From Cystobasidium ongulense (taxonomy: Eukaryota; Basidiomycota; Cystobasidiomycetes; Cystobasidiales; Cystobasidiaceae), in assembly GCA_022835595.1 (NCBI GenBank), contig BQUP01000001.1:2790001-2854000 (forward strand): 64,000 bases of DNA. The letters are read 5' to 3'. Below, piece by piece: positions 1 through 64,000 of the stretch; position 1 is the first letter of the stretch; every line of letters begins with the position of its first letter. The notes beneath the pieces were generated by a model. That model was not told where the DNA came from. It searched no databases and worked only from the letters and a program-made list of their open reading frames with translations. A program made the position numbers and the translations under genes.

Positions 1-561
1 CTTCGTCGCTATCACCCTCAGTAGCGGAAGAATTGCCTCCTTGTTTCCTGCGTCCTGTTTTATCCCTCGGGTTCGACTTGACGGTATCTTTAGGTGGATT
101 GTAAGCGTATGAACGGAAGTTCGTCTGGTAGTGCAGGTGAGCGCGTGCCAGGACCGTTTGACCAACTTCGACATTGAACGAGAGTCCGTCCGCTTGAACG
201 GTGACAGTGGCTTTCTATACAAGCCAAAAAGGTCATCAGATTTCCTTTTCGGAAACAGCATGTTACTTTATCTGGTGCAGTGAGGACTGACAGTTTCATT
301 ATGTATGTTGACAGTCTTCAGAATCGTGGCGATCTGTCGTATATCCGAGACTATCATTTCAAACTCGTCAATCAGCTCTCATCGTTATGTCGAAACACAA
401 TGTCAGTTCGTAGCGTACCCTCAGCACGTAGAACCTGACGTTGAGAGCAAAGAAAACAGTTACCATCAGCCTGATGGTGCTTATGCATGTCACGCCAAAC
501 GGACTCAGTCGCTCTTTACCTCGCGTGCTTTGCCCTTGTTCTTCGTACGTGGACGCGCCAT
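1..561 (-). CDS. RAD1: RAD1-type checkpoint clamp subunit, 5' part (runs off left edge)
   Basis: This is one subunit of the PCNA-like 9-1-1 ring (Rad9-Rad1-Hus1), which is loaded at damaged DNA to activate the checkpoint in the nucleus. Predicted exons are 561-520, 375-292 and 214 to beyond base 1. The start is MARPRTKNKGKARE; exon 2 reads IRQIATILKTVNIHNET and exon 3 starts KATVTVQADGLSFNVEVGQT. The pattern (VRNLSTILKAI, then a strand with ATxxxxxDGLxxxVE) matches the first strands of human RAD1 in order and spacing. All three exons join in phase 0. The donor of intron 2 is GTCAGT, which is less usual. Only about 113 residues are in the window, so the C-terminal PCNA-like fold cannot be checked. 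Seen: frame, splice sites and motif order. Inferred: the exact first exon. Confidence 0.72.
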
Positions 562-1170
562 AGCACACAGCCAGGCTATGGATCTCGCCTCTGTGCCCGT
601 CTGTCGGTCTAGTTCTTCGACTGGTCAAGAAGGAAGGTGCATTAGCCGGACAATCCTGGCACTGAACGGTCACGCTTTTTGCGAGACGATCGGGCCGAAG
701 TAGAACTCGAAACCATCCAAATTCAAGAGAGCAAGCAGCGCGGACTGATATTGATGCAATGTCTTTGCTCATGTAAAAGTAAAGAAACTATTTACCATAG
801 TCAAAACAACGAAAACATTCTGGCCGAGACGAAAATAAAAGCACATGGTATGAAGTGACATCGGGGGGTATTCATTCAAAGCTAAATCGCGAGGAAACGA
901 AACGGATTAAAGGTATTTTGTTTTTCTGTCTCTCCGTATGGTATCGTTGCTTTCTCCTTTCTATTTTACTAATACTTCTTTCACTACGTGAATGCCGATT
1001 GTTGTGCCTTGGAAACTAAATAAATCTACACTTCGTTTATCTCTCTTTAAAAAAGATACTGATACATGGTGTAATGGAATTTTGATGCAAACGATGGACC
1101 AGGTAATTTCTTCAAGTATCTGACCAGCAGATCAGCTGATCCTCTCTCCCAACGCGATAAATCCCCATCG
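562..1170. other. intergenic region between RAD1 and the OPY2-like gene
   Basis: This holds the RAD1 promoter side and the 3' flank of the OPY2-like gene. Short open frames on both strands at 305-772 have no recognisable domain and partly overlap RAD1 exons and introns. I see no RNA gene or repeat. Confidence 0.5.
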
Positions 1171-4128
1171 TCAATCTGTCCGTTCATCAAATTCTCTAGC
1201 GACAGCAGCAGCCATTGCCAAACTATCGCTCGAATACCTTTCATCCCTACTCTTGGCTTGCACTGCTGTCGATGCATCATTTGCCATGGTCGACTCACGA
1301 AGATAAATACTCGGTAATTCAGGGACTGCTTCTTCTGCAACTCCACCCATCTGAATAGGCATACCAGCGAAAGCGCCATTCCACTCAGAAGCTAATGAAT
1401 AAGAGGTATCTCTTTTGTCATTTCCACCTCCGTGATGTGTAGAAGCAGATGCCATAGAATATGAAGTATCTCTCTTTCCATTGTCGGGAATGTGAGCAGA
1501 AGAAGAGGCGATGGAAGATCTATTATAAGTAACTGAGCTATCTCTAATATTTGCTAAATCTTCTCCTTCTCCACCATTTGACATTGCTATTGAGATACTT
1601 CTGCCAGGTAATGGAAATCCACTTCCAAAGTGGAAAGGAACGCTAACATGTGCACCCCCAAGAGCAGATCCGGCATCTGAAGCTTGGGAATTTCTAGCAT
1701 CATTACCTAGTGAAAGGTTGAAAGGAATGCCATCAAGGACAGATCCGTATCCCGATCTCATACTCAGCGCAGCAGAAGTATGTCTTGAGTCAGGGAATCC
1801 GCCCTCGTTATTATCCGATGACGAAGCAAAGGGTCGTTTAGGAGGTGAGAGAATAACTTCGTCTGCAGATTGTGACGATGTGGAATGGATAGATGGAGCC
1901 ATAGATTTACCAGAAGAAGCTGAATGTCCAGTCGTTCCAGCGAAAGAAGATGGTGAAGGAGCTCGCATTTGCTGTGTCGAATTCGCCGTCGACGAAGTGT
2001 TCCCGACACGTGAAGAAGCGAAACTAGAAGCGAATGAGTTCCTAGCTGTTCTTTTGATGCCACCCATTCCTGTGCCGGTATTGTCGTCATTGTCATTGTC
2101 AAAGTCCCTGTGATGAGCCTCTGAGGATGTGAAAATACTAAGATCGGAATCTCTTCTAGCTCCAGTATTGTTGGTAGCTACCGAATCTCTCGTTTCATTG
2201 CGTGTACCGATTGCTTGTGAGGCCGCAGTATTACTAGACTGAGATAATAGGCTGTTACCACCGAACGTAGGAGTAAGAGGAAGCGTAGGACTTGTAGCTT
2301 GATTGGATGGCATGTTGATCTTGACAGCTGCTTCATCATCGAAAGGATTGTCCGACAGGGGCGAAGAAGCATTTCCTCTCGCGAGCGGGGAAGAGGCGTA
2401 TTGACTTCCAGAACCGGAAGATGAGGAAGCAGCACCAGCCACATTGAGTGAATTGCCACTATTCGAATGAGGTAGCATGACAGTCCTAGCAGCAGCTCTC
2501 GAAAGAGTCTGAACTTGGACGTGCCCAGCTGAAACGGGTGTAACGATCTACAAGACGATTAGATGTAGTGGTCAGTTCAGCTTGGGCACTAGCACGAAAA
2601 TACAAGGAAATAAAGGGAAACCTACCTGAGGCGCCTCTAGAATGTAAGACATATGACTACCTGAATTATCCGTACTCTGTGAGAAAGTAGAATAAGCAGA
2701 GGTCCGTCCATTCTGCAGAGCGAAAGTCGGAGATAGTAATGTTTCTCTTCCACTCAATGGTGGTTGTTGCGTAGTAGTAGTAGGGGACAAGACACCAAAT
2801 TGATTTTTTCCATTCGCACCAGGTGAAATGGTTAATGAAGCGGCAGAAGAAGGTGTACTTCCATTATTTGAATTCCATGGGAAACCAGGTGAAGTAGGTG
2901 GTGAAATCGCGTCTGGCGTTGGTAGTTTCAGATCTAGTCCAGGAGCTCTGGGTGGCCTTATTGGTCTGCCATCCTTTGTCATTGTCGGAGTGGATAGTAG
3001 AGGAGGAGAAGTAGCTCCCATATTAGGAGCTATAATTTCCAACGCACCACCTGAGGCAATTGTAGATCTGTTATCATTGTTAATACCAGGTGAATGTGTT
3101 GAAGTCCGTCTGTCGAATAAGCGGGAGAATGTCGCGCCTGACATTGAGTCGTGTATATCGGCTGTTGAGGTTGAACGGAGTGATAGCGGCACAGAAGCTC
3201 TGTTCCCGCGCATAGGAAGTCCCGAGCTATCTCTTGCGCCATTGTGACCACCGAATGTAGATACAGATTGAGGACGACCAGCATGGTGACTACTGTTACC
3301 ACCTTGCCCGTTGTTTGTCATATCTATCGTTGAGGCTTGCGATGAATGGGCAGGTATGTAGGCGATAGGGATGATATTCGTTCTTGAAGATCTGAATGAG
3401 AATTCTGATAAACTAGCAGCGGTAGAATCTCTATCTCCTCTTTCTGTCCCATCTTCACTAGTTTCATCTTGATCCCTTCTTGAGCTGTGTGAGTTACCTT
3501 CAGAGTATTGATCTCCAAATGGATTTTCACCCGCTCCAGGGGCTCCAGAGTTCGATAATGAACGTCGGGAAGTGTGGGTTCCGTTATTAGAAGGATCAAA
3601 TCTGAATGACTGTCGTTTCATAACGTTTTGAGTTTCTTCTTCTTCTTCTTCATCTCCTTCTTCTATCATTGATACCGCTCTTAGAGGTGATGGAGCAGGA
3701 GCTCTTGTGTGAATATGTTTCTCCTCGACGACAGTAGAACTAGCTTCCCTGCCATTCATTTTGAGATTTCTTAGTCCATTGTTGCCATTCGACGCGCTGT
3801 TGCCCCGGAAGGGATCCTTTTTAAAGAAACCACCTCCACCGCCATTTTTAGAGGATAGCGCAATTCCGCCGTTTTGAGTTCTACGTTTTCTCCACCAAAA
3901 CCAGTAGACAGCGACTATAATGACTAGCCCTCCTATTACTCCACCTACTGCTTGACCTGCTACTGCACCAACGCTCGAACCACCGCCAGACTGACCAGCA
4001 GCTGAAGAACCTTTATCGACGCACGTGTTCTTTGCGCATTCGGTGGATGAACGCCCTATTTGGATGCAGACCTGGCCCGAGGAGCAGTTGCAGGGTTGGA
4101 GTGCTGAAGAGCAGTCCAGGTCGGCCAT
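1171..4128 (-). CDS. OPY2: OPY2-like single-pass membrane anchor
   Basis: Predicted plasma-membrane anchor of the osmostress (HOG) MAP-kinase branch. In yeast, Opy2 tethers the Ste50 adaptor to the membrane. Exons are 4128-2626 and 2547-1171 (phase 0 intron), giving about 959 residues. I chose the start at MADLDCSSALQ because the Cys-rich ectodomain follows at once. A longer upstream frame begins at 4359 but is low-complexity. The N-terminal about 45 residues carry paired cysteines in the Opy2 N-terminal pattern (CSSALQPCNCSSGQVC ... CAKNTC). A Gly/Ser linker follows, then one TM helix (GGVIGGLVIIVAVYWFWW) and a basic stop-transfer RKRR. The remaining about 850 residues are a disordered Ser/Asn-rich cytosolic tail with DPF/NPF motifs (KDPF, ENPFGD, DNPFDD). 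After the intron the frame continues IVTPVSAGHVQV. The tail is far longer than the yeast protein. Identity rests mainly on the Cys pattern plus topology. Confidence 0.7.
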
Positions 4129-4876
4129 GGTGAAGGAGGGTGTGTGTTGAGAGTGCGTTGAAGTGTTGTAAGTGTCGCCCGGTGGTGTGGGCTGGCCTGT
4201 GCTACGATATGCAATGCGCGTGGATGAGTGGGTGACCTTTGCTTGGAGCGGGCGGTAAAGTGAGAGGGAGCGGCGAGGGTTGCCTGTTTGTAAGTATATA
4301 ATGTGTAGAGTGCGTAGAGCGTGTCCGTGTGTCGACCTGTGTTCGTGCAGAGCTAGCACGCGTTGTGACCAGACCTTGTGCCGCAGTAATCAACGGGAGA
4401 CGACTGAGTGAATGAACGAGCGTGAGGAGACGAGTCGAGTGGAGCGCGAGTGAGCAGATAGCGCTGCACTGCCTGACCCGGCTGTGTGCAGGATGGTGCG
4501 CGTCTCTTCCGCCAGCACTTGCAGGATGGTGGTGGTAGTGGTGGTAGTAGTAGTCAGTCGTAAAGATGAAATGGCATTATTCAGTAAGAGCTGTTCGCGG
4601 TGCGACTGGAGGGTGGGCTGTAATACTTTCTTCGATTCATTAGAACATCAGGACTGGTGTTAGCATCTCTGTTCAAATCACTAACACTGTTTGTAATGCT
4701 CGCTAGTCCAACTTGTAGTCCTCCCTCTAATCTAATCATATCAAACACTACACTATCCCGGCCAGTCCGGCGGAGGAAGCACCTTCCGATCATCCTCTTT
4801 GGCTGCATAAAGAGGCCAGCCTGACAGCCCGACTGCTTGCTTGCTTTCCACCACCTCGTCGTTCTTCTCACTCACC
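4129..4876. promoter_or_regulatory. divergent promoter region, OPY2-like / LYS12
   Basis: About 750 bp separate the two divergent start codons, so both promoters must lie here. A CT-rich stretch and GT-rich runs (for example the gtagtggtagtagtagt run near 4535-4555) are visible. I cannot name a specific operator. Confidence 0.45.
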
Positions 4877-6252
<1,376 letters not shown>

Positions 6253-6869
6253 ACAAGAAATCACGATGTCTACCCAAAAAATCAAGCTGGTCAAGCTAGT
6301 TTGGCAAAGGAGAGATGCAAGGGACAGGTGGGAAATAGGCGATGATAGATAGAAGCAATAACGGATATGAGGTCCGATGAATGAGTAAAGGAACATCCAA
6401 TTCCCCAGGTCGAGGGCCATCGCCAACTTTAACCCTGGAAATAGGATAAGGTCACGTGATGGCACTTTCTTCGAACAAGGACGCATTTTCGAGCGGAGTC
6501 TTTTTCAAATCTACTTTGAACATAGTCCCTCCCAATCATTATTCCAAACATCGCAATATTGACAATCTTCATAAAGACTCTATCAAAATGTCATTCCAGA
6601 GCTTTGTTCCCTGCTAACATTCTTGGACTAGACTGACTCTCCTTCCCCGAAGTTTACGGGTTATACCGATCGAGGGGCAGCTAATATTCATATTTTGTTG
6701 ATAATGACCACATTACCTCTCTTCTCACTTCTTCGGTTGACTGTCTCGTGAACAGGCACAGTCAAAACTTGTCAAGGCCGCTCTTTTCTCTTTCTAGCAT
6801 TCGCATGCCATAGGATCTTACGCAACACGAACAAGCATACGGAGTCAACAAACCTCCTTCACCTTCAAC
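6253..6869. other. intergenic region between LYS12 and the coiled-coil gene
   Basis: About 620 bp contain the LYS12 3' flank and the promoter of the next gene. A CT-rich tract (around 6715-6800) precedes the start at 6870. I recognise no coding or RNA feature. Confidence 0.45.
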
Positions 6870-9412
6870 ATGGTTCCGGCTTTTGATGCACTCACCTCGA
6901 ATACTTGCATTCCCAACACTACAAATGCTCACAACAGCAATAACAACAATCCAGATCTACTCTACACAACAGATAGTCGATCATTCCAAAACCTCCTGTC
7001 TACATTGAAGATCACCGCCGAGCAAGAGACATGGCTACTGGATATCATATTAAAAAGGAGCGTGACCATGTACAGAGCCAATGCTGCAGATGAGAAGAAG
7101 ATGATTGGAAAAAGCGCTGCTTTGCTTGGTAAATTAGACAATGCTGGTAGCATTACAGCAGATGGATTGGTAGTGAGCCAGTAAGTACCGCATCTAGCTG
7201 AGCGAAGCTCGGCATGATATTAAGACACCGCAACTAATGCTTGATTTGCTTTTTCGCCCACTGTGCCAATGTATAGGAGCTTACAAGCTTGTAAGACCGT
7301 ACAACAGAATATAGTAGAATCGTCAAGCGATCATCTAGCCGTTGAGCTCTTTCTGCGTGATACTACATATCGCAACTTGAATTCGGCGGCCAAGAATCGG
7401 GAAAGCCGCTTGAAAGAGGTGAGGCTTCTGGCATGTAATGCGTGATATACTTTATCGCGCTTCCCAATTCGAGAACGAGAGCTTTCAGCGCTGATACTTT
7501 GTTCGCTATCCCTTCTTTCTTCTCTTTATCGTATCCTCAAAACGAAATTAGAGAGTGAAATCAATTCAAGGTTTATTATCAAAATTAGAAAGTGTGGAAA
7601 AATCCTTCATAAGAGCTTTGACAGATTTAAAGGATGAAGAACGAAAGAATAATTATTTATTAGGCAGAAAGGAATTGGACATAAGTGAAGAAGTTGAAAA
7701 GATTGAAATTGATTTGAGGAAATCTACTTCTCAATTAGCTATTAAACGTGAGTTTGCTTCTTTCTCCGCCAAAAACAAAACTTCCATTTTCCATTTTCAA
7801 CCTTTAATGTTACCTGTCCATTATTTGTACTGCTCGCTGTCCATTGAGCGAGCTCAGAATGCTGATTGAATTGCTTTGATACAACTTCGTCATCCTATAG
7901 AGGCTGAATATGATATCGTCAAGAGCCGTTTATTGGACATTCAGAAGAGCTGGAGGGATGAATGGCATGGTTTCCGAATCGTGAGTTCGTTTCACAATAC
8001 ACGCCAACCGGAGATCGCACAAAATGAGGCCTGAAGCTGAGAACAGACTTTTTGACCACCCGTAATTACGATACAGTACACACGTACACTTGAAATCGAA
8101 CGTAAAGCCGACATTCGAAATGCCCTCCTCGCTCTCGCACGCTCTAGTATCTTGATCAAACAAGCGGAAATAGCACGGCAGCTTGCCCTGATACAGCGAG
8201 TTGAAGAACAAGATTTACTCGCAGAGTTAAACAATATACATCACTTCTCGTCATCTACATTAGGTCACTTGGATGCCTCCCTACCGAGCTCTCTGAAAAT
8301 GGAAGCTATAACAGCCAAAATCTGGCCTGGCGGTTCCCCTCCCTTGTACAGTCCCAATGCAGCTGTGGATTGCGCCTCTACGCCTTCTTCAGCCCGAATG
8401 AACGGTCAGGAGACTACTCCTGCTCGTGGTATAGGGTCCAGCGCAAGACGACCTCCTTTAGACGCGGATCAATTGGCTTCCATCTCTCGACCAGGTCGAC
8501 CCCCCGCTTTAAACATTCGCCAACGCGATGCTGCGACATATGCTTCATACAAGTCGAGCGCGAACAATCAAGAAAAAGGAGGCACAAAGCCAAATTCAGC
8601 ACCACCTATGTTTGCCTCTACTGCAGCACCACTTTCTTCGTCACTATCGGCTTCATCATCAACTTCGTCCGGAAGTAGCTCGTCTACTTCTGCTGCTTCT
8701 ACACCTCGCTCTGCAGATTTCCCTGTTCCTCCTGGGAATGCGAGAAAGAGTTTTGACAGTCCCATCCTCGTTAGTGGGACTTTTTCAAACAAAGAATATG
8801 GAGAAGAATTGTTTAGCGTCAGACGAAAGGCAGTTCCGAAAGAGTAAGTCCTTCATTTCTGCCCGAAGTTACCTGTTCCTCACGCCGACGACCCACGAGG
8901 GGCTACAGAGTGGGACACAGCTGATTGCTTGATCGGTTCATTTCATTAATCTGGAAAACAGAAGTCCTGCCGTCTTAGACAAATATGGTAGATCTACAGC
9001 GACTCCTTCCAGGAACATAGCAGAAACACCTACTAGGCCATCAGCTTATCGATCTCCCCATCGCAGCCCTCTAGACATACTTCTTTACACCTCAAGCGTC
9101 ACCGATAATAACACCAAGAAACAGGTCTCGTCTGCCATAGAAGGCAACGAGTCAGCTACTCCTACCGCCATCAAAGCCTCTTTATCCCTTTCCAATGCAG
9201 ACTCTGGAGGAACTACAAGGAAAGTCTCGAAACCTCTACCGGGATTACCAGCCGGACGAACAACAATGACGGACGATGGAGCAGAAAACACTGACGAACA
9301 CGACGCTGAAGCTGTAGCGCACGAAGAAGTCACACCACCTTCTTTGCCCAGTTTCAGTAATTTAAAACTGTCGGAGATGCGAATGTCGGGTATGTGGTTC
9401 GCTCAGCCTTGA
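6870..9412 (+). CDS. coiled-coil protein with Ser/Pro-rich tail, function unknown
   Basis: I do not recognise this protein. Predicted exons are 6870-7180, 7277-7418, 7552-7747, 7901-7980, 8077-8843 and 8962-9412, about 648 residues, with all junctions in frame. Residues about 30-270 are strongly helical and charged (for example RALTDLKDEERKNNYLL and EISEEVEKIEIDLRKSTSQ-like heptads), which would fit a BAR-like or coiled-coil dimer. The remainder is a disordered Ser/Thr/Pro/Ala tail with a poly-Ser stretch. The 3' end is uncertain. Without a further intron the stop is at 9410-9412. A donor (GTATGT at 9390) could instead splice to 9565 or 9634, ending at 9603 or 9725. No catalytic motif is seen. 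A membrane-scaffold or cytoskeletal role is only a guess. Confidence 0.6.
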
Positions 9413-9923
9413 TTTCTCGTACGCAGTATTGTACAGGAAGGGAGCGAATTCTGCTGTACTATGTTACAAAATCGTACCACCTCCGGCAGGTATTGCATAG
9501 GCTTGTGAATATGAATCCTCTTTTCGTATGGTTACATTCTGTTTGTCAATTTCTTTCCACCCAAGTAATGCACAAGATTACAACGTCTTCACTACCACAC
9601 TAATCCAGTGCATGGTTTGGTCATGCAGTCTAGCCGGCAAGTCGGCTGGAACTATTCGTGGAGACAAGCGAAAAGCATCGCAAAGTAGAATGGTTGCATC
9701 GCAAAGCAGGAATTGTCACACTTAATTGAAGCCGGGTATTTAGTATAAGGTAAAGGATATGAAGCAGCTAAGGCGAGGATTAGGGCCGTGAAGAATAGTC
9801 AGGATGAACTTTTTAATTTTTGGCGTAAATGGTACGCGGGTATGAAACTGGTATACATTGTCAGACATATGACGGTATAGTCCGAAGTTCGCTGCGTGTA
9901 TGTGATGCGATGCTACCTCGGCT

Positions 9924-11778
9924 TTAAGGGACACGTCCGCCAGACATCATCGTATCGATACCATCAGTCTGTTGGGGTGGTGTTCCTCTTCTTCTTCCGG
10001 TTCCTGTTCCTGTTGCTCCAGCTCCAGCTCCTACGCCTCTTACTCTTTCTCTCCGCCTTTCTGCGTGTCCATCGTTCACTGGGCTTCCTTGAAATGGTCC
10101 CCCACGTATGGAGTGTGGTGGCGATCCTCGATATTCGTGTTCTACTGCCGTGTCGTCCGTCTCGTCTTCGCGCCGCCAGTCGCGTTCCACCGCCACCTCA
10201 CGATGTGCATGACTTGATTGTGCTTGGGCTCGGTGCGACGTTGCTGAACTGCTTGAACTGCTTGAGCTGCTTGAGCTGCTTGAGCTGCCTGAGCTGCTGT
10301 CATCTTCACCGTTGTCTCCGTTATTTATTTCGATGACCAAACTATCTAGTGCTGGCCTTTTGGAGGCCCTGTATGCGAGAAGGACTACCAAACTCATTTC
10401 CTGCAAAGGCGGTGGAAGCCAGAGAGGTTACAAAGAAAACAATCAGCCCTGAAGCTGCGGCGGAGTGTCGCGAAAGAACCATCTAACAATCAAACCCCTA
10501 CCATCAATAGAAGAGCCTGTACGATAGTTGCAGCTATGAGAGAATAATTGAATCGCTTTATCTCCGAGCAGTACGACAGGGTGTCCTCTGTACACTCGGG
10601 GTGGGTTATCTTCAAAACCTTCTTGACATCCCAACCGATCTGCTTCTGCTTTGATGTGCCTTTGTTTTTCCATTTTGCTACCTGATGAGCGAAGGACAGT
10701 CAGCAAGAAATGCGCATTCGATCTTGTAGTACAGTGGAGACTGCCTATCAACCCCGCACGCATCTACCGGTCTGCGTGAAATGAGGTACAGTACTCGTTG
10801 ACTTACACGACGTTTGGGCCATAATCTGACCTCGGCGTGCGACCCATTGTACCAAGTCATTGCGACGAGGTACTAATGTGAAACGATTCGACTTAGTTTC
10901 TGTAGCTGACAATGTTATGGGTTCATGTTGCTTACGGCATATCCAATCAGTACAGCAAGACCTAACACGATGTACGCGATAAACCTCCTTTTGACACCTT
11001 CTCGATTTGCCGGACCCTGCGCTGTATGTCGGTCGAGTGCGCGTGCTTTAGGGTCCCTTAAATGAAGACTACTCCTGGTGTAGGCTTTTGCGACTTCCAT
11101 ATAGTGATCGTTAACATTGTCTTGGGAAACATATTCGATGAGCGCGGAACCAAAACATAGAAAAGAATTCAATAAGGCCAATATCCAGGAACCCTCAGAC
11201 CACCCCATCAATCGACCCTGTTCCTGCGGAGGCTCCCCTGTTGCATCACTCGTATACTCCTTGTTGTATGCATTTCTGTATAAAAGAGCTGAAGTGCGCA
11301 AAGCAAAAAAAAGAACAGCAATTAGCGTCGGCTCAAGCGTCATAACCGTTTGAGGTACCACACGAAGATTGAACATTCACCTGAACTCAAGGCAACAATA
11401 CTGCCCAAGTGGAAATGTTCTATCTGCTCAGCCTGTGCTAGCTATCGCTATACATGTTGCGGGGACCACTCACGTTACGATCCCAGTCAAAACGGCTAGC
11501 CCGATATGGCACCGCATCAAACAGTTTTCGACTGTATGGATAATACTATATCAGTCAATACTCGGAGCGTTTGCAGGACCGAACTCACACTTCAACGTTT
11601 GCGGTCGAAACGTGATGCTACTGCAGTCCCCCCAATTGTCACTCAATGTACCATCCTCCGCTTGACGGTCTCTCTCGCTCTGAGTAGTGCTCTGGCTAGA
11701 GGTTGTGCTTCCGCTATGGCTACGGGTGCTCTGACTTCTGTTGCGGTTGCTACTGCTGGCCCTTGTTGAAGCGGCCAT
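9924..11778 (-). CDS. four-TM membrane protein, family 1 copy A
   Basis: Unrecognised membrane protein, paralogous to the gene at 25476-27081. Exons are 11778-11589, 11531-11474, 11400-11381 (20 nt), 11288-10936, 10872-10807, 10681-10502 and 10400-9924, about 447 residues. Exons 2, 3 and 5 have exactly the same lengths (58, 20, 66 nt) and all phases are the same as in copy B. Shared landmarks are SITFRP before the first intron, a first TM (HIGLAVLTGIVTIVALSSALL), YRNAY, a second TM after SWILALLNSF, a basic loop, a third TM (IAYIVLGLAVLIGYA), WYNGSH, a loop with CTEDTLSYCSEI (paired Cys), a fourth TM with NYSLIAATI, and ASKRPAL. Predicted topology: N- and C-termini cytosolic, Cys loop lumenal or outside. 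The C-terminal tail is long, acidic, then poly-Ser and Arg-rich, and is absent from copy B. Confidence 0.68.
10241..10300 (+). repeat. short tandem repeat (9-nt units) encoding poly-Ser
   Basis: Units close to gagctgctt are repeated about six times. On the minus strand they encode the poly-Ser run in the last exon of family 1 copy A. Confidence 0.8.
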
Positions 11779-12651
11779 TGGAGAAATAAAGGTTCGCTTA
11801 TGATGTTGTGAAGGAGCAGAAATAAGATCTTTTAGTTGGTGATAATGTCATGCCCAGGAAAGGGGCACTGCTCTCCTGTGCACAGCTGTATGGACGTCGG
11901 CCGGCCAGATAGTCGACACAGGTCAGCATCATCTTGCCCCGAATCCTCGGTGGAATGGAAAGCAGAGGTGACGGAAGGGCCGCTGAGAGACGAGCACGGT
12001 AAGTCATACGCCCGTGCAAACCAGACGAACATACACCTTATCGTTCGCTTCGCTACGGTGTACTACATGGCACGGCATGGAAGCTGGGTCTCATCGAGCA
12101 TCGGCATTGGTCCACTTTTGGGCGGAGCATCAGAGCGGGAGCAAGCCGTCATCGAGTAAAGGGATGGTGCGTAGAACGGTTATTCCCAGAGTCCGCGAGA
12201 TGAGAATTAAAGACCGCTTTCAATGTACTTGAGCGTCACAAGATCAGTCGAGACTTGAAACAATCAGAGTCGGATTAAAGCGGGTCGTGGAGGGATGTAG
12301 TGTGTGCTGGTGTATACTAGTTCGTAGAAGTTGGAGCTACTTGATCAAATTGACGCTGGGTCTTGTGGCGGGACATATTCAGCGCAAAAAAAAAAAGATA
12401 GGGAAGTACTTATACCACGCAATGATTCACATGAGGTCAATCTAGCTCATTGGTATGTATCGCGAGTCGTCATCGTCGTAAATTTCGTGTATGCATGCGC
12501 GCGGCGGGGTTCGTTCTCTACTGTTACACTTGCAAACCCGCCGAGAAGTATCAATGCAAGTTATTGAGTTGACAAGTATCCTTTGATGGCTTCAGTTTCG
12601 ATCGCTCCCGATGTAAGACCGTTTGCATTTCTAGCCAAGTGACCAGCACAT
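11779..12651. other. intergenic region between family 1 copy A and family 2 copy C
   Basis: About 870 bp upstream of copy A and downstream of copy C. An A-run lies near 12386-12397. I see no supported gene; the short open frames here are not backed by any domain. Confidence 0.4.
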
Positions 12652-13255
12652 TTAGAGTAGGAAAGATGCAATGACACCAAGTGCCAAAGCAGGAACAGCA
12701 GCCATATTGACTGCATACGTAGTGGAAGCAGCACTGCGTCCGATAACAGATGTGTAAGTAGTCGTGAATGTAGAAGTTGTAGTTGGAAAAGTTGAGGTTC
12801 CGGTTGAGGTTACTGTAGTAGTGGTCGCAGAGGATTTCGAAGTTTTGATCTTCGGTGCCTTTGTACTTTTAGCTAGCATGGCCTCTTCTGTTGCGATATC
12901 AGAGAACGGGCACAAAGATGATGATGGTCAGTTGGCAATTCGTACGACGGTCGAATCCGTCAACACCAATGATTCAAGGCTCACCAGATTTTACTTCATC
13001 GACGGCGACGGTATCATCCTTGACACTGGCTATAGACGTAGGTCTAGTCGTGGCATGTGCGACTTGACGCGCTTCAACCTCTCCACGCCTGTGTCGCGGT
13101 AAACGCAATACGCACGCCAGGTCCAACAACAAGTCAGTTCTTGCTACCCGACTTGCCATTGGGAGAACGAGACAGAGGGACACCTACCTAATAGCAGCAC
13201 CGTTGGCACAGGCGAGCAAGCCAGCTATGACGACGAGAATGGATTTGAAGTGCAT
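12652..13255 (-). CDS. small Ser/Thr-rich surface protein, family 2 copy C
   Basis: Predicted secreted, probably GPI-anchored cell-surface protein of 135 residues, paralogous to the gene at 21463-22094. Exons are 13255-13188, 13088-12985 and 12887-12652. Exon 1 is a signal peptide (MHFKSILVVIAGLLACANG). Exon 2 gives RRGEVEARQVAHATTRP. Exon 3 holds a short Lys-rich stretch (KAPKIKTSK), a Thr/Ser block (VTSTGTSTFPTTTSTFTTTY) and ends with a hydrophobic tail (AAVPALALGVIASFLL) after small residues, the layout of a GPI signal. Exon 1 has exactly the same length as in copy D and intron phases match (2, then 1). Function unknown. O-mannosylation of the Thr/Ser block is inferred, not seen. Confidence 0.65.
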
Positions 13256-14011
13256 GTTTATCTGTCAAAGTGTCCAGCTATTGAAGTTTCTAGGGCTGCT
13301 GTGAGGTTCTTTCGAGGGCGTGGGAGCGGGGGGTGAGAAAAAGGATTGCACTGCTTTTCAAGAAGAGAAGAGAAGAGACAAGGACAGAGAAGAGGAATCT
13401 GCATGGACTGGGATCCTTCATCGTACGGTCTCCTCCCTCGTCGTACGCAATGAGCGTCAGTTCGACCAAAGTCCGCCTGCCGTGCCTGGAGGTCTAGAAC
13501 CCGAAGCGCGCTCAGTTCCAGTGTATGCAGCTCTTGGAGCTTCTCGAAGTATTGCAAGTAATGCATGGCAAGCACAGTATGTAGGCTTGCTATCTGATTC
13601 CCAGAGTACCTACAGGGTCTGCTGCCATTGCAAGCACCACTTGATCATGCACCGCTGAAAGACGGCAGATTGGAAGCTTTGTTGGAGGCCGCATGTACTT
13701 ATCTCTGGACTGCATCTTTAGACCTGCAAAAGGTCGCTTGCTTTTATCGCAAGAGCAAGCTGCTGCAGGCAGTTCAAGCTGGAATAGGCTGCTCGATCAC
13801 GACGGGGCACTGTCAAAGATCTGATAAGCTGATACTTTTTGTCGTGTAAGTAGTAGCACGGTGGTCCGTCGACTTTTCATTCATATCCTCTAAACATCGT
13901 AAGGTTTCTCTGGGAGCACAATGTCGGGATTATAATCTACATCGCAAATAAGTTGTTAAAGGCTACAAGGCGTTCCTTCAAATATATGTCCAGTGTAGGT
14001 TTCAAGCTTTT
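13256..14011. other. intergenic region upstream of family 2 copy C
   Basis: About 750 bp. It includes an AG-rich run (agaagagaagagaagag near 13359-13400). Open frames on both strands here have no recognisable product. Confidence 0.4.
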
Positions 14012-15493
14012 TTACAACATGCAGAGTTGCACACCAGCTACCTCAGCCAGACTTCTCAATCTCTTTGCATCCTGATCGCTCCCATGCGCCAGAGAATCCT
14101 GCCCAATCTCCAATACTCTCAAGCTTTTAAAAGTCTTCTGTAGTATCGCAGAGGCGAGATCCTGTATGCTTATCCCCGTCGTATGTTTGATGGTGATGCA
14201 CTCTAAAAGAGGGCAAGTCGCGTACCTCTCTAGGTACGATATGCTATCAATTTCTGAAGACTCCGAAGCTTCTATGCGTAGGCTCTGTAAAGCAGGAAGA
14301 TGGTATCTTTGACTGTTGAGCGGAGATGGTGCTTCAGTCTGTAACTGATGTGGAGATGAACAGACGAGAGTCAGACATTTCAAAGTAGCCTTGTTGAGAT
14401 TGATAAAGTTGTCGAATGACGATGGTATGCTTCCAGAATTCGAAACTAGGCTCAGCGATTCCAGGTGTCCCGAGAGTACTCTGCTTGCCCATTTATTGCT
14501 GAGGATCGTGCCGTCGTGGATGTCCAGGTTTTGGAGCAGTGCAAGTGACGAGACTGCTTCGAATAGAGGTGATGTAGGAGCTAGCGTGTCGCAGCTACTT
14601 TCATGCACGCTCAGGGAATGAAGTCTCGGAAGGAGGGAAATCACATCCGCTACGAGATGTTCGTCTAGCTGAAAGTATGCACATGCCGATATGCTCTGGC
14701 CCAGAGTACTATCCTCGTCTGCCGTAGGCGTTGATGATGCATCAAGAGGTTTGAGTTGCGCAGAGGTGATTCCAAAGTGCCCAAGTTGCGGACCGTGTCG
14801 CCGGAGTGCTGTTTCTAATGCTATAGGGAGCCGAGAGACATAAGTCCCAGGCAGGGCATTGATGAATTCGAGCTTCAACGAAGTCAGATAAGGCAGCGAG
14901 TCGAGGAGCGAGACAGCCTGTCCAATTGACAATGCCTGATTGCGATCTAGAAGTGCTTGTTGTGCTGTGGCCGTGTCCTGCTGACTGGGATGGCTTGTGG
15001 CTGTACCGAGGGCGACCTTTACAGTGAGCGCTCGGACACAACGGCCATAAGAGGGTTGAGCGAGTTGATGGACGAGAGGCAGTCTATGGTGCGCCAGGAC
15101 ACGCGTAAAGTCGATATTCTGTGCGGGTAATGGGTACGCAATGCACATGGATCAGTTCACTTCAATGCCTCCATCAGAATGTGACCACCGCGCTGTTGTT
15201 GTTGTCCTCCATCCACCCCAACAGCGCGTTCAAAGCCCGGCGCCACAACTCACCTCGTATATGACAGACACGGACGCAGCGTAGAGGTTGCTGGCTGTCC
15301 TGCTCAGCTGAAGGGCACTGTCTACATAGTCCTGTCTCTCTTGCTGCTGCTGCTGCTGCTCGTGTGTCAGTGTGTCGTCTGTTGTAGTCTTGCAAGCAGA
15401 TGTTGAGCGTGCCTGCAAGTCGTTGTGCCGGGCATGCAGCAGAACGAGGGTGAGCAGCTCTGCCGGGAATGACGCTAGTGATGAAGCAGTCAT
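14012..15493 (-). CDS. F-box-like / leucine-rich protein
   Basis: Predicted substrate adaptor of an SCF-type ubiquitin ligase, by resemblance only. Exons are 15493-15254 and 15118-14012 (phase 0), 448 residues. The N-terminus (SLASFPAELLTLVLLHA) fits the start of a fungal F-box (LPxELLxxIL). It is followed by a Gln run (EQQQQQQQE) and a helix containing SRTASNLYAASVSVIYE, typical of the second half of an F-box domain. The rest consists of spaced leucine-rich segments (LHSLSVHESSCDTL, LQNLDIHDGTI, LESLSLVSNSG, LKCLTLVCSS, LQSLRIEASES, LECITIKHTTG, LRVLEIGQDSL), like irregular LRRs in fungal F-box proteins. The start is at MTASSL because the F-box follows immediately. The substrate is unknown. 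Confidence 0.65.
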
Positions 15494-16382
15494 GGTGTTG
15501 ATGTGTGAATGGATGGAGCAGGTGGAAAGGAAGGAAGCTCTACAACTGCTTGAACAATTGTTAGCATCTTCGCAGAGATGTTGTGGCACCCGGACTCTCG
15601 GCACAAATATAAGGTCACCCAAAATGACAGAAACTTGCCATCTTACTCGAAGAAGTTGACTATACTGTATGAGTAAAGACTGTATGATGAGAGACTGTCC
15701 TACTGGCCGATGATCCGTGACATGAGTCTATCATGTGAAAGCGAATATTCAGTCCTCGTATTCTCAGATGCGTGGTGGCAAGCCCGACTTACCGCAAGAC
15801 CGAAACAAGTCCGAGGCTACCTTCATAGATACATTACACACAGAGCAACGAGCAAATGCAAAGCCAAGGGCATTTGCGATTATACACAACCCTATATTCG
15901 GGGGTAATTGAATTATGCTATAAGTGTAGTAAATCATGCTAGAGAAGGTTCGAACGGTACAAAGATAAACTAATGATAAAGTAGAATGAGGCAGAGAATA
16001 GCAAACGCAAAGTAACATCTACACTTCGTCTATGGTACAGCTTCAATTGCTGATGCGGACAGGCGACTCGCTCTATGCTGAACAGGTCGAATCATTGATC
16101 ATGCTCCAGGAAGCGTGCTGAGGGTATTTGTTGAGTGACTACTGCCGGCATGCAGAAAATTTCAATATACTGTCGTATACTTCGGGCATCGGGACTTGAA
16201 AATGGTGAGGATTTGCTTATAGCTACAGAGGTGTCCTAGTCTTCCATGCTTCGACGAGGGTGTCGCAGTGAGGTCCGGACAAGCTTCGGGACACAGAAGA
16301 CGCAACGCTGAGGAGAAAATGCGACTTCACCAAAGATTGTTATCTGTCTTGATGTTGAATGTTTGTACAAGTCTTGAAGGAA
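15494..16382. other. intergenic region upstream of the F-box-like gene
   Basis: About 890 bp. A weak AT-rich stretch lies near 15880-16015. No coding, RNA or repeat feature was recognised. Confidence 0.4.
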
Positions 16383-18005
16383 TTAAGGCAAGATCGTCGC
16401 TTGGGGAGACGAAGCATAGCTCGATTCGATAGTTTGCACTCTCGTTAAATCCGCATCTTTCTCAGGGCTCTTATCCACGTCTACCTTTTCCCTTATCCTT
16501 TTCGTGTCTTGATTTTGTGTCGTCGTATTTTGCAGAGTCTCCTCCTCTTCTTCTTTCATTAACAAAACATCATATAACTCGGCTCTATCTCTTAAGCTAT
16601 TGGACCAGAATAAAGCAACTCCAGCATATCCCAAAGCAACTGCAAAGGTCAAGACTATGCTATTGAATGCAATTGGCCAATGTGCTACTTCCGCACTAAT
16701 CCATCCGCCGAATAGGATACCCATACTTGGTGAAAGGCAGAGTAGAGCTATGAGGTTTCGATGTCTTATCGGGACTGTGAAATAACACCGAGCAGAGGGA
16801 GTTGGAGAATTTGATTAGGTCAATCTGATGATCACCGAGCTTGTAAAGAGGAACGATGCGCTTACACCATACAATACGACCGCGATATAGCTCGGTATAT
16901 GCTGTAAAATTGGGCAATGAAATCCCCATCATTGCAGTTCCGAGTGCAAGCGGTATGAAAGACAGTCGAATGGAGACTGCACACAAGACGAGAAAGGAGG
17001 AGATTTGTCAGACTTGGCATGATCCACAAAGTAATAATAGCGGGGGTGGTTTCCCAAAACTCACAGATAGGTTTATCATCGCTAACCAAATATTGCTTCA
17101 ATGCGTAACCTATAGAGATGAATATAGCACCACCGATGGAAAAGCATTTGAAGATAATTCCCTGTTCCATTGAATAGTAATAGTCAATTATAAGCAGATG
17201 CCATTACCCTTATTCGAAAGGTCACAGAAGAATAGATATAGGAAATCAAAAGACTGACCCATCGTTTATTGATCATCGAAGCAGCCGCTCCGAAACCAAG
17301 TGCTGCAATAACGACAGCTATAAATCCACCAATAGCCAGTCCTAATCCAATGCCAAAATCGGATTTCTTATTCGCATAACTTCCTTTAATAGCTAATGAG
17401 ACTCCGAACCCGAGGATACTAAGCGAAAGGAAAGTTATCAGTATCTATTCGCGGAAGTATGGTGTTGGTGACAATGCGTGTACATGTGTCAAAGTCGTTG
17501 TTTCAACTTACAGTTTACCCAAAGAAGCAGCTAAAAAGTAGAGTATCGGTACGATAGACCTCTTATCAACTGAATTTCTATGCATTCTAGCCAATTTCTT
17601 CTGTTGTTCCGTAAGTGGTGCATAAGGTCTTCTAGGTGCTGATGAAGTGTCGAGTATCAAGTCTCTGCGCTGCGCTGGTATTGTTGACGGTTGGGTCGCA
17701 TGTTGATTGACAGAAGCGGGCATAGCGGCAGCACTAACGGAAGAAGTATCTTTATTCGCCTTGATAAGGGATATACCTAACTTATCACGATCTTCAAGCT
17801 CGTAGGAATGTGATACTGCAGTACTTGAGCTGCTAGGGATGCGGCTCTGTATGGAATGGGTGTTGCTATCAGTGGCGATGATGAATGCTGGTGTTGTTGT
17901 TGATGAGGTTGACGATAAAGACCGTCTTGAGAGCGGAAGAGATACAGCGGATGATGATGGATGAGGAGAGAGGTAATCTGGATAGAGCGATTGTGAAGGT
18001 GCCAT
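16383..18005 (-). CDS. six-TM MFS-like membrane protein
   Basis: Predicted integral membrane protein of 417 residues. Exons are 18005-17512, 17418-17259, 17161-17065, 16976-16866 and 16774-16383, all in frame. The N-terminal about 145 residues are Ser-rich and cytosolic. Then come VDKRSIVPILYFLAASL (like the first helix of Dal5/Tna1-type major facilitator permeases), GIGLGLAIGGFIAVVIAALG ending in GAAASMINKRW (motif-A position), GIIFKCFSIGGAIFISIGYA, a fourth helix GTAMMGISLPNFTAYTE, then HRNLIALLCLSPSMGILFGG and WPIAFNSIVLTFAVALGYAG. After six helices the protein ends in a charged tail (KEEEEETLQ). A full MFS transporter has 12 helices, so this equals one half. Family assignment is tentative; the transport substrate, if any, is unknown. 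Confidence 0.55.
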
Positions 18006-19340
18006 TGTAGACAAGATGTGCAATGGAAGGGTCGTGTTGGTAGCTGGTCCCCCAAGTCGGTCGGATGGGGGCCAGGCAGATCTACTTGGCTTTTCGGTGA
18101 ATAAGAGATAGCCGAAGGGGGGTGTGTGTATGTGTGTGTGTTATGTGTAGACGACAATCTTAGACGTCGCTGTTGTTTGTTTGAAGCTGGCTCAACGTTG
18201 TTTGCAGATTCCGATTGTGGATCAATGAATGCCAAGAATGCAGCTATGATATGCGCTTTCTGGGTACCGCTACCACACGCAAAGTAGGTAGAGAAGTCGG
18301 TGTATATCCTGTCGCTATTCCTACAACCGTCCTGAGAATGCTGTGTCCGCTGCTGTCTTGTTAATTGCGTTGCGTGTTCCTTCGATGACTTTCAGGCTTG
18401 ATTACGGTACCGATAATCGGACTTTGAAGATGTACAAATGAATGTCAGGTTATGATGTCTGCTGTATGGAAGATGGCATGGAGAGAACCAGCTCTTTCGT
18501 GATGGTCAGTAGAACAGAGCGATGTGATTGTTGACCTATGAAGTTGCAAGATGACAAAGGTGGATTTCGAGAATGTGGTGCGTGAATGACCCTCGCCGTC
18601 ACAAAATACGAGTGGCGAAGACGACCAGTCTTATGATATTCGTCGTGTGATGAATGACAGGTTAACAAGATCCTCAATCTCAGGCAAAGCAATAGGAAAT
18701 AACATGATGTCGCATAGAGTCTTTCTTCTGCTGTCACCGTGTCGTATAAAGCGCAAATGCTAGAAGGCAAGCAAGAACAGACTCGCACAGGCCGAGCTGT
18801 TGTGCAGTCGTGGCCGTTGTCGATATTGTTAGTAGGTTCTCATATTCGAGATAGCAAGATAGCATATAAGGTTGACTTCTACTATCATATTTGAAAATTT
18901 AGAATAGATAAAGGCTACTGGATGTGTCTGGTCTGAAGTAGATAGTTGAAATAATAAGAAAGCTAGAGCCATGACTTGTTTTGAGAATTGAAAGAGGAAA
19001 TAAAAAAGGAGTCTCTAAAGAATACCAATCTTTTCCCGTGTATATAGATGAAAGAGGAAATGTTCATTAAAAATAGTCGATATTGATCGGTTCGTTCATT
19101 GTAGAGGGTCGTAAAAAGGGGTGAGCCTTCTTGTGTATTTTTTCTTTTATGTGTTTAGTCCAGCACAGCACCAAGCGTAAGGGCTGATCTGTTACAGAAA
19201 GTGTATGTTCCGAGAAAATCTGGATAATACGCCACAAGGACAGAGCGAAAGGCGTAGAAGAAAGAACGTCTATCGTCCGATACTTGTTTTCACGCGATTC
19301 CCATCTAAACTTGAAAAGACTGCTGATCACTTCCTGCCGT
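18006..19340. other. intergenic region upstream of the MFS-like gene
   Basis: About 1.3 kb. It contains a TG microsatellite (18121-18149) close to the MFS-like start and an AT-rich stretch near 18880-19070. No gene is supported. Confidence 0.4.
18121..18149 (+). repeat. TG microsatellite
   Basis: An imperfect (TG)n run, interrupted by tat, lies about 120 bp upstream of the MFS-like start codon. Confidence 0.8.
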
Positions 19341-20801
19341 TTAGAAGAAGAAAGCGACGACACCGGCTAGAGCGAATAGCATGGTAGCAGCGGGTGCTTT
19401 GTCCATGTATCCAGCACCGTTGGCAGCAGCGGAAGAGGCCTTTGAGGGTGCGAAGTGCATTCATTCACAGAAAGAGATAAGTCAGCATCGTGGCAGACTG
19501 ACCCGAGCTTATTTGGTGGATGCGATCTAACTTACAGCAGCAGCCGAGGTAGAGGCAGAGCTTACTTGCGAGCTAGCGGACGCAGTAATAGCGGATTGGC
19601 TGGAGCTAATGCTAGCCATGGTAGAGGCACCAGCAGCTCTAATCTCGGATTCTTGGCTTGCGAAAGAAGCTGATAGGGAAGCTGCGTCTCCAGTGGCTGT
19701 TGCTCTGACAGACGACAAGGATAGGAGGGCGGCGGATAGACCTGCTTCGGCGGAGCTCTGAGCGGAGGAAGCGGCGGCCATAGCGCTATGATTATCGACA
19801 AATGAAAAAAGCAGCGACGATCAGTACTTCGTGAAGGCAGAAAGATACTCTAGATAATTTGAAAGAGTAGACTCACGTAGAGATCGAGGAGTCGACATTG
19901 CTCTGAATGCTGCTTAGAGCGGATGAGATGGAAGAGCCAACGCTCGAAGAAACAGACTCGGCGGCAGAGGCGACTGAAGTGCAACACAAGGGCGTTATAT
20001 CAGTATCTGGATGTCCTCCTGCGCGATGAAAGTGGTGCCAATGCGATACTGACCAGACGAGACGGAGGACTCGGCAACGGCGATGACTTTTGTGGTCAAA
20101 CGAAGGATCAGCATACATGACGAGGGCCAACAAGTATACCGCGAGAACACTCACCTGAAGAAGCAGAGGAAGCGGCGGAAGAGGCTACAGAAGAGGCCGA
20201 TGAAGCAGCAGCGGCAGCAGCTGACGAAGCAGAAGCTGCATTGTCATTGAAACCGGCACAGAAAGAGTCTGCAGCGGATATAGCTGCATTCCGGTCTTCG
20301 CGGGATTGGCCACACCAGTATTCAGTGCATCCGTTGAAAGCTTGTCTGAATGGGTCGGAAGCGCATAGGCACTGTAGCACAATGAAGCGAGTCAGTGCGT
20401 TGCTGCATTGTATGTCTCACATTGAACGCGATGGGAGGACAAAGAACTCACGCCGTAGTCGGCAGGACCAGAGCAAGAGGGAGCGAGTCCTGAGGTGCGG
20501 AACAGAAGAGAGATGGGCGTAGATTACAGAGGTGAGGAACGACAAGGGGAAAGAGATGAGGTGTGATAGACAAGTACGCGTCCAAGGTCAGCAAGGACGA
20601 GCACGACTACAGTCACCGCAGACTGCAACAGAGCGTCATCATTGACCATCACCACTCACTGGCCTGCTCGGCAGTCTTGAAGTTCAAGCACTGGATCGCG
20701 CAGTTGGGAGCGCCTGCAGTGAGCTGACGGGGGGCGAGCTGGAAGGGGGCAGCGGCTGCGCCTAGAGCGAGCGACGCGACGATGACAGTGGATGTGAGCA
20801 T
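19341..20801 (-). CDS. CFEM-domain GPI-anchored surface protein
   Basis: Predicted secreted and GPI-anchored cell-wall protein. CFEM proteins bind haem or act at the fungal surface. Exons are 20801-20660, 20489-20452, 20371-20155, 20086-20054, 19973-19877, 19785-19536 and 19439-19341, 291 residues, all junctions in frame. The signal peptide is MLTSTVIVASLALGAAAAP. The CFEM domain (about residues 30-100) shows eight cysteines in order: NCAIQC, APSC, GCLC, NGC, YWC, SFC. The CFEM core is split over three exons. A long Ala/Ser stalk follows, then a GPI-type end (ANGAGYMDKAPAATMLFALAGVVAFFF without a downstream charged tail, seen as two segments). Haem binding is not tested; the usual CFEM Asp is plausibly the D in GPADYGC, by position only. 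Confidence 0.85.
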
Positions 20802-21462
20802 CTTGGAGGAGTGTGTGAGGCTGGTGAGAGTGCGAGGTGCTGTACTAGTGAGGAGTGAAAAAGAGAAAAGAGAGGCAAGAGCCAGTCCAGTTTTTCCGCC
20901 AACCAACAACAAGACGAGCCTCCTGTTTTTCCTGTTCCTGTGCGGTGTGTGCGGTCAGTTGCGTCACCTTTGTCGAGCGTTTCCTGCATGTGTCCCGGTT
21001 GTTGGTGGATGGTCGCCATTGCAACGACCCAGAGGCACAAGGAGGACCACCAAAGCATCGACATCATGATTACGAAACTGGAAGGTTTCGCCCATTGAAC
21101 GGATGGCAGCGGCAGGTCTGAGCGGGAGGGTCAGAGTTGTGACGGAGCTGTGCTGAAGCTGACTTGAAGAACGAGTGCATGAGAGCGAGGTGGGTGCACG
21201 CGACAATCATCCTCGTTTGCAGAGCGACCTCTGCCACTCGAGTCTGTGACATGCAGGCGAGCTTGGACAGCCCTTTCCAGTTACTTGCTGCATGTTGTTG
21301 TTTGTGAAAGATGATATCCGTTCTCGGCCTGAGCTTGCTGGCTTGCTTGTGGTCTCGATCGTTCTACCCGGCCACGGTATAGGTATACATTCAATTGACA
21401 AGTGATGAATACAGAAAGGCTGGCCAATTCATTCTCTTACACAGCCAAGGCAGAGGCCTGTT
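20802..21462. other. intergenic region upstream of the CFEM gene
   Basis: About 660 bp, the promoter side of the CFEM gene and the 3' flank of family 2 copy D. Nothing else was recognised. Confidence 0.4.
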
Positions 21463-22094
21463 CTAATAAAACTGGTTTAAATCGAGCGCAATGTATACCA
21501 GGCAAGAGACTGCCAAAGCAGATATAGCAACCATATTGACTGCATACAGACTGGAAGCAGTTCCTCCTCCAGTGAGAGTCGTGTAGGTAGTCGTGAATGT
21601 AGAAGTCGTACTTGGAAATGTGGAAGTTCCAGTTGAAGTTACTGTCGTAGGAATCGGAGGATTTTTGGGAGCCTTGGGAGCCTTGGGAGCCTTTGGAGCC
21701 TTGGGGACCTTAATCTTGATTCCTCCGCCTTTCATGTCTTGTTCAGGCTCATCTATTGTGGACAACACATTTGATGAGACGAGAAGCAACGTTTACATTG
21801 GTCAGTCGGCAATATGCTTTCTTCCATGATGGGGGGGGGGGGGGGGTTTTTTGCAGGGTGTCCTGNNNNNNNNNNGTAGGACTCGCTGTAACCTGACCGA
21901 CTTGACGCACTTCTACTCCTCCACGCCTGCGATGCGATGAACGCAATAAGCAAGGAAGCCCACACCATTCCGGTTTTAAGCATGTCCTCTCCCCATAGCA
22001 CCGGGACGAGATGAACTGACACTCACACAATAGCAGCTTCGGTTGCACAAGCAAGGGAAGCAATACCGATGAGCAGAGCCATGCTGAAATGCAT
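21463..22094 (-). CDS. small Ser/Thr-rich surface protein, family 2 copy D (contains assembly gap)
   Basis: Paralogue of the gene at 12652-13255. Exon 1 is 22094-22027 (signal peptide MHFSMALLIGIASLACATEA, same length as in copy C), exon 2 starts at 21926 (RGGVEVRQVGQVTASP) and runs into the 10-N gap, and exon 3 is 21753-21463. Exon 3 starts DEPEQDMKGGG, has a KAP repeat (KAPKAPKAPKAPK), then nearly the same Thr/Ser block as copy C (VTSTGTSTFPSTTSTFTTTY) and YAVNM. The C-terminal hydrophobic segment is followed by ALDLNQFY, so GPI processing is less clear than in copy C. The donor of exon 2 lies in or next to the gap, so the length cannot be stated. Function unknown. Confidence 0.6.
21667..21703 (+). 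repeat. 9-nt tandem repeat encoding Lys-Ala-Pro units
   Basis: Four copies of gggagcctt-like units. On the minus strand they encode the KAP repeats of family 2 copy D. Confidence 0.85.
21830..21875. other. poly-G tract followed by assembly gap
   Basis: A run of G (21832-21846), then T6, and 13 bases later ten N (21866-21875). The homopolymer probably broke assembly. The N count is likely a placeholder. Confidence 0.9.
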
Positions 22095-22889
22095 GTTTCC
22101 TCAGATGGGCACGAGAGTAGCTATCGATGAGAATTGCCTGCGCAGGGTTGTTGTACCGTAGACGTACGAGTCCGGGAGCTAGGGGAAGCGGAAGCAGCGC
22201 TGTAGAGAAGGGATGGAGGGAAAAGAAGAAGAAGAGGGCGAAGAGGAAAGTAAGGTCTGTAAGTACGGAAGCCTTGTCTAGTGTGTCCTCAGCAATAGTC
22301 TGCCGGTCATGTCAGGAATGTTCGCGACAGAGGTCGACATCATGCGCTCAGTCTCTATTGTTGGAACTCTTGACGCTAAATCACCCCATGACATGTATGT
22401 CAGAACAGGGTAATAGCTACTTGGTTGCAACTTCCTTGCAGGTCTGGCGACTATCTTGTCATTGTTTCCCAGACTACCGGTATAGCAGAAGGAAAGCGGC
22501 GACAGGTGCCATGATTCGGAGCACGCTGCCATTCGCATATGTGACGCGCTTGTTACATCGTTCAGCTCCGTGGAGTTGGAATTGTATCGCCATTCGTGCA
22601 TGATTGACTCGCTTGGTGGCAGTCAAGCAGCCCTGCGCTTTCGTCTGCGTCTCGCTTGTCTTCTGATCTGCAAACCCATGAATTGATTGTTGCAGCGCGG
22701 TTTACCAAGTGCGCGTATCGACAAGATAGCGAAGCAGTGAAGGGCGAGTGTGTCGCATTGCTGTTGAAGACTACCAGTAGGCGACTGTGAAAGAAGAGAA
22801 GACAGCAAGCGCATCCAAAACAAGGCCAACAATCGGAAAGCCAGAAGGACGTTGGAGGAAGCTAGGCAGTACGGTAGACACAGTCAACC
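22095..22889. promoter_or_regulatory. divergent promoter region, family 2 copy D / SFH1
   Basis: About 795 bp between divergent start codons. A purine-rich stretch (ggaaaagaagaagaagagggcg near 22215-22240, on the plus strand) is the CT-rich tract of copy D's 5' side. No specific site can be named. Confidence 0.4.
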
Positions 22890-25024
22890 ATGTCGCAGTA
22901 TTCGCCTGCGCTCGAGGCGTATATTGCCAGGTGAGTCTTCGGCGAGTCAATCGCACACTCGCCTGGAAAGATAACTGACACTTTAGCGATACAGTGTAAT
23001 TGCAGTAGGCGGTGACTGGCCAAGCCGGTATGTTCAAACAGGTTTGCACCTGACTGCTAGTATCTCAGCATCACTGACAGCTTCCTTTCGGTCAATCCAG
23101 AGTTCAGCATCTTCGAAACACTTACCCCGGCAACGAGAATGGATTTCGACAAGCACTCGAAAAAGCGGTACTCGCGGCGCACGAGAAGGCAAAGCAAGCT
23201 GCTGCTGTAGCATCACCGCAAGCCTCTCAAGCTGTGTTAAATCAAGATTCGAATGGCCAAACGCGCTCCTTCCCTGGTAGTAGAAGTTACCCTGGACAGC
23301 AACAAGCACCAATGCAATTGACACCAAGTACCAGTACAAGTGCACAACAGACAAATAGCCAGGGTATGACCTATATCCCTTATGCTAGAGACACAGCTCC
23401 TCAAGCACGACCTTCTTCTTCTTCTTTTCAACCTGCACCACGGCGGCAGACGCAGCCATTGTCAAGGGATCACCATCAGCAGGCGCAGCAGCAGCAGAAT
23501 CAAAGCTTTGCAAACAGTAGCATGAATGGTGCAAGCTCTGCGCTTGGTCCAAGTGTGCCTATACGACCTGGAGCAATGCCCCGTCCTTTCAACTCTGCAC
23601 TCAACCCTAGTACAGTCCGTCAACCGAAGATACAGCCTCTACCAGTTACGAAATCACGCGAACCATTGCCACCCTATTTCCCAATCTCAACCTCACAAGC
23701 CTACATGACAACGTACCCTTCTCGGCTTAGGCTAGGCCTCACATCTCTCATTCAGCCTATATCTTCTTCCGGTCAGGTCGTCTCTGCCAACCCACGCGCT
23801 ATCACCTCAACAGCTTCAAGAGCTGTTCAGGCCGAGTCTTCTACAAATTTACTGGGCAAGCGACAGCGTGCGAAGGTCGACTATACAGAGCGGCTCCGTG
23901 TCATTGGCCGTGAAGAGTCATCAGAAGATGAAGAAGGTACAGGCGATGAAGATGACGAGGATACACAAGAAGACGCGAGAATGTCTAGAGCACAACGAGC
24001 TGCCAAGCGTTCTGGAATGAATGTTCCGCTACACTCAACACTGTCTACACCTAGAGATTCTCCAGCACCGGATGCCTCTTTCTCTAAAAAGCGAAAAGAC
24101 AAATCGAAAGATGATATCGGAGGTGGTGGCAGGACTTGGCTTGGTCAAGATCCACCTGGTGATTTAATATTGGTGCAACCCGCAAAACGTCATATTCTCC
24201 CTTATGTGTGAGTCCTTTGAGCCTGGCAAACTTATCCTCCGTTTCTCGTGATCAGTGCTGAATTGCAGTCACTCTATCTTGTACACAGTCCTGAGCACGC
24301 TCTTGAGAAGAAGGCACATGAAAAAAGCCTGCTAATACCAATCCGCATCGAACTCGACACGGAAACGCATCGTATACGAGACTCATTCACCTGGAACCCA
24401 CTTGAGAAATTCATAACGCCAGAGACATTTGCCAAAATTTTCTGTCTCGATGTTGATATACCGCACGAAGTTTATGGTACACAAATTGCTCAACTCATCA
24501 AGCAGCAGTTGGACGAACACTCGGGAGTAGCAGAAGTATCTTTGCTAGCTCCAGAACAAGAAGCCGCCGGACAAGAAGCAGATCTTCGTGTTATTCTTAA
24601 TTTGGATGTTCAAATTGGTACTCTGCATCTTATTGATAGAGTCGAATGGGACTTGACTTCTCCCTTGACACCAGAGGTCTTTGCGACACAGATGTGTGCG
24701 GATCTTGGGCTTGGAGGTGAAGGAGTCATGATGGTTTCGCATGCAATACACGAAGAACTCCTACGCCTTAAGAAAGATTGCATCGAACTTGGTCTAGTAG
24801 GAGGAGGTCTGGCGGATAGTAATGCCAAAGGACCAAAGAGACTAGAATCAATATGGAGAGACTGGAATGAAGCTAAAGGCTTTGTTCCGCATCTGGAGAT
24901 TTTATCACCTGAAGATATTGATGCTTTGGAGTTCGAAAAGGAGAAGAACGCTCGTCGCCTCTCCTCGAGGAGGAACTTTGCTGCTGCTGCGACAGCACGC
25001 GACCGTGGAAACAGGCGCAGATGA
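22890..25024 (+). CDS. SFH1: SNF5/SMARCB1-family chromatin remodelling subunit (SFH1-like)
   Basis: Core subunit of SWI/SNF- or RSC-type nucleosome remodelling complexes in the nucleus. Predicted exons are 22890-22930, 22987-22993 (7 nt, tentative), 23081-24207 and 24256-25024, about 647 residues. The C-terminal half carries the two SNF5 repeats: LIPIRIELDTETHRIRDSFTW with LIKQQLDEH, and LRVILNLDVQIGTLHLIDRV with EWDL. Upstream is the Sfh1-type TTYPSRLRLGLTSLIQPI, followed by an acidic stretch (ESSEDEEGTGDEDDEDTQED). The N-terminal third is Gln/Ser-rich and probably disordered, making it longer than yeast Sfh1. The first exon (MSQYSPALEAYIA) and the 7-nt exon keep the frame into LPFGQSRVQHLRNTYPGNEN, but this 5' structure needs transcript support. 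The TTYPSRLRLGL segment favours Sfh1 over Snf5. Confidence 0.85.
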
Positions 25025-25475
25025 AAACAGGACAAGTTCTTTGCTACCATGTAAATCCGATTAAAACATCATAAGGTTTAGCTCTTATGATGCTTATATA
25101 TAAATTCCGTTAGAAGAGCTGGCCCTTTTGGCGCTGTCAATTGAATTTGTTTCACAGCCTGGCTCGCAACAAATCTTCGAGTAATACAGGGTGATATAAG
25201 AGCACATCATTCTCACGCCAGTTTGCTCGCTACTTGCAGACGCTGGCCATCGGTCAAGGGTCATTGACAATACAGCTAACGTCTCCTACATCACTTTTAT
25301 AGTACAGAAATGCGCGAACAATTGGCGACGCATTGTGGGATAAGTAACCTTTCCCGCGGATGATGGCAGAGCGTTGGAGGTCGTCTACAAGCTCGAGAGC
25401 CTGCTCTTGCAGTTGCCCTTCCTTAAGTTGTACACATCGCATTCTGTCGCTTATACTATTTCTAGCTGTCAGGAT
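25025..25475. other. convergent intergenic region, SFH1 / family 1 copy B
   Basis: About 450 bp holding the 3' ends of both genes. A hexamer-like attaaaacat near 25061 could be a polyadenylation signal of SFH1. Nothing else was seen. Confidence 0.35.
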
Positions 25476-27081
25476 TCAAGGGGCACGTCTTAGGGTTTTC
25501 ACAGCGGGCCTCTTGGAGACAACTTTTAGGTACATCCATATGAAGAATGTCGCCTGCAGAAAGACGTTGGGCGATTGGGAAAGTGCCGAGGCAAAGAATT
25601 AGAACTGGAACGGATATATCAAAATGTTGTTTGTACTAGAACGTGACCTACGAAGAATAGAATGATATGAAACGTAGTTGCAGCTATGAGGGAATAGTTG
25701 AGTTGCGTTATTTCCGAGCAAAAGTCCAGTCTCTCCTCGGTACATTTGGGATGGTCTTTCTGTTCGATCTTCTTATTCTTCCACTTTTTCTTTTCCTTTG
25801 GTGTGCCTTTGTTTTCGTATGTAAGTACCTGGTGAGCGATATTCGACCAACAAGCATGTCAGTCGACCTTGTGTCCTGGTTGAACCTTCTCATCCCGTCC
25901 AGACGCAGCTGATGAAATGCGGGAAGTGAATGTTGATACACATTAACTAACCTTTCGTTTTGGCCAGGTTGTGACCAAGTCGTGCGAGCCATTGTTCCAT
26001 GTCCAAATGGCCAGCCACTGCGGTCGAACAAATCGGCTCAGCATCCGTAGCTACAACGTTATGGGTTGAGGCTATTTACGAGATATCCAATTATAAAAGC
26101 GAGTACGATTGCGAACACCGCGATATATCTGAAGCTCAAGAGTCGTCGTTCACTCAATGTCTTTATCAACTCTAATTCATCCTCTGTTTTCTCATCACCG
26201 TCGATCCATTCTCTATAACCCCTTTCGATTTTGCGGTGGGAGACGAACACGCTTGCTATCCAGGCTATACAAGCGACCGCAGTGAACGCGGCCAGTATCC
26301 AAGCGTTTTCGGCATGGCGCATCATAGCACCCTGCTCTTGGGTGAATTTATCCTGTGCGTTACCGCCAGCCTTGTAAGCGTTTCTGTAGATACAAGCTGG
26401 ATTGCGGTACGCCGCGTGGAGGGAGCATCAGCCTCTGCATCTCAACCGCTGCTCCACATATGCAGTCAAATCACAGGCCCACCTGTAATCACGACAATGA
26501 TGCTGACAAAGGCAATGTTCATCCCAATTACCTACATACCGCCATTGGTACGCCGGCATTTACTCACCTGAGTACAACACACACGGCGGCTATTCCGATA
26601 TACAGCAGGTTCAAGGTGAGTTCATCTATACCAATCATACTATGTTAGAAATATTCAAGCGCTCCTTTGACTGAAACTCACATTCGAAGTTTTTCGGTCG
26701 GAATGTGATGCTATTGTAGTTCTTGTATTTCGGCTTGGCTCTCTCTACTGTTTGTCGTGACCTGTTACCACCGCTATTGTGACTAGAAGCACGCTCCTCG
26801 CGCTGGCCATCAGTAGGTGCGTCAATTGGGGCTGCGGGTAAGCCAGCGGGCCCTGGCGTAGCACCCCCGCGAGTAGCACCCCTGGGAGTAGCACCCCCGC
26901 GAGTAGCACCCCTGGGAGTAGCACCCCCGCGAGTAGCACCCCCGCGCCCGGGAGGAGCACCCCCGCGCCCTCGAGTAGCACCCCCGCGCCCGCGAGGAGC
27001 ACCCCCGTGCCCGCCGCGTTGAGACCCTGCATTGCCCTCGACGTTGCGTTCGATTTCTACGGCGTCTGGATTATCTGACAT
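25476..27081 (-). CDS. four-TM membrane protein, family 1 copy B
   Basis: Paralogue of the gene at 9924-11778. Exons are 27081-26682, 26625-26568 (58 nt), 26502-26483 (20 nt), 26396-26080, 26017-25952 (66 nt), 25828-25652 and 25553-25476, about 371 residues. The cytosolic N-terminus is an Arg/Gly repeat region (GRGGATRGRGGAPPGRGG-like, positions about 25-80) not present in copy A. Then come SITFRPKNFE, a first TM (NLLYIGIAAVCVVLSIIVVI), YRNAYK, a second TM (AWILAAFTAVACIAWIASVF), a charged loop (EKTEDELELIK), a third TM (AVFAIVLAFIIGYL), WNNGSH, the Cys pair CTEERLDFCSEI, a fourth TM (YSLIAATTFHIILFF continuing ATFFIWMYL) and a short basic end SKRPAVKTLRRAP. Function unknown; no similarity recognised to a named family. 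RGG repeats can bind RNA or be methylated, but that is general knowledge, not evidence here. Confidence 0.68.
26851..27010 (+). repeat. GC-rich minisatellite encoding RGG/GAT repeats
   Basis: Two perfect 30-bp units (26881-26910 and 26911-26940) are flanked by degenerate copies of about 15-30 bp built on gtagcacccccgcg. The array lies in exon 1 of family 1 copy B and encodes alternating Gly-Gly-Ala-Thr-Arg and Pro-Arg-Gly-Ala-Thr units. Confidence 0.9.
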
Positions 27082-27972
27082 TTTGATTTGATTTAGGAGT
27101 AATACCAAGGTGTGCCAGTGTCAGACGACTGAAAACAAGTTTCCAGCGGCGTGGCGATATGTACCCTCCTTTGACACACGCTTGGATGTCAACCGGCGAG
27201 ATTGCCTATGAGATAAACTGGTCTCATCTGCGAGTCGCCCCCATGGCTCACAAGCGCAGGGAATTGGAGTGTCCCTCACAGCCCATTTGACGGATGCTGG
27301 TTCACCTTACTTATGCAAAATCGCTGCCTGTTTTTCGTTTAATTGTACAGCACAGAGGCGCATTATGCATGCTCTGGGGTCAGATGCCTGGACAGCTGTT
27401 CGCCGTTCGAAGTGCAGTAGAATGTAAAATCGTTCGTCTTGTACCTCGGACCTCAGCCAGGGACCCGCTCTTGGTATCCGCAGGTCAGTTGGAAAGGATG
27501 ACATTGTCCCGTTTACTCCATGACCAGACATCCCGCAATGTAGGGTACAGCATCGGCAGCTTAACTTGATGTGATTTAAGTAGTCTGCTCCAATGACTTG
27601 GCCCTGATACCAACTGCTTCCCAGGGCGCGAATAGATGCAGAGCAAGACGGTGCTTGTCGTGTCACCATAGAGACTTGTCCAGCTCGGAAACTGCACGTC
27701 TTGTGTAGCATATTGTGGTGACTGGATGCCGTAGTCTGCAAATGAGGTCTGAGGGTGCAAGAGTAGCCTTGTAGTTTTTCTTGCAGTATTTTCTCTCTCT
27801 CGTTCATCTCCAAGTACTGCCCAGTAAGTCATTGAGCAAGCCCATCACTGCTTGCCGAAGAGCACGCGTGATCGAACAACGATGCAGGACAGCATTGCAA
27901 CTGACTCGCACGCTCTGCTCGTATGCTCTCGCTCACTGCACTTTCTGACCAGTCGCTTCGAGTCTACTGACG
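27082..27972. promoter_or_regulatory. divergent intergenic region, family 1 copy B / prefoldin 5
   Basis: About 890 bp. Open frames on the minus strand (27307-27832) have no domain and no splice logic linking them to a gene. I treat the region as promoters. Confidence 0.4.
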
Positions 27973-28689
27973 ATGGCTTCGCAGCAGCAAGTCGCGCTCG
28001 AAGAGCTCACCGTAGAGCAGCTTTCTCAAATCAAGCAGCAGCTGGACGAGGTGTGTCGACGAGTCCAAGCGGGCAGAAACGGCTCAAGCAGTTCGGAGGA
28101 GAGCGTCGCAATGCTTATACCTACCTACCTACCTACTTTCAGGAAGTACAACATTTGACAAACTCATTCACCGCCCTCAAGCAGGCGCAAGCCAAGTTTC
28201 AAGAAGCGAAAAACAGTCTAGATGATATCACACCAGAAAGAGCATGTACGCAATCAATTGACGAGCACAAGCATCCCTGATCCTGCTAGATAGCTGATAC
28301 TACTCCACGTCAACAGCAAAACAGCTTCTAGTACCACTGACAGGCTCGCTGTACGTGTCAGGCAAGCTGGCAGACCCCGAAAATGTCCTAGTCGACGTCG
28401 GCGCAAGATACTATATTGAAAAGGTACGCGGTGACTTCTCGGGATTCCTGTAGAGGCTCAGTCCAAGCCTATAATATATGCTGTCAATTGCATCAACGCT
28501 AATCCGCACACTCGCTCTCAGTCTACAAAAGACGCTCGTACATTCTACAACCAAAAGATGCTAGACATTCGCAAAAGCTTGGATCAGCTACAGCCAACGA
28601 TAGAGCAGAAGAACGAGAACAGACAGGTCGTTATGGAGTATTTGCAGATTAAGCTGTCGTCGAGAGATAGGGAGAATCCGTCGCAATAA
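27973..28689 (+). CDS. GIM5: prefoldin subunit 5
   Basis: Alpha-type subunit of the hexameric cytosolic prefoldin chaperone, which hands nascent actin and tubulin to the CCT/TRiC chaperonin. Exons are 27973-28050, 28143-28245, 28317-28423 and 28522-28689, 151 residues, the normal family length. The N-terminal coiled coil contains [19 protein letters not shown]. The beta-hairpin region reads [16 protein letters not shown] and [15 protein letters not shown], closely following human PFDN5 (LLVPLTSSMYVPGKL ... VLIDVGTGYYVEKT). The C-terminal coil has [19 protein letters not shown]. All introns keep the frame. Intron 1 ends with an ACCT repeat just before the acceptor. Confidence 0.95.
28118..28136 (+). 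repeat. ACCT microsatellite beside a 3' splice site
   Basis: Four tandem tacc units sit directly upstream of the acceptor (tttcag at 28137-28142) of prefoldin-5 intron 1 and serve as its pyrimidine-rich tract. Confidence 0.85.
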
Positions 28690-28999
28690 TTTTGTTCACG
28701 CTGCATTTCGTCATATCATCTGGTGTGTGTTCAGTTAGAAGTTGGGCTCGGACTGCTTAGACTTGTACTGTAATTGTCAGAGGCTTTCCATTGCAATCAT
28801 TGACCCTCGAGGTTATATACTGCTCCACGGTGCTTGAGCATTTGACCCACACGAAGTCGTTCGTGATCAAGCTTTCTAGCTTCCTAACATCCACATCGAA
28901 CAAGTGGCCGATAGGCTTTTGACCAATACCTCTACTCCTTGATCCGTGGTGCATCGCCTTCAGCGATAGCTACAACGACGCCTGTCTCCTGCTGCTGCC
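28690..28999. other. intergenic region between prefoldin 5 and GCP2
   Basis: About 310 bp in head-to-tail orientation, holding the 3' flank of prefoldin 5 and the GCP2 promoter. Nothing else was seen. Confidence 0.4.
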
Positions 29000-31900
29000 A
29001 TGTCGCGCCCGTCGTCGCGCTTGTCAGTGGGTGCCGCCTCAGATCAACAACATGCACGCAGCAGCAATAAGCCAGCGAGCAGCTCGAGTGGACGAGAGCG
29101 AGAGCGCGAACAGCGTAGCGTATCGTCAAGCTCGTCCAATGCAACCATAATCGCACGCCCGCAAAGCTCACTTTCTACGAACAACGCGCATGCAAGAGTA
29201 CCCTTCACTCCAGGCGCACACACCAAGATTGCAAACTTGGGACTTTCAGCGAGACAAGTCGATAAGCTCAGCAAGTCCATTGCTGAGGTACAACGTGGTC
29301 CAAGCTCTACCGGTCAAATGGTGCAAAAACCGGCTGCTTTGCAGTATAATCCAGCTTCACGACCTGTGGCGGCGGATGCCCGCAAAACAGACCTGCAAGA
29401 CCGCAAAGGGAAAGCTCGAGGTAGGGTGGCTCTTTGCTCGCACTGTCGATAGAAGTATCTAGAAACTTACGCTGACAATGCACCTTACTCTGTACAGCTT
29501 CAGTGCTTCCTGAAGCATCCTTTATTGCCGAGACCTCGTTCGTAGACGCTCCCCTCAACTCTCGGCTGGCCAGCAGACCCGACGCACGTCAAGAACGTCT
29601 TACCACCAAGAAACTTCGCCAAATTATCACGAAGTCATCTGGTGATGAGGACGATGAATCAGACCTTCAGCAATTAGACGATCAAGCGGAGCCCGAGGAC
29701 GAGGACGACAATGCTACATTGGACGACCTCTCTCAAGCAGATCTTGATATACAAGAAGCTTTACTGGTAGAGGACCTCCTTGGGGTTTTGGTAGTGAGTG
29801 TCAAACCATTCGTCGCTTTACAACTAGCTAAAAAACAAATTTGTTTGCAGGGTGTCGAAGGCCACTTCATACGAAAACATATCGCTTTCGGGAGTAGTGC
29901 CGCCGCTACGGCTGGCGAGTTCGAAGGACCTAGTTTCAAGATAGACGAAGCCATTGGTATGCGAACGCTCATCTCATCGAGTTTGTAAGCGTGCAGTTGC
30001 TAAGTTTCAACCTGCCAGATCCCTCGCTGCGAGAGTTGACGTACAAGATTGTCAGACTTGCTACTTATCACGATGCCATCCAAACCTTTGTCGATGCGTA
30101 CAGTCATTTGAATTTTGGTTTGACAAGCCATGCCTTGTGCAGCGGTATCAGGGATATCATCAAGGTAAACTTCGCATTACTCTCGATAAGAGTCGGAACC
30201 TGATCAAGTTGCTCTTTTCAACTCAAAGGAGTACGACCTGCTAATAGCTCGATTGGAAGAACATTTTGAATTTTCGCCTGCCTTTTCCCTCCAAAAATTT
30301 TATTACTTCGTCCAGCCTGCTCTTCATCAATTATTCCTAATCTACGATTTAATCCAAGATCTCACTACATCTCCAACAAGCGCAGATGTATCGGCGCAGG
30401 AAGAGAGTGCCGATCTGCTCGACGAAGACAGCGACGATGACGACCGCTTCGGAGGTGGCAAAGCGATGAAAGAGGCCTTGAGGCAAATGTCTGCAGGAAA
30501 AACTGAGCCTAGCAAACCACTTGGTTGGAGTGCTGGAGGACCAGTGAAGGGCGGCGAGATCCTAACACTCGTTGATGAGAGGTTACAACGCACAAGCGGG
30601 TGAGTCAGCTGAATTTTGAAGGCTGTCCGGCAAGCTTTGCTCCCTGGTTTCATTCTTCTGATACTGCCTTGTCGACACCCCAAGGGATCCCGAGGCTTTC
30701 GATATTTACACCAAACTCCTTCTGAAAGCGTCGCAGCCATATGCAGAGTGTCTGTTGCGCTGGGTGACAACGGGCCATCTCATAGATCCGTATGATGAGT
30801 TCATGATACGAGAACACAAGTCACTCCATCGTGCAGCATTAGATCAAGATTACGTCGATGAATACTGGGGCAGGAAATACACACTGAAGGATCTGAGCAT
30901 GGGCAGCCAGACCTCGGCTGTTGCGACAGGACTTGATGCCGATAAGTTGTTGCTGAATCCTCTATCGCCGGGATTTGCGACAGAGGGTCAAGATGCAGTG
31001 TCCTTAGATTCAAGAGCAACGAAGCGGGAGAATGGTCTCGGAGGTGGAGCAATTATACCTGCATTCCTGGAGGCATGGAAGATCAAGGTGCTATTGGCTG
31101 GAAAGTATCTCAATGTTATACGGGAATGCGGAAGCGGTGATCTTCTTGAAGATCTGCGCGGGTCCAGGTCATCCGTGCCCAAGCTGGCCGACCGGGATAT
31201 AGACATGACTTCTGAAGACTTTCAAAATCAACTCAACAGCGCGTACTTCACAGCGAACAAAGCGTGTCTGACCTTGCTCATAGACAGACAATCACTCTTC
31301 TCTCGCCTAAGATCTCTCAAGCACCATTTCTTTCTCGATCATGGCGACTCATTTACTCACTTTTTGGACCTCGCGGGTCACGAACTCAGCAAGAAAGCAA
31401 AGCATGTTTCGCTCGAAAAATTGCAGTCTTTACTCGATCTGGCGATACGAAACCCTTCTTCCGCTAGTAGCGGTGATCCATACAAGGAAGATGTGAAGGT
31501 AGCTACAAGCTCGACTACGTTGACTGAATGGCTTATGAAGGTCAACAATGTCGATACGAAAGTCCCAGGTGCTGAAGATGGAGAAAGTCTTCCTGATTCT
31601 GCAAGTGCCACTGGAGACAACAGGAGCAACGAAAAGGAGCGTAAAAAGGACGACAAGCATGTTTTAACAGGGATGGAAGCTCTCTCTCTCGATTATACAG
31701 TTGATTTCCCACTCTCGCTCGTCATCTCTCGAGCGGCTATTTTACGATATCAACTCATCTTCCGACACCTACTAGCTCTGAAACATCTGGAACAGTCGTT
31801 AACCAGTAATTGGCTAGAACATACCAAGAACCCAATCTGGCGCAAGAGAACTCCTCATGTAGGCCTTGAGAAATGGAAAAATAGAGTATTCACATTAAGA

Positions 31901-32628
31901 AGTCGGATGCTTGCATTTGTTCAGCAAATGTTCGCTTTCGCCGTGTCAGAAGTATTGGAAAGCAATTGGAGAAAGCTTATGACCCGCTTGCAAGGAGTGG
32001 CAACGGTAGATCAGCTTTTACGGTATCATATGGACTTTCTCGAAACGTGCCTAGGGCAGTGCATGTTGACGAATCCAAAGCTACTAAAGGTGCGGCCGTA
32101 CTTTACCGATCCGCTTATGAAGGTTTTTGTACGAGGCTGATATACGTTTTCCATATATCCCCGCAGGTCCAAACTAGGTTGATGACAACCTGCTCACTCT
32201 TCCTGTCCTTCAACTCAAAGTTCACCAAAGCGCTTCACGCCTTGACAAATGAAGTAGAAGAAGTGATAGCTAGTGGTGGTGAATGGGAGAGTGTGAGTAT
32301 TGAACAACAGAGTGACTTTCTCAACAAGTTCGAGGTCAACTTGTAAGTCGGCTACATATTCTAGTCTATTACTAGCGGTCAGCAGGCTGACCGCGCATTT
32401 TCACTTTGCTCGCAGTTATCGACACCAGAATGTGAGTTATATGCGCCTCGTGGTATACTCGCGCACATCACACGAAATGATACTGACGCTGCTCCTGTCA
32501 CTTTCTGCCTGTCTCAGCTGCACCTCGACAGTGTCACTTTCCACGCAATGAGCGACATGGGATCCCTGCTCGCTCTAGTGGTGCGGCTAGGGAGCACAGT
32601 CCCACAGTCTGAAGGTCCTCCATCCTGA
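29000..32628 (+). CDS. SPC97: gamma-tubulin complex component 2 (Spc97/Alp4 type)
   Basis: Subunit of the gamma-tubulin small complex that nucleates microtubules at the spindle pole body. Predicted exons are 29000-29420, 29498-29793, 29851-29956, 30019-30164, 30229-30599, 30685-32122, 32167-32342, 32416-32431 (16 nt) and 32518-32628, about 1026 residues. GCP landmarks in order are DLLGVLVGVEGHFI, DPSLRELTYKIVRLA, the GCP2-type FYYFVQPALHQLFLIYDLI, YAECLLRWVTTGHLIDPYDEF followed by EYWGRKYTL, PAFLEAWKIKVLLAGKYLNV, LTGMEALSLDYTVDFPLSLV and LDSVTFHAMSD. The spacing and the WVTTGHLIDPYDEF motif favour GCP2 over GCP3. The 16-nt exon gives FYRHQN across its borders, and without it the frame breaks. 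The N-terminus (about 170 residues) is Ser-rich with acidic stretches. Confidence 0.9.
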
Positions 32629-32955
32629 AACGCTGATGCTTTTGGTGATCATGGGCTGCATGCCAGAGTGGCGGTAGCCCTTTGTGTCACGTGAGAATTG
32701 ACGGGCGAGCAGGGGAAAATGGAACAGTATAGTCGAGGTCTGGCAGGAGCGGTAGTGGTATTAGTAGCAAAGCGGTGTTCTTCGTTTCGCATGTTGTTGT
32801 AATTAATGAGATAGGGATGCAACTTGCGACCGCGAGCGTGCTAGGCAGCCACAGCGGGCTTTCCTGGAGGACTTTCTTTCTATCGAGACGGTTGCCTATG
32901 TTATGCCTGCACCATCGCATCTCGGAAGTCCAAACGCAGTCAGCCTGCATTAGAG
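32629..32955. other. intergenic region between GCP2 and the PEX11-like gene
   Basis: About 330 bp in head-to-tail orientation. No feature recognised. Confidence 0.4.
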
Positions 32956-34582
32956 ATGTCATCGTCGCTGGAGAGCGCTTCACCTGGTCCGCTCTCGCCT
33001 CAGAACTCCGTGGCTCACTATGTGGCACACAGCGAGCAGACGCATCGCAGCCCTGAAGCGAGACGGAAGAGAGGTCTACAGACTATTGAAATCACACCTT
33101 ATACGACCTACTGTGAGTATGCACTCAGTCGTCGTGCTGAGAATAGCGGATGCTGAGTCTCATTTGTAGACGCCTCAACACCTTCAAACCGGCTCCATCG
33201 CCACGCTGCAATGTCGCTGCTTCTCAAGACCTCAGAAGGGCGAGAACGGACGCTGGTGAGCTGGCGACCTCAATAATATGCTTTGTGTCGCTTTGCACGC
33301 AGCCAGACTCACTGTCTCTGCTCTCGTATGCCTGTAGCGCTTCGTCCAGAACATGCTCAGACTCTATGTATTCCTCAACAGCAAGCACAAGCGAAGCTCT
33401 CCAGTAGCATCTCAATCTGCCGCTATCGCACAAGCTGCTCCTCGGCGAACAACACGTCTTTTACTTCTCGTCTTTCTACTGTCTGCTTTCCGCAAGTTGC
33501 GCAACCTCTGCGAGCTCGTTGCGCCCTTCGCGCCTTCAGGCACAAACGCCCGGCTACGACTGCTCGCCGGCACGTCGGACCTCGCCACATCCTCATCCAC
33601 TTGGAAAGGCTCGCTATCCCGGACACAACCTTCTATAACCGGGACATACTCGTCCGAAAGCACAAGTTCTTCGAGATGGCTCTGGACGGAGAGACATGCC
33701 TGGGCAGGTATAGATCCGAAACAGGATGGATATCAAGCCGCCATGCCGCCAGCCTCTGATGAGCAGAGCTGTCTGCTCAGACAACGCCTGGAAGGCCTTG
33801 AAGTGACCTTATCATTACTCGACACCATAGCAGACGGAGTTGCGCTCTTCGCAAAATTAGGCGTCACTCTCTCTCTGCCCTTCAAGCTCATCCAGAGCCG
33901 TCTTCGCAAGCACATCAACCGAACGAAAGCAGTTCTGAGACTGCCACAAGGACGGCCTCGGGGCCCGTTAGAAAAGCTGTCTACGCGAGCCGAGCTCTTA
34001 GCCGATATCTTCTGGCTTGCTACTACGCTCGTTTCGCTCACGCATTCTGAATGGGAACGTAGGGAAGTTTGGAAATATGGAAGACGGGTTCGCCGCCTCA
34101 TGAGAGAAGAAGAGATTGTGCGAGACCGCGAAGAACGGGAGCTTGAGCTACGTGGGCTGCCAGAGGAAGCAGAAGACTATAACGGCGATGGCAATGGCTC
34201 GGATGACGAAGCGTCTTTAGACGAACAGCGTATCCTCGAAAATGGAAGACGCATTCAGCGAATCCGCGACCAACGGAGAACCCTGCGGGATTTGAGAGGC
34301 AGATTGACGTGGCTCTGGTGGGATCGCTTGCGTTTGGGCGCGGACGCTGTATTTGCTCTGTACGACCTGTTCGAATGGCGCCCTGGTAGCGAGGCAGTCA
34401 GAGCAGTCGCAGGAGCAATCAGTGCCGGTGTTGGCTTCTCACAGGTAAGTAGGCAGATGCCAAACTTCTACGGTGCGTCCATGCGAGCTCATGCAGTACT
34501 GTCGCTTTCACAGATATGGTCTGAGTCGTCAAGACACGCCAAGCTTGCGCCGAGGTCTCGACGGCCGTCAATGTCCATGTAG
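32956..34582 (+). CDS. PEX11: PEX11-type peroxisomal membrane protein
   Basis: Peroxisomal membrane-shaping protein that promotes elongation and division of peroxisomes. Exons are 32956-33112, 33170-33255, 33338-34444 and 34514-34582, about 472 residues. The N-terminal core is LLLKTSEGRERTLRFVQNML, the PEX11 start pattern (TxGRDKxLRxxQY). It is followed by LLLVFLLSAFRKLRNLCELV. The C-terminal region has ELLADIFWLATTLVSLTHSE and WDRLRLGADAVFALYDLFEW, ending in AVAGAISAGVGFSQIWSE, the typical final GxxSSxxGLYQxW-like helix. Between them is an extra charged linker (EEEIVRDREERELELRG). Residues about 115-200 are low in family similarity, and a second frame (33283-33759) is also open there, so a small unrecognised intron is possible. 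Longer than yeast Pex11 (236 residues). Confidence 0.78.
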
Positions 34583-34824
34583 CCCTCAGTATTAGCGCGA
34601 CCACGTAGTTTTGCTCTATACAATAGCGTTGGTAACATACCGGTATACAGTAACTCTGTTTTGTAGATTTCAACAACATATACGATTCAATGATCGGATG
34701 GCGAGAGTGTGTCTCTCAAGTCAATGAGGTATTGGTCATATTTGTAAGTAGCATATTAGATTTGAGTTTTGGAGGAAATTACAGCATTGTAGCATGTCTT
34801 TGTTGCTGTTGAGAGAGTGAAACA

Positions 34825-35325
34825 TTAAAACAGACCGAACCACTTAGACCGCCCTTCTGATTTGTCTGTATTCCGACCACCGAATATCTTGTTCGACAAT
34901 GTTGCGCTCTTCTCCTCATTCTCTTGCCGTGACTTGTCCACTTGGGCTCTGAGCACCTCAACTTCTGCTGCCATGTCTATAAGCCGGTATTTGTAGTCGA
35001 GATTCGAACGCCACATCTTTTTTTGTGGAATAAATACCCAGAGGAGAGAGCAATGAACCATGGATCAGTTTAGAGCATCCATATTGGACACGATAATACT
35101 TGGGCTCACTTCTAGACCATAATACACGACCAGGGCAATACCGGAGCATGTAAGCAGAGGTGGCCATATATCGCGATATATATTCAGACGCGGTGGTGCA
35201 GTAGTAGGCTTTGAGCTGCGGGCTAGAACATCGCGGGTTGCTAGGCTTCGAGAGATTGGTGGTGACTTGCAGACCAGTTGCCGCCGTATGGATCTGCAGT
35301 TGTTGCCCAACAATAGAGCAAGCAA
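34825..35325 (-). CDS. small single-TM coiled-coil protein, probably mitochondrial
   Basis: Predicted 135-residue protein. Exons are 35325-35110 and 35016-34825 (phase 0). The N-terminus (MLALLLGNNCRSIRRQLVCK ... RSLATRD) is Arg-rich without acids, like a mitochondrial presequence. One TM helix follows (DIWPPLLTCSGIALVVYYGLE), then a short coiled coil (MAAEVEVLRAQVDKSRQENE) and a Lys/Arg/Gly end (SEGRSKWFGLF). This layout resembles small inner-membrane assembly factors such as INA17, but I cannot assign it. It lies tail-to-tail with PEX11. Confidence 0.55.
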
Positions 35326-35604
35326 GAGTGTCAGGCCATATGCATTTACTTGGAAGTCAGTTTACCGGAAGATGTAGGAAACCAAGGATCGTGCGATAAG
35401 ACTGACGGTGCGGTATGCCTGGCGAACATCTTGAAGACGAGTTATACTCTCTCGAGGTTGTGCTATCCCCAAGTCGATGCAATGGAAAGCTGGATCACCA
35501 AGTTTGGTGGGCGAAGAAGCTCGATCACGTCTGCGATATCCGCCTGGAGTCCAAGCGTCGTGCCATTCTCAGCTGCTTGCTCTTATCTCGACAATAAACA
35601 TTGC

Positions 35605-36702
35605 ATGCGAGCTTTGATTCGATCTCTACTCTCCATACCATTCAGAACCTTTCCCACCAAGCCTGCTGCTGATAACATGACTGCGCAATTCGGCGAAAGC
35701 GTGTTCAAGATGCGCGAGCTGATCGGTGCCAAAGGACAGGCCGGATGGTAGGCAGTCTGCACGAAATGCAACACAGCGAGAAAGCGAAGCATACGCTGAA
35801 GTAGTGTTTTCGTAGGGATGCTGCTTGGAAAGCAGGCGTCACGCCCTGGGATGCGCAAGATGGCAATGTCAGACCGCCACTGAAAGAACTGATTGAAGAC
35901 AAGAAGTTCCCTATTCCCCGTACTGGCAGAGCTATTGTTCCTGGTTGTGGAAGAGGTTGTGAGTGAACTTCGGTTATACTCCGTTTCAAAAAGTGCCGGT
36001 CTTGCATGGCCTACTGATATCGCTCGATTCTCGGGCCGAACACCATTATATTATTATAGATGACGCTGCGTACTTTGCGCGACTCGGCTTGGAATCCTGG
36101 GGAGTAGACATATCCGAGACAGCGGTAGAAGCTGCCAAAGAGGTAAGTCTACATATAGATTCTTTCATTCAAAAGTTCCGAACAGACTGAACGACGCCGC
36201 CGCTCTTTCCGCTACTGGTGTTGTTCGATGGGAATGCGTATACACTCGATAGCACATCGCAAAAACATCTAATCCCCCTTCTAACCTCTACTTCAAAGCT
36301 TTGGACTTCTTTGAATTCCCTCTACCGGACGACGGCAAGAAGTTTGTTCTGGCATACGACTATACCTTCTTATGTGCACTTCCACCTTCGCTGCGGGAAG
36401 CATGGGGTAAACGCTATGCCGAAATTATCGAGAAAGACGGTAAGTCCGCAAGATAATGATCTTGCACGCGGCGTAGCCACCTTCACCCGCTAAACAAGCC
36501 GCACGGTTTTCTAGGGCTGCTGGTCGCTCTCATGTTCCCTATCGATGGAGACAGAGAAGGAGGCCCTCCGTACAGTGTCTCTCCCCAGCTATATGACTCT
36601 TTACTGAACGACAACTTTGAGCGAGTGTATTTCGAAAAGCCAGCTCCCTCTGAAGGTCGTAGTGATGGTCGAGAAATGATCAGCGTTTGGAAGAGAAAGT
36701 AG
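35605..36702 (+). CDS. TPMT-type thiol/halide methyltransferase
   Basis: SAM-dependent class I methyltransferase of the thiopurine/thiol methyltransferase family. Exons run to 35747, then 35816-35958, 36060-36142, 36253-36439 and 36515-36702. There are two in-frame starts. MRALIRSLLSIPFRTFPT (35605) looks like a mitochondrial presequence and gives 247 residues; MTAQFGESVF (35677) gives 223. Motifs are WDAAWKAGVTPWD, the SAM loop RAIVPGCGRGYDAAYFARLG, VDISETAVEAAKE, DFFEFPLPDD, FVLAYDYTFLCALPPSLREA and LLVALMFPIDG with GGPPYSVSP, in the order of plant HOL and fungal thiol methyltransferases. The split codon at 35958/36060 restores GRGYD. Likely substrates are thiols, bisulfide or halides (family knowledge), not determined here. 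Confidence 0.88.
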
Positions 36703-37117
36703 AGCCGAAAGGGATGATCAAGCGAAATGAACGACACGGCTTAGGCTATATTGGTGGTCGAGGGGTGGTCGAGGGTAGAAAGAACTATGTACGTCACTTA
36801 TTGCATTAATTACAAACCAAAGGCTCTATGTGAATACCACTAGCTACATAGATTTTCGAAACGCCTGAGAAAACTGATGCGAGTCCCCATCTTACTGGCA
36901 AAAATAATACTACTATTAACACTGATATACGACGACAGCTACCGAAATCTAGGCAAATGACTAGAAGGAGGATAATCTATGCAGTGCCAAAAATATTGTT
37001 GAGGAGGCGACGCAGTGTAACAAATGAGAAACGAAGCAAGTTTGTCACGTCATAATCACGCTGACCCGAGAACCAAAGTTTGTCATCGCGTCTCCCTGCA
37101 AACAAGACATGAAGCCG
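36703..37117. other. convergent intergenic region
   Basis: About 415 bp between the methyltransferase and bZIP copy 1. On the minus strand a short open frame (about 35 codons, ending near 36977) continues past the bZIP stop, but only an implausibly short intron would join it. No gene is called. Confidence 0.4.
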
Positions 37118-39111
37118 TCAGGCAAACCCGTGGAGAGGTCGTTGCTGTTGCATGCCTTGCCGAGGGGCAGAAAAGGAGTTCAAATTGTTCGAAGTAAGCA
37201 GTTGACTGGGCATACTCCAGTTCGTATTATATGCCAAAGAAGGACTTCTGCCATCTTGGGCATCGAGTAATGCATCTTGCTGATTCCGTTTGAGTTGTTG
37301 TGATGGTGCAATAGAGGAGGACGACATGTTATTTGCTCCTTGCAAAGCCATAGCTGAAGAGTTCAAAGACCAGAAAGATTCAAATTCTCCCATTGGAGTG
37401 AGATTTGTGTATGCATTCATCCATGCTGAAGCTGGATCTTGATAAGGTAGTAAAGGAGGTGAATCTTCCTGCTTTACGCCCATTGCGTTCGAATTTGCCG
37501 ATGTAGCTGGGCCGAATGCACTTGAAGCATTGCTTGGAATGCTACTGCCATTACCAACCCCACCTGTACTTGTATTCGTAGTATTATCACCAAAGACATC
37601 GAAAGAGCCCAATGATCCAACACTACCGCTGATTACAGGCGGAAACATGTCCATCATACGCGATTCGCGTCCTTGATGTGGTTGAGCAATTGAAATGTGG
37701 GATGGTTCTCCCGCATTCCGCGAGACTGGTCGATTATCATATTGTTGAGGTCGTTGAGAGGCCTCCTCCTGCTGAGCGAAGTTATGCTCTATGGAAGTCG
37801 AAGAAGGTATCGGAGGCGTATCCCGTGGAGTACTATGTTGCCAATCACTCTTATTGACATTTGTACCTGAAGTATTACTGGTGGCTGTAGAGGCGGTAGT
37901 AGTATCTTGGCGACCACGAGCGTTTTGACTTCTAGTACGAGGAACTTTGGCACTTGATGATTTGCTGCTGGAATTTTCAGTGTGCGTATCTTGCGAAGTC
38001 TTCCTCTTCTTATCCGCATGCTGTGGTCGCGACCCAGTTGCAGAAGCAGAGGTAGGCGGGGAAGAGTCTTTGTGTGTAGTAGAGGCAGTACTCGTGTTAT
38101 GGGAGGGCTGTTGGTTGTTCTGGCTCGAGTCTGTATGATTGTTTCCTGCTCCAACTAGTGCGCCTTTTTCCTGTACGAGCTTCAAAAGTAGGGCTCTGTC
38201 GCCTCGGTTCACGAGATCAAGTGCGTTGTCGTATTCAGGAAGATGAAGGGCGTGGGAAAGACCTCCTGCTCCTGTAGAGACAAAGCCGGCCATAGTCTTG
38301 AGTGCGCCACGCAGTTGCTTGTTCTCGTCCATGAGACCTGCAGATGATCAACCACAGAATGGAGGAGGTACAGAAAGGCATTCTTGTCAGCTCTAAAGGT
38401 CTCCCGCATGAGCAAGCATACTTGACAGGTCTTGTCGTTGCAGCACGTGCTTTATAGCTAGCTAGATCGACCAAGCTGAAACTCACCATGAATAATAGCT
38501 ACTAGAATTTCAGTCTGCTCCGACTGAGGTTTACTCAAGAACTCGACTCTAGCCTCTAATTCTTTGATGTGTTCTAGTCTTCTGGCTCTGAACTCGCGTT
38601 GTGCCAGTCTATTTTGCATCTTTCTTGCATTCTGTGGGCTGTTTCGGCAAGCGGCCATACGGAACAGAGGTTTTTAATTCGAAATCAGCGATGATCAACA
38701 AGTTACGTAGGGACTCGACAGGGAGGTTAAGCAAAGCAAATCTATAATAATAATAGATATGCTTTCCTTACTGCCGGCCTGCCAGCTTCCGTCGCAAGAA
38801 GAAAAAAAAAGAAACTCACTCTGCCGGATCGTCGTGGTGAGTGCTATCATCGGCTTGATGCGAGGCGCGTCGACTACCTGCAGGCTTTTTTTTCGAGGAG
38901 CTGCCTGATTTATTGCTGCGTGTGGCTGCATTGTTGCGTGGTTCGCTGTGGTGTTCGTGGTAGTCGCTCTGCAAATGGTAGTAGCGGTGTGTCTTGTCAG
39001 TGCCCGAATCCGCAACTCCGATTGCACATGATTATACAGCACACGCACCTCGTCGTTGCTGTCGTGAGACAGGGAGCCCTCCAGGTCACTGTGCTCGTGA
39101 GGAGGAGACAT
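37118..39111 (-). CDS. AP-1-like (NxxAQxxFR) bZIP transcription factor, copy 1
   Basis: Nuclear DNA-binding regulator of the fungal Yap/Pap1 type. Exons are 39111-39049, 38968-38820, 38638-38487 and 38337-37118, about 527 residues. The basic region is NARKMQNRLAQREFRARRLE, carrying the fungal AP-1 signature NRLAQREFR. The zipper continues IKELEARVEFL and, after the intron, MDENKQLRGALKTM. A conserved block follows (FVSTGAGGL ... VNRGDRALLLKL) and then a Ser/Asn/Gln-rich tail. No Cys-rich redox domain of the Yap1 type is visible. The paralogue at 40395-43157 shares the 152-nt bZIP exon and its border phases exactly. The target stress pathway is unknown. Confidence 0.87.
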
Positions 39112-40394
39112 GGTGACCGATGCTTATGGTTGTTGGTGGTTGTTCTGTTTGATGCGACGAGGTGGTCGATGTATGTGTTTGACAGCCTGTCGACGTAGGT
39201 ATGTGTTATCGGATATATTGAGAAGGAGGAAAGACAGGAAGGGAGCGAGCAGCGATGATTCGGTGTTAAATATTGGATAAGACAGCGCGTTCGCGTCACC
39301 TCGGCTCGACTAGAAATGAATAATAATCCCCAGCTACTACTACCGTACCTCTGTAATAATTTCCTAGAGAATAATAGCAATAAAATGCGCTGTTCTGCGC
39401 TCGCTGCGTGGCGTCTGCTTCGTGATCCTCGGACTTAACACCCCCGAGCACCCCTTAAGGCCGCGAGTGAATGGCCGAGCTGATCTCGGAGGTTGCGGCG
39501 GGAGGCACGCAAGCCCGGATGCGAGGGAGTTAAATACGACGACGAGCGAGCGAGTCAAATCCTGACGAACTTACGAAGTTACGAACAAGATCCGTCAGAT
39601 CAGGTCAGGTCAAGTCAGGTTGGACTGAAGGAAGCCGGGCTGTAGCTGCCTGGCATCTGGTTGGGGGAAACCAATTTCTTCACGGTGGGGACGCAATGGG
39701 GAATGTCTCTTGGATCTCATACCTGCGGGTCAAAGACAGTCCTCGCCCTGGAGTGCGTGTGTCGCTCGGTGCTGCCTACTTGGAGCAGATTATATAAGCT
39801 TGCTCCTGAGAGTGTCATATTTCCCGCATACTGTACGATTTAAAAAACCTCAATCAACTCAGATCAGCTGTCGGTCCGAGCTGGGGCATACGGTATCGTA
39901 AATACATGCGCCCCTTCGGGTCGCCCGGAGAAGCAATGCAAGCAAATCAAGTGCTTTAAGCGTTCGCCAACGCTGCACCATTTCGACTCTGTGCAGGTAT
40001 CGTACAGCATGAAAGACTGGCTATCATCCTATTATGGCAGTGATAGAAGCGATCAGCGTCGAAATACCTGAGATCGAGCGGAGCAGTATCCTCGACAAAG
40101 TACAGTAGTAAGCTAGGATCCTGGCTCGCATCGCGAATGTACATTTAACAGCCCATAGCGATGAGTAGGCAGTACATGGCATGCTGTCCATACCGAATGG
40201 AATGCCCGTTGAGAAAGGGTAGCTGAGGTCCGTATACGCGGAGCTTCTAGTTTACCCATAAAACCATCTTCATGGACTGTATCACTAAAGTATAACCGCA
40301 CTAATCTTTCAAACGACTTATTATACAAGTTACCGTGCTACATAGCGAGCTAGTCTGAGTCAGAGTCACTAAGGGGATAGCCAGTTCCTTCTCC
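39112..40394. promoter_or_regulatory. long upstream region of bZIP copy 1
   Basis: About 1.28 kb between the two bZIP genes, acting as the promoter of copy 1 and 3' flank of copy 2. A short caggt repeat lies at 39596-39621. Small open frames (39364-39901) have no recognisable product. Long upstream regions are common for regulators. Confidence 0.4.
39596..39621 (+). repeat. short pentamer repeat (caggt)n
   Basis: About five imperfect copies of caggt/cagat/caagt in tandem, upstream of bZIP copy 1. Confidence 0.6.
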
Positions 40395-43157
40395 CTATAG
40401 AATAACGTCAGGCTCTCCACGCGAGCGTCGCCATCTATTAGAATCAGACAATACGTCCGGTGTGATTGTATGTCTGATAGAGCGGGAGGAAGACACAGAG
40501 AAGAAGAAAAGATACTTTAGCTCTGTCCTGGTCACCAGACAAACAGTAGATCTTCGATACGCTCTTTAACTCACTTGTACTTTCTTAAAAAGCTTTCCGA
40601 AAGCTCCCAATTCGCAGGTTCAAGCAGATTCTGAGTTGATGTCAAGTACATCAGAAAGCAAGCAAGATAAGCGAGAATCAGCATCTTATAGGAAAGTAAG
40701 GAGACAGGGGAAAAAGGAGAGGTATTATACTTACATCACCTGGGTGTACAGTAGACGCTTGCATGAGATCAGCTAAAAGCTCATTGATATTAAAGTCAAT
40801 TTTGCTAAGCAGTCGCGTTCGCCATTCTCTATGTAATATGCCATCCAGTCGGAAATCTAAGTGGGCGCGTGACGGAAAGGGTTGGTACCTGCCTCTCCCT
40901 ACATTTGTGCTGTTTCACACATATCACTCACCATGCGGCGTGGAAGCCTGTTGAGGCGTTGGCTCTAGGGCAGGCGGTAAGACATAGTTCGAATTTGCTG
41001 CTTTATTACGCAGATGACTACGCACGGCGTGAGAGAGAGAGAGATGGTGAGCTGTCAGTGGGAGGATTTACGCAGTAAACCGCACTTACAAAGATATAAT
41101 GTGGATGGCTGCAAGCAATGGATTACTATTTATGAGCTCATCAGGTGAGAATCCAGGCGGTATAGAAGGTAGAGATGATCGTGGAGAAGCAAGAGGATTG
41201 TATATTTGCGGGGGCAGCATTGGGGCCTGTTGTTGTTGACTTTGACTTTGTATGTTATTCTGTCCTAGCGAAAGCTGCGGGACGAATCCATTCGTGTGCG
41301 ACTGCATGTTTTGCTGTGCATTCGCACTGCTGTTCTGACTTTGATTCTGGTTCACCGGTGAAGGCATCTGATTCACAGATGAAGTAGAAGAGGCGGGCGT
41401 AGGCGCGTTACCCTGTTGAATGTCTATACTATTGGATGACCACGGGAAAAGTGAGTTCTGATACGAGGGATCAAGGAGTGGTGTCAGACCAGTATGTATG
41501 AACTGGTTCAAAAAATCGTTCGTAAAGCTCGATGTAGGCATAGACATTGGTTCCGCGGTGTCAAAGAAGAATGCGTTCGATCCACTACCATGGTTACCGG
41601 AGCTGTTGCCATTGCTTCCCTGTTGCACTTGTGTATTATTTGGTCCCGACAAACCCCCATAATTAGCAAAATTTTGCCAGGTATTACTACCACCGTTGTT
41701 TAAACTCTGATTGGGTTGTGGCTGTTGTGTATAAAACGAGTGATTGAAGTTCGTGGCTGTATTCGTGAGGCTTGGTGCTGTCGCCGCAGCCATCAATTCC
41801 ATATAATTCTTATAAGCTGCAGGAGGCTCTGCATTTGACGACGGTCCAGCAGTGAAGGAAGGTATGTGGGAGGAGTTTATCGCAGAAGTAGACGAGGGGG
41901 GAGAAGTGAATTGAGATTTCTGGGACGAGCCTGCAGCTGAATTGTCTGGTTGAGGCTGCGCTGAGGAAGCTATCTGCTTAGATGCGTTAGTTGCACTGTT
42001 GTTTGGCTTTGCAGCTGTTGTACTTTGAGAAGCAGGGGTTTCGGATGGAGACTGAGTATTTACTGTAGCAGTGGTAGTCGACTTGTCGTTTCTGCCCCGC
42101 TTCCGAGAAGGGCCAGCTTCTGACGGGTTTGTGCTAGTATTGTTGACAGGTGAATTCGCTCGCGAGGATTTCTGGCTTGACCAACCAGTAGTCTTGTCAT
42201 TGTTGACATCTCTTGATCTACCTTTCGTCCCACTCGGGCCAATCCTATCTGGATCTTCCGATGCCATAGTATCAGTAGCTCCAGTCTCTTTGCCATCCTT
42301 CCAGTTATCGTACAGCGTGATGAGGGTTTGCCTGTCTCCGCGAGCAACGAACTCCATGAAATTGTCGATATCCATGTGGTTCTTGATGCCGACTTTACTG
42401 GTGAGACCCCCAATGCCATCGCCAACGAAGGTAGTAACTGTTTGTAGCATGGCTCGTAGTTGCTTGTTTTCGTCCAACATACCTGTGAGTAATGATAGAC
42501 AAAGCGTCAGCGACGTACGATGTACATACGACATTTAGGAAATAACTCTACCCCTCAACATAGCCTTGAGAGCTTCCAATTGATCATCTTTCGAGCTCGA
42601 CAAGAACTCGACGCGTGCTTCAAGATCTTTAACATATTGGAGCTTCCGCTGTCTGAATTCGCGTTGGGCAACTCTGTTCTGCAACTTTCTTGCCGATGCC
42701 GTACTTCAATACAGCCGAAGAGAGTAAATTTAGATGTGATTATTCGAGGTAGAAAAATAAATCAGACATGCAAGATGTCAGCTTGTATGTGTGGACGTGC
42801 GCTACGTCAATCGATAAAGCCTGTCTGGCGGAGAGCCACGCTGGAGGTGCCCCAGGCGACTACAAGCAGACGATATGCACTCACTCGTTGCCTTCTTCTG
42901 GTATTGGAGTGCTGTTGTTCGCTTTGTTCTTGCCTTTGCTAGCTCCCTTGCCCTTCTTTGCACGCTTCGCCGTCGGAGGTGGATTGTCGAAATCGTCAAA
43001 GTCGCTCAACTGGAACACCAAAGTGTGCAGACAGGGAATGGCTTCAGAGTCGGATTGAGATCCTACACAGCATGTATTGCCTGGCCCAGCCGTGACTTGG
43101 GGAGTCCCAGACACTCACGTCTTCGTCGAAGCCATCCGGGCTTTGGCTGGCCGACAT
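40395..43157 (-). CDS. AP-1-like (NxxAQxxFR) bZIP transcription factor, copy 2
   Basis: Paralogue of bZIP copy 1. Exons are 43157-43119, 43009-42885, 42703-42552, 42482-41090, 41017-40932, 40856-40735, 40630-40575 and 40473-40395, about 683 residues. The basic region is SARKLQNRVAQREFRQRKLQ, the zipper DLEARVEFLSSSKDDQLEAL and then MLDENKQLRAMLQTV. The block FVGDGIGGL ... VARGDRQTLITL matches copy 1. A Lys-rich stretch (KRAKKGKGASKGKNKA) before the basic region may add nuclear localisation. A long Asn/Gln/Ser-rich middle part follows. Four 3' exons then encode a non-repetitive tail (DFRLDGILHREWRTRLLSKI; NLLEPANWELSESFLRKYK; HTITPDVLSDSNRWRRS) that copy 1 lacks. Each of these joins in frame, though the last three are inferred from splice signals alone. 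Confidence 0.85.
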
Positions 43158-43498
43158 CTGCGTGGCCCCAGTCACAGAGTCAGCTCGAGACAGCACAGGC
43201 AAGTAGCGAAAGCAGCCTTGACTTACACCAACGCAGTCGACTTGTCTGCAAAGTTCAGCTTGTGCTTTGATCTATGTATACCGGATTGGTGCAAGGCGAC
43301 CTGAGACCCAACTGCAGGTGCCACATGGCAAAGCAGAAAAGAAAAGGCTCTTCCTGACCGAAATCGATAACTTCTGCATCAAGAATGCTGCTTGCAGATG
43401 TCATGACCTTGTCATATGGATGTCAACTTTCTCAAGTCAAATGAGATACGATGCATACGCCTCGCTATAATCTGGTAGCAACTACAAGGGGAATTGAT
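43158..43498. other. intergenic region between bZIP copy 2 and the mitochondrial protein gene
   Basis: About 340 bp, head-to-tail on the minus strand; it includes the bZIP copy 2 promoter. No other feature. Confidence 0.4.
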
Positions 43499-45904
43499 CT
43501 AACACAATACTAAATGCGGACTATCACCCTGAGGAGCAGCATGCATTGTCTCAACTTCTTTTGCTCTTGCATTTGCATGGAGCATCTGCAAATCTCCTGC
43601 AATTAACGATGTCGACGAAGTTCCGGAGGCCTCCCCGCCCCTCCTGGACGTGGCAGAAGGTATGCTTTCTGGCTGCGCCTCAGCTCGTTCGAGGAGCTCT
43701 CTTCTCGCAGCAGTAGCATCTTTGACCGCAACTTGCGCCATTGTGACAGCTTCTGCAACGAGCGCTCGTCTACGAGCGTACTTTTGTCTCTTTTCTCTCA
43801 CTTTCGCTTCCATCTGCATGGCCGACAAGCCCAGTGTTCTTCGCAGCAGTGCAAGCCGTCTCCTGTCGTCTTGTAGATTATCTGCTATCCAATTCTCCGC
43901 ATTGCGGATAGCTCGATTGAGACGATTGATCTTCACTGTGTATCCGTCAACGTCAAGTGCGTCTTCTGGCACTTTCTGGGCTAAGCTGAGTTTTGACAGG
44001 AGAGCACCGACAGTCCTCTGTGTGAGGACATCCATCGTGGCGACTTCCATGAACCTCGCCAACTCGCCCAGTTCTACTTCAAGTCGTGCTTGAATCAGGA
44101 CATGCGTTTTCAAGTCCATGCTCTTTTCAAATCTGCCAAGCTGGTGCCCCTCGTTCTGCAATCTGGTTTGCGTCCTGATCTCCGGAGTCAAAGCATCCTC
44201 TATCCTTGCAAGATTGTCATATGCCCGTGCGAAATAAATCGTATCTTCTTTCAAGTGGTCAAGGCAGTCTTGTGCCATGCGAAGACACGATGCCAATACA
44301 GGTGCATAGCGCATCTTTTGGTTTTTGCTATGCTTGAGTTGCAGGTATATGGGATAAAAAGAGTGTATGGAGATGGAGACGCGAGGAGCAGCTATCTTCG
44401 GAGAGGTTTCCAGGGGCACAACCTGGGTGCCCTCTTCGCCAGTCCAGTTGTATAGACTTTCGTACGCGGACCTCAGGCGGAGTCGTTCTTGTTCCCACGC
44501 CGTGACACACAGTTTCAGGTAGTGATGTGCGACTTGGATACGGCCCGATTCAAGCGCTTCGCTTATGAGGAGTTGGAATGAATGTGTGTTGACTGAGCTG
44601 AGATCCAATGGCTTAGTCGCGGGCAGATTTTCGTCCTGCTTATGCATTGACGACTCTTCCGATGTTGTAGATGTTTCCTGTGCCCTCTCTGCCGTTGTAA
44701 CAGTATCTGTCACGGCGGAGACAAAATCTGAACTCGAAGAGAAAAAGGGAACTTGGTCTCTCTTGTGCACTCGCGCCGTCGCCGTTGAATGACCAATAGC
44801 TGTTTCGAATAGCGAGATCATTTTGGATAGATCCGATTCCATAGCGAAGCGATGTAACATAGTATTGATGGTGTGCGGATCCATCAGCTTTGCAGCAGGC
44901 ACGCCTTCTTGACCAGTATTGACGTCAGAAGGAACGAGAGATGGAAAGTTTGGATCGAACGAATACTCGTCCTTTAAGCGTTTAAGAAGCTCTTTGATGT
45001 TTTCAGTCTCTTTGAGTATACGTACGATGAGAGAGCGAGCTATCCAGTCGTATTGATCATGTTCTTTCAGAAATTGAACCACTTCGTTCGCATGCTGAAG
45101 GCACTGTAGTATAAAATGAAGCAACAGCGCGATTTGTCAGCTAAAGAAGCTGAGTTCATAAAATTGACCAGTTTATCCACATACCTGTTTAGCGTGTGAT
45201 TGGAAAGAGAGTGTCTGGACGTCTCTGTCTCTTTGCAGGACGACCCATTTCATAGTCGCTACTAGAACAGAATGAGCTATAGGTCTGGCCAACCTCGTCA
45301 CATCATCCGCATTTGCCATCTGCTTGTAATCTGACCATATTCGCCAAGCAGCAGGGCCGTATCCCAATGCTGCTATACCCTTCAACCATACAAGCAGGAA
45401 TTCATCGTTCTCCAATGTCGAATTCCGTTGAAAAGCTCCAGCAGCTTTCAGTCTGTTTGAGATAAATCGATAGCGAGCATAGAGGGCTTCTGCTTCTTCC
45501 TGGACAGCTATAATCTTGGCTAGACCTTTAGCACCTTTGCGCGGTGTACTGTATCGACTGAGAATAGGTATTGCACTTCTCATGAGATCTTCCTGCCGAG
45601 CGAGTGTCGAAGGTGAAGTCTGGTGAAGTTCGTGAAGGCGTGCCCAGATGACGCTGATGACTGGCCTGGCTTGGCCAATTTCGAACTTCAGACTCGACAG
45701 AATGCTCGCTTCCTCTGCACCTGCTTTGGAAGTCGAAGCTATAGGACTTGGCCTCTCTTCAATGTCCTGCTGTTGCTGTTGCTGCTGCAGGTCACTTTCA
45801 TCCGCCGGACCTGCGACTGTCGAATTAAAGCGTCGTTGGGCCACTTGAGCATCTGTGCGACAGCATTGCCTACACAGACGTGCAGACAGACTCCGAGCCG
45901 CCAT
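43499..45904 (-). CDS. large mitochondrial helical-repeat protein, function unknown
   Basis: Predicted mitochondrial protein of 774 residues. Exons are 45904-45185 and 45103-43499 (phase 0). An in-frame Met three codons upstream (45913) is also possible. The N-terminus MAARSLSARLCRQCCRTDAQ ... RRFNS is a clear Arg-rich presequence. A Gln run (LQQQQQQQ) follows, then helical segments such as LVWLKGIAALGYGPAAWRIW, NTMLHRFAMESDLSKMISLF and NTHSFQLLISEALESGRI, which resemble degenerate pentatricopeptide (PPR) repeats of mitochondrial RNA-maturation factors. The C-terminal third is a charged coiled coil (KVREKRQKYARRRALVAEAV). I cannot name an orthologue; PPR membership is inferred. Confidence 0.65.
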
Positions 45905-46204
45905 CTTGTGCAATGTAGGTCACGTACAAGGCAGCGAGGTCAAAATTTCCGGAAAGTAGTAGCTCGATCACCTCGAAGTGCAAGAGAAGCAATTGCAAGG
46001 CAAACAATCATTGTCAATCACAAGACGCATTCAAGCTGATGTCTATATCGTTCCTTTTGCATTGCGCAGGCGCCTGAAAGACAAGATGGGTGTTTCGAAA
46101 GAAAGAGGCGGGTACATAGGTACACTTTGGCAAGCTGGAACAAACCAGCTCTTGATGAAGAAAGAAGGATGCATACCAAAATCTAGTATAATGAATGGTG
46201 CAGT

Positions 46205-48162
46205 CTACTGCAATCGGCCTAGAGAGTCGGTCTTAGCATCCGAGCCAAGCTGTGAGACACCGACAACATCCCGAGTGGGCTTGCCCTGTGTCTGATGCTC
46301 TGGGTAGTAGTAGATCTCCTCCTTTTCACGTCCGCGCATGTAAGGTGGTGCTGTGCCCTCAAAGTAGACTGCAAAATAGACGTCAAGGTCGTCAGATCAA
46401 TATCAAGTCTGAGAGCTCTCCAGTCCAGAAATACTCACTATCCTTCCACATCTCGTCTCCGAAAGCTTCGGGCTCTGGCGACTGCTTGGCCTCCTCAACA
46501 GCCTGATCAACGGACCTTCTGGCCTCCTTGTCGATGGCCTTCAATTCGTCCTCGGTGACGATACCCCACTCGAGCATACGTTGCTTTAATCCAGTGATAG
46601 GATCGTTCGCACTTCTCATATGTTGAATTTCCTCTCGTGTTCGGTAAGTAGTACCAGGGTCGGACATAGAGTGACCACCATATCTGTACGTGACCATCTC
46701 GAGAATCAGAGGTCCTTTACCAGCTTGTGTCCATTCTTTTGAGAACTTGACGGCAGCCATGACAGCAATGACGTCCATTCCATTGACTTGGAGACCTGGG
46801 ATTAGATCTCCTCGTGTGTAGTAGAGTGTGTTGCTCGAAGATCGCTCAGCCGAAGTTCCCATTCCATATCTGTTGTTTTCGCAAACGAAAACGGAGGGCT
46901 GCAGGCAGATCATGATCAGCAGGAGCTAGCAAGTGGTTAATAGGAGCGTCCACTTACTAGGTTCCACAACTTGGCCATGTTGAAAGCCTCGAAGACTTGT
47001 CCTTGGTTGGAAGCACCATCACCATACATGATGAAAGTAGCGTGCTTGTCTGCCTGGCCCATGTATTGCTGAGCGAGAGCGATACCAGCACCGACAGGGA
47101 CTTGAGCACCGACGATACCGTTACCGCCGAAGAATGACTTGGTGAAGATGTGCATGGAGCCACCCTTGCCGTGGGACATACCGTCCTTTCGGCCTGTCAA
47201 AAGTGAAAACGCGATTAGTCGCTGACAGCAATGAATTGACAATTCCAGAGTAGGATAACGAAACCTACCTAGTAGCTCGGCAATTACACCCTTGACGGTA
47301 CCACCTCTGAGGACAGCAAAAGGATGGCATCGATAAGCAGTGATAACCTTGTCGTCTGTTTCGATAGCGGATTCCATTCCGACAGAAACAGCCTCTTGTC
47401 CGATAGCAAGATGGCAGAAACCTCTAATCAACTTCTCCTTGTATAGCTTATCAGCTGCCATTTCCATTCTTCGCATCTCTACCATCTGACTGTACATCTT
47501 GATGAGGTCCTTCTTTGTCACTTGAGTTTCGTTGGCTGGTACCTCGAGTCGATGACCGTGGAAGGTATCGTCCTTGAGGTAGACCTGTGATTACATAGAG
47601 GTTGTGAGAGAGTTTGTGGTTCGTTGTGTGAAGGGATAGCGTTGTATCGTTGCATATAGTGAGACGCGATCAGCACCGAGCAGAATCCGCTGCCTGCCGG
47701 ATTTCTCGAGCAAGAGCCAAAACGCATGCGACCTACGGTGAATGGTTCATCGTCCTTTTCAGGGATGGTAACACCATCGACGTGGGATCCATCTGCTGTT
47801 GTTGAGACGCCTCGAGCACTGAAGCAGCGAGAAAAGCAAAGTCGCGGGTAATTCTCAGCATTGCGAAGCCTCAACGATAGCAGCAGCAAGCAGCAGGATT
47901 GACAGCTGGACTCACAGCGAAGGGACTCGGGATGCCTGGAGAGCAGTTGACATCAATGATGCAGCAGCACGTCAGTCAGCGCCATGACTCCTACTCTACT
48001 GCCCGCATAGAGGACAACAGCACTCACCAGTCTCGAGCTTGAAGGTCCAGCAAGAGTTCTGAACCCAGCTACCTTTGCGGCAAGCGCAGGTCGGCGGATG
48101 GAAGCAGAGGCCGCAGAGGCAATGCAGCGGCGGGCAGCTGTTCGGGCAGCCATTGAAGCCAT
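46205..48162 (-). CDS. PDA1: pyruvate dehydrogenase E1 component, alpha subunit
   Basis: Thiamine-diphosphate-dependent decarboxylation of pyruvate in the mitochondrial pyruvate dehydrogenase complex, with the E1 beta subunit. Exons are 48162-48028, 47935-47916 (20 nt), 47818-47737, 47584-47269, 47193-46958, 46898-46439 and 46368-46205, about 470 residues. The presequence is MASMAARTAARRCIASAASA. Motifs are MVEMRRMEMAADKLYKEKLI, GFCHLAIGQEAVSVGMESAI, the loop GRKDGMSHGKGGSMHIF, the ThDP motif GDGASNQGQVFEAFNMAKLW ... CENNRYGMGTS, and the phosphorylation loop YRYGGHSMSDPGTTYRTREE, whose Ser residues are the kinase sites in the family. The C-terminus reads YFEGTAPPYMRGREKEEIYY. The 20-nt exon lies in the presequence region. 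Confidence 0.96.
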
Positions 48163-48513
48163 TGTTGTAGATCGTGAGGGATGGATGGGTGGGAATGCAA
48201 GATGGAAGCTCAAGGTGGGCCTCTTGAAATCTCGATTACCGCGCTGGCTGGCGGCAAGCAAGCGATGCCTTCAAGAAGCAGCTGCGACTTGGGTTATACG
48301 AGTGTTGCGGTAGTGCGGCCTCGTTAGATCAGCACAGACATCCTTGAAAAGCTACTTATCGCCATAAGTTCGACGTCGCCCTTGATTGCCGTTGCAAAAT
48401 ACACGCCACACCACACGAGGCACGAACAGTCAGACGGGCAGACAGAACTGGCAAAAGAACTACATTGCAGCTATCTGATCCTTCTTTCCTACTACAACCC
48501 GATACGTCCACTT
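48163..48513. other. intergenic region between PDA1 and PRE9
   Basis: About 350 bp, the PDA1 promoter side and PRE9 3' flank. No other feature. Confidence 0.4.
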
Positions 48514-50018
48514 CTACTGCCCGGAAACTGCCTCTTCAGGCTTCTTTGAAACGCCGCACTTTTCAAGAAGTGTATCGAGCTCCTTGTGCGTAAGGATGTG
48601 GCCTATCGTCATGTTTGTTTCCTCATTGTACGTGATAGTAGCGATTTCGACTGTTTTATGAACAAGTGTCATGTCAGTCCGGCGACAATCTTTCCCTTCC
48701 CCAAATCCCCACTCACCCTTCTCGTGATCCAGTGTCGTGCTGTCCATCGTCTTGCTTAGCACCTTGACAGCAAGCTCGAGAGCCTCCTCAATTCCGATAT
48801 CCTCTTTATAGTCCTGCTTCAATAGACTGGAAGCTGTCGAGTTGTTCGATCCAATGCTGTGTGCCCTGTCAGTCGAGATGCATCATCAGCCATGCGACGC
48901 CCGTGCGCGAGATGGCGCGCAAAGATCAGCCCATATCAATGCTCACCTCCATCCACTATAGTTACCACTGGGATCACTAGAATAGAGCTGGAATTGATGG
49001 TGAGGATCATATCCAGCGAAAAGGAACGAAACACCAAAAGGTCTTAGACCACCATATTGAGTGTAGCCTTGCTTCATGTCGCAAACACGCTTGACAAGCT
49101 GCTCCACCGGCATGTTCTCGTTGTATTGTGCTAGATGTGTTTGAGCCACGTTTCGGCAGTAGTTGACTAGCGAAGAGGCATCGGCTGTGTATCCTGCCAC
49201 AGCGGAGATGACGTTCCTGAGTAGCAACAGGACTTCAGCACCTGAATCGCTCTAGGTAAAGTACCTTAAAGCGAGTTTGACTCACTCGTTCACTACGAAG
49301 ATCTTCTCATCTGGACCACCACCCTCCTTATCCAACAATTTCGAGGTAACCTTCTTCTCAGCAGCCAATACTACACCCTGACGTTTCTTTGCAGCAGTTT
49401 TCGAATCACCACTTGTTGAAGCAGCAGGTGCCGACGTAGAATCTTCGGCCATGGTTACATCTTCCTCCTTTGACGTTGAGGCGGTAGTGGTCGCAGAGTC
49501 TCCTGTAGGTCCAGCTGCGGCGGCGCCCATGACTGCTGACGAGTCTTCATTCTTTTCCGCCTGTTAGGGCGCAAGAGATAGGTTTAGAAGCCATTGCAAC
49601 TCTCCAAGACGATGAAGCTTACCGTTGATAGCTCCTTGCCGAGGTGTGTGCCCGCATCACCCGGTGCTAGAATACCAATTACGCAGCCCGCATGAGAGAC
49701 TGATTCCATGGCATATTCGACCTGCGAGGCGATTTAACGTTGTTAGGATGTGATTATCAGCGTCGTGTACTGGCAAGAGATACGCGAGAGACTTCTCACC
49801 TGGAAGAGACGACCTTCAGGACTGAAGGTGGTCGTTCTTGAATCTAGTCAATCGCGAGCAGCAAGCATCAGTAACATGCATTTGTGGGAGCAGCTGTACG
49901 ATCTGCATGTCCGCATTCATTAAACATACCATATCTGCGGGGACGGCGGAACAATGTCAGCTGTGGTGGTCAATATCTCCATGTGCCTGTAAGCTGGAGC
50001 CACTCACCTGCGAGCCAT
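48514..50018 (-). CDS. PRE9: 20S proteasome subunit alpha3 with large insertion
   Basis: Structural alpha3 subunit of the outer ring of the 20S proteasome. Exons are 50018-50008, 49934-49930 (5 nt), 49843-49800, 49721-49623, 49560-49286, 49216-48947, 48856-48717 and 48650-48514, about 326 residues versus about 260 usually. The N-terminus is MARRYDSRTTTFSPEGRLFQ, then VEYAMESVSHAGCVIGILAP, matching PSMA4/Pre9. The family-specific block is DMKQGYTQYGGLRPFGVSFL with SSDPSGNYSGW and SLLKQDYKEDIGIEEALELA. Tyr of RRYDS is encoded entirely within the 5-nt exon. Between CVIGI and GVVLAAEKKVTSKLL lie about 70 extra residues rich in Ser, Thr, Ala and acidic residues (for example STSKEEDVTMAEDSTS), where other species have only a tight turn. 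The insertion is flanked by intron 4. Confidence 0.93.
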
Positions 50019-50656
50019 GGTGACGAAGCCTTGTTCAGAGCAAGTACTTCAAGGGCGACAGGGCTTGAGACGGCGCGCAGGAATGAGCTGACAGCTTCAG
50101 AGGCTGGTTAGAGAGTCCTGAATGTGTTGATGCTGTTGCGAGCAGAGCAAGCTGGCGTCTTTGTCGTCGTCGTCAGCTCGTGTAAGGTGATCGGGCGTCC
50201 AAAGGCCGGACTTTCTTTCGACTTCTAGACACCATGCCTTTGCTTTTCTTTGCTTCATCGCAATTCACATCAACTGGGATCCGCCCGAGGTGATGCAACA
50301 GATCTAGACGGGTCAATGCTGACTCGGATGGTGTACGCATTAATGAGGAACAGCTCGGACAATCCGCTAGCAATAGAGGTAGACACTCCTGAACCATCAG
50401 TCTACGGCTATGAGCTTACTTTGACAAGCTCAAAGCATTCGTGTTGACCTAAAATTGAACATTCTGGGAGAATGGGACATAATCAACTTCCGCCGGGCTT
50501 CTGTGACGAAATCAGCTATGCGGAACACCTCCTTCTGAGGCGTAGTTGTGCGGTGTCTCGGGAAAGACTCGTCCTGAAAGAGCGCTTAGCTTTCCAACTA
50601 CTTTCAATCGATCTTTGTTTCAAGACAACTCAAAAAAGCCATTCAGCAAATTTACT
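50019..50656. promoter_or_regulatory. divergent promoter region, PRE9 / GT61-like gene
   Basis: About 640 bp between divergent starts. I did not recognise a PACE-like proteasome element (GGTGGCAAA) in this reading, nor any other gene. Confidence 0.4.
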
Positions 50657-52550
50657 ATGTTCGCAAAGCTCCTAACGGACGAGGCAGGCAGGTATGAAGC
50701 TAAAACGCCTTCGGCCTTGGAGAAGGAGCAAGGTCTCGACTACGATGATAACGAAGATTTAGGGCATGAAGAAGAGGTACCTTTGCTATTGACCAAAACT
50801 GTCAGGCCTGCCTCTTGGCTTCCATTTCTCTTTTGTATCTGCATAAACATGACTGGACTTGCTTTGAATCTGTCTCATGACCTTCGGTCGTTACAAAACG
50901 AGGTAAGTTCACATCACAATGTGGCTATCAACTACATCCCTACTATGCTGATCGCATACTAGTACAGGCTTTCAGTATATTCTCAAATGCCTCCGCGGCT
51001 ACCCAGGAACACGTGCACACTTTTGAAACCCTCGGTGGTGGATCCATCAGTCTGTACAAAGTACAATGGCAAGATCAGCCATGGGATACTGAAGACACGT
51101 ACATATGTCACCTTCAAGGTTTATGTATCGAACAACACGAAGACATGGAAGGGGGCGGCACGAAGAGAGAGTACTGGTTGATGGGCGAACCACAAGAGGA
51201 GACCAGCAGTATCGTTGGACTTGACAATGTGGCCTCCGACGCCTTTAAAACGTGCCTTGGCCATGCCGACTCCAACAACAATGCCCGTAGCGTAGGTATC
51301 AAACATGTGCGCAATCACAAAGGCGATGTGTCCTGGATTGATGGCTCCACTTTAGCTATGCCCAAAATAACGCCATCGATAGCGCACAGCGGAGACTCGC
51401 TTGCTAGACTTCAAGCCTGGTCGCGCTTCATGAGCTTGAGCGTCAATGCTCCACCTGACCTTTTGAGAAATTTGCACTTGTCGACTAAGCGCTACTTTAA
51501 GCATCTTTTCGTGAGCGAGCCTACCTTGCTGTTTCAGATCAAATGAATCAACTTGACCAGACTCACCACTTTCTTTTGAAACCTAGTTCATTGACGACAC
51601 ACCAGATTTTAACCACTGGCATGACACCATATTTCGTATTTCCAGTTCAGCTGCCTACGCTGGTATGGTGCAACCTCGTCTTTCCGCCTTGCGCAAGCTA
51701 TCGGTACGCGACGAAGGAATGGACGGGTCGGCATTTCCCTGATCAAGGGATATTGAACCAAGAGGCGCTAGGGATCGGCGAAGCGGTTTGCTTTTCGCAC
51801 ATAACAATCGTTGCTCCATCGAAACAATTCTTCCGAAATCGAGAAGATGCGAATTATTTCCGAAGCTGGGTGAGTGAGGAAGTGTGATATTTGAAAACTT
51901 TCGTACCGTGCCCTTGTCTGAGATTCCGTCACATACTCTTACAGGCCTACCACCGAGCAGGCATACCCCAAGAACGGAATATTCCGACCCACCTGAAAGA
52001 TCTCAAGGCTGTCATATTGCTACGCCCTGACCAACCGATGTGGGGATACAAGCGCGTGACCGAGATAATCAACGAGACGGGCATCCATGACATCCGAGTT
52101 ACCACTATCACTCCTGCCACAACCTCGGCGACCCATATCGATCTTTGGTCAAATGCAGATATCGTCATATCCGATGACCATGACGCTCTGACGGGTCAGG
52201 TTCTGATGCGGCCAGGTACGGCGGTGCTAGAAGTATTTCCTCCATTGACGTATGAAGAATCCCATAAGCTGTTGGCAGTCAAAACTGGAGTCCACTATAT
52301 CGCAGCTACAACTGCAGACCTAGTGTTAGCCGACATCGTTCATGCGGAAGACCCAAGCGCCCTACCGAAGTTTGACCATGCTCGAGACTTAGTACAAAAT
52401 TACCCCAATCAAGCAGCGTGTCAGAGTAACATAGAATGTCAGCAGGTCATGTACGATCTAGGGGCTTACGTCGACGAACCACACTTTCGAGCAGGACTAC
52501 GGGAACTACTTCGCAGGATGGCACCTCCCGACGAGCGCTTTGAAAAATGA
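50657..52550 (+). CDS. GT61-type (DUF563) glycosyltransferase, type II membrane protein
   Basis: Predicted Golgi/ER glycosyltransferase of family GT61. Predicted exons are 50657-50902, 50968-51510, 51587-51703, 51765-51869 and 51945-52550, about 538 residues. The short cytosolic N-terminus (LEKEQGLDYDDNEDLGHEEE) precedes one TM segment (ASWLPFLFCICINMTGLALN) with a lumenal C-terminal domain. GT61-like features are DFNHWHDTIF (acceptor-side FNWWH-type motif) and the C-terminal DIVISDDHDALTGQVLMRPG followed by AVLEVFPPLTYEE, equivalent to the DVxVGxHGAxLTNxxFxxPG motif. In this protein His-Gly-Ala is replaced by Asp-His-Asp-Ala. The intron at 51704-51764 is uncertain; it is the only short splice that restores the frame. 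An in-frame upstream Met lies at 50546. The sugar donor cannot be told from the sequence. Confidence 0.68.
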
Positions 52551-52724
52551 AAAATCCGACGCACCGCCATTCTCACACACACTCACTCTTGTGGGTAGAT
52601 TGGATTGGACATAAATTGATATTGCTGAACAAGCTACATGAACACTGACGAACCTTGTATCCAACATACCGGCATTTTGCCATTTTTTCTGAAATTTGTC
52701 CGCGTACCTATTTTTCGCTTGTAA

Positions 52725-54650
52725 TTACAGCTTGGCCTTGCCTTCATTCTTAGCCTTTTCAACAAAAGTGGCAGCTACATTCTTGCGCGAGATCTTGCCA
52801 GTTGCGCCTTTTGGGATGGTTTCTACGATCCAGACTTTTACAGGGACCTTGAACTAACGCGTTAAGGCGGAATATCAATCAGTTTCAAGCATACCGACCA
52901 AAGCGGGGCATATAATGTACATACCTTGGCTATTTTTGTTGCTACTTTAGTAATGACGTCTTTTTCAGTCAGCTTTCCCTTTGCGTCTGCTTTTGGAACT
53001 ACGGCTGCCCAGACGACTTCGCCGTACATCTTGTCTGGCACACCGAAGGATACGGCTTCCCCGACACCAGGCACTGATAGTAGGGCAGAGTCGACTTCGA
53101 GAGGCGAGATCTTCTCTCCAGCTGTGGCACGTAGTCAGCGTACTGGTTTGACACATCTAACTCGAATGCGAGTCAGCTTACCCCGATTGATGAGCTCTTT
53201 GATGCGACCAGTAAGAACGAGATGCTTGTCCTCGTCAAATTTGCCTTGGTCACCGGTGCGGAACCAGCCGTCGGAGGTGAAAGCTTCTTTATTGGCTTTG
53301 TCCTGAAAGTTTTACCGAACAGGGTGTCAGTAAACATCCTCGCAGATCGCATGTAGCATGAAAGCACTTACATTATTCAGGTAACCTTTTGTGACGTTGT
53401 CACCTTTAATAGCAATCTCTCCTTCTGGTGCATCATTCCCCTTTGCATCAATGACTCTGACCTTGACACCTCCATGAGGGATTCCAACAGTACCGGGTTT
53501 GCGTTTAGCCGGTGGTAGTGGGGCTGAAGTCATTTGATGAGCAGCTTCAGTCATGGCAAAAGCTTCTAGTACTGGAGCCTGGAAAGCTTTTTCTAGCTCG
53601 TGGAAGGTGGGTGCAGCTAGCGCGGACGAGCACGAACGGATGAAGCGGAGTTTGGGAAGAGGCTTTGGATGTGGTGAAGAGAGGAGGATTTGATGAATCG
53701 TTGGTACGGCGGTATACCAATTACAGCCAGTTGCGACAAATTCGGACCAGAAAGTCTTAGCGGCAAATCGAGGAGGAATAACTACACTGCCCTTAGAGAG
53801 CAGAGGTGCTAATAGGCCGGCCTGTGGGTATGGAGCGTATCAGCTCGCGAAATTGACCATAAACACTCTAGTCAAGTTACCTGAAGACCGTGTACATGGA
53901 AGCCAGGCATGACCAAGAAAGACCGGTCTTTTGGCGACAGGTTGTATGTCTGTATAATATTCTGGTGTGTCGAAACCAGATTCTTATGTGAGAGCGGTAC
54001 AGCTTTGGGTTTTCCAGTAGTACCAGAAGTATGAAGAAGAAGAGCGATATCCTCTTCGCGTGGCTTGCCACTATCCTTGATTGTCGGTTTACCACCATTC
54101 TGTTTGCCTGATCCTTCCACCAAAGCAATACCAACACGTTTCTTTCGAGAATCATACCATATTTCAGCAATGGGCACTCCATGTTCTCGGGCTGATTTGA
54201 CGGCTTCGGCATTGTCCTTCACTGCACCCTTGTGCACGAGCATAAGCTTGGATTTAGCATCTGTGACGTAGAAGGAGACTTCGGATGCGTTGTAGGCTGG
54301 GTTGAGGGGAGCAGCTATACACCTGAATAGCCAAACGAACAAGGCAGAGTGTCAGCTTCTATCTTTGACCCGCCCGCGGCGGAGACATGAGAAGCTCAAG
54401 ACAGGACATACCGATGCATTCCCGTCGCGATGAAAGCGACGACAAATTCAAAGCTATTGATGAGCGACATAGACACTGCATCTTGCTCTGATAGAATACC
54501 GAGACCTTCAAGCTGCTTTCTGAAATCTTCAATTGCAGCACTGAACTCTGAGAAGCTGATAGTGTCTGTGGATCCAGTTCCAGTCGCTGATGGCGGCAGC
54601 AGGATTGCTGGCTCAGTCGATTGATGAAGCAGAGCTGATAGAGTCGGCAT
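52725..54650 (-). CDS. PCS60: peroxisomal acyl/oxalyl-CoA synthetase (PCS60 type)
   Basis: ATP-dependent CoA ligase of the ANL superfamily. Yeast Pcs60 and plant AAE3 are oxalyl-CoA synthetases. Exons are 54650-54412, 54322-53881, 53821-53372, 53302-53182, 53121-52925 and 52853-52725, 525 residues. Motifs are the P-loop [52 protein letters not shown], the [20 protein letters not shown] hinge with [20 protein letters not shown], and the catalytic C-terminal Lys in [11 protein letters not shown]. The C-terminus ends AKL, a type 1 peroxisomal targeting signal. The residue after INR is Ala through the split codon at intron 4, where many relatives have Gly. An in-frame Met also lies at 54704. The genes end tail-to-tail with the GT61-like gene, 174 bp apart. 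Confidence 0.92.
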
Positions 54651-55173
54651 CTTCACAAGCTTGACTGTCGACTTCAAGTCAAAAGCAAGATGGTTTAGAA
54701 GCAAGGTACATCACTCTCAACGCTATAGCGGTCGATCATTCCGGCCGAATCGTCCGCATCAACCGGTGTGGCAAAGGATATCATATTGCTTGAACACCTC
54801 TGTCTACTGACAGTTTGAAATACACGGGGTATTGGCCTACATAATAGCAGCACTAGCATCGGTGAAGCCCCAAGACAGACAAGAGCGGATAAGGACACAA
54901 ACAGGGGAATGACGAACACAGCGGATAACGGAAGCCTTCAGGGGCGTGAATTGTTCCCTTCTTACGGCTATAGAACGGCGACAGTGATATAAGAGGAACT
55001 TCTGCGGTTGTGTGACAGCATATGTGATGCTACCTCCAGGCTGAAACGACGAGAAGAGGCGGTCGGTAATTGTAGAATCCGATGACCGCTAAACAAGACG
55101 ATATAGAAGCGTTAACGAGTACTTGGAGGGCACTTCGCCATGCTGATTATTGTCGTTATGTTATTTGTGGTAT
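54651..55173. other. intergenic region between PCS60 and CDK1
   Basis: About 520 bp. A minus-strand open frame (54695-54919) has a hydrophobic start but no continuation or splice support; I treat it as chance. It is the PCS60 promoter and CDK1 3' flank. Confidence 0.4.
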
Positions 55174-56841
<1,668 letters not shown>

Positions 56842-57502
56842 AGCAATGTAGTAAACGATCTACTGAGCTTGCTGCTGTTCGGGCCTTTGTGCTGAACCAA
56901 GTGCTGCTTCGATTCAATCAACACTTGCAGCGAAATCAACGACGCGCCGCACTCGAAGCTTGCGGACCGAGAGGTAGACTGGCTCGAGGGGACTAACCAG
57001 ATATAGTGGGAGTTGCGCTACTGTTGGCCGAATGAGTATGTCCTTGAGTACTGAGGGTGAGTGTAGTGCGATTGACCACCTTGCTCCGTGCAGGCCACTG
57101 AAAGAAAGACACAAACGCGCTTTTGCCACCAATGCTCATTCGATATATAGCGAAGTGCCGTCGGAACATGCACACATCAGCTTACATACAGTCTACATAC
57201 ACCTGAAGGAAACACTGCTCGTGTCCTAAATTCGTGCATGAGGCGGTACTGGCGTACTACTAGCAGGACACCGTCTGCGGTTTCGGTTATAGCCTTCCGA
57301 CCAGCAGTATACTTCCGCAGGGCCGCTATACTACAGCTACAGCTATCTTGAATGCCATTACAAGAAGCCTAGCGCTCGCATCCCAAGCTCGAGTTCTATG
57401 ATTGCCGAATCCAGTCTTACACAGCTAACTTTAAGAAGTAAATACAACATAAACCGGTGTCAAAAACATTTTCAGAAGCTCTAGAGCAGACTTTAAGCTC
57501 CT
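56842..57502. other. CDK1 upstream region
   Basis: About 660 bp containing the CDK1 promoter and the 3' flank of the small gene to its right. No other gene or repeat was recognised. Confidence 0.4.
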
Positions 57503-57903
57503 TCAGTGAAAAGGTGTTTGGGAAGTGACGACACGCCAGTCGCTCTCATCCCAATCGATGGAGGTCCGGGCGGCTGTTCCAGTTCCATTTCCAGATGAAT
57601 GCGATACATTTTGACTCCAAGGGTTGAACTTTTCCCGAACAGTCTTAGTAGTCTTGCCAGGAGTATTACCACCAGTACCGACAGATGTAACTGTGCCAGG
57701 GAGATTGCCACTACTACGAGACCCCTACGGCAGCGCTCGTTCGCTTCTCGCCTGAATAAGACACCGTTGACCTTACGGCCCAAAAGCTCAAGCCGGCGGC
57801 TACAGGCTCAGCAAACTTTCTGCAAATAGATGCCCGGGGTGGTGCTATCCAAGACAGCTCCGTTGAGATCGAATCCTTGGGCAGGCACTGACCTGCACTG
57901 CAT
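57503..57903 (-). CDS. small protein of unknown function
   Basis: Tentative three-exon gene: 57903-57893 (11 nt), 57819-57777 and 57724-57503, 91 residues. An in-frame stop immediately upstream of the ATG, an A/C-rich leader and well-formed GT-AG introns (GTCAGT ... TTTGCAG; GTAAGG ... CGTAG) support it. The protein starts MQCRKFAEPVAAGLSFWAGS, has a Gly/Thr stretch (GTVTSVGTGGNTPGKTTKTV), then REKFNPWSQNVSH and an acidic/aromatic segment IDWDESDWRVVTSQTPFH at the C-terminus. I know no family for it. An overlapping longer frame on the same strand (57714-58007) is an alternative but has no domain either. Confidence 0.35.
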
Positions 57904-59560
57904 ATTTCAGGAGATTTGAGATTGTGTTCTGTAATTTGTTTGAAGGAAAGAGGTGAATGCTTGAATCGGCCAGCTTTTGTACACTTCAAGGCTTCAAGTA
58001 TAGCCACAACTGTGAAGACCAGCTACGCAGCCCTAACGGTCAACTGAAGAAGCGCAGCCATGACTGTGACGCTATAGATCGCCAGCGGGCTGTAAGAAGT
58101 CGTCCAGATTGTAGTAGCTGTGCAGTGCTTGTACAAGACAGCTGAATCTGCAGATCCAAGCGCATAGACTACGCACTTCTGCTTTCGACTGACTCCGCAA
58201 CGCGATTACTTGAACGCAATAGGTCGCGCGATTAGCCAACTCAAAATGAAGGCACACGCGTCGTAATAGGGCAGGATGTAGACCTCACGACGTAGCCGAG
58301 CCAGCTCATATCGCGCGGTGAGCTGGGCTGCATATACATGGCGGACTAGCCCCAACTGTAAAATCGTCAGTCTAGACGTTGCGCTGTAAATTTGCTAGGC
58401 ACGGATGAGCTGTGCTTCCAGTGTTTTGATTGTAGTGTAGATGCGAGCTCCATGCGTATGCGTTTGAGAACAGCCATGACTGCATTTCAGCTCGACGGCT
58501 CGAAGCTGGCACATGGCTTGCATCACAGGTGCGCAGCCCATGCCTGTGCGCTCGTAGAATCTTTTTTTCCTTTTCAAGCTTGTGCTGGGCTATTATACTG
58601 TTACCACGCATTATATGTATGAACAGTTGATTCGCTGATGTAGTAGAATGCATATTATGGCTGTATGCATGGAAATGCATGTGTATGTGTTTGCTGTTGG
58701 TCCATGCCGGTTGCAGCTTGTGTGCAGCGGGATAGAAGCATGTCCAGCTGCCGGCGCTACCGAACTCAGTCTCCAAAGCTCGGATGCATGACTTGGTGAG
58801 TACGTGCATTGTATTGGCATGCCAGAAAGAGCGATATGGCTTCTACAGGCTTCCCAATCCCATAGCTGTGTTTCACTTTCGCTGAAGGCATCTGCTCAGC
58901 CGCGTCGGATTGCTTCTGATCAGGTAGAGAAAGGCTCCAGACGATCCGCTGGCGTATGTTGTTATAGCTGGTCTTGCGTTTACTGTCGTTTTGCATCATG
59001 GCTGGCACTACTTGGTGCAGAAGCGAGTACACCAAGACCATCGAGACCCGCCACCTCGGAATTGCAGACGACCTCCCGAGCATGACGGCAGCTCACCTCT
59101 GGACAACCAACGCAGAACGGCATCACCAAGACTAGCTGCATCAAGGCTATGCTCGCCAGTCCGTGTCGCAATACTGTTACTGTACTGCTTAGTTGGCGTC
59201 GCAGGCCGACTTCATGCCCCGCTGCCATCCGCCCGCTTGGAGCAGGAAGAGCCCGCCATCTGGGTGACTTTGGCGAAGATGGCGTTGATGAAGACAGCGG
59301 GCCATCTGCCATTGACAGCAACAGCATACACGAATGCACCGATGTAAAGCGATGGCTAGACAGATTGACTGTATGCATTGCTGGACTGATGGCTTGTCGG
59401 ACTCGACCACGGCTGCTGCAAGAGTATAAAGACCAGCTGAGGACATCTTACCTCTCTCTTCTTTCTATCTCATCACCACACAGCACACACACGCAGACTG
59501 CCCAGTCAAGCTCACTACTCAAGCACACATCCTTCAAACTACCCAAGAAGTACAACCATC
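57904..59560. promoter_or_regulatory. 1.66-kb region without a supported gene
   Basis: The longest gene-free stretch in the window. Open frames up to 145 codons occur on both strands (58372-59446) but show no domain, signal peptide or splice continuity. The right end has a CT/CA-rich leader (59449-59560) before the secreted-protein start and is probably its promoter and 5' UTR. A non-coding RNA cannot be excluded. Confidence 0.4.
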
Positions 59561-60396
59561 ATGCACTCATTCGCCGTCTACCAACTCATCGCCACACTCG
59601 CCACTTTGGCACTCTTCACTCTTCCCAATGGTGCGGAAGCACTCCCAGTCCGAGGAGCACTAGGCAATCTCAACACACGCGCTCGCGTCGCTCGACGTGC
59701 AGCTGCTCATTCTCAAAACACCCCAGCCTTGGAGAAGAGATTCAAAATCGCCACAAGCAAAGATGCAAATGCTCTACCTGTCAACCCAAAGCAGCAAATC
59801 TTGAGCAAAGTCAAGACTGTAAAAGACGTTGACACTGCCGTCAATGGAGCCACAAAGAAGACTCTGCCTTTGAAGAGAGACACTGGATTAGTCGTCGATG
59901 CTGCTTCTTCTCCCATTTCCTCTCCTGCCGCTTCGTGAGTTCAAAGCCTTTATTATAGGCAAACACCAAAACTGATTCCCTGCCGCTCCATAGATCGAAG
60001 ATTGCACCAGGTGCCAACAACATGGCTCTGGGCCTCGTACGCCCATCCGCTGTAATCCGCCAGAACATTGTAGCACCCGCCGCTATTCTCGCAGCACAAG
60101 ATACCGCCTCTTCTAACAGTGATGCATCGGCATCCGAAGACTCTGAATCATCTGAAGACTCTGAATCATCCTCAGTAGATGCAGAAGCTATCTACCAATC
60201 CTACATTGACCAGCTCAATGATTCAATCACCGCTACCGTAACTGTAACGAGCACAATCGCCGCTGCTCCAACAAACTTCAAAATTGCTGCTGTCGTACCT
60301 GAACAAAGTCAGCCAGCTGCCGTTACTCCAGATGCTCAAGCCATCTACAATTCTTACGTAGCTCAAATGAATGCCGCCGCGGCTACCTCTTCGTAG
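59561..60396 (+). CDS. secreted protein with Kex2-like sites and a repeated C-terminal motif
   Basis: Predicted secreted protein of 258 residues. Exons are 59561-59934 and 59994-60396. The signal peptide is MHSFAVYQLIATLATLALFT ... AEA. The mature part has dibasic sites typical of Kex2/kexin cleavage (VARR, LEKR, LKR) and an acidic Ser-rich repeat (SEDSESSEDSESSSVDAE). Two similar 14-residue segments occur near the end: DAEAIYQSYIDQLN and DAQAIYNSYVAQMN. Each is followed by Ala/Thr-rich sequence, and VTVTSTI lies between them. Fungal Kex2-processed repeat proteins release small peptides, but here the repeats are not each bordered by KR, so only the N-terminal half would be cut. The function is unknown; it could be a cell-wall or secreted peptide precursor. 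Confidence 0.7.
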
Positions 60397-60943
60397 AAGC
60401 TCGTGACGGAAATCGAGAAGCGGAATCCCAAAGAGCCCAGGCCCGCGTCCTTTCCCCTCCTTATATAGCAACCTCAGCACATAATTAGCTCCTAAATCCA
60501 CAAGCCGTACAAGCATGCATATCAAGGCCTTCCCAGTGAAGCAGCATCAGGCAAACGCACAGGACCAGGCGTCCTAGAGCTTTCCATGCCATGGCATCCA
60601 AGATGCCACCAAGGCAGCGGAACGGCAAAGGGGCTCGAGCCAGACTCGCCCTACAGCAAGCCGGCTATGTTCTACGAAGTAGAAAGACGCAAGTCATCTG
60701 CATAATCTCTCCAATATGTCGTCCCGGCTATTCTAGAAATTCGGTCCGAGAGACTGAAAGATAGAGAGAAGTACGGATTGGTGGTTTATCATGATAGAAC
60801 GCCGAAATGAACGCATGTAGCTTAGAAACAGTTGTTATCTGCATGACACATTTAATTTGAACCAAATAAAAACAGACTAAAATCACTTCAAAATAATTTC
60901 CAAAATATTGCTCTGATTCATCTTCTGTCACCTCTCATTATCA
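60397..60943. other. convergent intergenic region
   Basis: About 550 bp between the secreted-protein and polymerase genes. AT-rich near 60840-60910. It holds both 3' flanks only. Confidence 0.4.
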
Positions 60944-62987
60944 CTAATACTCTAACGGCTTGAGTATCTTGCTCCAATACTTGTGACTTCTCTTCGTTGG
61001 CTCGATGTATGGCAGTCCCAAAGCTTGGAAAATCTCTTCTTCGCTCTCCACCACGATTTTCCGCTTAATGTCGAACATGTCCGCTGCCCAAGATATTTCA
61101 AAACAACATACATCATGTCAACCAGCAATCAGTCAATGAAGCAAAGCAACTGTTTTGAGTGAGGGCAAAAGCACTTACCGCCCTTTTGCATGCCTCGCTG
61201 CTCGCCCAAGATACGTGGTCCCATCCCATACTCGCTCAGAAACAGTTGTCTACAAACATCGAACAAAAGGTTCAGTAAGCATCGGGGTGACTGAATTCAG
61301 CTATACTTACTTCTTCGCCGCTGTGTGCCTTAGATACTTCATTAGCTCCAGATCGCCAGCTGCGGGACGAGGGTCAGCGAGCTACTACTGAGAGGAGATA
61401 TAAATGGACATTACTCACTGCTGCCCAAAAGCATATAGCTGTTCGGAGTCATAAGCAAGGTTATGCATCCGGCTGTATATATGATTAGACGTACTGGTAG
61501 TCCGTCCATCCAACAATACGTAGGTCCAGTCTCCTTGCGAATGGATGATTCGGTAGTTTGACGAGCGTATGGTACTAAGAAATGAGAAATTTCAGACATA
61601 TTATCCGGTGCAATTATATTTGACACCACATTCCTTACTCGCTTGACACCGTCTGCTAGCGCTTTCTCAGATAGTACATCTATACCTTCGAAACCCTTGC
61701 ATATTGATTTAAGGAGAGCTTTGCTGACATCTTCATCGGTCTATTGAAGAAATCAAACACTGTATCAGCCTATTCTATCTGGGAGATCCGTATGTTAGAT
61801 TTCAGACTTACTCCATCAAACGCAGGATGTCGAACTACGAGGTCCACATCTGATGACCATGGTTCTCCACGTCTGTAAGACCCAACGATCTCGCATTCAT
61901 TTTCAGAATCTGCGAGCTTGACGGCGCGGAAGACTTCTTTTGCGATAGTGTCAACTTCACTATCAATTCTCATACATATCAGCGAGATTTGGGGCACATC
62001 GCGAAACGAATTATGGTATTGCTTACGATCTTGGGATCAATGCCTCGAAATCCTATAGGTGATGTCAGGTTAAAAGCCACCAGGTATATAATTATGAGGT
62101 GTCGGGCTTACCACAAAGTACTGCAATCCGACTTTCTGCGCATGAGTAAGTTTTTCACGCCCCTTCAGATCTTTAAGCGTCCTATATCCCTCTTCATAGA
62201 ATTTCTCAGCACGTTTGGCACCGACCCTGTAATAACGATGCAAGAAGAGAATTGGCGAAAGGTACTCGCATGGTACGCTGGCTCTCGTTTCTTGTTTACT
62301 CACGAATTAACGCGGATGAATCGAGCAAGAACCCGAGTTTTCTCATCGAGCTCTTCCAAGCTTGCAATCTTCTTATGCTCTAGCTTTTCTCGTATCGTTC
62401 TCCACGCTCTTCCATTACTTTTCGGGATGACTTCCTCCAGAGCAGCCATCTTTACGAGTTGATCTGGATCACCTGAAGAGTGAAGAAGGGGTATGAGAGC
62501 ACGGATTGCACTCTTGAATTCTCTGCCAGCTGTAATAGGGGGTCCAGCAGATTTCAGACACTAGACCATGCTGGATTATCTACTAAACGTACCAGCGATG
62601 CCTTGCGCGTTGTCGCGGAGCTGTTCAACAGATTGGAGCTCGCGAAGATCCTCGATAAGATCCGCTAGTAACACATCTTTGGTCCATACATTCGGAACCT
62701 TGCTAATCTGAAGAGACGAATATCCCCAGCGGTATTCAGCATGAGGAAGGATTGAAGGCGGCTTTCTCATCGAATGTGCTTACCCTGGTATAGTCTCGGT
62801 GAGATATATCCTGCGAAGTAGATAACTTGCTGCAACTGAAAGCCCGGCACTGGATGTTTTGCCAGGCTCGTGTTCCGAAAGAGACTGGACAACTGACTGT
62901 CGCTAAAGCTTGATTGCCTGCATCTAGTCTACCAGCGACTGCAACGTAAGTCTGGCGAGCATGTAGGCCTAGTCGAGAGCGGATCAT
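60944..62987 (-). CDS. family-X DNA polymerase (Pol beta-like) with mitochondrial-type N-terminus
   Basis: Predicted gap-filling DNA polymerase or relative. Ten exons: 62987-62784, 62707-62593, 62529-62304, 62226-62112, 62052-62027 (26 nt), 61968-61812, 61740-61419, 61359-61311, 61249-61179 and 61083-60944, 474 residues, all in frame. N-terminus MIRSRLGLHARQTYVAVAGR ... RAFSCSKLSTS is Arg/Ser-rich without acids, like a presequence. No BRCT domain. Then come the 8-kDa-like ELQSVEQLRDNAQGIAG, the fingers hairpin VGAKRAEKFYEEGYRTLKDL with LTHAQKVGLQYF, and the palm motif GSYRRGEPWSSDVDLVVRHP with the two metal-binding Asp (about residues 269 and 271). The third Asp expected in R-x-D-x-R is not evident: GLPVRLII has Pro there (about residue 363). 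The C-terminus has LSEYGMGPR and EEEIFQALGLPYIEPTKR, the usual family end. Confidence 0.85.
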
Positions 62988-63897
62988 CCTGTGTGTCGAT
63001 AGACAAAACGCAAGCTATCTTAGTGATGCGAAAGCTGGAAGAGTGAAGGATAGTCAGAGAGTTTCGCAAGGCAGAGCATCTTTCTTCAGTCGGAGTTGCC
63101 AAACATGTCGCGTCGGAATCGCATCCTTCCACCCTCTTCTTGCCTCGTGCACGAGCGTTGCAAGGCATCCGTGCTGGCTTCGGGACCAGAAAGCGAAAGT
63201 GGAGTAGATACTACTGATCTACGACAATAGATCATCCTGGTGGAAGTGTTGATAATGACTACCGCGTATAGGTCTTTGTGTGAAGGCTGCAGGCAGGAGC
63301 TTGCATGAATAGCTTGTTAATCTCAGTCTAAGGACAGAGAGTGCGGCGGCAAGCAGAAGAATGGCTAGCGGTAGAGATAGGGATATACCGGTAGCATTTC
63401 TACTAAGAAGAATATCGCCCTTTGACAATCAGTCAGAGGCATGGCTGCATACGTCTGAACAAGGATGATCGGATTCAGGCTCGCGGCATGTGGCGTCGGC
63501 GAGGTATGAAACAGTGAAATAGAAACCAGGCTTTACTGAAAACTGCAGATTGAGAGAACTTGTGAGCAGACAGACAGTATGTCTCTCATGCAAGCTCCAG
63601 TGTAGTCCCTTCGTTGGTTTCAACAGCAATTGAAATTACGAGGTATGCATATATAAATTCCCTTAAAAGATTGGAAGTTGCCTGTGTCAAGCCAATATGT
63701 ATAAGTGAAAGCAATCAGCCATTGCTTCCCCCACAGACTTGCAACTTGCGTCATGGTTGCGTCTGTAAAGTTTAAGGCCGAAAGCCGAGGCCTTTGACAA
63801 GCTGTGCTCGGATAGCGCCCTGATGCTATCTATGTTAGACCAGTCAGTTCAACCGTGACTTGTACTCTCCCCAAACTACATAATCTCCTGCATAATC
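62988..63897. promoter_or_regulatory. divergent intergenic region at right end
   Basis: About 910 bp upstream of the polymerase gene. Small open frames on the minus strand (63168-63629) have no domain. A 5' UTR intron of the polymerase gene is possible (acceptor-like cacacag directly before its ATG). Confidence 0.35.
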
Positions 63898-64000
63898 ATG
63901 CCAAGCAAGAAACGATCCAAACCAAGAGGTAGAGTACCCAAGTACTTCCCTAATAATGGGAATACAAGTGCGTTAGCTACGCTTTCTCAAATCGGTTTGC
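63898..64000 (+). CDS. possible gene start, cut by window edge
   Basis: An open frame begins MPSKKRSKPRGRVPKYFPNN and continues to the edge (34 codons). The basic start could be a nuclear or nucleolar signal, but too little is visible for a call. An intron-like GTAGAG donor follows codon 10; splicing to the nearest AG would give a stop, so reading through is preferred. Confidence 0.25.
   Translation, partial: MPSKKRSKPRGRVPKYFPNNGNTSALATLSQIGL

Follow-up and report, generated by a model that had tools for sequence, protein, structure and literature searches.

Two diverged paralogues in Cystobasidium ongulense encode an unnamed, predicted four-helix membrane protein and share their splice positions, including those of a 20-nt micro-exon

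Two reverse-strand genes in the window (the whole 64,000-nt stretch of Cystobasidium ongulense DNA that was analyzed), here called g1 and g2, are by sequence clear paralogues, i.e., diverged copies of one unnamed, predicted four-helix membrane protein. Identical splice positions of this sort, including those of a 20-base exon, are the usual trace of a gene having been duplicated locally in a fungus rich in introns. The explanation that we favor, and as a whole consider rather probable, is that local duplication in an intron-rich basidiomycete would have produced the two copies, that six introns and the 20-nt exon would have been passed on to each of them, and that the fast-changing tails and the loop between transmembrane segments 2 and 3 (TM2-TM3) would have diversified between the copies. 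The pair is a clean case of a protein sequence outlasted by its splice structure.

We infer the splice structure of both genes from genomic sequence (Table 1). In the predicted models, exon lengths are 190/58/20/353/66/180/477 nt for g1 and 400/58/20/317/66/177/78 nt for g2, exon end phases are 1,2,1,0,0,0 in both genes, GT..AG borders are present at 12/12 introns, and all six junctions occupy the same column and phase of the protein alignment. Thus, the matching intron positions and phases described in the earlier note were recovered in full, as were the equal lengths of three internal exons (58, 20, and 66 nt), and the micro-exon borders that it gave (11474 to 11400-11381 to 11288; 26568 to 26502-26483 to 26396) proved exact. 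A branch-point-like CTRA motif lies 17 to 44 nt ahead of the acceptor in 11 of the 12 introns scanned, and is absent from g2 intron 2. Intron lengths match one by one between the genes, and none of the 720 pairings other than the actual one comes so close. Retention of any single intron (six tried per gene) leads to a premature stop in both genes, as does loss of exon 2, 3, or 4. Loss of exon 5 or exon 6 keeps the frame in both (22 and 59-60 aa removed), so the open frame does not depend on every exon.

Table 1. Coordinates of the two predicted genes and of features within them (positions in the window).
Feature	Position	Strand	Remark
g1, seven exons, 447 aa	9924..11778	(-)	Open frame, GT..AG at six/six introns
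g1 exons	11778-11589, 11531-11474, 11400-11381, 11288-10936, 10872-10807, 10681-10502, 10400-9924	(-)	
g2, seven exons, 371 aa	25476..27081	(-)	Open frame, GT..AG at six/six introns
g2 exons	27081-26682, 26625-26568, 26502-26483, 26396-26080, 26017-25952, 25828-25652, 25553-25476	(-)	
g1 20-nt micro-exon (exon 3), within TM1	11381..11400	(-)	Skipping predicted to give a stop after 96/447 aa
g2 20-nt micro-exon (exon 3), within TM1	26483..26502	(-)	Skipping predicted to give a stop after 164/371 aa
g1 intron 4, element AACCCATAACATTGT at 10909-10923	10873..10935	(-)	72% identical to g2 intron 4
g2 intron 4, element AACCCATAACGTTGT at 26053-26067	26018..26079	(-)	Counterpart of g1 intron 4
g1 exon 5 (66 nt): TM3 end and TWYNGSH sequon	10807..10872	(-)	
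g2 exon 5 (66 nt): TM3 end and TWNNGSH sequon	25952..26017	(-)	
g1 exon 6: most of TM3-TM4 loop, HPxCTEx(5)CSEI Cys pair, most of TM4	10502..10681	(-)	
g2 exon 6: TM3-TM4 loop, Cys pair, and TM4 region as in g1 exon 6	25652..25828	(-)	
9-bp repeat giving a poly-Ser stretch, g1 C-tail	10245..10298	(-)	
Repeats of 15/30 and 21 bp that encode the g2 N-tail (Gly/Arg-rich)	26851..27014	(-)	

The two proteins matched each other by BLASTP at E 4e-46 (31% identity over 310 aa), and their Smith-Waterman score of 397 compares with a maximum of 54 among 500 shuffles. The duplication that the earlier note had proposed is borne out, as are the common motifs and moderate protein similarity that it listed. 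When g1 and the g2 core were searched in six frames against the 19.77-Mb genome, only the g1 and g2 loci matched, with counts to be read as lower bounds. Over the core, dN was 0.59 and dS 1.20 (dN/dS 0.49, bootstrap 0.33-0.70), and core dN is not far under the intron divergence of about 0.78; constraint is therefore real but weak, and the protein has changed quickly. The core is under weak purifying selection. By segment, dN was lowest in exons 5-6 (0.40), followed by exons 1-3 (0.48) and exon 4 (0.79), and identity between the copies was 49% in exon 6 versus 31% in exon 4.

The further claim that fixed splicing combined with a diverged protein points to an old duplication and to selection on the protein was not sustained, given the matched intron lengths and the 72% identity of intron 4. 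Shared intron positions are what descent predicts, so special selection is unnecessary. The age of a duplication cannot be read from fixed intron positions alone, and intron sequence and synonymous sites need measuring too. A one-step block duplication together with the neighboring small secreted gene was also considered and rejected, because gene order (g1, small 1, small 2, SNF5 gene, g2) and divergence (over 54 codons, the small secreted gene pair has a dS of 0.47, versus 1.20 for g1/g2) fit a single unrearranged event poorly.

Kyte-Doolittle profiles contain four hydrophobic peaks in each protein, in accord with the four TM segments previously noted. Loop lengths are 29-31 aa for TM1-TM2, 47 and 36 aa for TM2-TM3 (TM ends set by hand), and 60 and 61 aa for TM3-TM4. 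In both proteins, the sequon and the Cys pair share the TM3-TM4 loop, and the pair is of the form C-x7-C with both cysteines near TM4 (C259/C267 and C316/C324). Our best guess is that these are secretory-pathway or plasma-membrane proteins in which the TM3-TM4 loop, glycosylated and disulphide-bonded, forms the conserved face. More specifically, the proteins would enter the secretory pathway via TM1 with both tails cytosolic, and the 60-residue TM3-TM4 loop would be luminal or extracellular, with a glycan on the common NGS site and the C-x7-C pair beside TM4 holding it in place. The loop is Lys/Arg-rich (14 such residues per protein versus 6 and 9 acidic ones), which argues somewhat against luminal placement, and the charge pattern relevant to tail topology is mixed. 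AlphaFold2 gave weak models both for exon 4 alone (104 aa; mean pLDDT 66.7, one short and two long helices) and for exon 6 alone (59 aa; mean pLDDT 51.2, one C-terminal helix). As a tentative proposal, to which we would give somewhat less than an even chance, the layout by itself suggests a surface or endomembrane organizer or adaptor that may bind partners through the TM3-TM4 loop.

The similarity of intron 4 between the copies admits other readings. Its 15-base pattern has exact matches genome-wide only in intron 4 of g1 and g2, its identity (measured over 53 internal bases) exceeds 60/60 shuffles, and its conservation is higher than that of the remaining introns taken together (Fisher p 0.002) or of intron 5 by itself (p 0.04), comparisons chosen post hoc once all six introns had been inspected. 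With intron 4 retained, both frames stop after exactly six codons (VSNMNP-stop and VNSLNP-stop), and the AACCCATAACRTTGT block of the intron, which has no further exact match in the genome, spans this stop. Conceivably, then, retention of intron 4 is regulated and under the control of the conserved element, such that both proteins would end six residues past TM3 as a three-helix form or an off-switch. We consider this unlikely: intron retention is described as common in C. neoformans in the available text of PMC5006051, but the same text has it contributing little to protein diversity; no common RNA fold was predicted for the two introns; and intron 4 sits in a generally less diverged stretch (dS of 0.74, 0.44-1.31, for exons 5-6 versus 2.22, 1.16-3.63, for exon 4, both intervals being wide), so partial gene conversion could account for the similarity. 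Still more doubtful is a dedicated switch in both copies, whereby the 15-base element would overlap a conserved alternative ending, V-x-x-x-N-P-stop, and the choice would lie between the four-helix protein and, when intron 4 is kept, a three-helix form without the glycosylated loop. If true, conservation would be stronger in this switch than in many parts of the surrounding protein. Should the element be functional, it would represent a conserved switch for intron retention in a family of fungal membrane proteins.

Under partial gene conversion between g1 and g2, intron 4 to exon 6 would have been homogenized, so that apparent ages would differ along the genes. We deem this improbable as well, even though the sole blastn match between g1 and g2 covers this stretch (10525-10947 / 25675-26091, 66% over 425), dS differs in the expected direction between exons 5-6 and exon 4, and intron similarity relative to shuffles is highest for introns 4 and 5 (z of 8.8 and 5.9 versus 1.1 for introns 3 and 6). 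Against it, the two dS intervals overlap; beyond the putative converted stretch, exons 1-3 have a similar dS (0.77) and intron 1 reaches a z of 4.4 (in MAFFT alignments, intron 1 is within the null, 0.49 versus 0.42, sd 0.09); identical fourfold sites (8/11 in exon 4, 14/23 in exons 5-7) make exon 4 no more diverged; and the exonic portion of the signal may stem from the loop being more strongly constrained. Inheritance of all six introns through a local duplication is the reading that we retain. Likewise, the 20-nt exon is probably constitutive in both copies, as its skipping is predicted to truncate either protein just past a broken first helix. When lengths of 6-45 nt were tried between exons 2 and 4, five candidates in g1 and two in g2 kept an open frame, 20 nt being the sole length common to both. 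An in-frame form would arise if the micro-exon and the 13 nt that begin exon 4 were alternatively skipped: with the exon 2 donor joined to the AG at exon 4 +13, the frame of each gene stays open as far as its normal stop, and these alternative acceptors look like genuine ones (TCTTTTATACAG, TTGTATCTACAG). Such a form, which would lack 11 residues and have a TM1 too short to cross the membrane, strikes us as highly unlikely; the AG belongs to the codons for the conserved Tyr-Arg of YRNAY and can be put down to coding constraint alone, and fungal exon skipping is called very rare in the available text of PMC5006051.

The earlier note recognized no named family, and none was reached in Pfam-A, NCBIfam (prokaryote library), or PDB sequences. 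Neither the full proteins nor the cores had a convincing relative in Pfam-A, and NCBIfam likewise yielded none. A two-row g1/g2 profile searched against PDB sequences up to E 10 gave four matches over 32-38 positions, namely, three designed trefoil-knot variants (best E 0.0043) and one antenna chain, all judged to be chance. Pattern searches matched 105 stretches of viral contigs and 35 in prokaryote genomes, with 0 confirmed in either set. A literature search for an orphan four-TM family of this kind listed only unrelated work. The best sub-threshold profile match was Pfam DUF2207_C (PF20990), at 28.7 bits for g2 (24.1 trimmed); membership was rejected because this score is under the curated 33-bit cut-off and g1 had no match. 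The reversed g2 core gave a weaker chance match (18.2 bits, another family), so composition accounts for only part of the DUF2207_C score. Claudin/Sur7-type four-TM families have a large TM1-TM2 loop. They too were rejected, as this loop is short in g1 and g2, Claudin_2 matched one member only (E 0.2), and no SUR7 family was among the matches.

Our best guess is that the layout is tetraspanin-like, yet tetraspanin membership fails. Like the fungal tetraspanins (Pls1, Tsp2, Tsp3; PF00335), g1 and g2 have four TM segments, a short TM1-TM2 loop, and a large cysteine-bearing TM3-TM4 loop; they differ in the absence of a CCG motif, in having only two large-loop cysteines, in their long TM2-TM3 loop, and in the lack of a profile match. 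Neither core had PF00335 among its matches at E values up to 5, and PF00335 gave no match in a whole-genome, exon-by-exon search of doubtful sensitivity here. With Tpl1 of ascomycetes, they share the size of the large loop (56-68 residues in Tpl1) and its two conserved cysteines, but Tpl1 has one cysteine near TM3 and one near TM4, whereas both are beside TM4 in g1 and g2, and its TM2-TM3 loop is 6-12 aa (4 aa in Tsp2) rather than 36-47 aa (Tpl1 loop size and cysteines and Tsp2 loop, PMC2278132, available text). Tpl1 is reported as missing from basidiomycetes. In basidiomycete PLS1 genes, intron positions are conserved at 3/4 (PMC2278132). That g1 and g2 are divergent tetraspanin or tetraspanin-like (Tpl1) members is accordingly very improbable. 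Tiny exons are on record in basidiomycetes, for instance in P. chrysosporium P450 genes (PMC1184071, available text). Micro-exons that are internal, very short, and flanked by short introns also occur in intron-rich genes of basidiomycetes (C. neoformans, P. chrysosporium P450s); unlike those, the 20-nt exon described here is common to two copies and belongs to an unnamed family.

We found that gene 1 (447 aa) and gene 2 (371 aa), the two seven-exon genes encoding four-TM proteins, are a real paralogue pair, described correctly in the earlier note. Its splice borders proved exact, each set yielding one open frame, and the intron positions and phases it had called shared are equal in both genes: the introns are all GT..AG, and the six junctions fall at identical columns of the core alignment (i.e., 11, 30, 37, 155, 177, and 237 of 258). 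BLASTP aligned the proteins over 310 residues (E 4e-46, 31% identity), and their alignment score of 397 compares with at most 54 for shuffled controls (n = 500). A CTRA motif was detected 17-44 nt upstream of the acceptor in 11 of the 12 introns, gene 2 intron 2 having none in that interval. Six-frame genome searches with gene 1 (320 aa) and the gene 2 core (249 aa) returned at least nine and at least eight matches, respectively (lower bounds, the best candidates alone being scored), all of which are exons of these two genes. No named family had been recognised, and none was reached: Pfam gave nothing over its curated cut-offs for either gene, and NCBIfam, PDB sequences, viral contigs, and prokaryote genomes held no credible relative. 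DUF2207_C was rejected as a candidate, with gene 2 scoring 28.7 bits against a cut-off of 33 and gene 1 giving no match; since the reversed gene 2 core, a control, reached 18.2 bits to an unrelated family, composition accounts for part, not all, of this weak score. The family is unnamed in the sense of having no match in the libraries searched, and may occur in other fungi.

Coordinates in the window of the two four-TM genes and of other features (Pfam matches at E up to 0.001)
Feature	Position	Strand	Remark
Gene 1	11778-9924	-	seven exons
Gene 2	27081-25476	-	seven exons
Micro-exon (20-nt exon 3), gene 1	11400-11381	-	
Micro-exon (20-nt exon 3), gene 2	26502-26483	-	
Intron 4, gene 1	10873-10935	-	
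Intron 4, gene 2	26018-26079	-	
Tandem repeats	9981-10014, 10245-10298		gene 1 C-tail, poly-Ser
Tandem repeats, 15/30- and 21-bp	26851-27014		gene 2 N-tail, Gly/Arg/Ala-rich
SNF5	24221-25021	+	Pfam
Gamma-tubulin complex component	30662-32137	+	Pfam
Isocitrate/isopropylmalate dehydrogenase	5003-5563	+	Pfam
Dehydrogenase E1 component	46940-47590	-	Pfam
Small secreted gene, first copy	13255-12652	-	
Small secreted gene, second copy	22094-21463	-	
Ten-N run	21866-21875		
Third pair, one member	37121-38347 and 38461-38673	-	
Third pair, other member	41089-42534 and 42538-42705	-	
Secreted-like start	20652-20954	-	

The second half of TM1 is encoded by the micro-exon. Of the open micro-exons of 6-45 nt that would preserve the frame from exon 2 to exon 4 (five in gene 1, two in gene 2), 20 nt is the sole length common to both genes. 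Skipping it shifts the frame and brings a stop after 96 of 447 (gene 1) or 164 of 371 (gene 2) residues; as both products are truncated, the intact protein depends on the micro-exon. Likewise, both genes run into a premature stop if exon 2 or exon 4 is skipped or any single intron is kept; without exon 5 or 6 the frame is preserved, with loss of 22 or 59-60 residues. One-intron models bypassing the micro-exon (GT or GC donors accepted) number 18 in gene 1 and 14 in gene 2, and every one sacrifices some of TM1 or of loop 1. In a few gene 1 models, intron 3 residues take the place of the lost part, and one of these (donor GTAACG) would retain a hydrophobic stretch; the gene 2 models include no equivalent of the latter. 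One bypass common to both genes joins the exon 2 donor to an AG 13 nt inside exon 4, which belongs to conserved Tyr-Arg codons. The micro-exon is inherited and probably constitutive. The introns, being short and numerous, suggest a basidiomycete-like fungus, and tiny exons are not unusual in such fungi: according to excerpts of the respective papers, C. neoformans has 5.7 introns per gene and exons down to 1 bp (PMC3990503), exons of ≤29 bp occur in 41 P450 genes of P. chrysosporium (PMC1184071), and fungal micro-exons were described in 2024 as little characterised, with earlier experimental tests in S. pombe only (PMC11121469).

The actual pairing of intron lengths (57/56, 73/65, 92/86, 63/62, 125/123, and 101/98 for introns 1-6 of gene 1/gene 2) is the best among 720 pairings, and alignment of these introns against shuffles gave z values of 4.4, 2.4, 1.1, 8.8, 5.9, and 1.1, respectively. 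With MAFFT, intron 4 (38/53 identical) was the sole intron above all 60 aligned shuffles, introns 5 (62/114) and 2 (29/56) lay nearly 2 SD over the shuffle means, and introns 1, 3, and 6 lay at the mean or ≤1 SD from it. The core has dN 0.59 and dS 1.20 (dN/dS 0.49, bootstrap 0.33-0.70); the introns, taken together, diverge by about 0.78, an approximate value that is low because the alignments were optimised; in fourfold codons with agreeing first two bases, the third is identical in 26 of 40, versus ~0.25 by chance; and dN/dS of the TM2-TM3 loop is 0.90 (interval 0.32-2.45). Together, these sequence comparisons indicate purifying selection of a weak kind on the four-TM protein, on which the earlier note had proposed selection from fixed splicing with diverged sequence; the old duplication it had read from the same pattern is not shown by the fixed introns. 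Here, fixed introns with a diverged protein reflect rapid change of the protein no less than age, and a fairly old duplication is still allowed by dS near 1.

Intron 4 is the single odd feature of the gene pair. Its conservation exceeds that of the other introns taken together (Fisher p 0.002) and that of intron 5 alone (p 0.04), p values that are optimistic because the pattern was noticed after inspecting all six introns. Its block AACCCATAACRTTGT has two exact matches genome-wide, in intron 4 of each gene. If intron 4 were kept, six codons (VSNMNP or VNSLNP) and then a stop would follow in both genes, and no RNA fold common to the two copies was predicted; in C. neoformans, intron retention is common and thought to contribute little to protein diversity, as an excerpt of PMC5006051 has it. 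Partial gene conversion from intron 4 to exon 6 would be another simple account of this conservation, and the sole blastn match between the genes spans that stretch; we consider it unlikely, however, since dS is similar in exons 1-3 (0.77) and exon 4 shows no greater divergence at fourfold sites (8/11 identical, versus 14/23 in exons 5-7).

The window (C1:2790001-2854000, G+C 0.486) lies within a 19.77-Mb genome of 19 contigs and holds 179 stop-to-stop ORFs of ≥90 aa; the Pfam scan took in 20 of these, with matches in 4. Against Rfam, the window gave no family at or above its gathering score. A second gene pair lies between genes 1 and 2. Its small genes, found by genome search in these two copies only, have a signal-peptide-like start (MHFKSILVV... 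in one, MHFSMALLI... in the other), a RRGxVExRQV stretch, a Thr/Ser-rich region, and a hydrophobic C-terminus; identity is 61% across the matched part, with dN 0.25 and dS 0.47 over 54 codons. The ten-N run inside the second copy is probably an assembly gap, and a C homopolymer stands 19 bases after it (minus strand). A third local duplicate pair was also observed (ORF-to-ORF blastp E as low as 7e-19), with Pfam matching neither of its two large ORFs at E up to 0.001. Elsewhere, a start like that of a secreted protein accompanies an APNCAIQCLNF stretch, which we take to be CFEM-like.

With TM ends placed by hand around hydrophobic peaks, the proteins of genes 1 and 2 comprise a variable N-tail (68 and 137 aa, respectively), a TM1-TM2 loop (31 and 29), a TM2-TM3 loop (47 and 36), a large TM3-TM4 loop (60 and 61), and a C-tail after TM4 (151 and 15 aa). 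Their repeat-bearing low-complexity tails differ most; the copies share 49% identity in exon 6, which encodes the greater part of both the large loop and TM4, and 31% in exon 4. The large loop holds one NGS site common to both and a C-x7-C pair; this shared sequon and these cysteines suggest that it faces the lumen or the outside, but its Lys/Arg excess is counter-evidence. Any function of the four-TM proteins is inferred from their layout alone. Since the defining CCG, a very short TM2-TM3 loop, and a profile match all failed to appear, we kept both proteins out of the tetraspanins; in layout, they resemble tetraspanins and the tetraspanin-like Tpl1, as these are described in an excerpt of PMC2278132.
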